The position numbers and the translations under genes were made by a program. From the IMG/VR virus record IMGVR_UViG_3300007511_001999, positions 1-64,000 of that record: a stretch of 64,000 nt of DNA, one strand, 5' to 3'. Below the pieces are notes generated by a model that saw only the letters and a list, made by a program, of their open reading frames with translations, was not told the origin of the DNA and did not search any database. The DNA is from a virus. Below are positions 1 to 64,000 of the stretch, one piece after another (the first letter of the stretch is position 1; each line of letters starts with the position of its first letter).

Positions 1-109
1 GCTGCTTTTCTGATTCTACTTCTGTAAGTTCTTCCGTCGTTCGATGAAACTCTCGATAAAAGAGTTCCTCCTTGATGATTTGCTTTAAGCGGGCGGTTGA
101 AATTTTCAT
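1..109 (-). CDS. Partial small protein, N-terminus only
   Basis: An open frame starts at an ATG (complement of 107-109) and runs off the left edge of the window after 36 codons. A GGAG ribosome-binding site lies just upstream, overlapping the stop of the primase gene. The start reads MKISTARLKQIIKEEL, followed by a Glu- and Arg-rich helical stretch. I recall short N-termini of the form 'MKIT..LK.IIKEE' in phage proteins, where they precede many different downstream domains, so this segment does not reveal the function. It is the last gene of the co-directional row. Confidence 0.6.
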   Translation of the reverse strand, partial: MKISTARLKQIIKEELFYREFHRTTEELTEVESEKQ

Positions 110-116
110 TGGGCTC

Positions 117-1052
117 CTACACAGACATTGCAAGCGTCAACAATAAATAGTTGTCTGGAGTGATAAGGGTCGCATTTTCAAGGCATTTCTGGAATACCTC
201 TTTATTCATGGAGCCTACATCCTCGTTATCTCCAATATCAACCTTCCAAACCTCGATATCAAAATCCAGCAAAGTCTTGATAATTTCAAGCTCTTTCTTC
301 TTTGCGTCCGGGTCGAGCGCCACATAAACACCTGCATCCTCTTTTACGATCTTACGAAGCAGAACAGAGTTCTGGTTTAAGGTGGAACCGAGGATGGGGA
401 CCGCATTGCGTCCGGCATTAATTGCATCAAAAATTCCTTCGACCAGGATAATGTTCGAACTCCAATCCACAAACAAATCGTTAAATATGATATTCTTGCT
501 TGCTGGAGGGTTCTTGTATTTTGGATAGAAAGCGCGGTCATACGATCTAGAGATGAAGTAGTTTAAATCCCCTTCGTCATCAAACGACGGAACAATAATT
601 CTTCCTTCATATTCACCTCCGCTGCAGTATCCCATCTTCCACCAAACAATATCTTGTTTGTTGATGCCTCGCTTGCGTAAGTAATTCCGTGCGGCAAACC
701 CGGTAGGGGGCACATCTTTGTTTGCCAAAGAAACAAACCCCTCCGGCATTTCAACCACTTGTTTTTCTTCTATTTTCTCGGCAAATAAATCTTCGAGGTT
801 GTCGTAATTAATCTCGTCCGTAAACTCTCGCCAGCGGGCTTTGTCATGATTGGTGCCAAAGTGCCGGACGACGCGATATAGATTCTTGCCTCGGGTGTCG
901 CACACCCAACACTTATAATAACCTTTATCTAGATTTATGGAGAATTTGCGCTTGTGATGATCGCAATAGGGGCATTTAAAAAGATATTCATTGTTGGTCC
1001 GATATCCGGTTCCCAACACATTAGTCAGTATCTTTAGCTTCTTCTCTTTCAC
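117..1052 (-). CDS. DNA primase, CHC2 zinc finger plus TOPRIM
   Basis: This is probably the phage primase that makes RNA primers for lagging-strand synthesis, comparable to T4 gp61 or a short DnaG. A zinc finger near residues 27-52 has CPYC followed by CWVC. A TOPRIM domain lies around residues 195-265, with the acidic motif ILVEGIFDAI and the DxD-type motif ALDPDAKKK. At 311 residues it lacks a DnaG C-terminal helicase-binding domain. The first codon is GTG and overlaps the RuvC-like gene by 32 bases. No strong ribosome-binding site fits that start, so translation could begin a few codons later (for example at GTG 1019). The downstream gene follows after 7 bases. Confidence 0.85.
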   Translation of the reverse strand: MKEKKLKILTNVLGTGYRTNNEYLFKCPYCDHHKRKFSINLDKGYYKCWVCDTRGKNLYRVVRHFGTNHDKARWREFTDEINYDNLEDLFAEKIEEKQVVEMPEGFVSLANKDVPPTGFAARNYLRKRGINKQDIVWWKMGYCSGGEYEGRIIVPSFDDEGDLNYFISRSYDRAFYPKYKNPPASKNIIFNDLFVDWSSNIILVEGIFDAINAGRNAVPILGSTLNQNSVLLRKIVKEDAGVYVALDPDAKKKELEIIKTLLDFDIEVWKVDIGDNEDVGSMNKEVFQKCLENATLITPDNYLLLTLAMSV

Positions 1053-1554
1053 GGATCCAGCCTGCCCTTGCTATTACATAGCTATCCGACCGGTCAGCAT
1101 AGCCAGCCTTTGGATTTCCATGTCTAGTGTATTGTACCTCAAACCCCGGCACGTTGTCAACAACAAACTGCAACGAAACAGCTTTTGCTTTCTGTCCCTT
1201 GGGAACCTTTATTCCGCACAATTTGCGAGCGGAGGTGGCAGCCAAATACTTAGGTTCGCCATAAAACATATTATAACACAACCATGATACAATTCCATTA
1301 ATTTTTGATAAAAGGGACAAAGTCTGTGCCGACGAAAATCCGGAGCGAAACGACTGGAGTGATTGTTCAATATAAACTTGTTCAATAGGATGGTTCGTCT
1401 CTAGTGTCTCAAGGTGCCTTCTTATAATCTGTACTTTTTTAAAGAGACTCTTTTCTTTTCGTAAATCAATATGATCGCAGACGAGCATCTCGCCTCCATG
1501 ATCTAATATTGTATAACCAGTGATACTGGTTGAAATATCCAGTCCTAAAATCAT
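1021..1554 (-). CDS. RuvC-like Holliday junction resolvase
   Basis: A 177-residue protein of the RuvC/RNase H fold, expected to cleave branched DNA during recombination or before packaging. The expected acidic residues are visible: Asp6 in MILGLDIST, Glu63 in VYIEQS, and Asp154/Asp157 in the C-terminal motif YADRSDSYVIARAG. Length fits bacterial RuvC (about 170 residues). Its start overlaps the stop of the preceding tail gene by one base (TAATG), and its end overlaps the primase. Related RNase H-fold nucleases are an alternative, but the DNA-resolvase reading fits the neighbouring primase. Confidence 0.8.
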   Translation of the reverse strand: MILGLDISTSITGYTILDHGGEMLVCDHIDLRKEKSLFKKVQIIRRHLETLETNHPIEQVYIEQSLQSFRSGFSSAQTLSLLSKINGIVSWLCYNMFYGEPKYLAATSARKLCGIKVPKGQKAKAVSLQFVVDNVPGFEVQYTRHGNPKAGYADRSDSYVIARAGWIREREEAKDTD

Positions 1555-2852
1555 TAAATATCAATTTTGAGTTTGAACGTAAAGTCTCGCTCCGCGGTCT
1601 TTTTAACCGGTGTGGCAGGCTTAGCTATAGCAATCAAGTTTTCGTCCTTGTCAAAAATTCCAATCTTTGAAACATAGGTCGTTTTCACAAACGACCCAGT
1701 AGGATCATTATAGGACGAAGAGACAACATTTTTAATAACTCTTTTTTGATCTTGTAAATAACCAGTGGATGCAGTCAAGACATGACTAGCAGTAGAAAAC
1801 TGAAGATAGGTGGGATTATTCGAGTGATTTAGTTCTCCTTTGGGGAGAGTAGCAAACATTGTCAGAGACTGAATTGGTTCGCTGCCGCTCATTTCTATTG
1901 TAAAGGTGCTTTTAGGAGGAGCAACGCCGGTCTCCTGGGCGCCGGCAGCAAAGTAAGTCCACGCGGGGCTAATCGCTGAGCCGCCAGTGTATGTGTCTGT
2001 ACAGGCATCACCGCCCGTGCCAGCATCCGGTGCGAGGTTATAGGCCCCTGTTAAAATTAACATCCCCTCGTTGTAGAGAGCAAGACCAATAACTGTGCCG
2101 GTCCGTGGGCCAGTCGTCTCATATAACAGGCCATTTTGCGCGGTGTCTTGTGCGCGCGCAATAAGAGTGCCCGTAAAATAGAACTTAAGATCGACAGTTC
2201 CTTTTTTAATATTCTTTCCATAAAAGATACTAGGAACACTCACGAGGCCGAGGTTAATACTATCGAAGCTCCGCGCGGTGTTGGAATACGCAAACTCGGG
2301 GCTTATATAATTATAATAATTTATGACGTTCTTAAGCGCTCGGATGCGAGTGACCGACGCTGCAGTGCTTACTGCGATGCCCGTACCGGAGGTCTTGTCA
2401 AATGTGGCGGGTGTGTAGCGCGCATCTGAGGATGCATAATAGGTCTTTTTAATCGACGCACTCAAGGGATACGAACCGTACATGATGTCGCCCGGGCTTG
2501 TACTATTAAAACTAGCCTTGGTGGTAGTACGGAAGGTCATACGAGAACCTTCCTTAGAAATCCATGGTCGAATCAGCTTATTGTTTAAAACGCCGTTCGG
2601 GCCAAATGTGCGAGGGGTCGGGGCAGCATCGGGACCAGCAGAGCTGCTCTCATGACGATCGACGTTCAATTCATAAAGACTTACTCCGCCCGAACTGAGA
2701 AGATTAAGCGAGCTTGTAAGTGACCCGGAAATACTGGGGGCGTCATTGTAGAATGCGCCGCCTTGAAATATCGTAAATTTTACTTCAGGATAAGTCTTGA
2801 TCGTGTTGACGTAAACATCATTACTTTTGAACTTATGGAAGAATAGAGACAT
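1554..2852 (-). CDS. Virion/tail protein, paralogue of the 2861-4054 product
   Basis: A 432-residue protein with no enzyme motif, rich in Ser, Thr, Gly and Asn as is usual for beta-rich tail proteins. It resembles its upstream neighbour along its length. Both begin with K.x.S.DV followed by a YND segment. Both have a middle block starting KKG and ending near a hydrophobic 'G.LIL/VVIT' strand. Both carry an SNPTYL/NNPTYL motif and end with a segment of the type 'GIFDKDENLIAIAKP...KK'. I infer a tandem duplication. The exact place in the virion is unknown. Confidence 0.55.
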   Translation of the reverse strand: MSLFFHKFKSNDVYVNTIKTYPEVKFTIFQGGAFYNDAPSISGSLTSSLNLLSSGGVSLYELNVDRHESSSAGPDAAPTPRTFGPNGVLNNKLIRPWISKEGSRMTFRTTTKASFNSTSPGDIMYGSYPLSASIKKTYYASSDARYTPATFDKTSGTGIAVSTAASVTRIRALKNVINYYNYISPEFAYSNTARSFDSINLGLVSVPSIFYGKNIKKGTVDLKFYFTGTLIARAQDTAQNGLLYETTGPRTGTVIGLALYNEGMLILTGAYNLAPDAGTGGDACTDTYTGGSAISPAWTYFAAGAQETGVAPPKSTFTIEMSGSEPIQSLTMFATLPKGELNHSNNPTYLQFSTASHVLTASTGYLQDQKRVIKNVVSSSYNDPTGSFVKTTYVSKIGIFDKDENLIAIAKPATPVKKTAERDFTFKLKIDI

Positions 2853-2860
2853 TCCATGTC

Positions 2861-4054
2861 CTAATAATCCAAGCGTACCCTAACCGTAAACTCATTTGAT
2901 GGGTCCTTCTTCATTGGTTCTGAAAGCTTTGCGACAGCCAACAATTCGTTGTCGGGTGAATACAATCCTACAGAGGTTGCATATGATACCGGAGTATCTT
3001 GAGAGTTGTTCTTCACAACCAGCTTACTTGCGCTCAAGTAGGTGGGGTTGGAAGAGTAGTTAAACTCATTATGATTGGCCCGGCAGAAATAAATGGTAGA
3101 ATTCAGCTCGGTTGTGTTGTTGAACTGAACATTATAAATACGGTGCCTTAACACATCACAGGTTCCAGAAATTGCCGAAGCACTAAGCGAACAAGTAATA
3201 TCATTTGTTCCACTTACCATGGGAAGAGCTGGGCCGGCGCCATTGGGAGAGAGCATCGTGCCCATGAGAGAACAGGACAGAAGGCCTGTACCAGTGCCGA
3301 CGTAAGAGCCGCCTTTCACATTGGTCGGCGTGGCGCCGTTATATGATCCAGAAAAAATAGAAGCAGTAATAACTACAATTCCAGCCTGATAATAAATCAG
3401 GCCGGCCTTAATGTCAGTTGTGCTAGTGAGGACATCTGCTCCGCCGGTGATCAGCGCATCGTTCTTAAGATTTGCGCCGACAACATTGTTGGCATACAGA
3501 ATTCCATATTCGCCGGCTGGAGAGTTTACCTTATACTGTGTGGCGCCTGACAAATCCTGTAAGACCACACGCGCACCAAATGGGTTGGCTACCGAGGCAG
3601 TTGTCCCAAGTTCTAGACTAAAGCTTCCCTTTTTGATTTCATCCTTCTGAAGCAGTCTGGTGAAATTCAGGAAGAACGCTTCCCTAATCTTTGTGCCACC
3701 GGTAAGGTCGCCGTCTTCGTCAAACTGACGAACTGATCCTGTTTCATCGAAGCCAACAAGAACCTGGGCAAGCTCGTTATAAATATTCTGCTTCTTGGCA
3801 TTGTTGAGAAACCCAGAGCCAGAAAGCTGTGAGCCAGAAGCAAAGCCAAACGTTATATCAAAAATATGATTTGCCGACGAACTTAAATAAGGGTAATCAT
3901 AAACTGATTGGAAAATTCCATGGGAATAGTTCTTAATGTTGAGGTCATTATACGTGCCAGAGACAATTGTTCCCGTCATAGGGATCGCTTCGTGGAGCAT
4001 GGTCCTCGTTGAAACAACGTCTTTGGAGCGTAAAGTCTTAAATGTGGTAGCCAT
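2861..4054 (-). CDS. Virion/tail protein, paralogue of the 1554-2852 product
   Basis: A 397-residue beta-rich structural-type protein. The C-terminal block 'VGLYSPDNELLAVAKL' followed by KK and a final RVRLDY matches the end of the next gene (VSKIGIFDKDENLIAIAKP, then KIDI). The motif SSNPTYL lies upstream of it in both. No signal peptide or membrane segment is visible. It sits between two other virion-type genes with gaps of 8 and 12 bases. I do not recognise a named family; tail or baseplate accessory protein is an inference from context. Confidence 0.55.
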   Translation of the reverse strand: MATTFKTLRSKDVVSTRTMLHEAIPMTGTIVSGTYNDLNIKNYSHGIFQSVYDYPYLSSSANHIFDITFGFASGSQLSGSGFLNNAKKQNIYNELAQVLVGFDETGSVRQFDEDGDLTGGTKIREAFFLNFTRLLQKDEIKKGSFSLELGTTASVANPFGARVVLQDLSGATQYKVNSPAGEYGILYANNVVGANLKNDALITGGADVLTSTTDIKAGLIYYQAGIVVITASIFSGSYNGATPTNVKGGSYVGTGTGLLSCSLMGTMLSPNGAGPALPMVSGTNDITCSLSASAISGTCDVLRHRIYNVQFNNTTELNSTIYFCRANHNEFNYSSNPTYLSASKLVVKNNSQDTPVSYATSVGLYSPDNELLAVAKLSEPMKKDPSNEFTVRVRLDY

Positions 4055-4066
4055 CTTTTATCCTTC

Positions 4067-5020
4067 TTAGGTCGATCTCACGAATCGAATGGGAATATCA
4101 ATTCGATAACCAGTGTTAACACCTGTCACTCGAACGGTCGTATCAATGAAACGATAGTTACCAGATGAAAGGTTTGTACCAGCATCGTTGGACAAGGCCG
4201 ACGTTGCAAGCGTACCCAGCTGTGTAAATAAATAGTCGCTGGTGCGAAGTTCGAGACTCGACATGATTCTAAATCCGAGTTTCGTGCCGCGTGGGCCGGC
4301 AATAGAAGAGTCTTCTGTTCCTCCTAGGTTGGCCACAAAACCGTTAGTATTACGAAGTGTAAAGTAATAAGAAGCGATATTGTCGTCATCGATAAAGGAG
4401 GGGGTGGCAGCAGGGCTCTGAGTGTCTGTTTCGAGAACTGTGTTGGAGACACCGCTGGGGGGAGGGAATATGGAGCCGAAGCGATTATCAACCTCAACGA
4501 TATACGCCACTTCCACAAGATCACGTGCTAGAGGCTCCTCATTGGAAAGCTCTGTCGTATCAAGCCCCTGGTGTACCTCGACGCGGGAAACATCGTCATT
4601 TGGCTTAAACCCGTTGAGAATACCAGTACCCGGCGTTACCAAGGTATCCACGGTGTTCTTATCAACGGCAACGTTAAAGGCACCATTTGCATTCTTCGCA
4701 GAGCCTTTCCCAGCTGTCGTATAAAGTTCAAGAACCGGTAGATATAAAATATCGTTGCGGTTAATGGATATCAACTTCGACTTCATTGTCGACGTGTTGT
4801 TGGTAAATGCTTCTAAGACGGGAGTTTGAAGCAGTGTCAAATCATAATACGCGGAGCCGCTAGTGTTGTTTTTATCGTAGAGCCCGTAGTCCATCTCATC
4901 ATCGCCTAAGGCGAACTTAGAAATTTTGAAACTGCCATCTCCCTTGGCTAGCCTCATCCTTCCGGTATCAGTTAAAACGGCATCAAGTATGATGTCGCCA
5001 TCGTTTTGCAAGAATCCCAT
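4067..5020 (-). CDS. Tail-associated protein with LTDTGR N-terminal motif
   Basis: A 317-residue virion-type protein. Its N-terminal 55 residues read like a small conserved module: 'ILDAVLTDTGRMRLAKG' followed by 'KFALGDDEMDYGLYD'. The same pattern (LT..G...L..G ... YAF.D.E..YD) begins the 349-residue product at 12127-13176, so the two share an N-terminal domain while the rest differs. The remainder is beta-rich with no enzyme motif. A strong ribosome-binding site (AGGAGAGGA, complement of 5027-5035) precedes the ATG. The role is probably structural; the family is not one I can name with certainty. Confidence 0.55.
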   Translation of the reverse strand: MGFLQNDGDIILDAVLTDTGRMRLAKGDGSFKISKFALGDDEMDYGLYDKNNTSGSAYYDLTLLQTPVLEAFTNNTSTMKSKLISINRNDILYLPVLELYTTAGKGSAKNANGAFNVAVDKNTVDTLVTPGTGILNGFKPNDDVSRVEVHQGLDTTELSNEEPLARDLVEVAYIVEVDNRFGSIFPPPSGVSNTVLETDTQSPAATPSFIDDDNIASYYFTLRNTNGFVANLGGTEDSSIAGPRGTKLGFRIMSSLELRTSDYLFTQLGTLATSALSNDAGTNLSSGNYRFIDTTVRVTGVNTGYRIDIPIRFVRST

Positions 5021-5064
5021 ATCTTTTCCTCTCCTATTAAATAGTTACGAAATACTAATTGTTC
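5021..5064 (-). promoter_or_regulatory. Largest intergenic gap; strong ribosome-binding site
   Basis: These 44 bases between two structural genes are the longest non-coding stretch in the window. Read on the minus strand they hold a purine-rich AGGAGAGGA 6-14 bases before the ATG of the downstream gene. Further upstream is an AT-rich near-palindrome (CTATTTAATAG). It could carry a late promoter, but there is no exact T4-like TATAAATA box, so only the ribosome-binding site is firm. Confidence 0.4.
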
Positions 5065-6384
5065 CTACGGATTAGTAACTCCCGTATTTTTCACTGTAAT
5101 GTTCAGATCGAACTTCTTTCCAGTTTTGGCACTGGTCACTCTAATTTTAAATTTCTTCTGCCAGACGGATTCTCCGTCTTCCTCTATATATCCTAACACA
5201 TTTGAAGGCGGTAAATCAGTTAATTTTATATTTTGTGGTTTTTCCTTCACTTCATTTGTCTCGTTAAAAGCGGTCCGATTGAAGACAGCTTGTTGTAGTG
5301 CTGGTGCTATATAAAGAAAGCGTCGCCCGGGCAGCTTAATCGTTTTGGGGGCGGGTTCGCTCATGTCTACAACGCTCAGAATATAAGATATTTGACCATT
5401 ATTATCAACCATCTCAATCTGAAATATCTCTGTGGGGTTAGAGATGTTACCATGAATATCAATACCACGTACGCAATAATAATACTTCACATTCGGACTA
5501 ATTGAACTGATATATGTTGCCGGTGCCGAGGGCTTGTTGGGCGCTATCATTTCACTTACAGTGGCAATCGGATTATTCTCTGTATTAAAATCTGCATAAG
5601 AAGTTGGTTTGTTTGTGGTCCTAAAGATCTGATATGTAGTTATTGGGTCGTCGCTTTTATAATTCAGAGTAACCGGCGTTTCTTCTAGAAATGCGCGCAC
5701 AGACTGGTGTGAAACCGAGACTTTAAGTTGAGAATACAACTCCTCAATTAAAAACGTTGTGTCCGCGTCTTTAATAATAACGGGCGCCAGATCTAAATTC
5801 CCCATGTTTCCATCAAGTAATAGCAAAATTTTATTGCTTATCCCCATAAATGGTACGAACACCACATCCGGGGCGATAGGAGGCTTATCAGTAATCATAG
5901 TGGTTTGAGACCAATATGGCAGAGTGGTTGCTCTCACACTATTATCATTACTGTAGGTGATCGTTGCGGCCGGGTACTTTGGCTCTTCGGGCTGGAACGT
6001 GGCTGATCCATGGGGTCCGGAGCGAAGAGCAATCTTAAACTTATGAAGAGCCGCCTCTTGCGGAGGGCGGATAGGATAGGTTCGCCGGAACTCAAATCTA
6101 ATGGTGGCCTGCCCGGCAGTTGGTGGACTATAAGTCTCAGAGGACGGAATCAGGGTAGGTACGACCTCGTATAAGTTTTCAGTCTGACCGTCGCCATCAT
6201 CCCATGATTCCTCAAAAAGCTCATTAATTTCATCTACCAAGGCTTGGAGCGTCATATACTTGCCAGTTGTGTCTCCCTCGTCATCCCACGCACGCGCGAT
6301 GGGTCCTGCGGAAAATGAATTATAGTGCCTGCCATCAAAATATTCTTCGATGTCCAGATACCAATTAATTGATTTAATTGCCAT
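5065..6384 (-). CDS. Structural protein with fibronectin-III-like segment
   Basis: A 439-residue protein of virion type. Residues of roughly 240-330 resemble a fibronectin type III domain. There is a Pro-rich entry (APNKPSAPATYIS), a strand with YYYCVRGID and the characteristic 'HGNISNPTEIFQIEM' ending. Such domains are common on phage tail and baseplate surfaces and can bind carbohydrate or act as spacers. The N-terminus 'INWYLDIEEYFDGRHYNSF' is not recognised. It is separated from its neighbours by 44 and 6 bases. No catalytic motif is seen. Confidence 0.55.
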   Translation of the reverse strand: MAIKSINWYLDIEEYFDGRHYNSFSAGPIARAWDDEGDTTGKYMTLQALVDEINELFEESWDDGDGQTENLYEVVPTLIPSSETYSPPTAGQATIRFEFRRTYPIRPPQEAALHKFKIALRSGPHGSATFQPEEPKYPAATITYSNDNSVRATTLPYWSQTTMITDKPPIAPDVVFVPFMGISNKILLLLDGNMGNLDLAPVIIKDADTTFLIEELYSQLKVSVSHQSVRAFLEETPVTLNYKSDDPITTYQIFRTTNKPTSYADFNTENNPIATVSEMIAPNKPSAPATYISSISPNVKYYYCVRGIDIHGNISNPTEIFQIEMVDNNGQISYILSVVDMSEPAPKTIKLPGRRFLYIAPALQQAVFNRTAFNETNEVKEKPQNIKLTDLPPSNVLGYIEEDGESVWQKKFKIRVTSAKTGKKFDLNITVKNTGVTNP

Positions 6385-6390
6385 TTTCTA

Positions 6391-9108
6391 TTACTTCCCA
6401 AACTGCATTTTATTGCCGCGCTTGCCTTTGCCGCCGGTAAACGTAGTGGCAGTACTCGACCGCTGCTCTCGATTGGACGTTCCCAATATCTCTTTTAGAA
6501 GAGGGTTGGTTAAGTCGGTATTTTTACGCTCTGGGGCAAACGGCACCACCACCTGCATCAACTCTCTCACCTTGTTGTCGATCGTATTATAGATTTGGCG
6601 AGCCGCTAAAGATCGACTATCAGTGGCGCCGACCGAGCTTTGGCCGGAACCTTGGGCTATCGGAGTTAGTCCGTCTCGCGACTGGCGCATATGAGCCAAA
6701 GAACCATTAACGCTAGCCTGGTTGCCCTCTTCCAAAAGCCGCTCAAGTTTAGTAACGATTTCGTTAATAGTGGAGTCCAAATCTCCTTGGCCTCCGGAGC
6801 TGTCGCCTGTCATGATATTGATGGCCTGCTGGTAAAGAGTGATTGGATCTTGTTCGTTAGGGGGCGCATCGACGAAGGCTTGCGTGGAGACCCCAGAGGG
6901 ATTTGTTTCAACTTCTGGTATGGTGATTGCATATGCAGTCATTCCTCCATCGCCGGCGCCGTTTGTACCATAACCCGCATGGAGTTCTACAGTCAGCCCG
7001 GAAAGGTCAATACTCTTTGCGCGGATTGATTGATAATATCTACCCAACGAAGAGTTTTTGGCGCTAGCTCGGTTGGCCGGCACTTTTCGGTCCGCGACGA
7101 GCGCATTAGAGCTTGCTGCAGGCAATTTAAATATAAAATGGCCCTGCTGAACTGAGGCAGGAATCTGCTCTGTACCCGGCTTTAGGTACTCATATTCCTG
7201 TGTTGCGTCGAGGCCGTTAACTGTTGTCGCCAGGGTACCAACGGCTTGATCGTTGTAGAAGCCTAGGGCATTTCCGATCGCTTTCCCTTGGCCGATTTTC
7301 TTGGCGCCGAAGTCAAAACTAATACCGTCATAGGAGTAGTTGTTACCGAATATCATGCGAACCTGTTTTACGTCGTACGAATATCGAACCCCATAACGCA
7401 CCTGTGTATCTAGGTATCGAATCAGATCGCCGTAGACCACGTCCTTAGATACCATAATGGTCTGAATTATCGGGCTCGGAGTTTCCCTGCCGGGGATGAC
7501 CTCTCTCTTTTCTATTAGATACATTAAGGTCTCTCCGGGAGAGGGCTTGTTTTGGAAGACCTCTTTCAGACTGCGGAGGCGGTCGTCGAGGGCATCCTCA
7601 AGTTCTCGACTGTTTGCCACCTTAACTGCATCTTTAATATTTATTTTGAACAATTCTTCTTTTTCCCATTCGCGCAGAACTGTATAGTTGGAGTCCTCAG
7701 CCATTTCTTCCTTAGATTCGTTATATACATCAAGAAGATAATCCAATTCTCTATTTTTTAAGGCTTCTAGGAAATGGTCTATGTCACAAACGACCTCACT
7801 CATGCCGCTCATAGAGGCTATCTCTCGGTCGCGACGCCCAGAAGCGTCAACAGCTTTCCTTGTAAAGCTCTCGTATCCTGTATCGAAGACGTCGTCTCCT
7901 GTGCGCATATTTTCCATAATGTATAGTTGCAGAAAAACAATAAAACTGCGTACGTGATCGGCATCTAACTTGGAAGCGAACAAAGACGTAAAGAAAGATT
8001 GGGCCCCCGGGGTAGCATCAACCCCCAACACATCGTCCCGATCAAACCCGATGATTACCTCATTATAGAAAGGATAAAACGCAGTCGACTTGATATCATC
8101 AGAGGTATCGTTAGGGGTGCCCCGGTCGTCACGAACATTATATTTCTTTAAAATATCCAAATCAGGATAGAGGATCGCGATGTTCTTAAACCGAGCTTCG
8201 AAAGTGTCCTTAATACCTTTAAGCGCCCCATTTAGAGTCACTGTGTCTAGGATCTTTGAGAATTGTTGGAAATATGCCTTTCCGGATTCTGGACTGGCTT
8301 GGGTCTGATCTAAGAACCATACATCCATTTGGGGGCCGTCTTCTTCAGCACCAATTTGATTTAAGGTAAGCTGATCTGTGTAGTTTACGCTGGCAGTGTT
8401 CACAATATCTGATTCTAACATATACAGGTTGGGCAATAGAAGTTCCACGCCGCGGCCAGCTTTGGATACAACCGATTCATAGGGAGGACTCGTATCAAGA
8501 TAGAAATTATAAAATGAGTTAACTGCTACATTATAATTACTTTTATCTAGGGCAGCTTGATTTTTGGGCGGGCTGCGATACAAAGTAACGTGATCAGAGT
8601 ATTCGACGCCCACATTCACAACGGGGGATATTTCGACTTCGTTTCCATTAAAATTCCTATAGTAGTGTTGATAATAAGAAGTTTTACCAATATTACCGGC
8701 CATGTATTGATAAAAGTTAGGATCTCCAGAAGTCGCGCCGGTCTTCGGCTTTAATAAATAACTGTGCAGTTTCTTCCTTGTTTCACCACTTCCGCGGCTG
8801 GCCCGAGACCACCCTTGGGCGTCTGCTGTCACAGTAAAAGAGGAGTTTGTGAACCGCCCTCCCAGTATCATGCTGAGCGGTCGCGGAACGGTGCGAGCCA
8901 ATTTAGAAAGATTAACCATATATGGATATTGCGAATTCGCGTTTTTGGCAAAATAATACCCTTGGGCTCCTCGGAATTTATCCGCGGTTCCCCAGGAATC
9001 CCGAACAAGCGGGTGTAAATAATAGTCACCCTCTTGTTTTCCATAACGCGAGCGGATTCCTATAGCGTTCGTATCAACCAAAAGGATATCATTTTGATAT
9101 GCACTCAT
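6391..9108 (-). CDS. Large virion protein, function unknown
   Basis: A 905-residue protein read from the ATG at 9108. The frame opens 18 codons earlier, but the ATG at 9108 is one base past the upstream stop and has a GGAG ribosome-binding site, so I chose it. The protein starts MSAYQNDILLVDTNAIGIRS. Its central part is helical and acidic, and its C-terminal third is low-complexity, Gly/Ser/Gln-rich and ends with a basic tail (GGKGKRGNKMQFGK). I recognise no family. Position within the baseplate/tail block suggests a structural or assembly role, perhaps in complex with the 1005-residue product just upstream. Confidence 0.5.
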   Translation of the reverse strand: MSAYQNDILLVDTNAIGIRSRYGKQEGDYYLHPLVRDSWGTADKFRGAQGYYFAKNANSQYPYMVNLSKLARTVPRPLSMILGGRFTNSSFTVTADAQGWSRASRGSGETRKKLHSYLLKPKTGATSGDPNFYQYMAGNIGKTSYYQHYYRNFNGNEVEISPVVNVGVEYSDHVTLYRSPPKNQAALDKSNYNVAVNSFYNFYLDTSPPYESVVSKAGRGVELLLPNLYMLESDIVNTASVNYTDQLTLNQIGAEEDGPQMDVWFLDQTQASPESGKAYFQQFSKILDTVTLNGALKGIKDTFEARFKNIAILYPDLDILKKYNVRDDRGTPNDTSDDIKSTAFYPFYNEVIIGFDRDDVLGVDATPGAQSFFTSLFASKLDADHVRSFIVFLQLYIMENMRTGDDVFDTGYESFTRKAVDASGRRDREIASMSGMSEVVCDIDHFLEALKNRELDYLLDVYNESKEEMAEDSNYTVLREWEKEELFKINIKDAVKVANSRELEDALDDRLRSLKEVFQNKPSPGETLMYLIEKREVIPGRETPSPIIQTIMVSKDVVYGDLIRYLDTQVRYGVRYSYDVKQVRMIFGNNYSYDGISFDFGAKKIGQGKAIGNALGFYNDQAVGTLATTVNGLDATQEYEYLKPGTEQIPASVQQGHFIFKLPAASSNALVADRKVPANRASAKNSSLGRYYQSIRAKSIDLSGLTVELHAGYGTNGAGDGGMTAYAITIPEVETNPSGVSTQAFVDAPPNEQDPITLYQQAINIMTGDSSGGQGDLDSTINEIVTKLERLLEEGNQASVNGSLAHMRQSRDGLTPIAQGSGQSSVGATDSRSLAARQIYNTIDNKVRELMQVVVPFAPERKNTDLTNPLLKEILGTSNREQRSSTATTFTGGKGKRGNKMQFGK

Positions 9109-9109
9109 T

Positions 9110-12100
9110 TTATTCGTCCATCTCCGCGCCAACCTCAGAAAGTCCCGTTGGGCGCCGACCATAAAGTTTCACAAACCTTCGATCTGCTTTTGAGCGGCGC
9201 CAATTCCAGCCGCGGCCTCTCCAGGCTTTTCTCTTAGCATCCCACTCGTTTTGAGCGATTTGAACAGCCGTAAGGGCCGGCTTGGGGGGTATAAATGTCG
9301 CGAATACCATACCCGGAGAGCTGTAGTATTCGGCGCCGTAGTCTGCCTCAGGGCGGTTGATATTAATAACTGGGCTTTTGTCTAAGCTCTGTAGGCGCCG
9401 ATGATAGGATCTCTGTCGCATGTTGAAGGTAGGCTTCACCATTTGTGGCTTTTCCAGAAAATCTTGTCCGATAGTAAACAAGTAATTAAAAGGAGGCAGC
9501 TCATAGGAATTTCCCGGGGATGTCATAGGGGGACACCTCTTCAGGCGACAAAGAATTGTGCCTCCGGACTCTTCCATTTCCTTTAGTCGTCCCTGTGAAA
9601 GGGTCGACCAATTGGGGCGGCGAATATCGTTTCTCTCGTATCCATCTAAAAATTCCACTCTCCTCAAGGAATTGTAATTTATGTCTCTCTCAAAAGAGTT
9701 AAGATTTAAGAACTCCACAGCATTCTGTACCACCCGGGCAAGCGCTAACGAGCCTTGTATAAAAGTGGTTCGGGTGGGCCTAGGCGGCCTAAAATCCTGC
9801 GAGACACCATCCAAAAGTTTTTCAGATAAAGGGCCCTCTAGGGCTCGAACGAGGCTCCTATTAAATTGTAAACTGGAGATCGGAGAGTCCGAACTAGCAC
9901 TGATCCTGCTTTCGTTGGGCCCTATCTCAGCTGACGCTGAGGGTGCAAAATAATCAAGTGCGGGGGAGGTCTTTTGGTCAATGGCCGGTCGTTTTCGGGA
10001 ATCAACAAAAGAACCAAGGTTTTCGCGGAGTGGCTGCATAGTAATTCCTGCCGAGCCCTGAATCCCTTGCATCTTGGCTAACTTAACGTCCAGATCTGCG
10101 ACGGCGCCATCAGAAGCAAAAAGATTAATGCCTGGATTAACATTGTTATCTAACATGACCAGACCATCTGAGAGTTCAAGGCCAGATCTACCCACGCTTT
10201 GCACCTCATAAGGAGTATAAATATTATAGGGAGACAAAAAACCAAACTTATTGATCTCAGGAACATTAGGGTTTCCCACTCCATATTTATTAAGTTCCCG
10301 ATTAATTCTCGTAATAAATGCTTCAGAACTAATCGTTGGGAAGCCATGGGCCGGCTCGCTGGAAAGTGTTCCTGCTCCCAAATAATCAAACCCCACACTA
10401 TTCTCGGTATTTTTTAGTACACGTCGAGGAATATGGGTGTATTCAATCCGTTTTATCAGGTTTTGTGTGGTGCCGAGCGTCGAGCGCGCGTTGAACTTCG
10501 CTTCGCTTCGACCAGTCGGGGATGCTGATATCAAGTAGTCTAGATCATTAACATATCCCTTGATAACTTCTACGAACCGCTGCATGGACGACTCTGTGGC
10601 ACTCATGGGATTAATCATCGTTATCAAATTTTTCTTCCACACCTCCGCCGACTGTTCCCCGAAGCCATCTTGACCAAACAAAAACCATATAGAAGATAAA
10701 AATTCATTTATTAACTTAAGCCATGAGTCATCGCTCTTAATTACTTTTGCATTCACTCTCAAATATTCTTCAATATCAAAGTTCTTCTTTCCTAAGCCTT
10801 CGAAGTTTGACATAAACGCCTGAAATTCCGTGAGGCATGACTGGAGCCCCTGGACTACATTGCTTATCGCAACGGCCGTGTGGTCTACAAATTCAAAATT
10901 AAGAGTGTATTCATAGATGTTTATTTCATTCTCTTTCATTTTCGTGTCGTTGATGAGAAAATTTACAAAATTATCGTTAGCCGTATCAAAAGGAACAATA
11001 TTGCCCTTTTGGAGATCTGCAATAGCAACCGGAGATTCAAACGTTTTAGATTGGTCTTCTGCTGTTAATTGGCTGGCGAGTTTTGATCCTTCGTCGGGGC
11101 GCGATCTTTTGTGTCTAAAGACGGTGATATTGCTCACGGAGTAACAAGACCGAAGGGATGCTTTATTCGTAAAAACATTTGCTAACCTACAGTGATCATT
11201 AATAAAAGCATCATAATCCATTGCAAGCCATAATTTAAATTCGCCAGAAGTAGTGCGCGAATAATGAAGGCGCGAAAAATATCTTTTTCCAACAGTTTGA
11301 CGGAATCTCTCGAAATTCCGCCTATTAGTCTTGTTGACGTTTTCCGCGTTAGATACAAAGTTATTTAAATTTAAACTCTCAACAGCTTTTAGCAAGCGCA
11401 AATCACGGACCTTTTGGTTGCTGACCAACGTGCGAATCAGTTTGGGCGATCGACCACCCTCGCCGGGTCTTTGACCAGCATAGTAATCGGCGCCCTGGCG
11501 ATGTACTGGGCCTGGCCAAACATCTCCCCTTTCTCCCACCTCCTCGGATGATGCGGCTAAAGTGAACAGATAGGTAGTGGAACTTGCCTTACCGCGAGTC
11601 ATGATTGTCTCAATAACCGGAGAGCTCACTTGAAACCTCTTAGACCGCGGGATGGCGGCTTTGTTGAGGTCGGAGCTTTCGCTATCCAACTCATACGCTA
11701 CACAATAAAGCCAGAGATCTTGCTCTTCAGTTAAGTATATGTCTACATTTATTGGCACTTCGCGGGTAACAACGCCGGCGCCAGTATCCTTGTTGGTGAC
11801 GTGTTTTATTGTTCCGTCTGTAACAAAATCCTCAATCCCAATATACTTCTTAATCATACTCGATTTCGTAGCTGGGCTGTTTTGGTTGGCGATCTCATAA
11901 CGAAGCGCGGACTCTTTATCTTTGAGGTTGTTGACTACACTTTCATCATTAATGAGGGCCACAAAAAGCCCAAACGGACGACCATCTTCTTTTGCGATAG
12001 ACTGAAGACTCAGATTTATCTTGAGCTGAGCCATGGTTGTGTCGTCGGCCGTTCCCAGTATTTCTACGCTCTTAACCAGCGGCAACGGAATGGGGGACTC

Positions 12101-12127
12101 GAATGCTTTGGTTGCTATATTTCCCAT
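9110..12127 (-). CDS. Large virion protein, function unknown
   Basis: A 1005-residue protein whose ATG overlaps the stop of the preceding gene (ATGA). The N-terminal 200 residues look beta-rich with repeated hydrophobic strands. Residues of about 210-240 are Gly/Arg/Tyr-rich (for example YYAGQRPGEGGR). The middle (about 400-520) is helical, and the last 60 residues are strongly basic with many Trp and Arg. There is no enzyme motif, signal peptide or membrane helix. It is tightly coupled to the 905-residue product that follows, so the two are likely to act together in the tail or baseplate. I do not recognise the family. Confidence 0.5.
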   Translation of the reverse strand: MGNIATKAFESPIPLPLVKSVEILGTADDTTMAQLKINLSLQSIAKEDGRPFGLFVALINDESVVNNLKDKESALRYEIANQNSPATKSSMIKKYIGIEDFVTDGTIKHVTNKDTGAGVVTREVPINVDIYLTEEQDLWLYCVAYELDSESSDLNKAAIPRSKRFQVSSPVIETIMTRGKASSTTYLFTLAASSEEVGERGDVWPGPVHRQGADYYAGQRPGEGGRSPKLIRTLVSNQKVRDLRLLKAVESLNLNNFVSNAENVNKTNRRNFERFRQTVGKRYFSRLHYSRTTSGEFKLWLAMDYDAFINDHCRLANVFTNKASLRSCYSVSNITVFRHKRSRPDEGSKLASQLTAEDQSKTFESPVAIADLQKGNIVPFDTANDNFVNFLINDTKMKENEINIYEYTLNFEFVDHTAVAISNVVQGLQSCLTEFQAFMSNFEGLGKKNFDIEEYLRVNAKVIKSDDSWLKLINEFLSSIWFLFGQDGFGEQSAEVWKKNLITMINPMSATESSMQRFVEVIKGYVNDLDYLISASPTGRSEAKFNARSTLGTTQNLIKRIEYTHIPRRVLKNTENSVGFDYLGAGTLSSEPAHGFPTISSEAFITRINRELNKYGVGNPNVPEINKFGFLSPYNIYTPYEVQSVGRSGLELSDGLVMLDNNVNPGINLFASDGAVADLDVKLAKMQGIQGSAGITMQPLRENLGSFVDSRKRPAIDQKTSPALDYFAPSASAEIGPNESRISASSDSPISSLQFNRSLVRALEGPLSEKLLDGVSQDFRPPRPTRTTFIQGSLALARVVQNAVEFLNLNSFERDINYNSLRRVEFLDGYERNDIRRPNWSTLSQGRLKEMEESGGTILCRLKRCPPMTSPGNSYELPPFNYLFTIGQDFLEKPQMVKPTFNMRQRSYHRRLQSLDKSPVININRPEADYGAEYYSSPGMVFATFIPPKPALTAVQIAQNEWDAKRKAWRGRGWNWRRSKADRRFVKLYGRRPTGLSEVGAEMDE

Positions 12128-13176
12128 CAGTCGCAGGGCTCCTCACCTTCATCTGGAATATCCAAATCATCGCCCAAGTCGATCGCCGGTGCGTCGGGGC
12201 GCGGGCCATATATATCGCCCTCAAGTTCCGCGCGGTGAATGCTTGCAATCGTCCCCTCTGTCTTCCCGGGGGTTAGGCCTTCATTATGAGTAATGGCCCG
12301 TTCGTTGATACCATATAATATTGCAGTATCAATGGGAACATCGAAATCGCACAAGAAATTCAAAAAATATTCTACATCATCTTTTGTGGCAGCGCCGAGG
12401 AGTTGGTCCTGATACTTTAGTTGCTGAAGGCCCTCATCTGAACCGGAAACATATACCTCACAATAAAAATTTTCCTTTTCGTAGTTAGTGTTATGTTCCT
12501 GCAAATCAATTAAGATATAATCTTCTTTGACCGCAACGTTAATTCCCTCGTTATTAGCATTTGTCATGACCGTCATCTTATTTTTGCTCTGAAAGTCTGT
12601 TGTATAAAAAAGATTGTAGTCCATGACTATCTCAATCTGGGGGATTTCTTTAATTACTCCGTTATTCGTTGCGGCGGCGCTGCTTGTCAAATTAACTGTA
12701 TAGTAATCTTGACTGGAAGAGACTTCATTGCTCAGCAAATTTACTCCCCATGCTGGTGCGTACTGGGAAATGAGAGCGCTGGTTCCGAGAGGATCAGAGG
12801 CTATGAAGAATTTCTGGTCGAATTGGGGCACCTTGTCAAACGCATCGGCAAAATTTATCGAGTTGGCTGTCACTCCTTTTTTATTCATATTTGATTCAAC
12901 AGCCTTTTGAAACTGTCGTACCCGAGTCTCGACGCCAGTAGTATTAGACTGGGGCTTAAGGTTGGGGGTTTCATAACGAATTCGACGATCGGCATCTTTA
13001 GGTGACTCTACTCTTACCCCCTCGTTGGAGGATGCAACTTTGGACACATCATAAAGAATTTCTTCATCGTAAAAAGCATAAAAGGCAGGATGGAGGCGAC
13101 CTTGCGAAAGTAAGTACTTGCCGTATTCGGTCAGCTGAACATCTAAAACTTCTTCTTTTTTGTTAAAAAATTCCAT
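12127..13176 (-). CDS. Tail-associated protein with LTEYGK N-terminal motif
   Basis: A 349-residue protein beginning 'VLDVQLTEYGKYLLSQG' and then 'YAFYDEEILYD'. This N-terminal module matches the pattern at the start of the 317-residue product at 4067-5020. After about residue 60 the two diverge. The C-terminus is acidic and Asp/Pro-rich, which may be a disordered tail. It lies between the 4732-residue protein and the 1005-residue protein and overlaps the latter by four bases (ATGA). I infer a structural role; the shared module may be an attachment domain that plugs different proteins into the same virion site. Confidence 0.55.
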   Translation of the reverse strand: MEFFNKKEEVLDVQLTEYGKYLLSQGRLHPAFYAFYDEEILYDVSKVASSNEGVRVESPKDADRRIRYETPNLKPQSNTTGVETRVRQFQKAVESNMNKKGVTANSINFADAFDKVPQFDQKFFIASDPLGTSALISQYAPAWGVNLLSNEVSSSQDYYTVNLTSSAAATNNGVIKEIPQIEIVMDYNLFYTTDFQSKNKMTVMTNANNEGINVAVKEDYILIDLQEHNTNYEKENFYCEVYVSGSDEGLQQLKYQDQLLGAATKDDVEYFLNFLCDFDVPIDTAILYGINERAITHNEGLTPGKTEGTIASIHRAELEGDIYGPRPDAPAIDLGDDLDIPDEGEEPCD

Positions 13177-13184
13177 TACCCTTC

Positions 13185-16100
13185 TCAGCTTTCCTGGTTA
13201 TTGTTTAAATCATTTAAAACCGCTGTCGCCTCTGCCTCCGTATAGTCTCCAACGAACCGAGATTGTCCAGTAGTATCCGAACCAGGGGATGCGCCTAGGC
13301 GCGGTGGCGGGGGAGGATCCTCCCACGGGGTTGCACCCGCACCCCTGGACACGTACTCCACGTTCTCGTCAATTTTAAGTAGTTCTACTAGAGAGAAATA
13401 ATCATATGGCCAGTTGAAGCTGTAGGGAGATTCAATTGATGAAGGCACAAGAGGTATATCCTTTGTGAGACCACGCTTGGAAAGAATATCGTAATCCTTT
13501 GTGGCGCGTTGTTTCACTTTAAATACAAGCCACTGTATATCTGTTCTGCCAAAGATTTGATCTGTGAAGAAATCAGATATATTGATCGTGCTGCTTTGTC
13601 TTCGCATCTTCTGGTTGCTCTCGGGCGGCAGGTTTTGCCACATGTTTTGCAAATCCTTCGAGGAAAATGTTTCTGTAAACTCGAAGGCATCAAAAAAGAT
13701 CGGACGAACTGACCTGTTAATGAGAAAGTCAAGAGTGGGAGGCAAGATGTAACGCTCCAAGAGTTCGACTTGTCGATTGTATCGGCCGAGATGCTCTTCC
13801 CAGAAATCTACCCTTTGCATTCGTTCTCGGCTGCGAGCTCTTTCCGCCAACGCAGAAGATCGTTCGAAGATGCTGGTGGGAGGCAGCTTTATAAATTCCC
13901 TTTCTCCACGAGCAATGCGGAAGGGCACCACGAGAACGGCTTCTCGCACCGTCTTGCTAGTGGACAACTCTCCAACCCTTTTACTTTCACCACTTCCGAA
14001 TCCCACAATATCTCGCAAGGATTCAACCTGAATTTCTTGACCAAGTTGATCTGAGTAGTATGTTTCGGGCAGATCTTGAACCCCCAGGAATACTCCCTTG
14101 TTTGCCTCCGGTACACGACCATACTGGTGCCACATGCCACGAATCTGGAAGGGAGCTGTGGACGATGTGACATCAATCGGGCCCGCGGTGGCCCTGCGGT
14201 GGGCGGAAGAAGTGGGATGAGGCAAACAGGGGGTATCATAAAAATCAAACATAGGAGTTTCGAATTTTGTTTGAATAACCCATTGAACTTTCTGTTGATT
14301 TGTTCCCTCTGGGATTGCTAAAATCTTATCAAAAATATTAACACTTGCACTTAGTTGCATCTGAACATAATCATGATCTCTCTTTAAATCAGAACCTGTG
14401 ACAAACCCTATACAACTCGCGCTGGCCTGGGTGCCCGAGGGGCTTAATTGTAGATTACTTTCAATACGTCGGCTGTAAACAACATTGGCTTTTGAAACAA
14501 TATCCTGCAACGCTGGGCGATCACTATATGGCGCCTGAAATACGATATCGGCATAGGCTGCCCCGTTATAATAAGGCGGTGTCAAGTGCGAGAAAGTGAT
14601 ACCGGAGCCCCTACTTCCTGAAAGTGCTAGGGGAGTTCCAAATGCGCTGGCGCGACTGTACATTCCAAATGTTGGGTTTCCGACATCATCTGCAGAGCGT
14701 TCAAGCAAAACCCGCATGCCATAATACTTGTTTTTCTTAACTGGCTTGAACGCTTCTTCTTCCTTCGACACAAAACTTGTCAGACCATCTTGGAAAAAGT
14801 TAACCGTCTCACATAAGAAGTTATCAATTGCCAAGTTGTAAATAGGATTAATTACATTCCCATTCCAGCGAATCTTATTCTGGGATTGATTTTTGAGGGT
14901 ACCGACCATCATGGTGTCGTAGAGTGAACCGGAGGCGTCGTATCCGCCGGAAGGACTGGAGAAGCCAAATAGTGACTGGGGTACACGAACAGACGCAGCA
15001 ATGCTCGAACTCATCGACACTCCCGTGTCATATAGCCAGCCAGCGCCTAGGCCTCCTTCGGGCTCTGCTGCCGTGGAGGAGGCAGTATTCGCAAGAACTC
15101 CGCCTAACCAATCGGGGGCCTCCGCAACGTCAGAACCAGATGCTAATGCTCTTGCCGACAAGTAGTCCTGAGGGCGCCGAATGGCGTCGAATGGTATCTT
15201 TTGTAGATAATATCCAAATCGCGAACCTGTCGCGCTGGTCCAAAGAGTGTTATAGTCGTCGCGGGCCTGCGCGCGGTATCTGACCGGCATGAAAGCCTTG
15301 ATCCCGGCGCTAGCGCTATGGCCCACATTAAGACAAGCAAAGGAAGCCGAGTTAACTGACGACGACTGATATGACGCTGACGAATTGAAATTGAACTCCG
15401 AGTATCCTTCGAGGATTCCCCAATGTTGTTGGTTCGGCGTTTCGCCGGCGCTGGCCCAGGCGGAGGCCGACACTGATGCGGCACCAAAAGTCTCGCTGCC
15501 CGGTCGTTTGGCTGCGATACCTAGAGCGCCGAGGGCAGCAAACTCATAAGAATCACAATATTGTGCCTGTTTGAGATCGCCCGGGTTGGAGGCGGTATTA
15601 CGAATAACATAGTTGCCAACCGCAATTCCCGATTTAATTGTGTTAAAAAGAATTCCGGGAGAGAATAAAGGTTCGAGCAAAATCCTAGACAGTGTTTCAT
15701 TCGGCGTCGCTGCCGGGGCGACGGTTCCGCCGCGGGCGTCCGCGAAGTCGGGCGAACTTCTTGTGCCGGGCAATAACGAACCCATTGATTGGGAAAAATA
15801 TGATGAAAGCTTAACAGTTCTTTCAGCAGGATAGAAGCCCTTATACGGGAGGAAAGAAGTAAAAGCAGTTGCCTGCAGGGTGGTTCCATGTCGAACAATA
15901 TTATCGTCTTCTGATTTTCCGCGTGGTCCGCGGAGATCGTTGTCGACCACCCTAAACAATTCTAAGAAATCTGTGGTTGCGTAAACACTATAGAAATCTT
16001 TAGTTGAAGAATCAAGAGAAGACCCAGTTAAGTCTAGTAAGTTTCCTAGTTTTGCCAAAAAACCATCAGTCGCGGGCTCGGTGAATTCATTGCCCAAATA

Positions 16101-19100
16101 AGTTTCTAGATGTTCGCTGATTCTATACTCCGGTACGATCGAACAGTCTTTTCCGGCAAGTCGAAGATTCTCTGCATAATCTTGATAGGGCCTATATGGG
16201 TCTAGGTCTTCTTGAAGGGGGGCAACCCAAGGATGAAATCCCATCAAAGTATAGTTAGCTGGGACGAGTTGCGCGGTCGCCAGCGGGTAGGTTCCCTGAA
16301 TTCGGGCCGGCGTTTCCGGGAGAGGTCGTATGTAACTAGCCGCTGGTCGGCAGGAGTTAGACATAGCAGTGAAGATGGACCCCCCCGCCATAGCGCTAAA
16401 GAAATAGCTGTAGGTATTTTGAAGTTCGCCTCCGCCGGAACCAGTCCCTGCCAGAATCATGTTCTCAGTCAAAGAGCTGACATCTTTTCCGAGTTGGTTT
16501 TCTCCGGAAAAGAGAGCGAATGGTACCGATCCTGTGATAATGGCTGGAAGGGCTCCGGAAACCACTTGTGCAATAGACGCCGTGTTTTGTCCGGGTTGAC
16601 CGACGACTGGGCTGTACGTACCACTACCAAGGCCCGTCGAGGACGTTAGAAGGGTATATTTCTGTGGAGCGTCGAGAGGCCACGGGGAAGGATCCATGGC
16701 CATCACAGTAGTGGCCTTGGCACCCAAATAACTATTATAAACATACCCAAGAAGATTTTCGAAAGCGCTGAGTACCGTGCCCGTAGCGGGTGCGTTGGGC
16801 ATCGAATAATCTATCATTCCCTGTGAATTGAGAAATTTTCCAGAACGAAGGACACGGCTTTTATTCCAAACGTTTTCTGTGGAATAGTCGGCCCGGGTGC
16901 GTACGCGGGTCTGATATGCATTTACGGATCGAGGATAGACGCGTTCGCCATATGATGCATAAACTGCTATATCTGCGTCGCCCGTTTTGTCAATATAGTC
17001 TTGTACTTCGTTAAACGCCTGATTGCTTCGAGTGTCAGGCCGGAGGCTCAGTCTGTTGTTGAGACCATTATTAGAGAAGTAACCAATATTATTACCATAA
17101 GAGACCTGAAGCGATACATTGTTCCCTCGATCTGGGGATTCTGACCTGTCCTCGAATGCAGCAACAAAAGGCCTATATCTAGTATCTATAGGCTGCTCAA
17201 CATAATCTATAGATGTATTAGAAGACTTCGCGCGGAGGAAATTAATAGCATTTGTTCCGCCGGCCACAAATTGTGGCACCATAGGCGGGGGGTCCGCTAT
17301 GGAAATTCGGTTAGCCCTTCGAAGTCTTCGAGCGACGGGATGTTCTTCTGTTCGCACCTGCTTCCAGGACGGATGCTGATAGGGTCCGTTAAGATTTAGC
17401 ATGGCGTGATTGAAGGTGACAAAAGAGTCGCTTAATCTGGAGCCGGAAATGAAACGATATTCATTCGAACCAGAACCGTACTTGGCGCCCCAAGCGCCGG
17501 TGACGGGATGGGCCCAAACTCCTAGATAGTCCGATACAATTTCGCCGGCCGGGTTAATCATATCTGATCCTGTCAAGCCAGTATTTATGGCATGGGCGCC
17601 GCCTTTAACATCCTCAATAAACACATTTGTGGCCCGAGAGCCGGCATTGCCCATTCGATACCAATTGGTCAGATTTGACTCAGCTGTGAAACCGCCTAGA
17701 AGGGTGCCCCGACGATTGTACAATTCTGTAACTTCTGTGGTGCTAAGAGCTTTGTTGTAAACCTGTAATTCGTTGACTAACCCATTGAATGGGTATCCAA
17801 TGTGGTTGTTGCCCGCGTTACCTAACACTACAGGGCCTTGGCCTTGGGGAGCCGGAAATGTTAATCCAGAATTGCCGCTGGAAGGGTTAAGGAGCGCTCC
17901 GGATGTAATCTGGCCGTTGTTGAGCATGGACACACCGTTAACATACATCTTTACAGCGCTATAATCCCGATTAAAGCCGCCGGCTAGCATACAAGAGGGA
18001 TCGGTGCCATCATAGCTAACTGCTAAGTGATACCAAGTATGAGGCAGGAAGGGGCCTCCGACGCCGGTTTTGAGATCCCAGCTAGAGGCGGTTATCCACA
18101 TACTGGCCTTCGTAGCTGCGGCGCGGAGATCCGTGCCGGGAGCAGTTGTGCCGATGTTGCCGTTTCCGCCAGAAATAACCAACTCAGGTACCCAACTGGC
18201 GACCGAGGAAGAGCTGTTTGTACCCGGCTGAACGCGGGGCCAAAAGAGCAGCTGGGCCGGGGGGCTGAAGGAGAGACCAGTCGCGGACTCGGCTGGCCAG
18301 GACCATAAAGCCATGACCGGGGCTGATTCGCGAAGGGCGTCCAATGCTCCGCCGTGGGATTGACTATTGCCAGGCCAGGTCTGGCCGGCCGAGGCCGTCG
18401 CATGGGAGCCGGTTTCGCCAGCGGCGTTCGCAAAGGAGCCACTATAAAGGATTTTAAACCAAGTGGATACGGTCCAAGCCGAGTTAGGGCCAACTGAGTT
18501 TCCGAGACCATTGGCGGAAGCGCTATAGGCAGTCGGAGCATTGTATTGCGCCCACTGCTTTTTTTCACCGCATACAAAGTTTGGACCCTGTCCGCGGAGT
18601 CCGCTGGGGTCCATTCCGAGGGTGGAGCCACTTATTCTCAGCGACTTTCTGTTTACTTGAAACGCTGGGGGCTCTAAAGTATGGGTATCCAAGTTCGCAT
18701 AGCGCATTGCTTGCGGACTATAAGCAAAGCCAGCAATATTGACACTTGCGCTATCGATTAGTGATGAGTAAGGAGGCTCATAAAGCTGATTCATGGAAGT
18801 GGCAGTATCGGCTGCGGCGCCATAGGTGCCGGAGGGACGTCCCTGGAAGGGATATAGGCCGGGAACAATTGTGCCAGATGTAGATTGTAGGCCGGGTTCG
18901 ACATATGCAGAAATTTCGGGAACTTTGGGTACAGTGTTTTTGTAAAAGCCATATAGAGGCAGTTCCGCCGATGGTGCCTCGCTTGAGTCTATCGGTGGTC
19001 CACTCCCCCAAATTCCGACCAGTTTTTGGCGACTAACTTCATCATAGAATGCCAGAGGGCCGTCTTCGGTCGAGATATCTTCCGGATCAGAACCGAGGGG

Positions 19101-22100
19101 CCACCATGCAACCAAGCGATCTGGTGCGTTGGAAGCCTTAAGGTTAAACCTAACTCCGTTATTATAGATGGTGGAAGCTTCGCCGGCTGACAATGCTTTT
19201 GTCCAAACTGCAAGGTCGCACATATGGCCGCGATAATCCATAGTGTTGACCTCCGAGGCGCCGACGCTCATGCCGTAAACACCGAAGCCGGCTGGGTCCG
19301 AGGTGGCTGCTCCGGCGCCGTTATCCAGAGCCCCGTTTATATAAATATTTGGAGGATTTCCCTCATATACTCCTTCATACGTGACCACCACATGGTACCA
19401 AGTATCTGCACTCAAACTCGTTGAACTTGCTCGATAATTACCCCCCATAACTGGGCCGTTATATGCTCGAAGGGGAGCAGGGAGGCCCGCTCCGTATATT
19501 TCTAGATATCGCGCGAAACCGCCCCACGATACGAATTTAGGGATAGAATCAACCATAGTAGTAGGTCGTATCCACATTGAATAACTATAAGCCTTGGCTG
19601 CACCGACGGGACCACCAATCAGGGCGTTCCACTTATCACGTGCATATTCGTCGGCATCTTCGAGGCCGTAGTTGGCGCTGTTCCAGTTTGCAGATTTATT
19701 TCCAATATACCACGGTGTGTCTGTCTGTCCAGGTGCTGGGATCTTCTGATCAAACCCATAAAACGGAACATCTGCTTCCAGAGATGCTGTAACCCACGCG
19801 TAGTTTCGATCAGCATTGGGAACACCATGTTGCTCAAAGAGGTTGTCATATAGAGAGCCGGTGACGATGGGCCACGTCGACGGAGAAGCCGGAATCAAAG
19901 ATTGATAGGTGCCGTAGCCATCAAAACCGTCGGCCGCTATGAGATCGCAACCGACGCCGGCATTAAAGAACTTCGCCGCCTTCGGTGCCACGTTATATAT
20001 GTTAAAGGAATCCCGATGATTTATCACGCCATCGTCTGGTTTTTTCCATATGCTGCTGTCGGAGAATCGCCACCAAACCGCAAGATTATCAATTTTCATT
20101 TTGCTCAAATCATACAGTTGGTGATGATTATAGATTCGTGATACTTCAGCGGCACTTAGCTCAACATCCCATATTGCAAGATTGCTTAGGTTGCCCTGGA
20201 AGTAGCCGGACGAGGCGATCGGGTCTACACCGTTAGCAAAATATCCCAGCCATATATTGCCGGTGGTGCCGGTATATATGTCCGTGGGACCATTAAGTTG
20301 TTGTACAACAGTGGTATCTAGGGCTCCATCAAGATATATGTTCATATAGTCGTCGGTGCCAGAACCCCCGGGATCTCCGCCGGCAAAAGTACAAACTACG
20401 TGATGCCACCTATCCTGAGTTATGGCTGAACTCTTCACGACGCCGTCCTGAGTGCCGTTTATACCAAAGCGAATAGTATCATCGCTATTAAACAAGTATA
20501 TGGCGCGCTTATTATTGCCACTACTGGTGCCGTCACCAATAATCGATTGGCCGTTGGCGACGGTGGTATCGGTGCACAGGATCCAAAAGGAAACACTAAA
20601 GGATTCAGCGTTCGAGCCGGCGCCGCCGATAAGATTGCTCCAAGCTGCACTGTTCCAGCCGCCTAGTTTGAGCTGATCGCTGTCGGCGTTGTTGAACCAT
20701 AACGATCTAGTTTCCTGAGTAAATTTGAGCCTCTTTTTTGTATTCCTTTGTGTCTTGTGAAAACTAGCAGAAGTAACAATGCCATCGCCAAGGATGCCAT
20801 CGCTGTTGCCGGCCTGAGAAGCTGACAAAGATAACTCGCCAAATGCTGAGTCGGCGCCGAAGGGACCGCAATGAAGTGTCGAAAGCTGATTTAACCCACG
20901 TGGGTGGTCAATCTGATCCAAGGGAGCAACGATAGATGCTGAAGCTGGGGCGCTGGCGCTCGTGGGTATGCCATAGTCAATGACAGTCCGATTGCGATAA
21001 GGAAGAGCGTTATAAACCGAGAACTCTTCATGCGCAGGGTCCATATAACCCTGAGATGATACATCATAGCCGCCCGGGGCACTGAATCGATTAACAATTA
21101 CCGTTTGGTTTGAGTTGGAGCCTGTTCGAATTGGGAGTGCATAATCAAGGGTGCCACTTGGGTTTGTTGTTGGCCCCCAGCCGCCAACCATGGGACTATC
21201 TGTCGTTATCGCAGTTGACGCCAAGTTGGTCGCCGTACCGTCCCATGAAGAAGAGTTGGCGCTGTGAATTGTGCCGTTATATGTATCGACAGCATCCCCA
21301 AGGATTGCTTTTCCGTCGCCCAGAGGCCACCAAGAAACAAGGCCATCGCCTACCAGCTCTACTATGTTAATACGGCGCCCTTCTCCATACAATGTGGTAA
21401 CTTCTGCCGCACTTAGCGCTCGACCCCAGACGGCCGGGTCGCACATATAGTGCTCGCCATCGGCCGTGCCCAGACCGCCACCGTTTGCCGAAAGAGTAAA
21501 ACCATGAGTGGAAAGAGCGGCGCCTGGGGTGGAATTCGCGGTCGAGGTTGACGCCAACGTCCCATCCACATAAATTTGAGGCACCGCAAGGGCCCCGCCG
21601 GCGAATGTAACCACTACATGATGCCAAGTATTCAGAGCGACCACATTAGAGGTCGTCCGGGCGAAGTTGGCCGCGCCGGTAGTGCATTCCAGCTTCCCAG
21701 TGGTACCATAATATATAAGGCGCCGGAAGCCGGTACCGTAGACGCCGAAAGTCCAAATGTATTCACCATTCACAAAGGCAGTAGTTGGTTTAATCCACAT
21801 TGAAACAGTAAAGGCTTTTTGGCTGGCAACGCCGCCGCCGACGATCGGTTCCCATGCGGCGACGGTCCCAAACGTGGCATAGTCATCCGACCCATCGAAA
21901 TATATACTCTTGGTAGGCGGATCCATAAGAACAGTGCGGCCGCGGGTGGCAGGAGTTTCCGGATTGGGAGCAAACGTAAATGTCCCCTCACGGAAATAAG
22001 GATCGTTCTGCGACCTTCCCGCGGTTTGAATGACTTCGTAGTTCTTCGTGTAGTTACCAATTCGATTGTGATCGATTGTCCCGGACATAGACTGGCTCAA

Positions 22101-25100
22101 AGACGCCGTGGTCATGAGAATGTTCTTGATGTTTATGGGGCGCTTGGCATGTTCTCCTCGCGGCAGGTTTGCTTTGGGTCTGTCATAAAGGTTTGTAGTG
22201 CCGCCAGCTGTGTCCAACTCAGGATACTGCGGCGAGACCACCTGTAGATGGCCCGAGGATGCCTTCCAGGGGCTTCCGGTGTTGGAGCCCGTGAACTCGT
22301 AGCCCATTTGCACTCGGAAGCCTTCAGGGCGATTCACGCGGCTGTCAAGGCCATTGAAGTTGTTGGCCATGGTGAGCGGATCGGAAATACTGTCGGGGGA
22401 TCCAGATTGGTTCAGTTCAATATGACGGTGCTGTCGGCCTCCAACAAACTTCTCAGTAAAGGGCCCCTGCATTGGAACATCTGTCTGATCTGAGGCAAGG
22501 TCAGCATGCATGTTAGTGATGATTGTACTGCCAGTAAAGTTCGACATCTCGCTTGATAGAGCATCACTAATAGATGAGCTGTACAGACTAAAGGGTGCAA
22601 CCGTGGCGCCGTCGGCGTCTCTCTCATACACTTCATAACTTGCTGACTGGACTCCCATTCCAAATCCATAACGAACTTTCTGAGATGGGAAGTACTCATC
22701 TGATGAGCTTATCAGACTCTCTACGTCTGCAGACTTGGCGACCATGATATCGCTTGGTACCGCGCCATAGGTTCCCTGACCCACTGTGGGGCCCGCTGGC
22801 GCCGTCGCCTCATACACGACACCCTTGCGCTGGCTTGGGTGTCTAGCAACGCCTCCTAGAACCACAGAGCCTCCTCCGCTGAATCGGTAGGGGCGCCCTA
22901 GGGTTCGGTTGTTGGAAGACTTGATGGCGTTAAGGAGGACCTCTCTGTCGGCATCAACATTGTCAGGAGTAGCAAAGGCTGGCAGATCTCTCCCAGCCCG
23001 GTTCTGCCACCAAACTGATTTACTGTTCTGGGCGGGGCCATTATAGTTGGCAATAAAGTCAGGTGAGTCAGCCTCAATATCTGACGCCGAATCAAAGTTC
23101 GTAGGAGTCCCGTCGCGACCGCCGACTTCATCGGCTAAAGCGCCGGCGCCGGTATAAGTGTCGTCCAAACCATTGCCCAGTTTCCACCACGATAAGAGAT
23201 TTGATTGGCAAGTACTTGTGCTTAATTTAACTCGATCGCCGCCGCCATAAATTTCGGTTACTTCGGCAGAAGAAAGCTCTTTGTCCCACACAGCGAAGTC
23301 GCAGTAATTACCTGCGGCCTCCTGCGAGCCGGTGCGAACTCCTATGGTAGAAACGGCACTGTTGATGGCTTCGGGGGCGGATGCGGGGGTGGCATATGCT
23401 GGGTTAGTGTTGTTAACTCCATTAATATAAACTTTAATAACTCCATATTCTGTCTCGCCTGTGTCGACATCGCCATCAAATGTTACAGTAATGTGAGTCC
23501 AAACACCGACAGCAACGACAGCAGATGAGCGGACAGAACTTACGTTATTAGACGAATTTGAGGCCAATATCGATCCATCACTGGTAGTATAGAGGAAGAC
23601 GCTCCTCTTCCCCGTACCGAAAGAATACAAATATGGGTTTGCTGGAGTCGACAAAGAGCCTCCGCGCTTATACCAAAAAGAAACACTATATGGTTTTGCA
23701 GCATCTCCGGCACCTCCTATGAGAGGCTCCCAGACGCTAGCGCCATTCCCAATATCCACATATTCATCGGTGCCGTCGAAAAGCAAAGAAAGGGGAGTGG
23801 GGGTTGTAGATCCCAAGGGGGCATGGTCATATTTCCAACTATTAAGCACCGAAGTATTTGGCATGCCAGTAACTCGTTTTGTAGGCGCCTGTGCTGATTC
23901 AATGCCAGTGCCCTGAGCGTCATTGATAATAGAGTTAACAGTAATTGGCGTGGCGACAGTTCCAATTGATCCTGTTATATCTGGATCGGACTGGGCCAAG
24001 AACGGGAACTTGTTCTGATATTTACTCCTCTCTAAAATGTGACTTTCAATCAAAGTTCGAATGTTGGGATCAAAATCCAACGAAATAGGAGCCAACTGTC
24101 CGAGGAGAACGCTGAGGGCTCCATCGATCCATTTATAATACTCAAAGAACTTTTCAAAGTCTATCTCGCTATTGGAGACGCCTTCAAAGAAGCGTTGACG
24201 CAAGAGCTTAAGTCCCTTGTACTCGCCTCTATAACGATTAACCGGGGCGCCTATAATGGTGTTTAAGTCTGTAAGAGTTGCAAAGTAATTGATCATCTGA
24301 TCAGAAATTGACTGTTGCATACTCTTCTCAAACGCCAAGAAATAGTTAAGTGGCCGTGAGTCACGCGTGAACTCAACCTGATCCTGTTGCGACAGGACTG
24401 TGATCATGTCCGATGACTCTAGAGATTCGGGCAGATTCTGCTTGGATGCCACCACATATTCCTTGTCAACAACAGTGCTGGTACTAGCGGAAAAGTTCGA
24501 ACCAGAACCTGGGTGCTGATAATAAAGTATGTTTCCAAGCCAATCGTTCCTAGTTGATGCCATAGTTGCAGAACCAGAAGACAAATCAGCGACGCGGAAG
24601 CTGCCGGCAGCAGAGGATCCGGTATTCTGGTTGAAGTCCCAGTTCAACATTAATGTGTTGATACGTGGAAGGTCACCGTAGCTAGCGGTGGCTTGGAATG
24701 GGAACGCATAGAGCCCTGTGTCAGCGAGACCATAATTGGTGGGGTCGAGGGCGTGAGCTTTGATTGTCTCCTGGCTGAGCTTGTCGAGCCACAATCGGCA
24801 CGAGCCAATCTTAGCATCACAGCGCTGAAGGACAGTCCCTGTCATGTTCGTGCGGTGGGCGCCAACGAATGCTCGACGAGAACCAGTTATAAAGGCTGCT
24901 CCAGGGGCGGTTGCCGTGCCTGTCACATTGAAGCTATTAACAACCACACCAGCGTCAACATTGACTCCTTGGAATTCAATATCATAGTCAGCTATGGGCG
25001 CGGTAGGCACATATGCTGTCCAAGGATAACGAGAGGGGCTAATCTTAACAGCAAAGTTCCACTGGTTATTATCATAAACATCATAATACATCGAACTCGT

Positions 25101-27383
25101 AAGAGTTGGTACCTTGCCGCCGGCGCTACTCTTCAGGATAAAGGTGACATTAGGAGAGTCCTTTGTTTCCCTAACAGCATAAACCTGGAAGTTTGTTGCA
25201 TCATCTGTGGGAAATGCTGTATCTGTCTGAGCGTTTTCTGAGCCGGCGGTGTCTGACGACTGTGCTGTCGTGGCGTGTACACCAAAGAGAGAGCACGAAA
25301 TGATATTTGTGTCCTGGTAGAAGTCGTGACTTTGATCAAACTTCTCAGGAAATAGAACGTCTGCCTCCATGGTAAAGGCAAACCCGCCAGTTAAATTGGT
25401 GCTCGAAGAAATAAAACCATAAGTGTTTGTGGCATCGCCCGGGTCGCGGAACTGGAAAACGTTAGCATCCATGCTACGAATGGAATTAAAGTTGACATAC
25501 TTTTTACCATATGACTGGTTTTTTCGGTTTGTCGTAAAATCAAACTCTGCATTATTAGCATACATGTTGATCTTGATTAGCTCATCATCAATGCCGAAAC
25601 ATCGAATCAAATTCCTAAATGATTTTTCAGTTCCCTTTGTCTTATAGATGTAGGATAAATTGTTGTAAATGTTCTGATAAATCTGATTCTTAATCTCTGT
25701 AATATTCTTTTCAAATACACGATCTTCGCTGCGGTCACCGAGTTTTTCGAGTACTGTCGCGTCAACAAACAGTTCCGGAGACACAAGACCCGTAGACATA
25801 AGAAGTCGTTCTGAAAAAACACTAACCTTGTCTGAGCCACTTACATAGTTGATATCCTTGAGTTTATTTAGTGACTCGATCTGTAGATGAAGAGTATCCA
25901 GATAGCTCGCCATGATCTGAGTTACGTTATGAAGTTGAGATCCACGCTCGACATCCTCTTCTGTTATCCAGGCAGGGATGGATTTATAGATAGAGGCAGC
26001 ATTTGAGGCATCATGGTCAGAACCAGACTGAATAAGGCCTGCTCGAAGAGCAACCACCGCGGGATCAAAGGAATAAATAATCGGATCTTCAAATTCTTTA
26101 ATCGCAGCGCTTGAAGAAATGATGGCCGAGCCAGTGTTACGTGAGTCGCTAGTATACCCAGTCCAGGCTCCGTTTGATACACGGCCAGAATAATCCAAAA
26201 CATTGTTGTCAATCGAACTCGTGCCAGTAATGCCCTCGTTAAATTTATAATAAACGCCTAAAGTAGTGTTTGCTACCTCTGTAGTGTCTTTAAATGTCTG
26301 TGGATCAGAGTTAACACCACCGCCAACTTGTGTAAACCAGAAGCGGCCAACATCTTGGCTACTTCGCTGAGTTTTCCAGTATCGGAACTCATCTAAAGAC
26401 GCAGAGAGCTTGCCTGCGTATTGGGCGCCTCCGCCAAGAGTGGTTGCTAGGGCACCTAGTGTGGCCTGCATCGCACCAGTTACTTCATTAAGGGCGTCGC
26501 TGCCAAGAGTAGACTCCTGATTGAGAGCCCCATCAATATAGACTCTGCTAGTAATGCCAGCTGTGGCATTTTTAAAGGAGAACGCATAGTGGTGCCATGT
26601 TGAGTCCGCTATGGTGACCGCACTACCGATTGAACTCTCACTTACTCCGTCAGATCCCGAAAGCAGGGTCGCAGTGAAGACTGCGGCGCCTTCGTTTGAG
26701 GAATTTAGCGCCAAAGACAGTCGTCCATAGTGGGCCAATCCCTCAGTGGCGCCATTCCACATGTCGAAGATCACCTCTTTGGTGGTCAATGAAGACGCAT
26801 ATGCATCCTTCTTCATCCAGAATTCTACAGTAACCCCATCACCAGACAGATCATATTTAAGATTCGATGTTCTGTTGGAGCCGGTATCATAAAAGTTAGA
26901 CCCAGTAAACTGAAGGTTGAGTGGCGACATACCATCCGGATTTGGATGCGGGCCGCCCTTAAAATAAATGTATTCTAAAGTATTGGGGAGACCATAACCA
27001 TTACCAAGCGAGCCGTTTCTGGTTCCCCATCCGCCGGCAGACATCAGGCCATAGCCGGTGCGGCGCGGGTAAAGGTTATTTAGAATATAGAGATCTATCT
27101 CTGTGGATTCATTTTCCCATTTAAGTCGTTCGCGAAGGGAGCCATCATATGGATAGGTCTTGTAAATCCGATCTAGGGATTCACCATAATATTTCTCAGC
27201 TGAGCCATAGCGAGCAAAATTAGAGGCAGTTGTATAATCGACCGCAGGAATAAACCTGCGCTCTTTTATAATATCTTGTTTTTGATATTCGGCAGACTCA
27301 ATTGCAGATCCAACCTCATCTGCTGATTGGTTGGAAAGTGACTTGAGTGTTTGCGCTTTTTCAAAAAGATGTTTAAAGCTCAT
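13185..27383 (-). CDS. Giant 4732-residue virion protein with multiple LamG-like modules
   Basis: A single uninterrupted frame encodes 4732 residues (roughly 500 kDa), nearly a quarter of the window. The first 150 residues and the segment near residues 1090-1140 ('PNIRTLIESHILERSKY') look like a conserved virion-attachment part. At least six concanavalin/laminin-G-like modules follow at about residues 170-345, 1200-1410, 1825-2025, 2225-2445, 2558-2765 and 2955-3250, with a divergent one near 630-880. Each has a WHH/WYH strand, an IYVDG or YINGV strand, a 'SAAEVT.LY' segment and usually a terminal SWWPLG-like motif. Residues 3300-4732 show no such repeats. Such modules usually bind glycans, so this is probably a huge tail-fibre-like or baseplate-linked adhesin. 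It follows the gp25-gp6-DNRLRE run. Size and integrity of the frame argue against an assembly artefact. Confidence 0.8.
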   Translation of the reverse strand: MSFKHLFEKAQTLKSLSNQSADEVGSAIESAEYQKQDIIKERRFIPAVDYTTASNFARYGSAEKYYGESLDRIYKTYPYDGSLRERLKWENESTEIDLYILNNLYPRRTGYGLMSAGGWGTRNGSLGNGYGLPNTLEYIYFKGGPHPNPDGMSPLNLQFTGSNFYDTGSNRTSNLKYDLSGDGVTVEFWMKKDAYASSLTTKEVIFDMWNGATEGLAHYGRLSLALNSSNEGAAVFTATLLSGSDGVSESSIGSAVTIADSTWHHYAFSFKNATAGITSRVYIDGALNQESTLGSDALNEVTGAMQATLGALATTLGGGAQYAGKLSASLDEFRYWKTQRSSQDVGRFWFTQVGGGVNSDPQTFKDTTEVANTTLGVYYKFNEGITGTSSIDNNVLDYSGRVSNGAWTGYTSDSRNTGSAIISSSAAIKEFEDPIIYSFDPAVVALRAGLIQSGSDHDASNAASIYKSIPAWITEEDVERGSQLHNVTQIMASYLDTLHLQIESLNKLKDINYVSGSDKVSVFSERLLMSTGLVSPELFVDATVLEKLGDRSEDRVFEKNITEIKNQIYQNIYNNLSYIYKTKGTEKSFRNLIRCFGIDDELIKINMYANNAEFDFTTNRKNQSYGKKYVNFNSIRSMDANVFQFRDPGDATNTYGFISSSTNLTGGFAFTMEADVLFPEKFDQSHDFYQDTNIISCSLFGVHATTAQSSDTAGSENAQTDTAFPTDDATNFQVYAVRETKDSPNVTFILKSSAGGKVPTLTSSMYYDVYDNNQWNFAVKISPSRYPWTAYVPTAPIADYDIEFQGVNVDAGVVVNSFNVTGTATAPGAAFITGSRRAFVGAHRTNMTGTVLQRCDAKIGSCRLWLDKLSQETIKAHALDPTNYGLADTGLYAFPFQATASYGDLPRINTLMLNWDFNQNTGSSAAGSFRVADLSSGSATMASTRNDWLGNILYYQHPGSGSNFSASTSTVVDKEYVVASKQNLPESLESSDMITVLSQQDQVEFTRDSRPLNYFLAFEKSMQQSISDQMINYFATLTDLNTIIGAPVNRYRGEYKGLKLLRQRFFEGVSNSEIDFEKFFEYYKWIDGALSVLLGQLAPISLDFDPNIRTLIESHILERSKYQNKFPFLAQSDPDITGSIGTVATPITVNSIINDAQGTGIESAQAPTKRVTGMPNTSVLNSWKYDHAPLGSTTPTPLSLLFDGTDEYVDIGNGASVWEPLIGGAGDAAKPYSVSFWYKRGGSLSTPANPYLYSFGTGKRSVFLYTTSDGSILASNSSNNVSSVRSSAVVAVGVWTHITVTFDGDVDTGETEYGVIKVYINGVNNTNPAYATPASAPEAINSAVSTIGVRTGSQEAAGNYCDFAVWDKELSSAEVTEIYGGGDRVKLSTSTCQSNLLSWWKLGNGLDDTYTGAGALADEVGGRDGTPTNFDSASDIEADSPDFIANYNGPAQNSKSVWWQNRAGRDLPAFATPDNVDADREVLLNAIKSSNNRTLGRPYRFSGGGSVVLGGVARHPSQRKGVVYEATAPAGPTVGQGTYGAVPSDIMVAKSADVESLISSSDEYFPSQKVRYGFGMGVQSASYEVYERDADGATVAPFSLYSSSISDALSSEMSNFTGSTIITNMHADLASDQTDVPMQGPFTEKFVGGRQHRHIELNQSGSPDSISDPLTMANNFNGLDSRVNRPEGFRVQMGYEFTGSNTGSPWKASSGHLQVVSPQYPELDTAGGTTNLYDRPKANLPRGEHAKRPINIKNILMTTASLSQSMSGTIDHNRIGNYTKNYEVIQTAGRSQNDPYFREGTFTFAPNPETPATRGRTVLMDPPTKSIYFDGSDDYATFGTVAAWEPIVGGGVASQKAFTVSMWIKPTTAFVNGEYIWTFGVYGTGFRRLIYYGTTGKLECTTGAANFARTTSNVVALNTWHHVVVTFAGGALAVPQIYVDGTLASTSTANSTPGAALSTHGFTLSANGGGLGTADGEHYMCDPAVWGRALSAAEVTTLYGEGRRINIVELVGDGLVSWWPLGDGKAILGDAVDTYNGTIHSANSSSWDGTATNLASTAITTDSPMVGGWGPTTNPSGTLDYALPIRTGSNSNQTVIVNRFSAPGGYDVSSQGYMDPAHEEFSVYNALPYRNRTVIDYGIPTSASAPASASIVAPLDQIDHPRGLNQLSTLHCGPFGADSAFGELSLSASQAGNSDGILGDGIVTSASFHKTQRNTKKRLKFTQETRSLWFNNADSDQLKLGGWNSAAWSNLIGGAGSNAESFSVSFWILCTDTTVANGQSIIGDGTSSGNNKRAIYLFNSDDTIRFGINGTQDGVVKSSAITQDRWHHVVCTFAGGDPGGSGTDDYMNIYLDGALDTTVVQQLNGPTDIYTGTTGNIWLGYFANGVDPIASSGYFQGNLSNLAIWDVELSAAEVSRIYNHHQLYDLSKMKIDNLAVWWRFSDSSIWKKPDDGVINHRDSFNIYNVAPKAAKFFNAGVGCDLIAADGFDGYGTYQSLIPASPSTWPIVTGSLYDNLFEQHGVPNADRNYAWVTASLEADVPFYGFDQKIPAPGQTDTPWYIGNKSANWNSANYGLEDADEYARDKWNALIGGPVGAAKAYSYSMWIRPTTMVDSIPKFVSWGGFARYLEIYGAGLPAPLRAYNGPVMGGNYRASSTSLSADTWYHVVVTYEGVYEGNPPNIYINGALDNGAGAATSDPAGFGVYGMSVGASEVNTMDYRGHMCDLAVWTKALSAGEASTIYNNGVRFNLKASNAPDRLVAWWPLGSDPEDISTEDGPLAFYDEVSRQKLVGIWGSGPPIDSSEAPSAELPLYGFYKNTVPKVPEISAYVEPGLQSTSGTIVPGLYPFQGRPSGTYGAAADTATSMNQLYEPPYSSLIDSASVNIAGFAYSPQAMRYANLDTHTLEPPAFQVNRKSLRISGSTLGMDPSGLRGQGPNFVCGEKKQWAQYNAPTAYSASANGLGNSVGPNSAWTVSTWFKILYSGSFANAAGETGSHATASAGQTWPGNSQSHGGALDALRESAPVMALWSWPAESATGLSFSPPAQLLFWPRVQPGTNSSSSVASWVPELVISGGNGNIGTTAPGTDLRAAATKASMWITASSWDLKTGVGGPFLPHTWYHLAVSYDGTDPSCMLAGGFNRDYSAVKMYVNGVSMLNNGQITSGALLNPSSGNSGLTFPAPQGQGPVVLGNAGNNHIGYPFNGLVNELQVYNKALSTTEVTELYNRRGTLLGGFTAESNLTNWYRMGNAGSRATNVFIEDVKGGAHAINTGLTGSDMINPAGEIVSDYLGVWAHPVTGAWGAKYGSGSNEYRFISGSRLSDSFVTFNHAMLNLNGPYQHPSWKQVRTEEHPVARRLRRANRISIADPPPMVPQFVAGGTNAINFLRAKSSNTSIDYVEQPIDTRYRPFVAAFEDRSESPDRGNNVSLQVSYGNNIGYFSNNGLNNRLSLRPDTRSNQAFNEVQDYIDKTGDADIAVYASYGERVYPRSVNAYQTRVRTRADYSTENVWNKSRVLRSGKFLNSQGMIDYSMPNAPATGTVLSAFENLLGYVYNSYLGAKATTVMAMDPSPWPLDAPQKYTLLTSSTGLGSGTYSPVVGQPGQNTASIAQVVSGALPAIITGSVPFALFSGENQLGKDVSSLTENMILAGTGSGGGELQNTYSYFFSAMAGGSIFTAMSNSCRPAASYIRPLPETPARIQGTYPLATAQLVPANYTLMGFHPWVAPLQEDLDPYRPYQDYAENLRLAGKDCSIVPEYRISEHLETYLGNEFTEPATDGFLAKLGNLLDLTGSSLDSSTKDFYSVYATTDFLELFRVVDNDLRGPRGKSEDDNIVRHGTTLQATAFTSFLPYKGFYPAERTVKLSSYFSQSMGSLLPGTRSSPDFADARGGTVAPAATPNETLSRILLEPLFSPGILFNTIKSGIAVGNYVIRNTASNPGDLKQAQYCDSYEFAALGALGIAAKRPGSETFGAASVSASAWASAGETPNQQHWGILEGYSEFNFNSSASYQSSSVNSASFACLNVGHSASAGIKAFMPVRYRAQARDDYNTLWTSATGSRFGYYLQKIPFDAIRRPQDYLSARALASGSDVAEAPDWLGGVLANTASSTAAEPEGGLGAGWLYDTGVSMSSSIAASVRVPQSLFGFSSPSGGYDASGSLYDTMMVGTLKNQSQNKIRWNGNVINPIYNLAIDNFLCETVNFFQDGLTSFVSKEEEAFKPVKKNKYYGMRVLLERSADDVGNPTFGMYSRASAFGTPLALSGSRGSGITFSHLTPPYYNGAAYADIVFQAPYSDRPALQDIVSKANVVYSRRIESNLQLSPSGTQASASCIGFVTGSDLKRDHDYVQMQLSASVNIFDKILAIPEGTNQQKVQWVIQTKFETPMFDFYDTPCLPHPTSSAHRRATAGPIDVTSSTAPFQIRGMWHQYGRVPEANKGVFLGVQDLPETYYSDQLGQEIQVESLRDIVGFGSGESKRVGELSTSKTVREAVLVVPFRIARGEREFIKLPPTSIFERSSALAERARSRERMQRVDFWEEHLGRYNRQVELLERYILPPTLDFLINRSVRPIFFDAFEFTETFSSKDLQNMWQNLPPESNQKMRRQSSTINISDFFTDQIFGRTDIQWLVFKVKQRATKDYDILSKRGLTKDIPLVPSSIESPYSFNWPYDYFSLVELLKIDENVEYVSRGAGATPWEDPPPPPRLGASPGSDTTGQSRFVGDYTEAEATAVLNDLNNNQES
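17640..23790 (-). repeat. Five tandem LamG/concanavalin-like modules inside the giant gene
   Basis: At the protein level, five similar modules occupy approximately 23150-23790, 21310-21910, 20050-20720, 19090-19710 and 17640-18520. They share an 'YSVSFW/FTVSMW' strand, 'TWHHVVVTF' or variants, a 'CDFAVWDKELSSAEVT' type segment and a closing 'SWWPLG' type motif. The DNA copies have diverged, so this is an old duplication of a domain, not a recent DNA repeat. Edges are estimates. Confidence 0.7.
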
Positions 27384-27390
27384 ATCCTAA

Positions 27391-28944
27391 TTATTCGTCA
27401 ACCCTAAATTTAAACGTTTCGGGTTGCTCGACCCATGTTGCTATACTACCATTATAATAAGAGAATTTAATCCCATACATGTATCCGGCCTCCAGTTCCA
27501 GCATATCTAAATCAAAATAGTTGCCGCTTACGTCGTAGGACAAGTATGTTGAATACTCACTTCCAGTACCATATGGAAGCACCTCATAATTGTCAATCAT
27601 TCGCAAAATACGATAAGACGCACTTTCAATAATTTCCGTAGGATTAACGTTAGTGGCCACCGTATAAATGGTGGGACTCCAATTCTTATCTCGTACAAAT
27701 GTTCGGAAGCGCACCTTTTGGTTCCTTCGGTATGAAGGCTGAAGATTTTTGATAGAAGTAACTCTTTCAAATGTTGGGGCGCCCTCAAAGTTGCGGTAAG
27801 TTTTAGTAGTGAAGGAGCCGGTTTTATACTGAACAGAACCTGTCGGTAGCGACGACCATACATCAAACATTTTAGAGGGCGCACCATTAGCCGATGAAGA
27901 GGTCATACAGATAGATGCCGTGTATATTCCTGTACTAACGAGGCCGCCTGTAACACAAACAGCGTTGCCGGCGCCGGCGCCAGAGAGGGCTTGAATCCCA
28001 GATGGTTTTGTGTTCCCGGCGTTTCCTGAGAAAAGAGAAACATATAGAAGGTTGCTGGTAAGGTTTGGAATATTTGTAAGTTGACCGCGAACATAGTTAT
28101 ACAAGTACAGAGTATTGAGGTTATCCGTGGCTGGGGCCGCAGAGCTACTGTAGTAAAATGAGCCCCTCTCATCAGTGACGCGGGAATCCCAACGTGCTTC
28201 GATCCATGGACGTTTATAAAAGTACTCACTTGAACGCGCGAAGAACTTCTTGGTATAGTATGAGGTCTCTGCTCCGCCGGTATTTTGTAAAACACCATTA
28301 GCATAGGCTGCGGCTGTATACGCCTCCTGGCTTGAAGTTAAGAAAATGCCTAGGCCATAGTTGGGAATATGTTTCGAGGTTCCGGATGTTTGCATCCATC
28401 TCTCAATAGTTGGGGTAATATTGATTTCTAGATCTTCATAGCCTTGCTCGAATGTCTGACGGTATACGGGTGAGTCGGACGACTCGTTATCGTCCCGATA
28501 GTCCCCACCGTTGTTGGCCCAAGCCACAGTAGTAGATGCTGACATCCAGTTAGATTTTCCTGCGTCTGAATATTCATCCATGTCGAGGCCGGTGCCTTCG
28601 GCCCATGAGCGCGAAACGGCGGCTACAACCAAGGTAAAGTCCTGCGGGAGGGTCCAAGGATGCTTGGCGTTGCTCATCTTAAGGAAAAAGTTAACACTTC
28701 CGGAGGCCGGGATTCTCCCAGCGGTTCGGTCGGCCGCAACAGTGGTAATGGGGAACTGAATGAGCGCTCTCGATAGCTCTTGGGTCTGCCCGGTGGTCGA
28801 GGCAGAACTCTGACCATAGATTGAAAAGATTTCTACCGAGTCAGCATAGCCCATGTTAGAGCCAGTACCTCTATTACTTAGGTTCGCCTTGAAAGCATTT
28901 GTAATGGTAGTGTCAGCGCTAGCCGTATATCTCTTAAAGCCCAT
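27391..28944 (-). CDS. Tail protein with DNRLRE-like beta-sandwich domain
   Basis: A 517-residue virion protein. Residues 1-215 resemble the DNRLRE domain of surface and carbohydrate-associated proteins. There is an early 'ADTTITNAF...NRGTG' segment, a 'SRALIQFPI' strand, a 'SRSWAEGTG' motif, a 'VAWANNGGDY' loop and an 'INITPTIERWM' ending. All five landmarks occur in the expected order. The C-terminal 300 residues are beta-rich and not recognised. The gene lies directly between the gp6-like gene and the giant LamG gene, overlapping the former by one base. In T4 the genes following gp6 code for further wedge proteins, so a baseplate-periphery role is plausible but inferred. Confidence 0.6.
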   Translation of the reverse strand: MGFKRYTASADTTITNAFKANLSNRGTGSNMGYADSVEIFSIYGQSSASTTGQTQELSRALIQFPITTVAADRTAGRIPASGSVNFFLKMSNAKHPWTLPQDFTLVVAAVSRSWAEGTGLDMDEYSDAGKSNWMSASTTVAWANNGGDYRDDNESSDSPVYRQTFEQGYEDLEINITPTIERWMQTSGTSKHIPNYGLGIFLTSSQEAYTAAAYANGVLQNTGGAETSYYTKKFFARSSEYFYKRPWIEARWDSRVTDERGSFYYSSSAAPATDNLNTLYLYNYVRGQLTNIPNLTSNLLYVSLFSGNAGNTKPSGIQALSGAGAGNAVCVTGGLVSTGIYTASICMTSSSANGAPSKMFDVWSSLPTGSVQYKTGSFTTKTYRNFEGAPTFERVTSIKNLQPSYRRNQKVRFRTFVRDKNWSPTIYTVATNVNPTEIIESASYRILRMIDNYEVLPYGTGSEYSTYLSYDVSGNYFDLDMLELEAGYMYGIKFSYYNGSIATWVEQPETFKFRVDE

Positions 28945-30734
28945 TATTTAATGCTCCCTCTGATGTCCGTATTCGGGAATTTGATCTCAAAAACAACATT
29001 TTCTTCGGCCAATATACGCATGTTGTCGGCACTTGTGGCGGCCATGAAATCATAAGAATCACCCGAATAGTTCGATCCGGATTTCTCTACAATCTTAACC
29101 CTAATAACATCCAAAAGTCCCTCAACTTTATTAAGAGTTTTATAGATGTCCGACAGGTTTATCGGCTCGCCGATATCGTAGGAGTGGGAGAATTTGGCGG
29201 CGAGGGCCCGAGAAGCAGAATTGATAACATTAAATCGATTTGCGCTCATATCGATACTAACCTCATATTCAATTCCAAAATTAATAATCCTAGCGTCTAG
29301 TATATCAACCGTGTCGTTGATCATCTTATATTGTCCAAGCCAGTTTTTAAGATTATTTTTCAAAGTAGAGTTGGCAGCTACTAATTTGCCGCTGGCATTT
29401 TCCGAGACAACATACAGATTGAGGTTTCGCTTAAACGCATCGAAATCGCGAACGATGGCTGCACGCTTCACTTTTCCAAACTTATCTGGCATGCCATAAC
29501 TAATAGCTTTATAATCTTCTCCGGTTACAGCGCGATTCTGTGTTGCAAAATAGCTATATGCTCGCTGTTTAATTTCATCTGAGTTTGGCAACGCGACGCT
29601 TCCGACAAATCGTTCTTCGTTCACAACCTGCACAGAGCCAACAACATTGTTTCTTTTGTCGCTTGTTAGGAGGTTTTCTTCTTTAAAAGACACCAGCGCG
29701 CGGCTTACCTCATTAATGGAATTCACCGGTGCATTAACATCGTTTGTGGTATTATATCGGAAAGAGATTATTAAATCTGTGTTGGCCGGTGCGATGCCGA
29801 GCTTGTCTGTATCAAGCAGCTTTGTGGGATCGAAGCCGGCGTCGGTCACATAGTCGCGACCATTCATGTTTAACATCAGGTTGGAGGGATCAATAACAGA
29901 TCCATTTGTCAACTCAGCGCTGGAGCCATATCCAAACTGCAAAAAAGTGCCACCATTTTCAAACTCAACTGTAAATCGTCGAGGAACTGGAAAGGGTTTG
30001 AGAATATTTGGAACTGTCGCTCGGGTAGTTGTTGTGTTTTTCACAGCCTTGTAGATAACATTCTGCGTTAGGTGGTCTACCTCGTAAAAGCGATGGCCAT
30101 CGAGATCGTAAACACTCACAACATTGTTAATTTTTGCTATAGATAAGGGAACTCTTCGGAAACGTTGAAAGTTTCCCACACTAACTTTGTCCCTGCCGAT
30201 TCGCCCAGAAACGGCGCGTCCTTGGGCGCGAATAACGAAATGAGTGGGGGCGCCCGTAGCGCTCGCGTCACTCACAACAATCTGGTTTTGTTCTTTTGAA
30301 AAATCCACATCGTCTACTAAAGTATAATAGCCGCCGGCGTCGCTCGTAAATTCGGAGCCAGACTTTAATACAGGAACATAATTGGTGTCGGGGCCTTGTG
30401 TAACGGTAGACGCCGGAACTTTAATATAAAGTGTCACAATTCCATAAGAAGATGGACTAGGATTAATCTTGAGGCCCATCTGGCGTACGAGACGCACCAC
30501 ATTGTTATACTCAATAGCAGTATCTAGAAAACTCTCGTTGGCCTGGTAGTCTAGGTAAAAAGAGAGAATGTCTCCAACGTAAGAAACGGTATCCAACATG
30601 AGTGAACCGAAGCTGGCTTCATTGAAGTCTCGATAGGTATCTGGATAGTATCTACGGGCAAAATTTTCTAGATCCTGCCGGATGGATGCAAAATCTCTAC
30701 TAGTATAATCAATGGCCTCTAATTTCTTTGACAT
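28944..30734 (-). CDS. Baseplate wedge protein, gp6/J-like
   Basis: A 596-residue homologue of the T4 gp6/phage J baseplate wedge family, the dimer that forms the inner ring of the contractile-tail baseplate. The N-terminus is diagnostic: 'IDYTSRDFASIRQDL', then 'NEASFGSLMLDTVSYVGD' and 'LSFYLDYQANESFLDTA'. Later features include the 'AVTGEDYKAISYGMPDKFG' type segment near residue 405 and a C-terminal 'LSDIYKTLNKVEGLLDV' stretch, both typical of the family. It lies directly downstream of the gp25-like gene, as in T4-like phages. No defect is visible. Confidence 0.9.
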   Translation of the reverse strand: MSKKLEAIDYTSRDFASIRQDLENFARRYYPDTYRDFNEASFGSLMLDTVSYVGDILSFYLDYQANESFLDTAIEYNNVVRLVRQMGLKINPSPSSYGIVTLYIKVPASTVTQGPDTNYVPVLKSGSEFTSDAGGYYTLVDDVDFSKEQNQIVVSDASATGAPTHFVIRAQGRAVSGRIGRDKVSVGNFQRFRRVPLSIAKINNVVSVYDLDGHRFYEVDHLTQNVIYKAVKNTTTTRATVPNILKPFPVPRRFTVEFENGGTFLQFGYGSSAELTNGSVIDPSNLMLNMNGRDYVTDAGFDPTKLLDTDKLGIAPANTDLIISFRYNTTNDVNAPVNSINEVSRALVSFKEENLLTSDKRNNVVGSVQVVNEERFVGSVALPNSDEIKQRAYSYFATQNRAVTGEDYKAISYGMPDKFGKVKRAAIVRDFDAFKRNLNLYVVSENASGKLVAANSTLKNNLKNWLGQYKMINDTVDILDARIINFGIEYEVSIDMSANRFNVINSASRALAAKFSHSYDIGEPINLSDIYKTLNKVEGLLDVIRVKIVEKSGSNYSGDSYDFMAATSADNMRILAEENVVFEIKFPNTDIRGSIK

Positions 30735-30752
30735 ATGTCTACCTCGGTATAA

Positions 30753-31136
30753 TTAGTCCAAATTTGTATCAAGTTGCAGCATTCCTGTGATCCGAAGCGG
30801 CACAATCTTAAAAGTAACTCTTGTGCGTACGTCATTTGGGAACATGTCTGGATCGTTCTCTGGTGTTCTAAACTCCACTTTCTGAATCTCTATAAAAGGC
30901 ATATACCTCGACACTTGCGATCGTATATTAGATGCGATATCTTGGTAGGTAGACTCATTATTCATATCGAACAAATATCTCTTGAGGCCGACGCCAAAAT
31001 TAATATCCATCATTCTTTCACCAGGACTAGTAAGAATAAGCATTTTTAAATTTTGTTTCGCCAACGTAAGATAGTCGGTAATCAACTCAAACCTGCTTGA
31101 TTCAATAGGTAATAAAGGTGCTAATCCAGTTGTCAT
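30753..31136 (-). CDS. Baseplate wedge protein, gp25-like
   Basis: A 127-residue protein of the GPW/gp25 family, a small baseplate wedge subunit at the sheath-baseplate junction. Length and motifs fit: 'LTLAKQNLKMLILTSPGER', 'INFGVGLKRYLFD' and 'DIASNIRSQVSRYMPFIEI' appear in the expected order. The gene is followed 18 bases later by the gp6-like gene and preceded by a short intergenic region with two small palindromes. A GAGAGGG-type ribosome-binding site precedes the ATG. Confidence 0.92.
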   Translation of the reverse strand: MTTGLAPLLPIESSRFELITDYLTLAKQNLKMLILTSPGERMMDINFGVGLKRYLFDMNNESTYQDIASNIRSQVSRYMPFIEIQKVEFRTPENDPDMFPNDVRTRVTFKIVPLRITGMLQLDTNLD

Positions 31137-31150
31137 CTCTCGCCCTCTCA

Positions 31151-31178
31151 GTAATTACTTAAAAAAGATGTTTTTTAA
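31151..31178. repeat. Two adjacent small palindromes between 2065-aa gene and gp25 gene
   Basis: Positions 31151-31158 read gtaattac, a perfect 8-base palindrome. Directly next to it, 31159-31178 is a perfect inverted repeat (ttaaaaaa, gatg loop, ttttttaa) that overlaps the stop codon of the upstream gene. On the transcript the second arm is a U-run. The stem is all A/T, so it would be a weak terminator at best; a processing site or chance are alternatives. Confidence 0.35.
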
Positions 31179-34100
31179 CAAACATTCGAACTTTGTCCGT
31201 CTGCCATATTCTGTTGGGAGCTCTCTGTGCCTTCCGAAGCAGCGCCGGCGTCGCCTTCATCTAGAAGATTCAGCAAAAGATAGATGATTCCGAATATAAA
31301 CGGGGGCATGCAGAACAAGCCGACAATAGTGCCGGTAAAGTCAACGCCGGTCACGGACATCTTTGGGCCCAACGATGGAGCCTCAAGCGGCCCCGGAGGA
31401 TCTGGTAGCTCTGCAGTTGCCTCAGCGTTCATAGTATTTAGGCCACAGAAAGCCAGTGCAAGTAGTTGTTCCCCTTCAAGTGTTTTGAGCATCGGTTTAA
31501 GTGGAGAGTCATCTGGTTGAGCATTAACTGCGATGTCGATCCCTGTGTCTATTATGTCGATAACATACCCAAATACATCGCCCGTGATCTGTCTGACCAA
31601 TTTCCAAATCGCGACGTGTGGATCGAGCATCTCACAGAAACCCTTAAGAATTTTAATTGGTGTTTCCCTAAGCATTTTCAAAATGAACTCCCGAGCAGAG
31701 GCGTTCATATCACTCTCTCCGTTAGAGGCCAGGCCGCTTTCTAAATTATCTGATGCCACCAGGCCCTGTACGGGGGGCGCTTGATCTGTACGATCAATCA
31801 TCGCCAGAAGTCCTAGGATTTCGACTTTCGTGGTGTCAAAGCTTTTCTCTATCTCATCAAAAAATGTATTTGTAAGTCCAAAGCTATAAAGTACAGGAAT
31901 CATCATGATTATTTCTGGATTAAACGTTTGTGAGATAAAGCGAGAATATTCCGGGTCTTCTTTGATACGGGGTATGTGACTGGATGGGGATACCCGATCA
32001 AACCTTTTGATCTTTTGGAAAATTGTGTCCGCCGATTCGCCGGGTTGGGAGGATACATTCAACTCATTGGGGTTGAAATCACCTAAAGATTTAATATTCA
32101 CCGTCAGCAAATCACCCAAGATTTGGGGGCCCGGAGTGATTGTATCCAGATCTGCTTGAGCGGAATCAAGGATGGAATCAGGCCCCGTTGATCTGGCCTG
32201 GAGGCCTATTGCTTTTGTCATTAAATCCCGGACGGGCCCTGCGGGGAAAGAGTCGATAAAGTCATTCTGGGGCGTAGTGGGGCGAGGGCCATGCGTGGCT
32301 TCATACCACGTCTCCGGGGTGGCGTAAATTCCTGTTGGCGGGATAAGGGGATTCGCAATGGCGAACGTCCAGGCGGTGGCCGTCTCCATCGATGTTGCCG
32401 CGGCGTCCCACTCCCTTTGTTCTTTTTTCAGCGTTTGATGGTGTTGATTGGACTGCGGGAAGTTAAATATTAATTTATAGCCAATCTTTAAGCCCTCAAA
32501 CTCTGGGAGAGTGCCGTCTGTCAATTCAACAAGGTCAATAAAATCTATCGCAGTGCCAGTTTTGACCGGCATGGCTCCAGGTCCGGCGGAACCCAATATA
32601 TCCTGCAAGGTTAAAGTGTGCCGCGGGAGGGTGCCGTCTGGGCGGCCGCCGTATGTGGCTTCATAATATAGCTCTTGTGTTGCATAGAGGCCCAGCGGGC
32701 CGCCGGCGACGGCATGACCTAAGCCGGTTTGGGCTGATGTTGATGCCTGGTCCCAAGCGTTCTGGGCCTTCGTTAAATCGCGAGGGTTCCAGGGAACTAT
32801 AATCTGCGATGAGGCCAAAGAGCTCCAGTTAGAAATACCGTCCCAATAGGCATATTTGGCAAAGAACACGCGGCCATTGTTAGATTTCTGGGGGGCTGAA
32901 GATAAACCATAAGGGGCTTTGTAGACCCCCAAAATCTCTTTAATAAAATCATCCTCATAGGTAGATCGTGCGCCGGCGGGGGACAGAATATTGTTGATAG
33001 ACTGCATGGTGTCAACCATCTGTCCACAGACCTCATGAGTAAAGCCTAGGCGCTCCTCAATTAAATATTGAACTAGGACCTTAAACGGGACTCCGTCTTT
33101 ACCCACGTCAGCTCCGGTTTTAAGAAGCGATACCACCGTGTCTGGACTATAAGAGTGAGCAATTCCGCCGGCGGCCATGGCTTTATCGCGTACTAGCATC
33201 TTTTCAAATTGATCCCTCAAGAACCTTTCAATTCCACCTGCGCCGCGGCCGAGCTTCTCCTCTATTTGGGTAATCATACTGGTTAAGAACATTTCTCGCA
33301 AGAGAGGCTTTTGGAAAATTTCTTCAAACTTAAATGCGCTTAATACAAAAACATTCTTTATTAAAAATTCTACAACATACACCTGGATAAACAAGTAAAT
33401 AAGGCCCATCTTTAGGGCATTTTTTGCACAGTCTCGGGCGTCGCCTTCCTCATTACAAGCTGCTTCGCCGAACTCTTGCTTAAGCTGTTCTAATATTCCT
33501 CGTGTATCTAAGAGGTCCCCCGCTTGCGCTGGATCGCAGTTACTGTTGTCTTTAAAGAGGTTTAAGCTATTCAGTTTAGAGAGAGTGAAGATGCCTTGTT
33601 TTTCTATCTGGCTAACTGACCTTTCTATCATACCATTCAAAACAGTAGGAAAAACCTGTTTTTGCAATTTATCCTGCAAGTATCGTTTGTCTGCTGCGCC
33701 GAGTGGAGCATCAGCCAGATTCAGAAGCTGTGTTTGGAGAGGATAAGTAAAGTTAAAAATATATGGGTTAAAGCCGCTTTCAGAACCAAAGTCTCCCAAA
33801 ATGCCTTCGGGAGATGTATTGCTGTTTCCTCCATATAACGGTGTGAACGAGTCATCCTCTACAGTACCTTCCAGCCATGTAGCCTCGACTCCTGGTACTA
33901 AGCCTTCTGGTACCCTAACACGGAAAGGGGGGCGTCCGGACATTATGTCCTCATTGGAATAGAAGTCTAGATTAATCGGATTAATGCGAGGCTTCACTTT
34001 ATCCAAAAAGCGGTATTGCATGCGCATGCGGCCATATTCACTGTTGGATCTGTCTTTTTTCATGTGAGAAGAAAACGCGCGCTGGCCGCCGCGAGATTCA

Positions 34101-37100
34101 GTTCTCGTTAGCCAAACGCTGTTAGGCTTGTCCGTACCGTCTGTGTCGACATACTCCGGCGCAGACTGGCGCCCCATGGCCATGAAATTATTATAGAAAT
34201 TACGATTGAACACATAGGTTACGCTGGGTGGCATGCCGTTGCTGTCGTCCATAGATTTTTTTACTTCTTCAATCTTTACTACGCCTTCATCTAGAGCGTC
34301 TCTGGCCTCGGAGCCGGCAGCAAAAGATTCTTCCATAATTTGATTTATTATAGGAAGCATCGCTTGAAATGCGTCCATGGATCCCCCCAGCTTGTCCAAA
34401 TTGACGTCAGGGCAAATCTCAGGATCAATGCTATCGGCACCAAAATTAGAAATTTCCTCAAAAATATCAGACAATATTGAAAGGAATTTTGAATTTGGCG
34501 GCTCTGGCTCGACACAGTCGTCGCCGACTTTCCCATGAACACACAAATCCTTCAGGGCCGTATTGAGCGCGTGATTGCTACCCTTTCCGCCAGCGACGAT
34601 TTTGGGCTCCAACATCGCAGTTCTACTATTTTCTACCGAATATATAAACTGCATCTTTACATTGTCAGCCGTGCTATTAAACATAGAAGGGATAATGCGA
34701 TCTACAATTGGGTTAGCTAAGAACTGGGGATGTTCGGGGCACAGAAGATTAGGAAGTAGGGAGGCTGGGTCAATGGGTATGCCATTATTCAGCATGTCTG
34801 CTAGTTTTTTGATGCTTTCTTGATCGGCCAAAGGAGCAAAATCCGCTTCATTCAAACAATAGTTTTCTACTGCTGCTCTCACATCTACATCATTCACAAG
34901 ATCGTTGCAGATTGTCGTCATGTTAGCTAGTGGCGACAAAGTCGCAAAAAACGACAAAATCTGATTTCGGCTCTGCAATCTTTGTATGGAGGGCTCTGAC
35001 CAAGTTGTATTGAAAATAGCAATCTTTTCGACAGTTTCCTCCAGTACATCTGGCCGGGAGTTATAAAGACGACAAATTTCCATAGGAGTTAGTACTGCGC
35101 TGACGGCCGATAGGTAATCAAATCCATCTTCTTGATTCATTTGAAACTGGCCGAATGCATTATTAAGAAGAGGATCTACATCCACCTTAGGAAGACTTAA
35201 ATTATCTTTCATTGCTTGGGCAGCGTCGAGATTACCGAGAAGTTCCGGCCGGTCATGTAAATTATTGCAATTAAGCTTAATCATTTCGACAAGACCAAGG
35301 ACCAAATCCATGGCCAATTCCATCAAAATTTCTAAGAGCATATCGACAATTTGTTTCCACAACGGAGGGTCCCCGGTAATGGGATTGGGGAACTTTATCT
35401 CTGGGAATTCTGGTAATTTTATGAGGTCGTCTTTAATCTTTGGCACTTCGTAATCTTCTATCATGCCAGCGAGTTCGAGTGCCGAGTCCATTGCAGCTCG
35501 GATACGGTCCAGGGAGAAATTTGTGCCCATGGTCAAGCAAATGAGAGCCTCTGCAATTAACTCTGGAATGCCAAAGCGGCCTAAGACATCGTCCATAATT
35601 TCTAGAGTATTTTGAACCTGTTTGACTCCGCCGCCTTCTCGACCAGAGGTTCTATCTCGTGTTAAATCTGCCTCAGCCCGGTCGAAGGCGCGTTGAGCAT
35701 CTTCTATTACAAGGGGGTCACCATTTTGAATGGCAGCATTGAGCTCGCCTTCGAGGCGTTCTACAGCGCGCTCTAGTTCCTGGCGCTCCTCTATGGCTTC
35801 GCCGATCCCCTTAGCTTCGTTAATCATTGCTATGACATCATCAATAAGTTGTTTAAGAGGGAACTTGGCCGACAGAGCGTCGCCCGCTTGTTTCGCGAAT
35901 AAGGATGCTTGAACTTCTGGATCGTTTAGAGTGTCCTCCATCGCAGCGATGGCTCCAGGATTTAAAAAGTTGCTCATGGTGGCGGCCATGGCCATGGGAT
36001 TGAGAATATCTAGCGTTACTGAACTTTCGGCGGCCTGGAATACCGTATTAAACAACAAAGGATCCACGCCAGGTGGTGGGGGCGCTTGGAATTCTATCTC
36101 TACGCCATCGCCGCTCACTTCCCCCTTAATAGGCTGGTTTTCCATAACATCTTCAATTGTTGGCTTTGATAGAAGAGAGCCATAGGTATCTTTAATAAAA
36201 CCAAGAATTCCATTTAGGCCGCCCGGGCTGGTACGGAAGTCCGAAATTATTCTTTGATGATTTACCAATGTTTGCATCATCCAAGGGTCCTTGACACTCC
36301 GATTATGTTTAACAAGAGAAATAAAGCCAACCTTCAGGGGCGAGATCTCTAGAGAGCCGTCAGCTAGTTCCAGCTCATAAGACGCTCCGAGAATGTTTTG
36401 GTCGGGCCCCAGCTGGATACGAAGCAGATCATCCCGGGTCAGGAGGGTCGATCTCTTGCCCGACAGATTCAGATTTCGACGGACAGCATCCGTCAAAGTG
36501 GCCACCAATGTATGTATTTCCATATAGATTGTTTCTAAATCTAAAGGAATTTTAAGAGGGGCTGGGTATTGGAGAATTTGTTTATTGTACCCTCCGAGTG
36601 CCGCTTTTAATTCGCGCAAAGTTCGGGCTGATCCCCCAAGGCTGATTATTATCTCCTGGGCCGGGGCCCTGAGAGGTCGATCATAATACTGATTTATAAA
36701 AAATTCCTCAGCGTCGGCGAAGGGGGGCATACCAGAACTGAAGGTGACGACCGCTTGTTTTTGGCCCGGAAGCAAGCAGGGCTCGTCGCTCTTGACAACG
36801 GGTGTAGAGGCTGATTGGCGGGATGTGGCGGCCGGATCAAAAGTTCGAAGGCCTTCGCGAATTCGTTTAAAATTGACGGAGCCGGCTCTTGTATTATAAA
36901 GATACTTAGAGACCACTGGGGTCTCAATCTCTAAATCTGCAGGACCTTGATCTGTCTTTATAAAATCTAAATTGTCGGATATCTGTTTGCGAATAGTAGT
37001 GTAGCTATCCTTAACTCCTGGAGGGATCGGGTTTCGTTTGCGGACTACAGTACTCTGCGTACGGGATTTGCCGCGGCCTACGGCTTTCTTAGTCGACCTA

Positions 37101-37372
37101 GATTGAGCCTTTTTGGCTGGGCGAGTGGCGGCCGGCCTTCGCCTTACCGGCGGCCCGGAAATAAGAGGATAAAACTCTGGTAAATAGTACTCCATTAAGG
37201 CATCTATAGCCTTCTCTTTTAAAACCTTTGCATCTGCCTCTGCAACTACTCCTTTGGATATGTCCGGGTAAACGATTACTGCATAGGTACCCTTGTTTAC
37301 ATCAAACCAAGGAATAAAAGAAGGAAACTTCTTAAATACGTTTAGGCTGTTAAAGTCGATATCTGTCGTCAT
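31175..37372 (-). CDS. 2065-residue putative tail/baseplate protein with C-terminal hydrophobic segment
   Basis: A 2065-residue protein I cannot assign to a family. A strongly basic, Arg/Lys/Ser-rich patch lies near residues 75-112. A charged coiled-coil-like stretch (ERQELERAVERLEGELNAA) is near 535-555. A hydrophobic helical segment (LLEILMELAMDLVLGLVEMI) is near 690. Close to the C-terminus (about 2010-2040) is a membrane-type segment around 'PPFIFGIIYLLLNLL', followed by an acidic Ser-rich tail. It lies between the needle-like protein and the gp25-like gene, so a baseplate or tail-tube role is likely. A protein that reaches the host membrane on injection is one reading of the hydrophobic ends, but this is speculative. 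Confidence 0.55.
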   Translation of the reverse strand: MTTDIDFNSLNVFKKFPSFIPWFDVNKGTYAVIVYPDISKGVVAEADAKVLKEKAIDALMEYYLPEFYPLISGPPVRRRPAATRPAKKAQSRSTKKAVGRGKSRTQSTVVRKRNPIPPGVKDSYTTIRKQISDNLDFIKTDQGPADLEIETPVVSKYLYNTRAGSVNFKRIREGLRTFDPAATSRQSASTPVVKSDEPCLLPGQKQAVVTFSSGMPPFADAEEFFINQYYDRPLRAPAQEIIISLGGSARTLRELKAALGGYNKQILQYPAPLKIPLDLETIYMEIHTLVATLTDAVRRNLNLSGKRSTLLTRDDLLRIQLGPDQNILGASYELELADGSLEISPLKVGFISLVKHNRSVKDPWMMQTLVNHQRIISDFRTSPGGLNGILGFIKDTYGSLLSKPTIEDVMENQPIKGEVSGDGVEIEFQAPPPPGVDPLLFNTVFQAAESSVTLDILNPMAMAATMSNFLNPGAIAAMEDTLNDPEVQASLFAKQAGDALSAKFPLKQLIDDVIAMINEAKGIGEAIEERQELERAVERLEGELNAAIQNGDPLVIEDAQRAFDRAEADLTRDRTSGREGGGVKQVQNTLEIMDDVLGRFGIPELIAEALICLTMGTNFSLDRIRAAMDSALELAGMIEDYEVPKIKDDLIKLPEFPEIKFPNPITGDPPLWKQIVDMLLEILMELAMDLVLGLVEMIKLNCNNLHDRPELLGNLDAAQAMKDNLSLPKVDVDPLLNNAFGQFQMNQEDGFDYLSAVSAVLTPMEICRLYNSRPDVLEETVEKIAIFNTTWSEPSIQRLQSRNQILSFFATLSPLANMTTICNDLVNDVDVRAAVENYCLNEADFAPLADQESIKKLADMLNNGIPIDPASLLPNLLCPEHPQFLANPIVDRIIPSMFNSTADNVKMQFIYSVENSRTAMLEPKIVAGGKGSNHALNTALKDLCVHGKVGDDCVEPEPPNSKFLSILSDIFEEISNFGADSIDPEICPDVNLDKLGGSMDAFQAMLPIINQIMEESFAAGSEARDALDEGVVKIEEVKKSMDDSNGMPPSVTYVFNRNFYNNFMAMGRQSAPEYVDTDGTDKPNSVWLTRTESRGGQRAFSSHMKKDRSNSEYGRMRMQYRFLDKVKPRINPINLDFYSNEDIMSGRPPFRVRVPEGLVPGVEATWLEGTVEDDSFTPLYGGNSNTSPEGILGDFGSESGFNPYIFNFTYPLQTQLLNLADAPLGAADKRYLQDKLQKQVFPTVLNGMIERSVSQIEKQGIFTLSKLNSLNLFKDNSNCDPAQAGDLLDTRGILEQLKQEFGEAACNEEGDARDCAKNALKMGLIYLFIQVYVVEFLIKNVFVLSAFKFEEIFQKPLLREMFLTSMITQIEEKLGRGAGGIERFLRDQFEKMLVRDKAMAAGGIAHSYSPDTVVSLLKTGADVGKDGVPFKVLVQYLIEERLGFTHEVCGQMVDTMQSINNILSPAGARSTYEDDFIKEILGVYKAPYGLSSAPQKSNNGRVFFAKYAYWDGISNWSSLASSQIIVPWNPRDLTKAQNAWDQASTSAQTGLGHAVAGGPLGLYATQELYYEATYGGRPDGTLPRHTLTLQDILGSAGPGAMPVKTGTAIDFIDLVELTDGTLPEFEGLKIGYKLIFNFPQSNQHHQTLKKEQREWDAAATSMETATAWTFAIANPLIPPTGIYATPETWYEATHGPRPTTPQNDFIDSFPAGPVRDLMTKAIGLQARSTGPDSILDSAQADLDTITPGPQILGDLLTVNIKSLGDFNPNELNVSSQPGESADTIFQKIKRFDRVSPSSHIPRIKEDPEYSRFISQTFNPEIIMMIPVLYSFGLTNTFFDEIEKSFDTTKVEILGLLAMIDRTDQAPPVQGLVASDNLESGLASNGESDMNASAREFILKMLRETPIKILKGFCEMLDPHVAIWKLVRQITGDVFGYVIDIIDTGIDIAVNAQPDDSPLKPMLKTLEGEQLLALAFCGLNTMNAEATAELPDPPGPLEAPSLGPKMSVTGVDFTGTIVGLFCMPPFIFGIIYLLLNLLDEGDAGAASEGTESSQQNMADGQSSNVC

Positions 37373-37374
37373 GG

Positions 37375-38376
37375 TTAATTTGTATTATTGTATTTGCTTA
37401 AAAGCCACCGAGGCCCTTTGACTCCGCCGGGACTCAGGAGGTATCTGCTTTGGATACCAATGTAACCCTTGGTTCCGTCCATCAAATCTTCTGTGTACAT
37501 AGGAATCTCTACATTTAAAGCACCATGGACTACCTTTTCGATACCTTGGGCCATAAATTTAAAGTCTGGCGATGTCGACTGGGGGCCTCCGATCATAAAC
37601 GGGGAAAAGTGAGTATGACTTAAAAGAGCGGTATTGATCGAGCGCTGATAGTCGGCCATCGTGCATACTCTGTCTCTCAATGAAGCTATACAATCTAAGA
37701 TGTCCTTTAGGCAACGTACCAAATTGGCACCCTTAACTAAAGGCTGCATATCAGAATCATCTGCCATTCCGATAAGATCAATTCCATATTGTCCTTTCCA
37801 GGTTGTACCCTCGATTCCTCCCTGTGAATTTTTCACATCAGTGCGAGTCACAAGCTTGATATTTTCCCTGGCTATAACCCTTACAGTATCGGCTTTGAGA
37901 GCAATTGTAGAACGAGGCGCGTCCAGGGTTACGTTTCCTACCTTTCCCTTAGGAAGATCAAAATATGTGACATCATCCACGGCTGCTCTTTGGCTGATGT
38001 AGATCCGCGCAGCATCTTTTTTGAAGTTAGGATTAGCACTGAGTTCCGTAGATCCATCGGATGTGGTCTGTTTTGCTTGATATCCCATGAGGCCGGCAAT
38101 AATGTCGATTGACGAGCAGTGAGGGAATCCCTTGCCACCATAGCCAGAGGGCTTTTTATGAGTACGGTCGTACCCCAGCACTATAAGAGAATTGCCGTTT
38201 TTGTAAACCTTTTCGTTTGCTGTGGCAATATATTTCGGTGTGTCAGTGTGCTGACGGGCGGCGACCCCACCTAATCCCATGAAGCGCCCTTTTCGGAACT
38301 CACTTAATGCATCGAACTCTTCCTGAACTTCCGGCGACATCAAGGAACGCCATTCTTCTTCTGCTGTCTTTCCCAT
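37375..38376 (-). CDS. Baseplate hub/needle-type protein, gp5 C-terminal-like
   Basis: A 333-residue protein with a segment near residues 145-180 typical of the triple-stranded beta-helix of gp5/VgrG spikes: 'STIALKADTVRVIARENIKLV', a row of short alternating strands. The upstream part carries His/Cys and Gly-rich loops ('GGKGFPHCSSIDIIAGLMGY'). The C-terminus is unremarkable. Its neighbour upstream encodes a lysozyme-like enzyme. T4 gp5 combines OB-fold, lysozyme and needle in one chain; here the needle-like part seems to be a separate gene starting 13 bases downstream of the lysozyme gene. Role in membrane puncture is inferred. Confidence 0.55.
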   Translation of the reverse strand: MGKTAEEEWRSLMSPEVQEEFDALSEFRKGRFMGLGGVAARQHTDTPKYIATANEKVYKNGNSLIVLGYDRTHKKPSGYGGKGFPHCSSIDIIAGLMGYQAKQTTSDGSTELSANPNFKKDAARIYISQRAAVDDVTYFDLPKGKVGNVTLDAPRSTIALKADTVRVIARENIKLVTRTDVKNSQGGIEGTTWKGQYGIDLIGMADDSDMQPLVKGANLVRCLKDILDCIASLRDRVCTMADYQRSINTALLSHTHFSPFMIGGPQSTSPDFKFMAQGIEKVVHGALNVEIPMYTEDLMDGTKGYIGIQSRYLLSPGGVKGPRWLLSKYNNTN

Positions 38377-38388
38377 ATTGTGCCCTTT

Positions 38389-39747
38389 CTACTCGAACTT
38401 GTAGCTAGCCTTATTTGTTGAATCGATGGCCCGATCTAGGGCTCTTCCTTCTTTGTTCCAGCCGGCATTTGCTCTTGCTGCAACTTCGTTCGCTTCTGCT
38501 TGGCTTCCCACATTATTAATATCACCCGAGACAGGCGACTTCGGCTGCTTAAGACGACGAACCAAGAAATCGATGGCTGCATGAGAAGCATGCTCCGGGT
38601 CATTCAGAAGATCGGGGTTTCCCACAAAATCGACACCTATTCTATCTCCGGCATTCTTATAAGCGGTTCTGAACGTTATTTGGTTCATGCCGCGGCCGCG
38701 ATAATCATAGCCATCATCAGTGTCGGGTCGGTTTCCATATTGTTTGAAGTTGGGAAAGTGGCCGCCGTAAATCCAACTAAAAAACTTTCTATCATCTTTC
38801 TTCAACTCGTTGAGTTCGGCATCACTAAACTTACTAACTCGGGCCCCGAAGATATCTTTGATGCGCGCGACGGAGGCCTTCCCATATCCTTTTTCCGCTT
38901 TTGGTTTAAGGCCCGATTCCTTGGCTATAACGCTCAGCAGCGCGATCTTCATATAACGATTTGTTACTCCAAACTTTTTCATATAGCGCTCAATAGTTTT
39001 CATATTTCTGTTTCTTTCGCCGCGTTTGTAAGCGCCCAAACCCTTGATGGGCCCTTGGTCGTTCGGGTCGACCTTCGGGTTATTGGGCGCCGGCGTATCG
39101 AAGTCTCCGGAAGATCCACGCGATCCCGGGCTCGTGCCCATGGTCGCGGGGGAACTACCCAAAGCAAAAGCCTGCTTGGTAGTGGGGGGCGCCTGCCTGG
39201 TTGGGATCTTACTAGAGATTTCTTTTGACACGGGGCCGACCGCGGTAATCTTGGGGTTGGCCAGCGACGCGGGCCACGCAGGGAACGTCACACGGACCTC
39301 GGAACCCGGAGGTGGGGCTCCCTGTACGTTGACTACGCTTAAATCAATTGGCATCCATTGTTGACCCCAAAGAAGCTTTGTAAACTTTTCTTTACTCTTC
39401 CAGTCTTTCGGTCCAAATGAGTTATATCCGCTGCCGGGCAACGCTGGAATCCATACTTTATAGAGAAAATTGAACATTTCAAAACTGGGTCGCTTTGATG
39501 CTGCATATTGCATCTGATCTTCAATGCTCTGAACAGCTGGCTCTGTAACGGCCTTGTAGGCTACGATATAACCCCGGCAAGGATGCGAAATTGTTGCTGA
39601 TTTTTTGTAATTGAGGCCTAGGCCTAAAGCCGGCAGGAATGAGCTCATTTTCAAGCTGCGGGGATTTAGGGGCGCGCCCGGGTTCTCTGTTATGCCGGCA
39701 TGGGCTATGGAACGCTCAAGCTTTTCAATTAGTGTATCGTCTGCCAC
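38389..39747 (-). CDS. Baseplate hub lysozyme, GH19 chitinase-like endolysin domain
   Basis: A 452-residue protein. Residues of about 250-430 form a GH19 chitinase/lysozyme-like domain expected to cut peptidoglycan. A probable catalytic Glu near residue 279 lies in 'SVIAKESGLKP'. The hallmark 'DGYDYRGRGMNQIT' is near 345, and 'VGNPDLLNDPEHA' follows. Residues 1-170 contain an OB-like beta region ending 'PPPGSEVRVTFPAW', then a Pro/Ser/Gly linker. This order (N-terminal barrel, then muralytic domain) recalls T4 gp5 and indicates an injection-time lysozyme rather than a free lysis endolysin. The start codon is GTG with a GGAGG ribosome-binding site, overlapping the preceding stop by one base (TAGTG). 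No holin is nearby. Confidence 0.75.
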   Translation of the reverse strand: MADDTLIEKLERSIAHAGITENPGAPLNPRSLKMSSFLPALGLGLNYKKSATISHPCRGYIVAYKAVTEPAVQSIEDQMQYAASKRPSFEMFNFLYKVWIPALPGSGYNSFGPKDWKSKEKFTKLLWGQQWMPIDLSVVNVQGAPPPGSEVRVTFPAWPASLANPKITAVGPVSKEISSKIPTRQAPPTTKQAFALGSSPATMGTSPGSRGSSGDFDTPAPNNPKVDPNDQGPIKGLGAYKRGERNRNMKTIERYMKKFGVTNRYMKIALLSVIAKESGLKPKAEKGYGKASVARIKDIFGARVSKFSDAELNELKKDDRKFFSWIYGGHFPNFKQYGNRPDTDDGYDYRGRGMNQITFRTAYKNAGDRIGVDFVGNPDLLNDPEHASHAAIDFLVRRLKQPKSPVSGDINNVGSQAEANEVAARANAGWNKEGRALDRAIDSTNKASYKFE

Positions 39748-40052
39748 TATTCGCCCTCCGGCTCATTAAGTAAATCAAATATTTGCTCTTTATCGTCAGC
39801 GCTAAGGCCTATTTGATCATTCTTCTGTTTCTGAAGGAGGGCAGCGAGCTTAACCATTTGCTCATTAGAACGCTGTAAATTTTCTACGTACTTGGCAGCA
39901 ATAGATCCCATTTCACGACGAGCCGAGTCTGACAATTTCATGTCATTGATAGCATCCATCAGAAGAGATTTAGCCATCGCTCTATCTTCACGGATATTGG
40001 TGGTTGTCTCCTCGATGTAATCGTCTAAATTTAAATTTCGCCGCTTTCCCAT
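39747..40052 (-). CDS. Small helical protein, function unknown
   Basis: A 101-residue charged, mostly helical protein: 'DDYIEETTTNIREDRAMAKS' at the N-terminus, a coiled-coil-like middle (EMGSIAAKYVENLQRSNEQM) and an acidic end. There are no cysteines, membrane helices or enzyme motifs. It lies between the sigma factor, which it overlaps by 22 bases, and the hub lysozyme, which it overlaps by one base. A chaperone or small structural role in baseplate assembly is possible, but nothing in the sequence proves it. Confidence 0.5.
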   Translation of the reverse strand: MGKRRNLNLDDYIEETTTNIREDRAMAKSLLMDAINDMKLSDSARREMGSIAAKYVENLQRSNEQMVKLAALLQKQKNDQIGLSADDKEQIFDLLNEPEGE

Positions 40053-40738
40053 TTGTTTTTAAACACCTTATAACGTTTTCTCAGTTTATTTAGATTATTA
40101 ACAACCTGTTTGGTGTTAAGTCCGGTGATCTCCCTCAAGTATAAGTAAATAGCTTTTTTATTAAAAATTTCTATTTGATCTGCGGAGTCTAAAAGTATTC
40201 GAACTGCCATCAAAACTTTTTTTTCATTTTCCTTGAGCATGAACGAATCCCAAGTGCCCATCTCACTATTAAACGAGGACCAGAACTCGATGTCCTGTCG
40301 TTTCGATTCATAGGTTGGCTCTCGGGAAATCAAGTCTTCATCTAGCTCATTAACAACATCTTCCAGATAAACCTCAGTTCGATTCTGTTTCTGAGTTTTT
40401 TTGACTTTGTGGATAAACCAGTTTTTTGTAACAACCGAAAAATATGAAAAGGCCTTTGACCCCTTGGTGGGATCGTACTTATTAAGGATTGTGGTGAGCC
40501 AGATTTTACACTCGTCTTTCAACGAGTCAATATTTGGGAGGCTTGTAAACCGATAGGTGTAGATGATTTTATCCACCATCTGATCAAAAGCCGGCTGGAT
40601 ATATTCTATATACAGCTTTGACCGAAGTTCGCGATCATTTGTGTTGGCATATTTGACTATTGCGTCTTCATGAACCTTGGTAAAATAATGGTTCTTAGTC
40701 GACTTCTTGCGTCTCGTACGCCTCTTGCGAGTGGTCAT
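40031..40738 (-). CDS. Late-type phage sigma factor, gp55-like
   Basis: A short sigma-70-family protein expected to direct host RNA polymerase to late promoters, like T4 gp55. Region 2 is recognisable at about residues 70-105: 'ILNKYDPTKGSKAFSYFSVV', then 'TKNWFIHKVKK'. The N-terminus is strongly basic (RKRRTRRKK). The C-terminal 60 residues are helical and may make the polymerase contact. The frame opens at 40762, but the ATG at 40738 has a GAGG-type ribosome-binding site while the earlier ATG has none, so I use 40738 (235 residues). The gene sits immediately before the baseplate block, which fits control of late genes. Confidence 0.75.
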   Translation of the reverse strand: MTTRKRRTRRKKSTKNHYFTKVHEDAIVKYANTNDRELRSKLYIEYIQPAFDQMVDKIIYTYRFTSLPNIDSLKDECKIWLTTILNKYDPTKGSKAFSYFSVVTKNWFIHKVKKTQKQNRTEVYLEDVVNELDEDLISREPTYESKRQDIEFWSSFNSEMGTWDSFMLKENEKKVLMAVRILLDSADQIEIFNKKAIYLYLREITGLNTKQVVNNLNKLRKRYKVFKNKWESGEI

Positions 40739-41033
40739 AAAGTTCTTCCTCTTCTTCGTCATCTAGTGTGTATTCGAACGTATCTCTAAATACTTCTATT
40801 TCATTTGTGACGCCTTTGATCCGATATATCATTTCCTGTATAAGGGGCTCGCCGCTGTAGCTATCCATGCTATATAAGCTTTTTGCAAAGATTTCAAAAT
40901 CTTTAGTTATAACAAACAGGCCAGCAAGATTTTCCGATATGAACACTAGTTTTTGAAGCAATCTTACTACGTACCAAATAAGGAAAATATTAACAAGAAA
41001 CGAGATTACTGCAGCAATAATAAAATTTGTCAT
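40695..41033 (-). CDS. Small membrane protein with acidic C-terminus
   Basis: A 112-residue protein with one clear N-terminal membrane helix, 'FIIAAVISFLVNIFLIWYVV' (residues about 4-23), followed by an amphipathic helix and a very acidic tail (DDEEEEELYDHSQEA). No cleavage site is evident, so it is probably a membrane anchor with a cytoplasmic acidic domain. It overlaps the upstream zinc-ribbon gene by four bases (ATGA) and the sigma factor by 44 or more bases. The family is not recognised; I would not call it a holin on this evidence. Confidence 0.6.
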   Translation of the reverse strand: MTNFIIAAVISFLVNIFLIWYVVRLLQKLVFISENLAGLFVITKDFEIFAKSLYSMDSYSGEPLIQEMIYRIKGVTNEIEVFRDTFEYTLDDEEEEELYDHSQEAYETQEVD

Positions 41034-41293
41034 CTCTGGTCCTTTAAATCTTTTTTCTGTTGCCGCAATTCTTCCCGGGAAGTTTGAATAAACTTCTCCG
41101 TTGTGTCACCCGTTTTGTGCTTATGTACTGATGTCGGCTTGTTTGTACGAAAGGTGGTGAGTTGTTTCACCAACGAATCGGAAGCCTCACACTTGGGGCA
41201 CTTGTTGGCCACCTCGTTTGAGAGATGTTGGATTGTTACGCTAGCGGTGCAGGCGCTACAGTTGTATGCATATCGGGGCACATCAATCCTCAA
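41030..41293 (-). CDS. FmdB-like zinc-ribbon protein
   Basis: An 87-residue protein with an N-terminal zinc ribbon of the FmdB type: 'RYAYNCSACTASV', then 'KCPKCEAS' about 20 residues later (two CxxC pairs, residues about 12-15 and 32-35). The remainder is basic and helical with many Lys and Gln. FmdB proteins are small regulators of unclear function, often found in phages next to late genes. Role here is unknown; nucleic-acid or protein binding is the general expectation. It is coupled to its neighbours by short overlaps on both sides. Confidence 0.65.
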   Translation of the reverse strand: MRIDVPRYAYNCSACTASVTIQHLSNEVANKCPKCEASDSLVKQLTTFRTNKPTSVHKHKTGDTTEKFIQTSREELRQQKKDLKDQR

Positions 41294-41495
41294 GAGAGGA
41301 AATGATGTCGCCCAATTCAGTGTTTTCCAAACTCACCACCGGTGGGTTCGTTATGATGAGAGTGCTCTGCGATTGATCACTTCCGTCAACTTGAAAATTC
41401 ATCTCCTTAAGGATCGGTACAATATCGCTCTGCTCCAGTAGTGATTTTTGTAAAGCCATCATGAGGGCGCCTAGGGCTTGATCTGTAAGCTTCAT
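41283..41495 (-). CDS. Small hypothetical protein
   Basis: A 70-residue acidic protein starting MKLTDQALGALMMALQKSL, with a helical N-terminal half and an extended C-terminal half rich in Asn, Ser and Asp. It overlaps the stop of the nucleotidyltransferase gene by four bases (ATGA) and runs 11 bases into the zinc-ribbon gene. These junctions and the consistent frame support real translation. No motif is recognised. Confidence 0.5.
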   Translation of the reverse strand: MKLTDQALGALMMALQKSLLEQSDIVPILKEMNFQVDGSDQSQSTLIITNPPVVSLENTELGDIISSLED

Positions 41496-42052
41496 TTCTG
41501 GTTTCTCTCCAGTTTTAGGATACGATCATGGATATCTCTTAGATGTCCTTCCATTTGTCGTGAATGCTCTTGAAACGCCACGCGCAACATCTGGTCCACG
41601 ACTTCACGGATATCAGCCTCTGTCATGCTCGATCCCGATTGTGTTTTCTTCTTCTTCATGTTATTAGTTCCTTCTAATATTTCGGTGGTAGAGTAGGTCC
41701 CGATGCGATCGAAGTATCGAACTTCCTTGGCAAAACGAGAGCCTACAATTGGTTTATCCTTCCAGTCCGACCCAACCACCATATAAGTGGGGCGGAAGCG
41801 TTTAACGTATTTTCCCAATTCTTGGGGCGTATGAAATATTACCACTTCATCAACGTATATTAAAGAGTTTAACATAGCTTTACGATCTTCTTCAGTATTA
41901 AAAGGACGATCGAGGCCCTTGTCTCTCTTAACTTTTTCGTCTGAGTCTATTCCTACAATAAGCTTTTTCCCTAAGGATTTGGCATACTTTAGCATTTCTA
42001 GGTGGCCGCGGTGAAGAATGTCAAAACATCCATTTGTCCATACTGTTGTCAT
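41492..42052 (-). CDS. HldE-type nucleotidyltransferase with unusual C-terminal extension
   Basis: Resembles the nucleotidyltransferase half of HldE (RfaE domain II), which charges heptose-1-phosphate with a nucleotide to give an activated heptose. The first 130 residues carry the HxGH motif at residues 14-17 (ILHRGHLEML), 'IVGIDSDEKVKRDKG' and a closing 'YSTTEIL'. After this normal end comes a 55-residue helical extension (MTEADIREVVDQML, then EHSRQMEGHLRD) not seen in HldE as I know it. The start ATG at 42052 overlaps the stop of the kinase gene (ATGA); the frame opens earlier but that is inside the kinase. A good internal ribosome-binding site precedes an in-frame ATG at 41659. Glycerol-3-phosphate or FAD-type cytidylyltransferases share the fold, but the adjacent kinase favours heptose. 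Confidence 0.75.
   Translation of the reverse strand: MTTVWTNGCFDILHRGHLEMLKYAKSLGKKLIVGIDSDEKVKRDKGLDRPFNTEEDRKAMLNSLIYVDEVVIFHTPQELGKYVKRFRPTYMVVGSDWKDKPIVGSRFAKEVRYFDRIGTYSTTEILEGTNNMKKKKTQSGSSMTEADIREVVDQMLRVAFQEHSRQMEGHLRDIHDRILKLERNQK
41668..41675 (-). promoter_or_regulatory. Possible internal ribosome-binding site within the nucleotidyltransferase gene
   Basis: The minus strand reads AGAAGGAA 8 bases before an in-frame ATG (complement of 41657-41659). Translation from there would give just the 55-residue C-terminal extension. Whether this site is used is not known; it could also be chance in a purine-rich linker (KKKKTQ follows). Confidence 0.35.
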
Positions 42053-42786
42053 TGGGCAGTATTCACTCCGCGGCGCTGCACAACTTGTGTGGCGCACTCA
42101 TTAGCATACAGAATCGCTTCGTTGATGTCTGGATTGTGATTGTAGCTTACCGCTAGTGCCGCCATAAATGTATCACCGGCGCCGGTGACGTCTTTTATTT
42201 CCACTTCGCTAACCGGATATGTGTGCCCCCGATGGAAGCATCCTTTGGAACCCATAGTAACGATCAATCTATCTTCGATGTCGTTGGTGATTGTGGCCTC
42301 GGTCTTCGAAAACTCATAGTTATTTATTTTGATGTATTTGATGCCGTCACAATAGGGGCCAAGGGGGCGCTTAGTATCTAAAAATACTGTGTCGTGTTGA
42401 GACGCAATATAAGCAATACTCTCTTCGTTCAAAAAGCCTTTGCAATAATCCGAAATAACCACAAGACTATATTGTTTAAAGTCAATAGACTTAACATCAC
42501 AAGCTCCTATTACATCATCGTTAACGTCGATACGGATAAACATCTGATTTGTATTCTTGTGGATGTAACGAGTTTTAATAACATGAGCCCAGTTTTGGTT
42601 TGTTACAATATCGCACTCTGTACCGAGAGAAATAATGTTTTGTCGAACGTTCATTGCCATCCCACAGTTTTCTACTTGATCTATGGGATTAAACACTGGT
42701 GCAGGCGCCTCAGGACAAAGACGCTCAACCTTGCCGTAGCAAAAGACATCCTTGCAAGTTTCACCTATCACCAATATCTTTTTCAT
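42049..42786 (-). CDS. PfkB-family sugar kinase, HldE kinase-domain-like
   Basis: A 245-residue ribokinase/PfkB-family kinase closest in motif to the first domain of HldE (heptose-7-phosphate kinase). The N-terminus 'ILVIGETCKDVFCYGKVERL' followed by 'CPEAPAPVF' matches the HldE pattern 'R.SPEAPVPV'. The C-terminal PfkB signature 'DVTGAGDTFMAAL' (about 203-215) contains the catalytic Asp. The chain is shorter than the HldE kinase domain (about 310 residues), with the lid region apparently reduced. It lies immediately before the nucleotidyltransferase half (ATGA overlap), so HldE seems split into two genes. No GmhA isomerase is in the window, so the sedoheptulose-to-heptose step must come from the host or from outside the window. 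Confidence 0.75.
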   Translation of the reverse strand: MKKILVIGETCKDVFCYGKVERLCPEAPAPVFNPIDQVENCGMAMNVRQNIISLGTECDIVTNQNWAHVIKTRYIHKNTNQMFIRIDVNDDVIGACDVKSIDFKQYSLVVISDYCKGFLNEESIAYIASQHDTVFLDTKRPLGPYCDGIKYIKINNYEFSKTEATITNDIEDRLIVTMGSKGCFHRGHTYPVSEVEIKDVTGAGDTFMAALAVSYNHNPDINEAILYANECATQVVQRRGVNTAQ

Positions 42787-42787
42787 A

Positions 42788-43795
42788 TTATCTCGACAAG
42801 AAGTTTCGGCCCGAGCTTACGCGCTCTCGCCAATAATCTAAGAGGTCCTGCATGGTAGTCTCGAACGTAATCTCGGGCGTCCACCCTGTATGAGCAGTAA
42901 ATTTAGTAGTGTCGGGAACTTGCAGATCTGCATCAATAGGACGTAGGCGGCTTTGTTCCACCTCGACCTGAATTCCCTCCATTGTTGAAAGGCTAACCAG
43001 ATGGTCCAACATATCTCCCACCGTACAGGAGAACGTTCCTCCGATATTGTAGTACTCTCCGCCGGTAGGATTAACAGTAACTAGCATATGATACGCCCGG
43101 ACTGCATCTCGAACATCAGACCAAGTTCTAAGCGAGCTTAAGTTTCCTACCTTTATTACAGGGGGCAGCTGGCCAGCTTCGATCATTGCAATTTGTTTTG
43201 CAAAAGTAGACTCAGCAAAAACATCACCTCGTCGGGGCCCAGTGTGAGTAAACATTCGAGTAGTCATAACTGTGAGCCCATAGGCCTGAGCATAGTAACG
43301 ACCTATGAGGTCGGTGCCCACCTTTGATATTGCATAGGGAGATGCCGGATGGAAGGGGACCTCTTCATGAATCGGGAGATATTCTTTGGGTACCCGGCCA
43401 AAGACCTCAGAAGATGCACAAACATGAATAACCGGACGGCAGTCTGACTTACGAATTGCATCAAGAAGCTTGGCGGTACCTAGGATATTGGTGTTAAGTG
43501 TATCGAGGGGCGCCTCGAAACTTGTTTGAGGGTAACTCTGTGCGGCCAAATGGAACACATAACTTGGTTCCGTCATCTGAATGGTGTAAATCAGTGAAGA
43601 CAAATCATTAAGGTCTCCATATACTAACTCCACACGCCCCTTTTTGTTGATCTCTGGAAGGAGATGGTTCAAATTGTCTAAGTCGTCATTCCAGCGCGCG
43701 AGACCATAGATCTTCCAATCAGTATTAGCTATGAGATAGTCAGCCAAATGAGATCCGACCATCCCGGTAATACCTGTGATTAATGCTGATGTCAT
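42788..43795 (-). CDS. GDP-mannose 4,6-dehydratase-like SDR
   Basis: A 335-residue extended short-chain dehydrogenase acting on a nucleotide sugar. The NAD(P) motif is 'LITGITGMVGSHLADYL'. The catalytic region has 'CASSEVFG' (a Ser-Glu pair typical of 4,6-dehydratases) and 'SPYAISKVGTD' (YxxxK). The segment 'FTHTGPRRGDVF' corresponds to the GDP-mannose dehydratase/Rmd-type substrate loop. Expected products are a GDP-4-keto-6-deoxyhexose or, next to heptose genes, a 6-deoxyheptose intermediate. It overlaps the next-upstream gene by four bases and lies just before the heptose kinase. Rmd-type 4-reductase activity is the main alternative. Confidence 0.75.
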   Translation of the reverse strand: MTSALITGITGMVGSHLADYLIANTDWKIYGLARWNDDLDNLNHLLPEINKKGRVELVYGDLNDLSSLIYTIQMTEPSYVFHLAAQSYPQTSFEAPLDTLNTNILGTAKLLDAIRKSDCRPVIHVCASSEVFGRVPKEYLPIHEEVPFHPASPYAISKVGTDLIGRYYAQAYGLTVMTTRMFTHTGPRRGDVFAESTFAKQIAMIEAGQLPPVIKVGNLSSLRTWSDVRDAVRAYHMLVTVNPTGGEYYNIGGTFSCTVGDMLDHLVSLSTMEGIQVEVEQSRLRPIDADLQVPDTTKFTAHTGWTPEITFETTMQDLLDYWRERVSSGRNFLSR

Positions 43796-44745
43796 AAAAT
43801 GTTCTCCTTATACCAGGCTAGGGTTCGTTTTATACCTTCATCGAGTGAAATTTGCGGCGCCCATCCTAATTCTTTGGAGGCTTTCGTGCAGTCCAAAAAC
43901 AAGCTTGTCTTAATCGTAGGTTTTGAAAGGTCATGCTTAATAGCAAGGGCGCGCCCGGAGGCACTAATTATCTTCTTCACTAGATCAATCACTGGAACGG
44001 CGGAGCCTAGGCCTACATTAAATAGCCCAAAAGGCGTTTTTTGGTGAGTGAGGGCCGCATCAACAAAATTAACCAAGTCATCAACGTGAAGGAGATCACG
44101 TTCCTCTTCGCCGGTACCCCACACATTTACAACGCCCGTTTCGTTAGTCATTACTTTGGTGACTGTAGCTCCAAAAACATGGCTGCGCTCTAAATCATAT
44201 TTATCATAGGGCCCGTACATGTTGGAGTGACGCATCACGGTGTGGGTTGTCCGTCCAAGGCCAGCATAGAACTCACACATTTTCTCAATATAAATCTTTG
44301 TGTTACCTACTCCAAAATAACGGTTAAGAAGCCTCTTGTTACCATCAAAGTCTTCCTCGGTGGTAGGATCTTCTTTGGGTTGGTACATCACCGTACAGCT
44401 GGGAAATACGAAATGGTCGACTTCGAAGTCAAACGCCGCCCTGAGAAGCAGCGAATTCATAACAGCATTGTCGGTAACATGAACATAGGGACGGTTAACA
44501 ATATCATTTGCGCCGGATGTAGTAGCCGCAAACTGCAGTATTACGTCGACCCCCTGTGTAACACGTCGGACGTCGTCCTCGTTGTTCAGGTTCGCGTAGA
44601 CCCACTCTACATCATACTCAGCAAGGGCCGGCTTCTTGTGCCACACGGCGCGAATGTTATAGCGATCGTCGTCCACATATCTCTCTAATAGGTTTCGACC
44701 GATGAACCCTGTGGCGCCACATAATAGTAATGTCTTCTTACTCAT
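43792..44745 (-). CDS. NAD-dependent epimerase/reductase, GDP-fucose-synthase-like
   Basis: A 317-residue extended SDR with motif 'LLCGATGFIGRNLLERY'. It resembles GDP-4-keto-6-deoxymannose epimerase-reductases (Fcl/WcaG): 'SNMYGPYDKYDLERSHV' and 'GTGEEERDLLHVDDLVNF' are typical. In the active-site stretch 'YFGVGNTKIYIEKMCEFY', aligning from the KMCEFY end keeps the Lys but puts Val where the catalytic Tyr is expected; Tyr and Phe are nearby. I recall similar sequences in other members, so this may be a subfamily feature and not a dead enzyme. It would act after the 4,6-dehydratase encoded just downstream. Confidence 0.7.
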   Translation of the reverse strand: MSKKTLLLCGATGFIGRNLLERYVDDDRYNIRAVWHKKPALAEYDVEWVYANLNNEDDVRRVTQGVDVILQFAATTSGANDIVNRPYVHVTDNAVMNSLLLRAAFDFEVDHFVFPSCTVMYQPKEDPTTEEDFDGNKRLLNRYFGVGNTKIYIEKMCEFYAGLGRTTHTVMRHSNMYGPYDKYDLERSHVFGATVTKVMTNETGVVNVWGTGEEERDLLHVDDLVNFVDAALTHQKTPFGLFNVGLGSAVPVIDLVKKIISASGRALAIKHDLSKPTIKTSLFLDCTKASKELGWAPQISLDEGIKRTLAWYKENIL

Positions 44746-45463
44746 AATAATTCCTTAAAAACAATTCTACCACATCTCGCGAAGTCCGTTCGGGATAGTG
44801 GTAAAGATTCTCTACCTCCGTAAGATCATTTAGGTTTGTTTCATATGTATAATGTCCAAATCTTACGTTTTTATTATAGTCTTCTGCTAAGTCTAATAGT
44901 CTTACGCTCTCAGACGCCACAAAATTGTATGCACCTGTTCGCGCAAGAACCTCGTCATTAGTAACTGCTTCTAATATATCATTTTGTAACACATAATTAA
45001 AGTTTGATTCTTGATGAAGCGTTAGCTCTTTATCTTCCATCAAGCGAATTAAAGAATTCTTTCGTATTGTAGGGCCCAGAATGACCGGTAATCTAAGAAT
45101 TAAGGCGTCCGGGTTGTGCTTCTTGACGAAGTCTTCTGCACATCTCTTCATAAAACTATAGGAAGTGAACGAGCCATATACATCAACACTTGAAAAATAC
45201 ACGAATTTCGTACACCCTAAATGCAACAAATCTTCAGTTAAGAAAATGTTATCCTCTATATATTGACTATAATCTTCAATATCTCTCTTTGAATTAAACG
45301 CCGCATGTAATACTGTTACATTCTCAGTAGATGCAGCTTGTTCTAATATCTCATACTTATTATCGCGTGAAAGGCCAAGGGCCCCAGGAAGGTTTTCATA
45401 AAGAAATTTCCCGAGGCCCGAGTTGACTCCCGTAATAAGATATGTTTTATTTTCTGAAGGCAT
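44738..45463 (-). CDS. NAD-dependent epimerase/reductase (SDR), short form
   Basis: A 241-residue SDR read from the ATG at 45463; the frame opens at a TTG six codons earlier. A GGAG lies only one base before that TTG, so the start is uncertain. The Rossmann motif is 'YLITGVNSGLGKFLYENL', the strand 'KFVYFSSVDVYGS' follows, and the catalytic Tyr-Lys is in 'FTSYSFMKRCAED'. At this length it lacks part of the C-terminal substrate domain of larger relatives. The substrate is unknown; position between two Fcl-like genes suggests a keto-sugar reductase or epimerase. Confidence 0.6.
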   Translation of the reverse strand: MPSENKTYLITGVNSGLGKFLYENLPGALGLSRDNKYEILEQAASTENVTVLHAAFNSKRDIEDYSQYIEDNIFLTEDLLHLGCTKFVYFSSVDVYGSFTSYSFMKRCAEDFVKKHNPDALILRLPVILGPTIRKNSLIRLMEDKELTLHQESNFNYVLQNDILEAVTNDEVLARTGAYNFVASESVRLLDLAEDYNKNVRFGHYTYETNLNDLTEVENLYHYPERTSRDVVELFLRNYYE

Positions 45464-46415
45464 TGTGTCGATTATCAACAATCTCCTGGTTATCTTTAAA
45501 CCACTGGATGGTGTCCACTATCCCCTCTTCAATGCTGACGGTTGGCTCGAAGCCATGTGACTTTGCACGAGTCATATCAAATACCCTCCGAGCATCTCCT
45601 GTGGGCTTCGTGGTATCCCAGCGTACCTCGATATCTCTTCCACAATGTTTGACTACTAGGTCGACAATGGTCTTAATTTGTACTCCGTCGCCAGAACCCA
45701 GATTAATAGGGTCCGTTACTCCGTTCTCCACCGCGTGTAGCATACCTAGTGCCACATCGCGGGAATGAATAAAGTCTCTGATCGGTGACCCATCACCCCA
45801 TACTTCAAGGTGGTCATTTTCTAGTGCCTTGCGAACCAACGATGGTACTACCATAGCATTTTCAGGGTCAAAGTTGTCGTATGGACCATACACATTTGCG
45901 GGTCGTACTATGGAAACACAGTCCCAACCGTACTGTATAGAATACGCCTGTGCCTGCAATTCTCCGATCCTCTTGGCCCAACCAGCAAAGCGGTCGTTGT
46001 CAGATGGAAAGGTACTCCACACATCATCTTCTCTAAAAACCTCAGCCGGGTGATACACCCCAACGCTGCTGGTATAGAGATACCACTTCACTCCCTGTGC
46101 TCTTGCCGCCTCCATCATATTGGTGTTAAACTGTAGCATTGGTACCATGAAGTCTGCCGGTTGTTCTCGGCACATCTTGGGTGAGCCCTTAACCCCAACA
46201 AGGTTAAAAACATAGTCCATCCCCTCGCATATCTCCAGGCACTTATCAAAGTATCGCAAGTCTGCCTTAACAAACTGTACGCTCTCTGGGAGTCCCTGTG
46301 GAGTGTCCAGCGAAACTACGTATACCTGGGCTCCTCTCTCCACTAGCAAATCTACTAGGGGGCGACCTATCATTCCAGTGCCCCCCGTTACTAATACCTT
46401 TTGTCCCTCAAACAT
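45447..46415 (-). CDS. NAD-dependent epimerase, GDP-fucose-synthase-like, catalytic Tyr absent
   Basis: A 322-residue extended SDR. The NAD motif is 'VLVTGGTGMIGRPLVDLL'. The substrate-binding segments 'PANVYGPYDNFDPENAMV' and 'WGDGSPIRDFIHSRDVA' resemble Fcl and related epimerases. In the active-site helix, 'FAGWAKRIGELQ', the Lys is kept but the residue four before it is Ala rather than Tyr. The serine strand 'YLYTSSVGVYHP' is normal. It may work as an epimerase with another acid/base, or in a complex with the neighbouring SDRs. It starts eight bases inside the 3-dehydrase gene. Confidence 0.7.
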   Translation of the reverse strand: MFEGQKVLVTGGTGMIGRPLVDLLVERGAQVYVVSLDTPQGLPESVQFVKADLRYFDKCLEICEGMDYVFNLVGVKGSPKMCREQPADFMVPMLQFNTNMMEAARAQGVKWYLYTSSVGVYHPAEVFREDDVWSTFPSDNDRFAGWAKRIGELQAQAYSIQYGWDCVSIVRPANVYGPYDNFDPENAMVVPSLVRKALENDHLEVWGDGSPIRDFIHSRDVALGMLHAVENGVTDPINLGSGDGVQIKTIVDLVVKHCGRDIEVRWDTTKPTGDARRVFDMTRAKSHGFEPTVSIEEGIVDTIQWFKDNQEIVDNRHNAFRK

Positions 46416-47589
46416 TGTTTATCCTTTCACACAAGTCAATTATCTGTTCTCTCGTTAAGTCAGTATGGTTTCCTACATACAAACTATAGTCATGGATGTG
46501 GTCTGCTGTGTCCAGACGACCCACAATCTCATACTCATATAATCCTTCTCTCAGATACGGTTGGCGGGCTTGGTTGCCCCCTCCTGCTGTTCCGATACGA
46601 TACTCTACGCCAACCTCCTCTAAGACCCCGGCGATGCGGCAGAGAAGCTCCTTGTCCGTCTCCTGCAAGATTAGGGGCAGCGCAAAGCTGCTGTTGCCCT
46701 CTAGTGCATAGTCGGTGAAGAAACGATTGGAGTCCAGGTGAGAAACCCAGCATTCCAAGTTTTCAACTCGGCGCGCTATATTTGAATCAAGTCGTTGTAA
46801 TTGTTCGAGTCCCAGAACCGCATTCATCTCCATGCTGCGCAAGTTATATCCAGGTACAGCAAATGTAAATAGAGGATTGAGGTCTGGGTAATTCTTCTTG
46901 TAGCGTTCTTGAAATGCTGGTGATGCTTCGCGGGTCATGCCGTGAGAACGGAAGAGGCGCGCATATTCATGAAGTTCCGGATTGTTTGTGCAAACAACGC
47001 CGCCCTCGATGGTGGTAATGTGGTGGCCAAAATAAAATGAGAAGTTGGACATATCACCAAAGGCGCCGATCTTCTCTCCGTTATAGGTGGCGCCATGGGA
47101 CTCACAGCAATCCTCAATCAAAAGAATATTATATCGATCAGCCAGTTCTCTCAATTCTTCTGACATAGCATTGAACCCCATCGCATGCACCAAGACAATA
47201 GCCTTGGTGTACGGAGTCACAGCCTCTTGAATATTTTCAAACGTCATTGAAAAATTACTTTTATCAACATCAACGAAAACAGGCGTCATTCCCAAATTAA
47301 CCACTGGGGCAATATCAGAAACCCAACCAATGGGGGGCACAATGACCTGGCCAACTCCTTTAAGTTCTTTAACAATTGACATCATAATATAGTTGGCAGA
47401 CGCTCCTGAATTTACAAAGGTGGTGTGGTTAACTCCGAGCCACTCGGACCACTTACTTTCAAACTCTTTCACTTTTGGGCCGTTCGTGAAACGCACATTG
47501 GGGGTTTTAATGAAATCAACCAAAGCCTGCTTATCAGATTCAGTAATATTGTCATTAATCAAAGGCCACGTAAATCTATTTGGTGCCAT
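46408..47589 (-). CDS. ColD-like PMP-dependent nucleotide-sugar 3-dehydrase
   Basis: A 393-residue member of the DegT/DnrJ/EryC1 aminotransferase family in which the PLP-lysine is replaced. The usual position reads 'FSFYFGHHITTIEGG', with His at 189-190 instead of Lys. This is the signature of sugar 3-dehydrases such as ColD (GDP-4-keto-6-deoxymannose 3-dehydrase, His188), which remove the C3 hydroxyl using PMP. No Fe-S cysteines are seen, again as in ColD. Other motifs are 'NSGASANYIMM' and 'LLIEDCCESHGATYNGE'. I chose the ATG at 47589, which has a GGAG ribosome-binding site; the frame opens earlier. With the GMD-like and Fcl-like genes around it, a colitose-type 3,6-dideoxy sugar is a reasonable guess. 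Confidence 0.8.
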   Translation of the reverse strand: MAPNRFTWPLINDNITESDKQALVDFIKTPNVRFTNGPKVKEFESKWSEWLGVNHTTFVNSGASANYIMMSIVKELKGVGQVIVPPIGWVSDIAPVVNLGMTPVFVDVDKSNFSMTFENIQEAVTPYTKAIVLVHAMGFNAMSEELRELADRYNILLIEDCCESHGATYNGEKIGAFGDMSNFSFYFGHHITTIEGGVVCTNNPELHEYARLFRSHGMTREASPAFQERYKKNYPDLNPLFTFAVPGYNLRSMEMNAVLGLEQLQRLDSNIARRVENLECWVSHLDSNRFFTDYALEGNSSFALPLILQETDKELLCRIAGVLEEVGVEYRIGTAGGGNQARQPYLREGLYEYEIVGRLDTADHIHDYSLYVGNHTDLTREQIIDLCERINNV

Positions 47590-48112
47590 AATACTCTCCG
47601 TATTCAACAATGAGGGTAGGACGTGCGTCCTCTCGTTCATAGGCCTTTTGAAAGGCTGGGAATATATCCTCGGGCTCCTTTAACTCAACCACATCAACAT
47701 AGGTTAACATCTTCCGGAATGCCTCGGTATGGTTCTGTGTGTGTTGAGGGCCCGCATCAATGGGCGTTTTTGCCCCAATGGCGACCCGAATGATGACACG
47801 GGGTCGCATATCACCGGCAGACATTACATTAATTTTGTCCAAATGGTTCACGAGTTGGTTGCAAGCAAGAATAAAGAAATCAAAGCGAGGATACATAGTA
47901 ATCGGAACGAGGCCCGCTAAGGCCATTCCTGTAGACATACCAAGCTGGGTTTCTTCAAAGACCGGAAGCTCTACACGCTTTTCCATCGGCACATTCACAA
48001 GTGTGCTAGAAATAGCATGGCCGCTCACGCGGCAAGCTTGACCCAAGAAAATGGTATCCTCCTGCTGTCCGAGCCAACTCATTGCCCGAATTAGTTCATC
48101 GCGATATTTCAT
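47576..48112 (-). CDS. ThDP enzyme beta subunit, E1-beta-like, truncated form
   Basis: A 178-residue protein (from ATG 48112) resembling the pyrimidine-binding domain of 2-oxoacid dehydrogenase E1-beta. It starts 'MKYRDELIRAMSWLG' and carries 'ELPVFEETQLGMSTGMALAG', which includes the Glu expected to activate ThDP. 'PITMYPRFDFFILACNQLVN' follows and is also typical. The usual C-terminal transketolase domain (about 130 residues) is missing. It follows the alpha-like gene after two bases. The frame could start at 48130, but 48112 fits family N-termini better. No E2 or E3 partner is nearby, so it likely makes a C2-type transfer to a sugar or amino-sugar rather than acting in central metabolism. 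Confidence 0.65.
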   Translation of the reverse strand: MKYRDELIRAMSWLGQQEDTIFLGQACRVSGHAISSTLVNVPMEKRVELPVFEETQLGMSTGMALAGLVPITMYPRFDFFILACNQLVNHLDKINVMSAGDMRPRVIIRVAIGAKTPIDAGPQHTQNHTEAFRKMLTYVDVVELKEPEDIFPAFQKAYEREDARPTLIVEYGEYYGTK

Positions 48113-48114
48113 AA

Positions 48115-48747
48115 CTAAAAGTTCACCCATTTTCCAGTTCCATGATGAGGGTATTCCATTTCGTATGCATAATAAATAACATCATCTGGGATGGGCTGTT
48201 TGGTACCCCAAGCCTCGTCTGTAGGCGTATGGACACTCATATTGTTATCTTCGATTACCCACTGCAAAGGAAGGTTGAAGTTCTTAGCATACTTGTGACT
48301 CTCATGAAAGACTCCGCACTCCGATGTCATATCGCCGACAAAGCACCATACGCGATTAGGAGAGTGGAGCTTCTTTAGGGCGGCTGCAGCCCCGAGTGCC
48401 ATTGGAATAATTCCTCCTACAATTGAGGATGCATAAAAATTAGGATTGACGTTATTGGTCCCCATACTGTTGCCTTTAATGATGTTGGTAAATAGTTTTT
48501 CCGCGGGCACTCCATGGAGCAGTGCATGATAGTGGTTGCGCCATGGCACAAAGACCCAATCTTTTTCGCTTATATATTGAAATATCTCAATTAGCTGTTC
48601 CTCGTTGTTCTTCGCTAGGTGGATAGGGCCGGCCACCTCGCCGGCCTCATACTTGTCTCGCACACGCGACTCAAAATCTATCAGTTCAGCAGCAGTATAC
48701 AGAGGCTCTCGAACCTTCTCTAAGTGTGGTGGTATCTTTAGTGTCAT
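48115..48747 (-). CDS. ThDP enzyme alpha subunit, E1-alpha-like, short form
   Basis: A 210-residue E1-alpha/transketolase N-domain-like protein. The ThDP-binding stretch is 'FVGDMTSECGVFHESHKYAK' followed about 10 residues later by 'IEDNN' (the GDx...NN pattern; the third residue is Met rather than Gly). Upstream come 'GPIHLAKNNEEQL', 'PWRNHYHALLHGV' and 'IVGGIIPMALGAAAALKK', all in the order seen in E1-alpha. Normal E1-alpha has over 320 residues, so this is compact. Together with the beta-like gene it should form a heterotetrameric ThDP enzyme. Substrate is unknown; a decarboxylating transfer in sugar synthesis is inferred from the neighbours. Confidence 0.7.
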   Translation of the reverse strand: MTLKIPPHLEKVREPLYTAAELIDFESRVRDKYEAGEVAGPIHLAKNNEEQLIEIFQYISEKDWVFVPWRNHYHALLHGVPAEKLFTNIIKGNSMGTNNVNPNFYASSIVGGIIPMALGAAAALKKLHSPNRVWCFVGDMTSECGVFHESHKYAKNFNLPLQWVIEDNNMSVHTPTDEAWGTKQPIPDDVIYYAYEMEYPHHGTGKWVNF

Positions 48748-49223
48748 TATTTATCTCTCGTTTGTAAAATGGGATTCTCTATTGGCCAATTAATGCCCCA
48801 AGACGGATCGTTCCACTTAATTGTAAACTGATCTTGGACATCGGGATAGGTGCCAGGGTATAACCACTTATAGTGAAATACTGCTTCATCGCTTAAAACT
48901 AAAAAGCCATTACCCACCCCAGGCGGCAATAGAACTTGTTTGCGACTTCTAGAATCCAGTATCATCGAATCCCATTGTTTAGTGGTTGAAGAGTCGGTGC
49001 GTGGGTCCGCTACTACAAAATATAGCTCTCCATACAAGCAGGTCACTAGCTTCCAAGACTTTTGGTCCCCGTGGATCCCACGAAGAACATGGCGACGGGA
49101 AGTTGAAACCTTATCATGATTAAAGTTGAATCTATGTGAATCAGCGTTCCAGAGAGTCCAAAGGTCTCCCCTATAATCTGTATATACATCCGGTTGTGTC
49201 ACCTCTACGCCGTCAATCTTCAT
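48747..49223 (-). CDS. RmlC-like dTDP-sugar 3,5-epimerase (cupin)
   Basis: A 158-residue protein of the dTDP-4-dehydrorhamnose 3,5-epimerase family. The diagnostic 'RHVLRGIHGDQKSWKLVTC' holds the catalytic His, and 'LYGELYFVVADPR' and 'LLPPGVGNGFLVLSDEAVF' follow as in RmlC. It is slightly shorter than RmlC (about 180 residues), with the C-terminus trimmed. Single-epimerisation relatives (3- or 5-epimerases) cannot be excluded. A start/stop overlap (TAATG) couples it to the E1-alpha-like gene. The RmlB-like dehydratase at 51123-52073 would supply its 4-keto substrate. Confidence 0.75.
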   Translation of the reverse strand: MKIDGVEVTQPDVYTDYRGDLWTLWNADSHRFNFNHDKVSTSRRHVLRGIHGDQKSWKLVTCLYGELYFVVADPRTDSSTTKQWDSMILDSRSRKQVLLPPGVGNGFLVLSDEAVFHYKWLYPGTYPDVQDQFTIKWNDPSWGINWPIENPILQTRDK

Positions 49224-49632
49224 TGTTGCTCCAGCTAATCTCCCAATCTTGGAACTCGGCCGCCAAACAATCTATTTTGTAATCCTTTCGGCCGCCGGCA
49301 AGTTCCTGAATCTTGTTCTTTGCAGTATTGCGTATTCCATTGAGGCCGTGGGTCAACTCTAAATTGTTACCATCTCTAATCCCTTTTCGGTAGTTCGATT
49401 CATTGTGCCAGATATGTAAATTCATCTGCGATAACACAACAATTGCACGGAGGACCTCGGCATTTATCTCTTCGGCTTCTGCTAAGCAAACATCAATATC
49501 ATGACAGATATCTTTAATCTCTTGTGCGTATTCCTCTTTGTGATCTGTAATGAAGACTTCCTTTAATTGAGTGATGGACAAGCGGTCGACCAGCTCAGCT
49601 AAAGTGGGGAGGTATTTTCGTTCACTTGTCAT
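49213..49632 (-). CDS. Small helical protein, DUF4254-like, linked to glycosyltransferases
   Basis: A 139-residue mostly helical protein. The N-terminus 'PTLAELVDRLSITQLKEVF' resembles a motif I associate with DUF4254-type proteins found beside glycosyltransferases; this assignment is from memory and only moderately certain. The middle has 'LSQMNLHIWHNESNYRKGI', and the C-terminus is polar with several Trp. No enzyme motif is visible. It overlaps the GT10-like gene by 11 bases and the RmlC-like gene by 11 bases. A scaffolding or accessory role for glycan transfer is an inference. Confidence 0.45.
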   Translation of the reverse strand: MTSERKYLPTLAELVDRLSITQLKEVFITDHKEEYAQEIKDICHDIDVCLAEAEEINAEVLRAIVVLSQMNLHIWHNESNYRKGIRDGNNLELTHGLNGIRNTAKNKIQELAGGRKDYKIDCLAAEFQDWEISWSNNED

Positions 49633-50485
49633 TTAAAGTCCTTTGTAGATTATCAGCAAATGTGTCGGCCATTGACATATAGTTTTTGGCAGTCTCAAAG
49701 TTTTCCCTCACTGCATCATATCTTTTATGATACTCTTCTGGTGACAGATTGTCAAGTATTTTAAATAATTCTTTTCCGTCATTGAAAGATAGGATTCCAT
49801 CAGTATTGAAATATTCTCCAATATTGTCACATCCCCAAAAGATTGGAATCGTGCCATGTCTAAACACATCCACCAAAGTTTCGGTAAAATAGTTATCCTG
49901 TTTAGAGTTCATGATAGTAATGCTGAAATGATAATCCTTGAGGGGCTCTGTCTTGCCCTCTTGCTGTGCGGCGCCGGTACCGATCTCAGGGTTGCCCCAT
50001 GGCCTGTAGGCTTCGCCCCACAGATCCACTGGGTATCGGCCCTGAACCGACTTTGCAACCACGTGTCTCAGTCGATGGCCTACGGTCCAGTTTTTCTTTG
50101 AAGCTATAAGCGACATGAGTTTCGTCTTATCATGGAGGCCGGCATCGCAGTCAGCGACGCGTGATGAGGCAATAATGCTTTTCACATATTTTGGGCCTCG
50201 ATCAAGAAGTGTCTGGTCAAATGTAAAAATATGATCGAACTTGTGTTCTGCCTGCAGAATGTGATCATAGGCAAACGGATGAACCTCTCGACACTCCAAG
50301 ATCCAAGCTATTTTTTTGGTACATTTTACTGTGTCGACCGAAGGGGATAACAAATCCTTATCTGTAAATACGGCGGGCCCGTCGAAGGACGGCTGCCCAT
50401 GGACCCATTCAATTTTCTCTTGTGAATGTTCTTTATAACCCTCGGGAGTGAGACTATCAAAAAGATTTGCTTTAAAGCTCGTCAT
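49622..50485 (-). CDS. GT10-like glycosyltransferase (fucosyltransferase family)
   Basis: A 287-residue glycosyltransferase. The C-terminal half carries the GT10-type donor motif 'YHFSITIMNSKQDNYFTETL', followed by 'VFRHGTIPIFWGCDNIGEYF', as in alpha-1,3-fucosyltransferases. Upstream is 'KIAWILECREVHPFAYDHI'. No membrane segment is present. The frame opens at 50530, but the ATG at 50485 has an AGGG ribosome-binding site 8 bases upstream and reduces the overlap with the HAD gene, so I prefer it. GDP-linked deoxy sugars from the neighbouring GMD-like and Fcl-like enzymes would be natural donors. The acceptor is unknown. Confidence 0.65.
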   Translation of the reverse strand: MTSFKANLFDSLTPEGYKEHSQEKIEWVHGQPSFDGPAVFTDKDLLSPSVDTVKCTKKIAWILECREVHPFAYDHILQAEHKFDHIFTFDQTLLDRGPKYVKSIIASSRVADCDAGLHDKTKLMSLIASKKNWTVGHRLRHVVAKSVQGRYPVDLWGEAYRPWGNPEIGTGAAQQEGKTEPLKDYHFSITIMNSKQDNYFTETLVDVFRHGTIPIFWGCDNIGEYFNTDGILSFNDGKELFKILDNLSPEEYHKRYDAVRENFETAKNYMSMADTFADNLQRTLNDK

Positions 50486-50777
50486 CAAAAAAATCCCTGC
50501 TGTTAATGGCCTTGTCATCGATGAAGACATCGTAGTGAGGCTTCCCTAATTTAAGTCCGTGGTGTTTGGCACCCCACTCTTCTAACTGGTTCGTCGTTAG
50601 CTCCGTCCAATCGCGGCCCGTTACGCCGCCGCGGGCAGTCCAATAAACTATCGTATGCCCATCATCATATAATTCATTAATCTTTTTGATGTTTTCTCGT
50701 AATGGGCGAGCATCAGGATAATACCTTTCTCCATCATAAAAACAAATTGTTTCATCTATATCAACATAATATATCAT
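50472..50777 (-). CDS. Small HAD-superfamily phosphatase-like protein
   Basis: A 101-residue HAD-fold protein with motif I 'YVDIDETICFYDG' (DxDET, where the first Asp is the nucleophile), motif II 'IVYWTARGGVTGRDW' and motif IV 'DVFIDDKAINS'. This compact form with 'YWTARG' and 'DDKAIN' is one I associate with capsule/LPS gene clusters. It likely removes a phosphate from a sugar phosphate. A heptose bisphosphate or monosaccharide phosphate is possible, but the substrate cannot be told from sequence. It lies between the cupin and GT10-like genes. Confidence 0.65.
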   Translation of the reverse strand: MIYYVDIDETICFYDGERYYPDARPLRENIKKINELYDDGHTIVYWTARGGVTGRDWTELTTNQLEEWGAKHHGLKLGKPHYDVFIDDKAINSRDFFDDEL

Positions 50778-50779
50778 CC

Positions 50780-51121
50780 CTAGTCTCCCTTCTGTATCCT
50801 ATGGCTGTCGCTATCGAAATGCTCGGTGGAGAACTCAAATAGTTCAGAGTCCTCTAAAGCAATCATCTGATGACGGAGGCCGCGATACACATGAAAGTTC
50901 TCGCCGGGGTTCAGCACCAGTTCGGTTGCTTGATCCAAGTCATCGTCGTCTGAATATTTAACTATCATCTTACCACTCTGGAGATAAAACACTTCATCTT
51001 TTAAGATATGATAGTGCCAAGAGCATCTCTTCCCTTTATCAAAGTAAAGGAGTTTTCCACAGTACTCTGGCTTGTTAACTATCCAGCGCTCCCATCCCCA
51101 TCCTTTATCTACGTGTTGCAT
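50780..51121 (-). CDS. Small cupin, sugar-isomerase-like
   Basis: A 113-residue single-domain cupin. Metal-type residues sit in 'CSWHYHILKDEVFYLQSGKM' (His, His, Glu) and a later 'HVYRGLRHQMIAL' (His). The fold is that of type II mannose-6-phosphate isomerase C-domains and sugar epimerases. It begins directly after the RmlB-like gene and two bases before the HAD gene. It could isomerise a sugar or just bind one; the precise reaction is unknown. Confidence 0.6.
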   Translation of the reverse strand: MQHVDKGWGWERWIVNKPEYCGKLLYFDKGKRCSWHYHILKDEVFYLQSGKMIVKYSDDDDLDQATELVLNPGENFHVYRGLRHQMIALEDSELFEFSTEHFDSDSHRIQKGD

Positions 51122-51122
51122 A

Positions 51123-52073
51123 TTACCACCTAAAGTTATTTTTACAGTCTTCTACGATCTTGACTACTTCTTCATCAAAATTTTTCTTTGGTTCCCACCC
51201 TAGAGCACGAAGTTTAGAGTCATCTAAAGCATAGCGCACGTCCTGGCCCTGGCGCACAACTGAAAAATCGATATACTGTTCCCAATTCTCATCTGTTCCA
51301 TGAAAAGCTTTTACAATCTGCTTAACGGTTTCGCGGTTGCTTTGTTCAAATCCGCCGGCAACGTTATAAATTTCATCAACGGAGCCTGCCTGGACGATCG
51401 TTGTCACAGCCGCGGCAGTGTCCTCCGCATGAAGCCAGTTTCTGACGGGTGTCCCCTGGTTATGGAGGCGAATCAGACTGTTCCGCATCAGGTTTTTGAC
51501 TGCAATTGGAATTAGTTTTTCTGGATATTGTCCTATCCCGTAATTATTTGTCGGCCGCAGGATGATATAGTTGATTCCGTAGGTCCGGGCCCACGCATGA
51601 ACAAGCATATCTGCCGAAGCTTTTGCCGCAGAGTATGGATTGCTGGGCTTTAGAAGATCTGTTTCGGTGTGCTGCCCGTCTGTGATGTCTCCGTAGACTT
51701 CATCTGTGCTCACATGAAAGAAAATGGGGCGATTATTGCAGTTTAGTGGCTTATGGCGCACCAAATCAAGAAGGTTTTTAACCCCCACAATGTTGCTGTT
51801 AATAAATTCGTCGCTATTAATGATACTGTTACCCACATGTGACTCTGCCGCGAAGTTAATGATATAGTCACAATCATAAAGATGTGTTAAATTACAGATG
51901 TCTTCTCGTAAAAACTTAAAATTATCATAAGTTTCAAACTCTTTCAGCAAAGATTCGTTGGCGACATAAGTACACTTGTCTACGCCATAAACTTTCCAGC
52001 CTAATTCTAGGCATTTTCGCGTAGCATAGGAGCCTATAAAGCCCAAACATCCTGTAATGTAAACGATTTTCAT
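51123..52073 (-). CDS. dTDP-glucose 4,6-dehydratase-like (RmlB family)
   Basis: A 316-residue extended SDR of the RmlB family, which oxidises and dehydrates dTDP- or CDP-glucose to the 4-keto-6-deoxy sugar. Clear motifs: 'VYITGCLGFIGSYATRKCL', 'INFAAESHVGNSI', the catalytic Thr-Asp-Glu in 'VSTDEVYGDI' and 'PYSAAKASADMLVHAW' (YxxxK). 'RPTNNYGIGQYPEKLIP' is a typical substrate segment. It overlaps the following 3-dehydrase gene by four bases (ATGA). It is the likely 4-keto sugar source for both the RmlC-like enzyme and the E1-like dehydrase, though the nucleotide (dTDP or CDP) is not determined here. Confidence 0.8.
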   Translation of the reverse strand: MKIVYITGCLGFIGSYATRKCLELGWKVYGVDKCTYVANESLLKEFETYDNFKFLREDICNLTHLYDCDYIINFAAESHVGNSIINSDEFINSNIVGVKNLLDLVRHKPLNCNNRPIFFHVSTDEVYGDITDGQHTETDLLKPSNPYSAAKASADMLVHAWARTYGINYIILRPTNNYGIGQYPEKLIPIAVKNLMRNSLIRLHNQGTPVRNWLHAEDTAAAVTTIVQAGSVDEIYNVAGGFEQSNRETVKQIVKAFHGTDENWEQYIDFSVVRQGQDVRYALDDSKLRALGWEPKKNFDEEVVKIVEDCKNNFRW

Positions 52074-53410
52074 TGATATTTCTCCATAAACCGATTCACA
52101 GAACCCTCAATATAGTCTAATTTCTCATCCGTAATACCCGCAAAAGTGCCCAAAAAGAACGAATTAGTGGTGATTTTATAAGCTACTGGGAACGATTCTT
52201 TAAGATTATCATACTTTGCTCCTATTTTTGAATATCCTGGGTGGAACAGTATGTTGCCGGCGAAGTAGCTGCGAGTCTGTATCTTATCCCCTTCTAGGTG
52301 TCGGACGATGTCCTCGCGAGTGAAGGGTGCATCCTCCCTGAGTGTTAATAAAAAGGCAAACCAACACGGATCCGACTTGGGGGTGGGCTCTGGGAGATGG
52401 CAGTATTTGGCATAAGGCTCGAAAATCTCATGCAAACGTGCAAAGTTTTTACGGCGCGCTCCGTCCATCATCGGAAGCTTCTTAAGTTGCTGCAACCCCA
52501 TAGCTGCTTGTAATTCTAAAGGCTTGATATTATAGCCAATTTCCTCGAAAACATAGCGATGATCTGCGATGATCTCTCTGGCACCCGGAAGCCAATTTTT
52601 GAATCTATTGCCACAAGCTGTCCCGCTTAAGACGCACCCGGGCTTAACAGAGTTGCAATAGCAGGCGCGGCCCCAATCACGGAAGCTACTGATAATTTTT
52701 TCTAGTCGAGCGGAGTTCATCGCGACGAAGCCGCCTTCGCCCATAGTCATATGATGAGCAGGGTAAAATGAACAGGTTGAGATATCCCCAAAAGAGCCGA
52801 GCTTCTTGCCGTCATATGTCGAGCCCAAAGCATCGCAAGCGTCTTCTAAGAAAAGTAAGTCATATTTCTCTACTAGGGCCATTACGCGGTCCATGTCGGG
52901 AGGGTTCCCGAGTACATGCGCGAACATCAATGCGCGGATCTCTTTATTAGTATCGGCAGCTAGCAGTGCCTCGACCTGATCAAGATCCAGGTTTAAATCT
53001 GGAAGCGTGACATCGACGAAAACCGGCTCGAATCCATTCTGGATGATCGGATTAAGCGTTGTGGGGAAACATACAACGGGGGTAATGATTTTGGACCCCT
53101 CCGGGAGCTGCTTCCACCTTTGAGATTTAAGCGCCGAAACCATAAGCAGGTTTGCAGAGCTACCTGAGTTTGTCAGGACTCCATGAGTCTTTCCCAAGTG
53201 CGTAGGAAACTCGACTTCAAATTGACGGCCCTTTTTGCCTAGTACGAGCCATCGACTAAGCAGGCTTTCCACAGCAGCAACGTATTCGTCACTATTGTAT
53301 ACGTTGCCTGAGTAGGCGATCCAATCCTCACCAGGAGTCCACTGCTCAGCGGATTCACACTCTTTAATATATTCGTCTACCAATGATAAAATGGTTTCTA
53401 ATTTAGACAT
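52070..53410 (-). CDS. rfbH: RfbH/E1-type nucleotide-sugar 3-dehydrase (PMP, putative Fe-S)
   Basis: A 446-residue DegT-family protein matching RfbH (E1, CDP-4-keto-6-deoxy-D-glucose 3-dehydrase), which deoxygenates C3 with PMP and electrons from a reductase. The PLP-lysine position reads 'FYPAHHMTMGEGG', with His at 219-220, exactly where E1 has His220. Four cysteines follow the E1 layout: one in 'LEDACDALGSTYDGK', then 'CYC', a longer loop and Cys before GNRF. In E1 they bind a [2Fe-2S] cluster; here the final loop is longer. I use ATG 53410; GTG 53419 is possible. No E3 reductase and no CDP-glucose pathway genes lie in the window, so partners would have to come from elsewhere. Confidence 0.82.
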   Translation of the reverse strand: MSKLETILSLVDEYIKECESAEQWTPGEDWIAYSGNVYNSDEYVAAVESLLSRWLVLGKKGRQFEVEFPTHLGKTHGVLTNSGSSANLLMVSALKSQRWKQLPEGSKIITPVVCFPTTLNPIIQNGFEPVFVDVTLPDLNLDLDQVEALLAADTNKEIRALMFAHVLGNPPDMDRVMALVEKYDLLFLEDACDALGSTYDGKKLGSFGDISTCSFYPAHHMTMGEGGFVAMNSARLEKIISSFRDWGRACYCNSVKPGCVLSGTACGNRFKNWLPGAREIIADHRYVFEEIGYNIKPLELQAAMGLQQLKKLPMMDGARRKNFARLHEIFEPYAKYCHLPEPTPKSDPCWFAFLLTLREDAPFTREDIVRHLEGDKIQTRSYFAGNILFHPGYSKIGAKYDNLKESFPVAYKITTNSFFLGTFAGITDEKLDYIEGSVNRFMEKYQ

Positions 53411-54227
53411 TCTCTTCACTTTCCACTACTTGCCGAATTCCGGCGTCGAGGCCAATCAAATCAAGGCCTAAGCCTTCCAAACGATCGCTAGCACCAGTAT
53501 AAGTGTACGCATATCCTGGTTTTTCTACTATAACACCTGTTGGAGCTTTTGTCAAATTATTTAATATCGATGCAACTGCCGTGAGACTGGTTTTTTCTGC
53601 GTAGCACATGTTGTAATCAACGTATTGGGTTTGTTTTTTTGTCATGAGAAACTCCACAACCTTGATAAGATCTTTAACATAAAAGAAATCCATCTTTCGA
53701 TCTTGAGTAATAAAAACCGGGAGATTGTCTCGCTGGCGCGCTAAAGAGTTCTTGATGAATCTCGTACTATTCTCCATTGTACCAAAACAACCGAATAAAC
53801 GCAAGTTAATAATATTTTTATTATATAAGATAATCTCGCGAGCAATTAAATTTTTGGCTAAGCCATAATAGTCAGTGGGAATACACCCATAAATAGCTTC
53901 TTCATGGGCCAACTCAACATTGGAATATCTATCGAATTCTGCTCCGGATCCGAAGGAGAACATCCACTTATATTTATCAGCGTGGGCCTTAAGATTGTGA
54001 AACATGCTTAAGTTAGCTCGGAGGGACGCGAAACTATTATCTCCTTTAACGGCGGCATGTAAAACAATATCAAATTTACGACCAGCAAAAAATGCGCTGA
54101 CATCCTCAGCATTTGTGAGGTCTAGTACTTGCCGGGGGGCAGCTGTTATATTATGAGATGTCTTAGAAAAATGGCTTTCGAATTCTTTTCCTAAAAAGCC
54201 ATTTGCTCCGGTTATTAAGATATTCAT
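53403..54227 (-). CDS. SDR family nucleotide-sugar reductase
   Basis: A 274-residue SDR starting 'NILITGANGFLGKEFESHF' with the catalytic pair in 'PTDYYGLAKNLIAREI' (YxxxK) and the strand 'WMFSFGSGAEFD'. Length and layout fit 4-keto-sugar reductases of the RmlD/WcaG type. It lies between the RfbH-like gene and panB. In yersiniose synthesis a reductase (YerF) acts on the product of RfbH and YerE, so this gene is a candidate for that step, but the assignment is by context only. Confidence 0.7.
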   Translation of the reverse strand: MNILITGANGFLGKEFESHFSKTSHNITAAPRQVLDLTNAEDVSAFFAGRKFDIVLHAAVKGDNSFASLRANLSMFHNLKAHADKYKWMFSFGSGAEFDRYSNVELAHEEAIYGCIPTDYYGLAKNLIAREIILYNKNIINLRLFGCFGTMENSTRFIKNSLARQRDNLPVFITQDRKMDFFYVKDLIKVVEFLMTKKQTQYVDYNMCYAEKTSLTAVASILNNLTKAPTGVIVEKPGYAYTYTGASDRLEGLGLDLIGLDAGIRQVVESEENV

Positions 54228-54238
54228 TTAACACTAGA

Positions 54239-55174
54239 TCATTCAACCCATTTTGTAGACTTTTTAAGTTCAACAAGCTGCTCATCCTTAATCGAATAAG
54301 AATAGGCAGCACCAGGGAAGGCGCCCGTATGCACATCAACAACATATTGTTCAATTGCCATCTTAGCTAAAACAAGAAGGCCGTCGCCGCGTTCTTTGCG
54401 ACCAAGCTGTCGAAGGTCTCCCGCGGCCGAGAGATAGTCAGTAAATTTGCCAACAACCTCAGGAATATAACACTTGGCAAACCACGGCCTAAAGGACTGA
54501 TAAAATCCCATTAAATCATGCATGATAACAAGCTGGCCGTCAACTCCGGCGCCGGCTCCGATTCCATAAATGGGAATTTCAAGTTGCGCAGCGATTTGGG
54601 CTGCAGGCTCGGCCGGCATAGCCTCTAGCAAGATTGCAAAGGCTCCTGCTTCCTGAAGTGCCAACGCATCCTCAAGGGTGGCTTCGAAGCTTTTAATTGT
54701 TTTACCCTGAACACGATAGCCGCCGAAAGAAGTGGTGCTCTGAGGGGTGAGGCCGAGATGACCCACTACTGGAATTCCTGCGTCGACGATGGCGCGGACT
54801 CGCGACGCAACGCGGAGGCCACCTTCGAGCTTAATTGCATCTGATGCGCATTCCTTAACGAATCGCAGCGCGTTTCGCACTGCCTCTTCGTCGCTGACCT
54901 CATAAGACCCTTGGGGCATATCCCCTACGATAAAGGTGTTGGGGGCGCCCCGTCGAGCGGACGAGGCCATGAACACCATTTCATCCATTGTGACCGGGTT
55001 AGTGGTGTCATATCCTAGTTGAACCATTCCGCCGGAGTCACCTACAAGAATCATGTCGACTCCCGCTTCTTCGGTGACCTGAGCAAATGGTAGATCATAG
55101 GCGGTGATCCAAGTGAGTGGTGTACCATTTTTCTTCATGGATACAAAATCTAGTATTGTTTTCTTTGTTGCCAT
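54239..55174 (-). CDS. panB: 3-methyl-2-oxobutanoate hydroxymethyltransferase-like (PanB)
   Basis: A 311-residue protein with the complete PanB pattern. PanB adds a hydroxymethyl group from methylene-tetrahydrofolate to a 2-oxo acid (ketoisovalerate to ketopantoate). Seen in order: 'GDSGGMVQLGYDTTNPVTM' (metal-binding Asp), 'FIVGDMPQGSYEVS' (second Asp), 'AIKLEGG' (Lys, Glu), 'AILLEAMPAEPAAQIA' (catalytic Glu) and 'IGAGAGVDGQLVIMHDLMG'. All key residues appear intact. A strong AAGGAGG precedes the ATG (complement of 55179-55185). It sits between the acetolactate-synthase-like gene and a sugar reductase. No panC, panD or ilv genes are near, which argues against pantothenate synthesis. It may build a branched or hydroxymethylated acid used in glycan decoration; this is inference. 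Confidence 0.85.
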   Translation of the reverse strand: MATKKTILDFVSMKKNGTPLTWITAYDLPFAQVTEEAGVDMILVGDSGGMVQLGYDTTNPVTMDEMVFMASSARRGAPNTFIVGDMPQGSYEVSDEEAVRNALRFVKECASDAIKLEGGLRVASRVRAIVDAGIPVVGHLGLTPQSTTSFGGYRVQGKTIKSFEATLEDALALQEAGAFAILLEAMPAEPAAQIAAQLEIPIYGIGAGAGVDGQLVIMHDLMGFYQSFRPWFAKCYIPEVVGKFTDYLSAAGDLRQLGRKERGDGLLVLAKMAIEQYVVDVHTGAFPGAAYSYSIKDEQLVELKKSTKWVE

Positions 55175-56961
55175 TATTCCTCCTTAAGTGGCGTGACTAT
55201 CATATTCTCAAAAAATTCTTCTCTGTCCAGAAAAGGAAACATATCTTCCAGGGGTCTAGAAATGAGTCTTCCGTCTGGGAGCTTCTTTGAGCCAATAGTT
55301 GGCAAGACCGCGTCCCACTTTTTACACATCACCTCACAGATCACCGGACCTTTGTATTCTAACACCCTTTTAACGCTTCTTTTAAGGCCTTTAAGCTTCG
55401 AAGTTCTAAAATACTTGATGCCATAAGCATTTGCTATTTTTTGAAAATTGGGAAATGACACTCCGGAGTCTTCGTCTGTGCCGATAAACCTATCCTCAAA
55501 AAATTTTCTTTGTGTTGTGCGAATAGAAAGATAGCCATTGTTATTCCAAACAAAGATCTTCACTGGAAGTTGATTATGGACGATCGTTTGCAGTTCCTGT
55601 ATATTACTCTGAAATGAGCCGTCGCCGGTGATTCCTATTACATCTTTCTTACCGCGGGCAATACAGGCGCCAATACTTGCCGGGAGAGTAAAGCCCATGT
55701 CGGCCTGTCCCCCTGATGTAATATAGCGCTGCTGGTCTGTCACCTGAAGCGCCTGCGATGTTACATAAAAGGCGGAGCCGGCGTCTGACACCACCACATC
55801 ATCGGGGCGCATCGAGTCGGACAGCACCTTCATAAAAGCATAAAGACTAATTCCGTCTTCATCGCTTTCAAAGTGCTCCGGAAGAGAGACTGGCCATTTT
55901 GTTTTCCAGGCCAAGCATTTCTGAGCCCACGGGGTGGGGGCCGGAGGAAAGCCGGCCTTGAGCAAAAACTCTTTGGCATCTGCTACAATCAGGTGATCCA
56001 CCCGAACCGTGTTTTTCTGGTGTTCAAACTTGTCGATGTCAACAACAATAAGCTTGGCTTCCCGACCAAATAACTCGTATCGATAACCAGTGACTGGAAC
56101 CCCCAATCGCGTGCCTATAGCCAAAATTACATCGGCATTTTGCATAGCAAAGTTGGCAGCTCGGTTTCCTTTAATCCCTACTCGGCCAATGTTGAGGGGA
56201 TCATCAGAGGATAAAAGATCTGCAGCTAAATATGTGTTAACCACCGGGATGTTATGGAGATGTACGAACTTTGAAAAAATGTCCTTTGCGCCGGAGAGGC
56301 GGATTCCGTTCCCAGCGAGGATTACTGGGCGCTCGGCTTGTGCAAGATATCGACTAACAGCCGCAAGATCTTCTACCTCAGGAATATAAGACTCCTTTTC
56401 AGGCACAAAGCGCGGTAATTCGGACGGTTCAATCAGAGCGGCCTGGACATCCATAGGAATATCGAGCCACACCGGGCCGGGCCTTCCGCTGAAAGCTAGG
56501 TGGATTGCTTTATCAATATGAAAAGCGATCATTTCAGGGTCATTAACCAAGACTGCATATTTCGTCAACGACTGAACAATAGCAATAATATTAGCTTCTT
56601 GAACCCCAAGCTGGCGCAAGGGCAAATCAATATTGCCCGTAGCCTGTTCTTTGTTAACTTGTCCGGAAATAAAAAACGTAGGAAGGTTGTCCTGCCAGGC
56701 TTCCAAGAGCCCCGTGATAGTATTAGTGCTTCCACAGCCCGTAGTGGGCATCACAACGCCCATTTTGCCACTGTATTTGCCGTATCCAACAGCTGCCATA
56801 GCAGAAGCCTGTTCGTGGTGACTACAAACGGCTTGAAGTTTGGGATTTTTAGCTACGCCATCGTTTAGGAACATGGCACCCCCACCTGTTAAGGTGAAAA
56901 CGTGTTCAACTCCCAGCTCAACAATACGCTGTGCCACATAATCTGTAACCCGCGTTGGCAC
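55174..56961 (-). CDS. Acetolactate-synthase-like ThDP enzyme (candidate YerE-type)
   Basis: A 595-residue ThDP-dependent enzyme of the acetohydroxyacid synthase family. The activating Glu is residue 50 in 'VCSHHEQASAMAAVGYG'. The ThDP motif 'GITGDGSFQSNIQELQ' lies near residue 445, with 'VWNNNGYLSIRTTQ' after it. Relatives decarboxylate pyruvate or a similar oxo acid and transfer the C2 unit. YerE does this to a CDP-3,6-dideoxy-4-ketosugar in yersiniose A synthesis. The RfbH-like dehydrase, a reductase and PanB are encoded immediately downstream in one co-transcribed block, which favours a sugar-branching role over branched-chain amino acid synthesis. The start is GTG and overlaps the preceding stop by one base (TAGTG). 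A plain host-type acetolactate synthase is the alternative; no small regulatory subunit is present. Confidence 0.78.
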   Translation of the reverse strand: MPTRVTDYVAQRIVELGVEHVFTLTGGGAMFLNDGVAKNPKLQAVCSHHEQASAMAAVGYGKYSGKMGVVMPTTGCGSTNTITGLLEAWQDNLPTFFISGQVNKEQATGNIDLPLRQLGVQEANIIAIVQSLTKYAVLVNDPEMIAFHIDKAIHLAFSGRPGPVWLDIPMDVQAALIEPSELPRFVPEKESYIPEVEDLAAVSRYLAQAERPVILAGNGIRLSGAKDIFSKFVHLHNIPVVNTYLAADLLSSDDPLNIGRVGIKGNRAANFAMQNADVILAIGTRLGVPVTGYRYELFGREAKLIVVDIDKFEHQKNTVRVDHLIVADAKEFLLKAGFPPAPTPWAQKCLAWKTKWPVSLPEHFESDEDGISLYAFMKVLSDSMRPDDVVVSDAGSAFYVTSQALQVTDQQRYITSGGQADMGFTLPASIGACIARGKKDVIGITGDGSFQSNIQELQTIVHNQLPVKIFVWNNNGYLSIRTTQRKFFEDRFIGTDEDSGVSFPNFQKIANAYGIKYFRTSKLKGLKRSVKRVLEYKGPVICEVMCKKWDAVLPTIGSKKLPDGRLISRPLEDMFPFLDREEFFENMIVTPLKEE

Positions 56962-57698
56962 TACTTATCCCCATACCATTTAACACGCCAATAGCCACGG
57001 ATTGTATCATCATAATTGGTTGTTTCTCTGTGCATTCCCCAGGTGGCTTGCCCCGGGTGCCATCGGTAGTTATATCCGAGGTATCTATCCGCCGGGAAAA
57101 TGAATACATTGTTGTCTGCGAGCCGAAAATATAAATGATAATCTGCAGCGCCCAAATATTGTGGATCCCATCGCAAAAGGCCGCGGTCCTTTAGTTTGCG
57201 ACTATACACCATAGTAGGGGTATTCACGGGGCTGTGGTGAAACAATTGTTCTTTGAACTCTGTGAGGCTCTTATAGTTGTGAGCAACCTCTCCCCGAAAG
57301 TCTTCCTCAAGGCCCTGGACTCCGCGAATAGGGCTTTGGAATGCTAATATCTTCGAGGGAGCTTTTGATATGTATTGCATGAAATTTTCTACATACTCTG
57401 GTGTTATATAATCGTCGGCTCCTAAAATAGTAATGTAATCGCCGGTGCTGAGACTAAGTCCTTCTGTAACCGGCTCTTCCCAGGAATACCGATATAGGTT
57501 GGGGGCTGTCGACACAATAAGCGCGGGGTGCGTCTCTTGTACCTTCTTAACAATTTCTAAACTACGATCTGTACTTTCGTTATCTACCAAAATTACTTCG
57601 GTATTTTCATAGGTTTGATTGAGAGCGGATGTGACACACTTCTCAATCCACTTTTCGGCATTGTAACAGGGGATAATAATTGTGACTTTTAAACTCAT
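56961..57698 (-). CDS. GT2-family glycosyltransferase (GT-A)
   Basis: A 245-residue GT2 enzyme. Canonical features: N-terminal 'VTIIIPCYNAEKWIEKCV', 'EVILVDNESTDRSLEIV' and the metal-binding 'ITILGADDYITPEYVENF'. The acceptor domain includes 'DPQYLGAADYHLYFRLAD'. No membrane segment is present, so it is soluble. The acceptor and sugar donor cannot be named. It is the last of four tandem glycosyltransferase genes in transcription order and overlaps the one before it by four bases (ATGA). Confidence 0.8.
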   Translation of the reverse strand: MSLKVTIIIPCYNAEKWIEKCVTSALNQTYENTEVILVDNESTDRSLEIVKKVQETHPALIVSTAPNLYRYSWEEPVTEGLSLSTGDYITILGADDYITPEYVENFMQYISKAPSKILAFQSPIRGVQGLEEDFRGEVAHNYKSLTEFKEQLFHHSPVNTPTMVYSRKLKDRGLLRWDPQYLGAADYHLYFRLADNNVFIFPADRYLGYNYRWHPGQATWGMHRETTNYDDTIRGYWRVKWYGDK

Positions 57699-58528
57699 TG
57701 CATTAGTCCTATAATAAGGTTAGGGATCTCTTCTCTTTTAGATCTCATCTTTTCAACCAGGTCTACACCCTTCAGCTCAAACCAATCCTCTTGGGTGGCC
57801 CCAACTAGTTTGTTGGTAATCACCTTCATTCCCATCATGCGACTTTCCACAACAATCCGAGAAAGCGTCTCCGGAGTCTGCGGGAAAAATACCAACGTAT
57901 CATTTTCTCCCAGTTGGTCTAAAAATTTATGGTAGTCATTTCCAGAGCACAGAGTGTATTCTCGGTCCGTCGCCTTGCAGTATCTCACTGCTGTTGGGGT
58001 ATTTTTATGTGCGATCGGTGAATCTAGTATTGCACACTTATTTTGTTTATCACGAAGAGCTAAAGTTTCCAACATCTGCAGCGCGCTTTCGGTCCAAAGA
58101 TTTCCCCCGACACTTTCAATATTGTCGAGCTTCAAGTTTCTTTTAACTATATTAGCATGAAAGGTGCTTTGACACAAGACCTTCCTTGCTTTTTGGTAAA
58201 ACTCTACGTTTATCAGGTCATAGGCCGGCGCAGTAAAATTCTTATAGCGCGCAGGATCTCTGGTTTTTAGATATTTGTGATCATGCTCATAGATTACATA
58301 ATTTTTAGACTTGAGGGCTTCTCGGGATTGTTGAGAAAGGCCTAAAAAGTTAGCTACAATAAATAATTTTGCGCCGCAGGTACTAATGTATGATGCATCA
58401 ACTTGTTGACTTTTCTTTGCCTCAACAGTCTGGCCCTTTGCGCGAAGAAGTTCAATCAATTCTTGATTATTAAGTTCACCGCCGCCCATAATTTCATGAG
58501 CAAAAAAGTCGGCTATAAAAACAATCAT
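57695..58528 (-). CDS. GT4-like glycosyltransferase, short form
   Basis: A 277-residue protein with the Rossmann-like layout of GT-B glycosyltransferases. The N-terminus 'IVFIADFFAHEIMGGGELNN' has the glycine loop typical of GT4, and the C-terminus carries a degenerate E-x7-E ('PETLSRIVVESRMMGMKVI'). A segment 'RKVLCQSTFHANIVKRNL' fits the acceptor-side domain. At this length it is shorter than GT4 enzymes (around 380), so the linker or one domain is reduced. It overlaps the GT2 gene by four bases (ATGA). Substrate unknown. Confidence 0.65.
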   Translation of the reverse strand: MIVFIADFFAHEIMGGGELNNQELIELLRAKGQTVEAKKSQQVDASYISTCGAKLFIVANFLGLSQQSREALKSKNYVIYEHDHKYLKTRDPARYKNFTAPAYDLINVEFYQKARKVLCQSTFHANIVKRNLKLDNIESVGGNLWTESALQMLETLALRDKQNKCAILDSPIAHKNTPTAVRYCKATDREYTLCSGNDYHKFLDQLGENDTLVFFPQTPETLSRIVVESRMMGMKVITNKLVGATQEDWFELKGVDLVEKMRSKREEIPNLIIGLMQ

Positions 58529-58530
58529 AA

Positions 58531-59814
58531 TTAGTCATGTACTTCGAGATCAAACCCCTCAAGCCACACATCAACATCTAGTTCAGACTCATCAACAATA
58601 AGCGATACAAATTTAGCATATTGCCCTTCTTTACTAAAGTTTTCAAATACATACTTCTGGAGTGCTTTGGCTTGGTTTTTAAAGTGAACTGGCTTATTGA
58701 CAATGTCTCGCAGCGCGCGACGGTACGAGGTTTCTTTGGCATACGTCCACATAGAGTCCGCCTGAATGACTCCCTCCCATCGGGCAGCTTCCTGTACTGG
58801 GGCAAGATCATAGTCCACCCGAGCAACTCGTGGGACTTGCTTACCTTTCTTATTGGGGCGACAAATGAAGTCCATCTGTCCTCCCCATGTAACTGTTACA
58901 ATTGGAAGACCATTATACGCAGCCTCAAAAAGTGGCAAACCAAAACCTTCTCCATGAGACAGGCTAATTAGCGCCTGCATGGTGGGATGCTGGTAGAGCC
59001 ACGTCATCTGTTCTTCGGAGAGTTGTCCGTGCACTAAATAAATCTTGCACTTCCGTTCTGGAAAGTCATGAATCAAAGCTTCGAGGCGACGCTTGGTGTG
59101 GACGCGGTCCAAAATACTTTCGTTTGCCGAATTCAACTTTAATACAAGACCCACATCTTCATCATCATAAAACTCACTACAAAAAGCGCGAACTGTTTGC
59201 TCGACGTTCTTCCGGATTCCCCACTGTTTCACACATAAAAAGTTTTTAGTCGTTTCAAAAGGAATATCGAGACCATCCGGATCTGGTGGGATATCTTTAA
59301 CCGGATAACTAATAAACTCTACTGGCTTTGTTACACGCCAGCCCTTTATAACCTCACCCGTCTGGGGGTTGGGTACATCATATGTTGTTTTTTCAATGAC
59401 CTTTTTAGAGTGACTCGAAATAGTAATCACCCTATCCATCGTGTTGTTGATCATCTCGATCCACTGGGGAGCAATTTTATTTGTTTCGATGCCGGCAGTA
59501 TATCCTATATTAATGGGAGCAATTCTCTCGAATTCGTTAGGAATTGTTACCTGAAACGACATATCAAATTGGGGGGCCTGCTCCTGTTCATTACAGTGTT
59601 GCACGTACTGATTTGTTTTGAGGATTAGCGAGTCTAGCCATTGGCGCTCTTCGCTGTGTTCCGCTATCATGCCCGTGTTTCCCCAAGGAATATTAATAAG
59701 ATAAATGTCAAATAGATCTTCGCGGGAACGCATTGATCGTAACGAAAAGCGAGATTGCTCTCCATAACCAGACCGCGACAGGGCCGGTGCTTTCACCAGG
59801 ATTTTTTTCTTCAT
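58531..59814 (-). CDS. GT4-family glycosyltransferase
   Basis: A 427-residue GT4-like enzyme. The signature 'HGEGFGLPLFEAAYNGLPIV' holds the E-x7-E motif that binds the donor nucleotide sugar, and 'NFLCVKQWGIRKNVEQTV' precedes it as in other GT4 proteins. The N-terminus 'KILVKAPALSRSGYGEQSRF' resembles a glycosyltransferase family member with a Gly-rich loop. Its ATG overlaps the preceding stop by one base. It is probably soluble. With its paralogue-like neighbour it may add successive sugars. Confidence 0.78.
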   Translation of the reverse strand: MKKKILVKAPALSRSGYGEQSRFSLRSMRSREDLFDIYLINIPWGNTGMIAEHSEERQWLDSLILKTNQYVQHCNEQEQAPQFDMSFQVTIPNEFERIAPINIGYTAGIETNKIAPQWIEMINNTMDRVITISSHSKKVIEKTTYDVPNPQTGEVIKGWRVTKPVEFISYPVKDIPPDPDGLDIPFETTKNFLCVKQWGIRKNVEQTVRAFCSEFYDDEDVGLVLKLNSANESILDRVHTKRRLEALIHDFPERKCKIYLVHGQLSEEQMTWLYQHPTMQALISLSHGEGFGLPLFEAAYNGLPIVTVTWGGQMDFICRPNKKGKQVPRVARVDYDLAPVQEAARWEGVIQADSMWTYAKETSYRRALRDIVNKPVHFKNQAKALQKYVFENFSKEGQYAKFVSLIVDESELDVDVWLEGFDLEVHD

Positions 59815-61064
59815 TATAAAACCTCAACTCCATATGATTTGTAGCCAGCTCTATTATCCCAGGAGCCCTTTTCGTCATAAATTTTAGTAAGCAACGTATC
59901 CCATCGGTCCAAGAACGTTTCAAAATTGAACTGCTTAAGAACATATTCACGGCCTAGGCGCCCGAGTTCATCCCGCTCTTCCTGGGATTTATAGAACATC
60001 TCTTTCATCGCAGCGACGACTGCTTCCTCAGAAAGTCGATCCTCATAAATATAAGGTACATTCTGTGATCCAATTACCGCTTTCGAGACGGGCTCGATGC
60101 CAATTCCAAAAGTAGTAGTACCATCCGTAATTTGATCTTGCATTCCTCCGGTAAGATTCACAATGATGGGCTTCTCACAAGCCAAAGATTCCAAAGTAGC
60201 CAAGCCAAAGCCTTCTGCATCAGAAATATTGATAGTGCAGTCAATAGCGTTATACAACATTGCCAATCCGGGGGTGTCCATTTTCTCTCTAGAAAAAAGT
60301 ACCTGGCCGCTAGTTAGTCCAAGCTCAGAAATAATCGCATTTAGATCCTGCCCGTTGGGGTCCTTAGGTTCCGTATGCATAATGAGAGATGCCTTGTCAT
60401 GACCTACTTCATCGAGGAACGTTTTAAACCAAAAAATAAGGCTTCCGGATTGTTTTCGGCGCGCGTTGCGATTGTTCCAGAAAAAGTAAAACTTATTCTC
60501 ATCAAAGCGCTCTTGGGTAAAGCGAGATACCACCTCTGGTTCTAGCTTCTTAAAAATATCTGTATCTACTGCATGCGGGAGGTACGAAGACTCGACCTCA
60601 GGCGCGACGTTCTGAACAATATCATATGTAAGCTTAGAGATACAAGCTACATGATCATTTGAATCATAGTATGGTTTGTTGAATTTAGGGTAAGGGTAGT
60701 TGTCCCAGACATGATAATAGACCATTGGAACCTGGGGCCGAATTTCATTTTCGATTCCCCAAAGCCACTCATAAAAGCGCGGATCTGTCATAAACCACAA
60801 GATATCTGGCTTCTGCTGGCCAATCATTGCGCGGACTTGATCGGCGGACCCATATCCATCAACGGGCCAAATAATCCAATCCTCCCCCCACTTTTCTGTT
60901 TTTTGTGGGTTGTGGTCTGGATGAGAAATTGCTCCTCCAAACGACACAAATTCATACTTGCCGGTTTTAAGCATGCCCTCAATCATATATTTAGTTTGAG
61001 TGCCCACCCCGGAAGGCGAAAGAGGGTGATCGCTGATCGTAAAGATCTTAATTTTATCTGACAT
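59814..61064 (-). CDS. GT4-family glycosyltransferase
   Basis: A 416-residue GT4 enzyme. Motifs: the N-terminal 'IFTISDHPLSPSGVGTQTKY', 'YFFWNNRNARRKQSGSLIFW' in the donor domain and the E-x7-E segment 'DAEGFGLATLESLACEKPII'. The C-terminus ends with a helical Lys/Gln-rich region. It is the first glycosyltransferase gene after the nuclease gene (9-base gap) and starts the sugar module. Donor and acceptor are unknown. Confidence 0.8.
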   Translation of the reverse strand: MSDKIKIFTISDHPLSPSGVGTQTKYMIEGMLKTGKYEFVSFGGAISHPDHNPQKTEKWGEDWIIWPVDGYGSADQVRAMIGQQKPDILWFMTDPRFYEWLWGIENEIRPQVPMVYYHVWDNYPYPKFNKPYYDSNDHVACISKLTYDIVQNVAPEVESSYLPHAVDTDIFKKLEPEVVSRFTQERFDENKFYFFWNNRNARRKQSGSLIFWFKTFLDEVGHDKASLIMHTEPKDPNGQDLNAIISELGLTSGQVLFSREKMDTPGLAMLYNAIDCTINISDAEGFGLATLESLACEKPIIVNLTGGMQDQITDGTTTFGIGIEPVSKAVIGSQNVPYIYEDRLSEEAVVAAMKEMFYKSQEERDELGRLGREYVLKQFNFETFLDRWDTLLTKIYDEKGSWDNRAGYKSYGVEVL

Positions 61065-61073
61065 TTTTGTTCC

Positions 61074-61853
61074 TTATCTACAATGTTCTGTTTTGTAAAG
61101 TTTGCAACGATACGGCTTTTCGCAAGACAGACGATTTTTAATTGAGAATCGTTTAGAAATATTATAAATGGCTTGGTATAGAAGTTTAAGGGCGTTCTCG
61201 GTTTTTTTCTCACCGCTCGTTACTCTAAATATCTCTACACGATCTTTTTTAGCCGTTCTTTTTAGTAATGCAAAGTGAGTTTCTACGTTTTCGGGGTCGA
61301 TTTTGTGCTTTAAGCAAAAGAAATGTTTATATAGAGTCAATTGATAGGTGACTATTTTCTGGCTCTTGCGGCGGGAGTCCCAGCCCCATGAGCACGTCTT
61401 CCAATCAAAAAGATGATATGTGTCGCCCACCTTAACTACAGCATCTACAAAGCCCTTAAAATGAATATTAAAATCTTCAATCGGCACATAAAGCTTCTCC
61501 TCCGAAGAAAACACTTCATAGTCACCGAAATAAGCTGCAAGAGCTTCATCAATTTGCGCCAAGATTTCAGGACCACATGATTTCATTTGCTCCACATTCT
61601 TAGGATCAACTTCGATGTTTTTTTCCATCAGCTCCTGCAGCTGCTTATCAAAGCCTATCTGGAATAACTCCTTTTCGTCAATGTCCTCTTTTAGAAGCTT
61701 CTTCTCGCAGACTTCATGTATTGCGGTTCCAAATGCCGTATGTTCGTTCCCCTCAAAGGAGGAGACCCTCTCAATCCAAGTTTTTTTATGGTAATGGGGG
61801 CATGTTGCCCAGTCTTTTAGTTCGGAATAGGATATGTGTTCACGCGTCGTCAT
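61074..61853 (-). CDS. PD-(D/E)XK nuclease, RecB/Cas4-like with candidate Fe-S cysteines
   Basis: A 259-residue nuclease-like protein. The N-terminal 'SYSELKDWATCPHYHKKTW' and 'AFGTAIHEVCEKKL' are typical of RecB-family/Cas4-like domains. The catalytic core is 'FKGFVDAVVKVGDTYHLFDWKTC' in spirit: Asp in FVDA and Asp/Lys in 'LFDWKTC'. Three C-terminal cysteines (Cys-x5-Cys-x7-Cys in 'LSCEKPYRC...EHC') plus the N-terminal Cys of 'ATCPHY' could bind an Fe-S cluster, as in Cas4 and AddB. The frame opens at a TTG, but ATG 61853 is a better start. A role in recombination or DNA end processing is likely; there is no CRISPR array near it. Confidence 0.7.
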   Translation of the reverse strand: MTTREHISYSELKDWATCPHYHKKTWIERVSSFEGNEHTAFGTAIHEVCEKKLLKEDIDEKELFQIGFDKQLQELMEKNIEVDPKNVEQMKSCGPEILAQIDEALAAYFGDYEVFSSEEKLYVPIEDFNIHFKGFVDAVVKVGDTYHLFDWKTCSWGWDSRRKSQKIVTYQLTLYKHFFCLKHKIDPENVETHFALLKRTAKKDRVEIFRVTSGEKKTENALKLLYQAIYNISKRFSIKNRLSCEKPYRCKLYKTEHCR

Positions 61854-62457
61854 TAAGTATATTATCAATCTTTTGGTAGAGTACGGGGCTCACAGCTTTT
61901 ACAAGGCCCGGGCCATCGAGAAAGAACTTCTCGAACCCGTTGGCAAAGTATTCCTGAATGGAAGTGGCGCCGTACGGTGAAGCAAAGAGGCCCATTGTCA
62001 AATTGAGCAGCATAGGATATCCTACCACACTCGATAGGAATTCGTCAAACTTTTTATTATATTCAGTCTGATCATAAAGGAGCGGATTTATCTCAAATCC
62101 TTCTGCTTCTAGGATGTCTCTCAAGCGGCGACGCTTACCAAGGAATTCTTGTAAAAGATTATCGTCGTAAATTTCCCAGCCGCGGTCTTCTTCTAAAGAG
62201 TGGGCCACCTCATGTATAAAGTTCTCTAAGATATCAAAGTTGGTGGGCTCATCCCCTGTAATATATATAGCGCTGTTAGCGTACGCAGCATTGCGGCCAT
62301 CTAACTCCTTAAACTTACCAATATATACCACCTCTACATTCCGTAAAAGATTTGGAGGAAGCACCTCTTCAACCTCTTGACAGAAAACAGGTATATCGAC
62401 TGCCGGCGAAGGCGCAGATAGTATAAAAACTGGAATATTGTAAATGTAATATTCCAT
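61840..62457 (-). CDS. Putative zinc metalloprotease, HExxH type
   Basis: A 205-residue protein with a clear zinc-protease motif, 'FIHEVAHSLEE' (His82, Glu83, His86), and a probable third zinc ligand in 'SIQEYFANGFEKFF' near residue 171. This is a gluzincin-like arrangement. No signal peptide or membrane segment is visible, so it should act in the cytoplasm or in the virion. It overlaps the nuclease gene by about 14 bases. Possible roles include head or tail protein processing or cleavage of a host target, none of which the sequence shows directly. Confidence 0.65.
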   Translation of the reverse strand: MEYYIYNIPVFILSAPSPAVDIPVFCQEVEEVLPPNLLRNVEVVYIGKFKELDGRNAAYANSAIYITGDEPTNFDILENFIHEVAHSLEEDRGWEIYDDNLLQEFLGKRRRLRDILEAEGFEINPLLYDQTEYNKKFDEFLSSVVGYPMLLNLTMGLFASPYGATSIQEYFANGFEKFFLDGPGLVKAVSPVLYQKIDNILNDDA

Positions 62458-62705
62458 TAGTCGTCTGTATTATACGTTTCTACATCATCAAGTGCTTGAG
62501 TATATCCCCTCAAGTAATTTTCTTCGGCCACAGGCAAAAGAAACTCAGGGAAATCGGTACTAAATACATCCACCACCATTTCTACAGTTACCTCATCATT
62601 TTCAGGTTGCAGTTTCGTACCGACATACTCGACAATTAACTCTTTAAGAGGATTGTTCTTAGAAACAGGAATTATTAAATTCGGATTTTTCTCTACTTTT
62701 ATCAT
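62457..62705 (-). CDS. Small hypothetical protein
   Basis: An 82-residue acidic protein starting MIKVEKNPNLIIPVSKNN. The middle is hydrophobic and aromatic (DVFSTDFPEFLLPVAEENYL) and the end is Asp-rich. No cysteines or motifs are seen. It starts 7 bases after the PhoH gene and ends on the first base of the metalloprotease start codon, so it is co-translated with both. Function is unknown. Confidence 0.5.
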   Translation of the reverse strand: MIKVEKNPNLIIPVSKNNPLKELIVEYVGTKLQPENDEVTVEMVVDVFSTDFPEFLLPVAEENYLRGYTQALDDVETYNTDD

Positions 62706-62712
62706 TTATCTC

Positions 62713-64000
62713 TCACAAATTCTTTGCGGCAAAGGTAGCTACCTTAGAACGCTCCCCCTTATGGAGGGTCACGTGAGCGGCTAGATCGAACTTCTTGAAT
62801 TTTTCTACAGCATGTGTCAGCCCATTAGACGTCGCATCGATATAAACATTATCAATCTGCTCTACATCTCCGGTCAACACAATTTTCGTTCCTTCACCTA
62901 CTCTTGTTATTATAGTCTTTAATTCGTGAGTTGTCAAGTTCTGAGCTTCATCAATTATGATAAAAGCGTTTGAGATTGAGCGACCACGAATGTAAGTCAA
63001 TGCTTCTATTTCTATTGTACCCTTTTGCATATAAATGTCAAGAGTTATTTTATCATTTCCCATCAAAAATTGGAGATTGTCCTGAATTGGCATCAACCAT
63101 GGCGACATCTTCTCTTCCAGGGTTCCGGGGAGGAAGCCTATGTCCTTTCCAAGCGGCTGTACGGGCCGTGAGACGATTACGCGCGTGTATTCCTGTTTGG
63201 TCTCGTCTATGGTTTGTTCAAGTCCTGCAGCAATGGCACAGATCGTCTTACCACTACCTGCTTTACCGATAGCAGTCACAATCTGAATATTCGGATCCAT
63301 GAGAGCGTCCATGAGAAATTGCTGCTCTTTGTTGCGAGGCTTAATTCCCCAAACTTTTTGTTTGCTAGTGTGTAACTGTCGCACAGGCATTACTTGACTG
63401 ACATACCGACCAAGGGCCGTCTTCTTCTCATTTGCGTTGGAGACCATCATCACATATTGATTAGAATATAGATTTTTGTCATCCAGATACACGCTCTGTT
63501 TTTCGTAGAAACGATCAATTACCTGATCGTCCACCAGTACAGTAGCGTATCCTTCAAAAATACTTTCACTGTTATCAACAACTTGATTGTTTTGAAAATC
63601 TTCAGATGTTACCCCAACCGCATCAGCAATAACACGCATATTAATATCACGGGAAACTAATATCACTTTTCGATCTTCTTGTTTGTGGAATTTTAATGCT
63701 GTAGCAATAATAAGGTGATCAGGCACTCGGACATCCAGATCTGTAGGAAGATCTTTAGTTATTCCATGTGAGCTGACCGATTTTATAATGCCATGGCCTT
63801 TTCTCAACCTGACACCAGCGTCAATAGACCCTCTAGATCGAAGCTCGTCCCAAATGCGAATAATCTTCCTCGCTTGGGCACCAACTGCGTCCTGGCGCTT
63901 TTTGTGTTTGTCTATCTCCTCGAAAACTTTCAGAGGAACATAGATATCGTTATTCTTAAAAGCGTAAATACATTCAGCGTTTGTAAGATAGACACTAGTG
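62713..64000 (-). CDS. phoH: PIN-PhoH family ATPase, 5' end beyond window
   Basis: A PIN-PhoH fusion (YlaK-like), a predicted RNA-linked ATPase with a PIN nuclease domain; common in marine phages. The PhoH part has Walker A 'AIGKAGSGKTICAI', Walker B 'AFIIIDEAQNLTTHEL' and a later 'VLTGDVEQID'. Open codons continue past a TTG at 63807 to the window edge. Translation there gives 'NDIYVPLKVFEEIDKHKKRQ' and 'VGAQARKIIRIWDELRSRGS', which are typical of the PIN domain. The gene therefore starts outside the window and the TTG is not its start. PIN-PhoH proteins have been called phosphate-linked, but a role in RNA metabolism is likelier. Confidence 0.85.
   Translation of the reverse strand, partial: TSVYLTNAECIYAFKNNDIYVPLKVFEEIDKHKKRQDAVGAQARKIIRIWDELRSRGSIDAGVRLRKGHGIIKSVSSHGITKDLPTDLDVRVPDHLIIATALKFHKQEDRKVILVSRDINMRVIADAVGVTSEDFQNNQVVDNSESIFEGYATVLVDDQVIDRFYEKQSVYLDDKNLYSNQYVMMVSNANEKKTALGRYVSQVMPVRQLHTSKQKVWGIKPRNKEQQFLMDALMDPNIQIVTAIGKAGSGKTICAIAAGLEQTIDETKQEYTRVIVSRPVQPLGKDIGFLPGTLEEKMSPWLMPIQDNLQFLMGNDKITLDIYMQKGTIEIEALTYIRGRSISNAFIIIDEAQNLTTHELKTIITRVGEGTKIVLTGDVEQIDNVYIDATSNGLTHAVEKFKKFDLAAHVTLHKGERSKVATFAAKNL

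Follow-up and report, generated by a model that had tools for sequence, protein, structure and literature searches.

A gene block in a large tailed phage probably encodes a pathway for a C4-branched 3,6-dideoxy sugar, in which a PanB enzyme supplies a hydroxymethylated 2-oxo acid, and a ThDP-dependent enzyme decarboxylates this acid and adds it to C4 of the sugar. The comparative evidence that the pathway would be a phage variant of the YerE/ErwE kind is strong, and includes the gene set itself, the families to which the encoded enzymes belong, their intact catalytic residues, the pairing of PanB with the ThDP gene across viruses, and the presence of aldolases in the PanB slot of cellular relatives.

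Genomic context and deoxysugar genes

The window analysed here is a stretch of 64,000 nucleotides (64 kb) that forms part of the IMG/VR record IMGVR_UViG_3300007511_001999 (65,463 bases). The genes it carries are those of a large tailed phage, among them a PhoH-like protein, a baseplate wedge protein, an endolysin and a late sigma factor, and the structural part of the phage includes ORFs of 4,732 aa (13185-27383) and 2,065 aa (31175-37372). Flanked by structural genes and PhoH, a block of sugar-nucleotide and glycosyltransferase genes runs along the minus strand (Table 1). The ThDP, PanB, SDR and RfbH ORFs, called as four adjacent genes in a first-pass annotation made from the DNA letters, are indeed intact and follow one another with almost no gaps. 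The same four genes are found in identical order, at 76-97% protein identity, on a relative contig of 193,778 bases, and the set recurs in dozens of contigs, so that its composition is not a matter of chance; most of the viral contigs compared are fragments.

Table 1. Genes of the proposed branched-sugar block, with positions in the window
Feature	Position	Strand	Details
RmlB-like 4,6-dehydratase	51123..52073	-	316 aa; TIGR01181 sub-cut-off, motifs TDE and YxxxK
RfbH-type 3-dehydrase	52070..53419	-	449 aa; NCBIfam RfbH, alignment to E1
SDR (RmlD/epimerase-like)	53403..54227	-	274 aa; Pfam Epimerase and RmlD_sub_bind
PanB, viral clade type A, proposed 4-hydroxy-2-oxo acid donor maker	54239..55174	-	311 aa
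YerE/ErwE-like ThDP carboligase	55174..56961	-	595 aa
Family 2 glycosyltransferase, first gene upstream of ThDP	56961..57698	-	Pfam Glycos_transf_2

The RfbH ORF scores 470.9 against the RfbH equivalog model (cut-off 423), and its best solved relative is E1. Histidine in place of the PLP-lysine, as first annotated, is present: residue 222 aligns with E1 His220, and His is found in 48/48 viral homologues. The accompanying claim of Fe-S-type cysteines holds with a qualification: C253, C255 and C269 match E1 cysteines in the alignment and recur in 41 of the 48 viral homologues, while a fourth, C262, lies close to the remaining E1 cysteine but is unconserved, with Asp there in the contig L002. The RmlB-like enzyme, a homologue of which is present in most viral ThDP-PanB loci, likely makes the 4-keto-6-deoxy sugar. 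The presence of this gene might point to dTDP rather than CDP as the nucleotide, but its score of 296.8 bits against the dTDP equivalog TIGR01181 is under the cut-off of 365.1. An SDR homologue comes after PanB in most viral loci, a position in which it may reduce the ketone of the side chain, and a glycosyltransferase homologue precedes the ThDP gene in the syntenic viral loci, where this family 2 enzyme could transfer the finished sugar. A search next to viral ThDP genes found no RfbF-like gene, and a nucleotidylyltransferase occurs in one of 17 viral contigs. As for an E3-type reductase partner of RfbH, a Fer2 (2Fe-2S ferredoxin-type) domain was found in one of 17 related phage contigs (possibly incomplete) and is absent from the nearest relative. 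NDP-glucose and the reductant for RfbH are therefore presumably supplied by the host.

Two further features lie near this block. At 46408-48747, a second His-bearing dehydrase of the DegT family, which is ColD-like, with His206 and without Fe-S cysteines, has as neighbors an RmlC-like gene and a ThDP enzyme in two subunits (E1_dh, 210 aa; Transket_pyr, 184 aa), a pair with counterparts in L049 and L055-L057. Since sugars are also branched by two-subunit ThDP enzymes (PMC12247030), this region may be a second branched-sugar module. A 139-aa protein without Pfam match (49213-49632) keeps 72-81% identity across viral loci that are distant in other respects (L012, L049, L053, L055), a conservation far above that of the neighboring genes.

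Identity of the ThDP enzyme

The Glu50 and GDGS...NN motifs initially read from the 595-residue ThDP enzyme were found, and Glu50 and GDG...NN are invariant across our alignments. The enzyme scores under every acetolactate synthase (AHAS) cut-off listed, with 362.6 bits where the best model requires 738 and 359.1 where another requires 538. Its closest solved structure is JanthE of Janthinobacterium sp. HH01 (PDB 8rph; 437 bits, 36% identity), the best AHAS scoring 269, and the structure prediction proposed as a check by the first-pass annotation (pLDDT 92) gave the same order in Foldseek, with JanthE at TM 0.94 and ahead of AHAS (E 6e-61 vs 1e-47). JanthE differs in its cofactor motif, which is CDG where the phage enzyme has the usual GDG. 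In a 40-row tree, the phage enzyme groups with JanthE and with cellular enzymes that neighbor RfbF/RfbH, and the AHAS group is separate (support 100/99); a position among host ilvB enzymes, which had been named as grounds for abandoning the sugar pathway, is not what this tree gives. By sequence and fold, then, the ThDP enzyme is nearer to the YerE-like carboligases, for which JanthE stands here, than to AHAS, and an IlvB/AHAS identity was rejected on both the family scores and the separate clade. In one viral clade (L008, L010, L053, L055, L056), the YerE-like ThDP gene is divided between two ORFs, of ~340 and ~250 aa.

Features of the phage PanB

The phage PanB scores over both PanB model cut-offs, and the top matches of its predicted structure (mean pLDDT 90) are PanB crystal structures, with TM to target 0.92 for E. 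coli PanB (1m3u). D46, D85, K115, E117, H139 and E184, which we take to be the catalytic and metal-binding residues, align with E. coli D45, D84, K112, E114, H136 and E181 and are invariant in 90/90 sequences (89 distinct viral PanBs and that of the window), so that fold and all catalytic residues are common to the phage and E. coli proteins. PEP mutase or another superfamily member was considered and rejected (Pfam PEP_mutase 19.9 bits, sub-cut-off; PanB structures as the top Foldseek matches), and no PHROGs family was found for the protein. The differences from E. coli and other cellular PanBs are a divergent C-terminal part, a genomic context without a pantothenate gene, membership of a separate viral clade (one clade vs 46 genome-derived PanBs and two solved structures; SH-aLRT 96), and changes at three positions (E. 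coli numbers): I212 is replaced by Leu and V214 by Ile in 89 of the 90 sequences, and F87 by Tyr or Gln in 86 of them, whereas cellular PanBs mostly have V/I at 212, V at 214 and F at 87. E. coli PanB converts several 2-oxo acids and formaldehyde to 4-hydroxy-2-oxo acids (PMC7611260; see also PMC10127515), and variants at I202 and I212 alter the range of acids used (PMC7611260), which suggests that the viral changes at 87, 212 and 214 may have altered the choice of 2-oxo acid.

These residues also bear on whether the enzyme could simply carry out the normal PanB reaction, with ketopantoate made from ketoisovalerate serving as the donor (or its hydroxymethyl ending on the sugar) and a dimethyl-branched chain as the outcome. 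Ketopantoate is itself a 4-hydroxy-2-oxo acid, and the catalytic residues for making it are all kept, but almost all viral sequences depart from cellular PanB at positions 212, 214 and 87, the first of which affects the use of 2-oxo acids by the E. coli enzyme (PMC7611260), and the fully substituted carbon by the carbonyl would make for a hindered donor; we consider this outcome quite unlikely. Highly improbable, in our view, is a boost to the host, in which acetolactate from the ThDP enzyme and ketopantoate from PanB would raise valine, pantothenate and CoA. The valine-pantothenate route does include homologues of both enzymes, and a virome study in which pantoate transferase was the most abundant vitamin-related viral gene read it as serving pantothenate synthesis (PMC8940887); however, the ThDP enzyme stands apart from AHAS in tree and scores, neither PanC nor KARI was found in 18 related phage contigs (possibly fragments), and the neighboring genes are sugar genes. 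A literature search for PanB with O-antigen or phage returned one virome paper only, which reads PanB as vitamin metabolism.

Pairing of PanB and ThDP genes in viruses

We scanned 2.9 million viral contigs (IMG/VR) with three PanB queries, i.e. type A, to which the PanB of the window belongs, type B and cellular PanB, in scans that overlap in contigs and return only sequences sharing a pattern with the query. A YerE-like gene lies within 0.5 kb of PanB in 80/80 loci found with the type B seed, in 74 of the 75 loci found with the cellular seed, and in 10 of the 12 loci found with the type A seed (12/12 within 4 kb); in the sole exception of the cellular-seed scan, L325, PanB is 257 bases from the contig end. 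Together with ThDP-seeded loci, the scans yielded 89 distinct viral PanBs, which fall into 58, 41 and 11 clusters at 95%, 90% and 70% identity, respectively. Pairing with the ThDP gene is thus the rule for the viral PanBs found in these scans, and a one-off insertion of PanB was rejected on this recurrence and on the residues invariant in all 90 sequences. Matches to PanB in INPHARED were set aside as evidence for the module: in Microcystis phage MaAM05 (L144 9001-9861), PanB adjoins panC and a suf operon, in what looks like bacterial sequence in a phage record, and most of the other matches are in unannotated records.

The PanB label needs at least 5 changes on well-supported branches of the ThDP tree, so that PanB has either joined several ThDP lineages or been lost repeatedly. 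Among contigs syntenic with the window, type A PanB is found in L001 and L002, as in the window itself, and type B in L014, L017, L018 and L022, and the swap between the two types (44-47% local identity) looks as if one gene had been replaced in place by the other. Homologues of RfbH/ColD are recurrent partners of the ThDP gene, and, with JanthE as the closest structure and AHAS split off, they bear out the original proposal of a branched-chain deoxy-sugar pathway from RfbH and a YerE-like enzyme. PanB and ThDP genes also occur without an RfbH homologue in the flanks (L003, L009, L012), and the acceptor sugar can accordingly differ. Other genes may occupy the PanB slot: in L053, MhpF and the first part of DmpG (4-hydroxy-2-oxovalerate aldolase) stand where PanB is found in the related L008 and L010, and L059 and L050 have an aminotransferase where L003 and L012 have PanB. 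The ThDP gene is found without PanB or aldolase in L037, L039, L041, L042 and L055. In the first four of these, DJ-1/PfpI-like and cupin-like proteins are encoded upstream of the ThDP gene, and a different supply of donor is possible there.

Aldolases in the PanB slot of cellular relatives

From a scan of 84,980 species genomes, the best 80 relatives of the ThDP enzyme were taken, of which 79 could be analysed. A link between cellular PanB and the ThDP enzyme was rejected, as PanB is present in 0/79 of the fetched flanks although a PanB match exists somewhere in 17 of 28 genomes of these relatives. Within five genes of the ThDP gene, 39 of the 79 cellular loci have an aldolase of the 4-hydroxy-2-oxo-acid type, which can be a 4-hydroxy-2-oxovalerate aldolase-like HMGL (17 loci), HpcH/HpaI-type, or a true DmpG with its partner dehydrogenase MhpF. 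Such aldolases take up 43 of 412 positions at most three genes from the cellular ThDP gene vs 0 of 507 positions five or more genes off. Four of eight further gammaproteobacterial loci, selected by ThDP score alone, have HpcH or DmpG-MhpF (one on the opposite strand), and these aldolase-bearing loci include the sister group of JanthE. Cellular members of the window's own ThDP clade adjoin DmpG-MhpF (L068, L069) or a class I aminotransferase (L064-L067). In 20 of the 79 loci, the search for donor-type families near the ThDP gene gave no match, which, together with the viral loci that have neither PanB nor aldolase, indicates that the ThDP family may also draw on 2-oxo acids that are already available. 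A class I aminotransferase stands beside the ThDP gene, in place of PanB or aldolase, in L071, L075, L088, L050 and L059 as well as in L064-L067; that it turns an amino acid, e.g. homoserine, into the 2-oxo acid donor is speculation on our part.

Comparison with known systems

YerE-like ThDP enzymes are likewise used for erwiniose in Pectobacterium atrosepticum (ErwE) and for caryophyllose in Mycobacterium marinum (MMAR_2332), systems that we compare by their published description; no description of the gene neighborhood of ErwE or MMAR_2332 was found in our literature search. Both enzymes are reported to prefer 4-hydroxy-2-oxo acid donors, ErwE not using pyruvate, and the acceptor of ErwE is CDP-4-keto-3,6-dideoxyglucose, i.e. 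the RfbH product (PMC12247030). The side chain of caryophyllose is 1,3,4,5-tetrahydroxyhexyl (PMC5706390) and shows the 1,3-pattern that results from a donor of the 4-hydroxy-2-oxo acid type. In contrast to these systems, the phage locus has PanB in the position of donor supply and an RmlB-like gene instead of RfbF/RfbG genes, and is part of a phage genome. As PanB occupies the slot of cellular 4-hydroxy-2-oxo acid aldolases, the comparison points to a donor of the ErwE/caryophyllose type and a longer hydroxylated branch, and because PanB chemistry makes 4-hydroxy-2-oxo acids, its product would be a donor of the type required by an ErwE-like enzyme. From its gene neighborhood, we infer that the phage ThDP enzyme probably uses such a donor, and the pathway may by analogy work like the ErwE type as published.

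The first-pass annotation had drawn its analogy with yersiniose A of Yersinia pseudotuberculosis, and its expectation of a branched sugar stands. The phage locus shares with the yersiniose pathway an RfbH-type dehydrase, a YerE-like carboligase and an SDR-type gene, and differs from it in the adjacent PanB, which has not been described for that pathway. Less well supported, now that the PanB slot has proved to be that of cellular aldolases, are that annotation's pyruvate donor, two-carbon branch and additional group contributed by PanB, whose role we refine to what is probably supply of the donor rather than further decoration of the sugar. A yersiniose-type outcome, with a two-carbon branch added from pyruvate and PanB acting separately (as a cofactor-supply accessory or in an unrelated modification), would be in line with the preference of YerE itself for pyruvate (PMC12247030), the presence of RfbH in the phage locus, and the viral loci L037, L039 and L042, in which ThDP gene and RfbH occur without PanB. 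We nonetheless think it unlikely: in the phages it is the ThDP gene, not RfbH, with which PanB is associated, since the two stay together in the loci that lack RfbH, and relatives have aldolases or MhpF-DmpG in the PanB slot.

Proposed pathway

The pathway with PanB as donor supplier, for which substrates, products, nucleotide, reaction order, reductase role and biological use are all proposals drawn from the comparisons above, would run in five steps. The RmlB-like enzyme would convert host NDP-glucose to NDP-4-keto-6-deoxyhexose, from which RfbH would remove the 3-OH to give the 3,6-dideoxy-4-ketose. PanB would transfer the hydroxymethyl of methylene-THF to a small 2-oxo acid, yielding a 4-hydroxy-2-oxo acid (4-hydroxy-2-oxobutanoate from pyruvate), which the YerE/ErwE-like ThDP enzyme would decarboxylate, adding the hydroxyacyl anion to the C4 ketone. 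The SDR may then reduce the new side-chain ketone, and the glycosyltransferase would place the sugar; with pyruvate as the PanB substrate, the predicted branch is 4-C-(1,3-dihydroxypropyl). Evenly balanced, in our judgment, is the more specific proposition that viral PanB forms a functionally distinct clade dedicated to C-branching of sugars, hydroxymethylating pyruvate or another small 2-oxo acid for a YerE/ErwE-like carboligase and leading to a new type of sugar, e.g. 4-C-(1,3-dihydroxypropyl)-3,6-dideoxyhexose.

Discussion

Branched sugars made by YerE-like enzymes are already known from bacterial surface glycans, and we found little on the origin of the hydroxylated donor acids. The phage PanB, set in the slot where cells use aldolases, amounts to a natural experiment, by which the choice of donor may be predictable from the neighboring genes. 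The present findings give grounds for a second look at viral 'pantoate transferase' genes taken to raise host vitamin B5 and CoA, and, should viral PanB prove to be such a clade dedicated to C-branching, the assignment of viral 'panB' as an auxiliary gene for vitamin B5 would largely be mistaken. In a family of large bacterial viruses, an enzyme of vitamin B5 synthesis has apparently been redirected to provide a building block for the side chain of a sugar.
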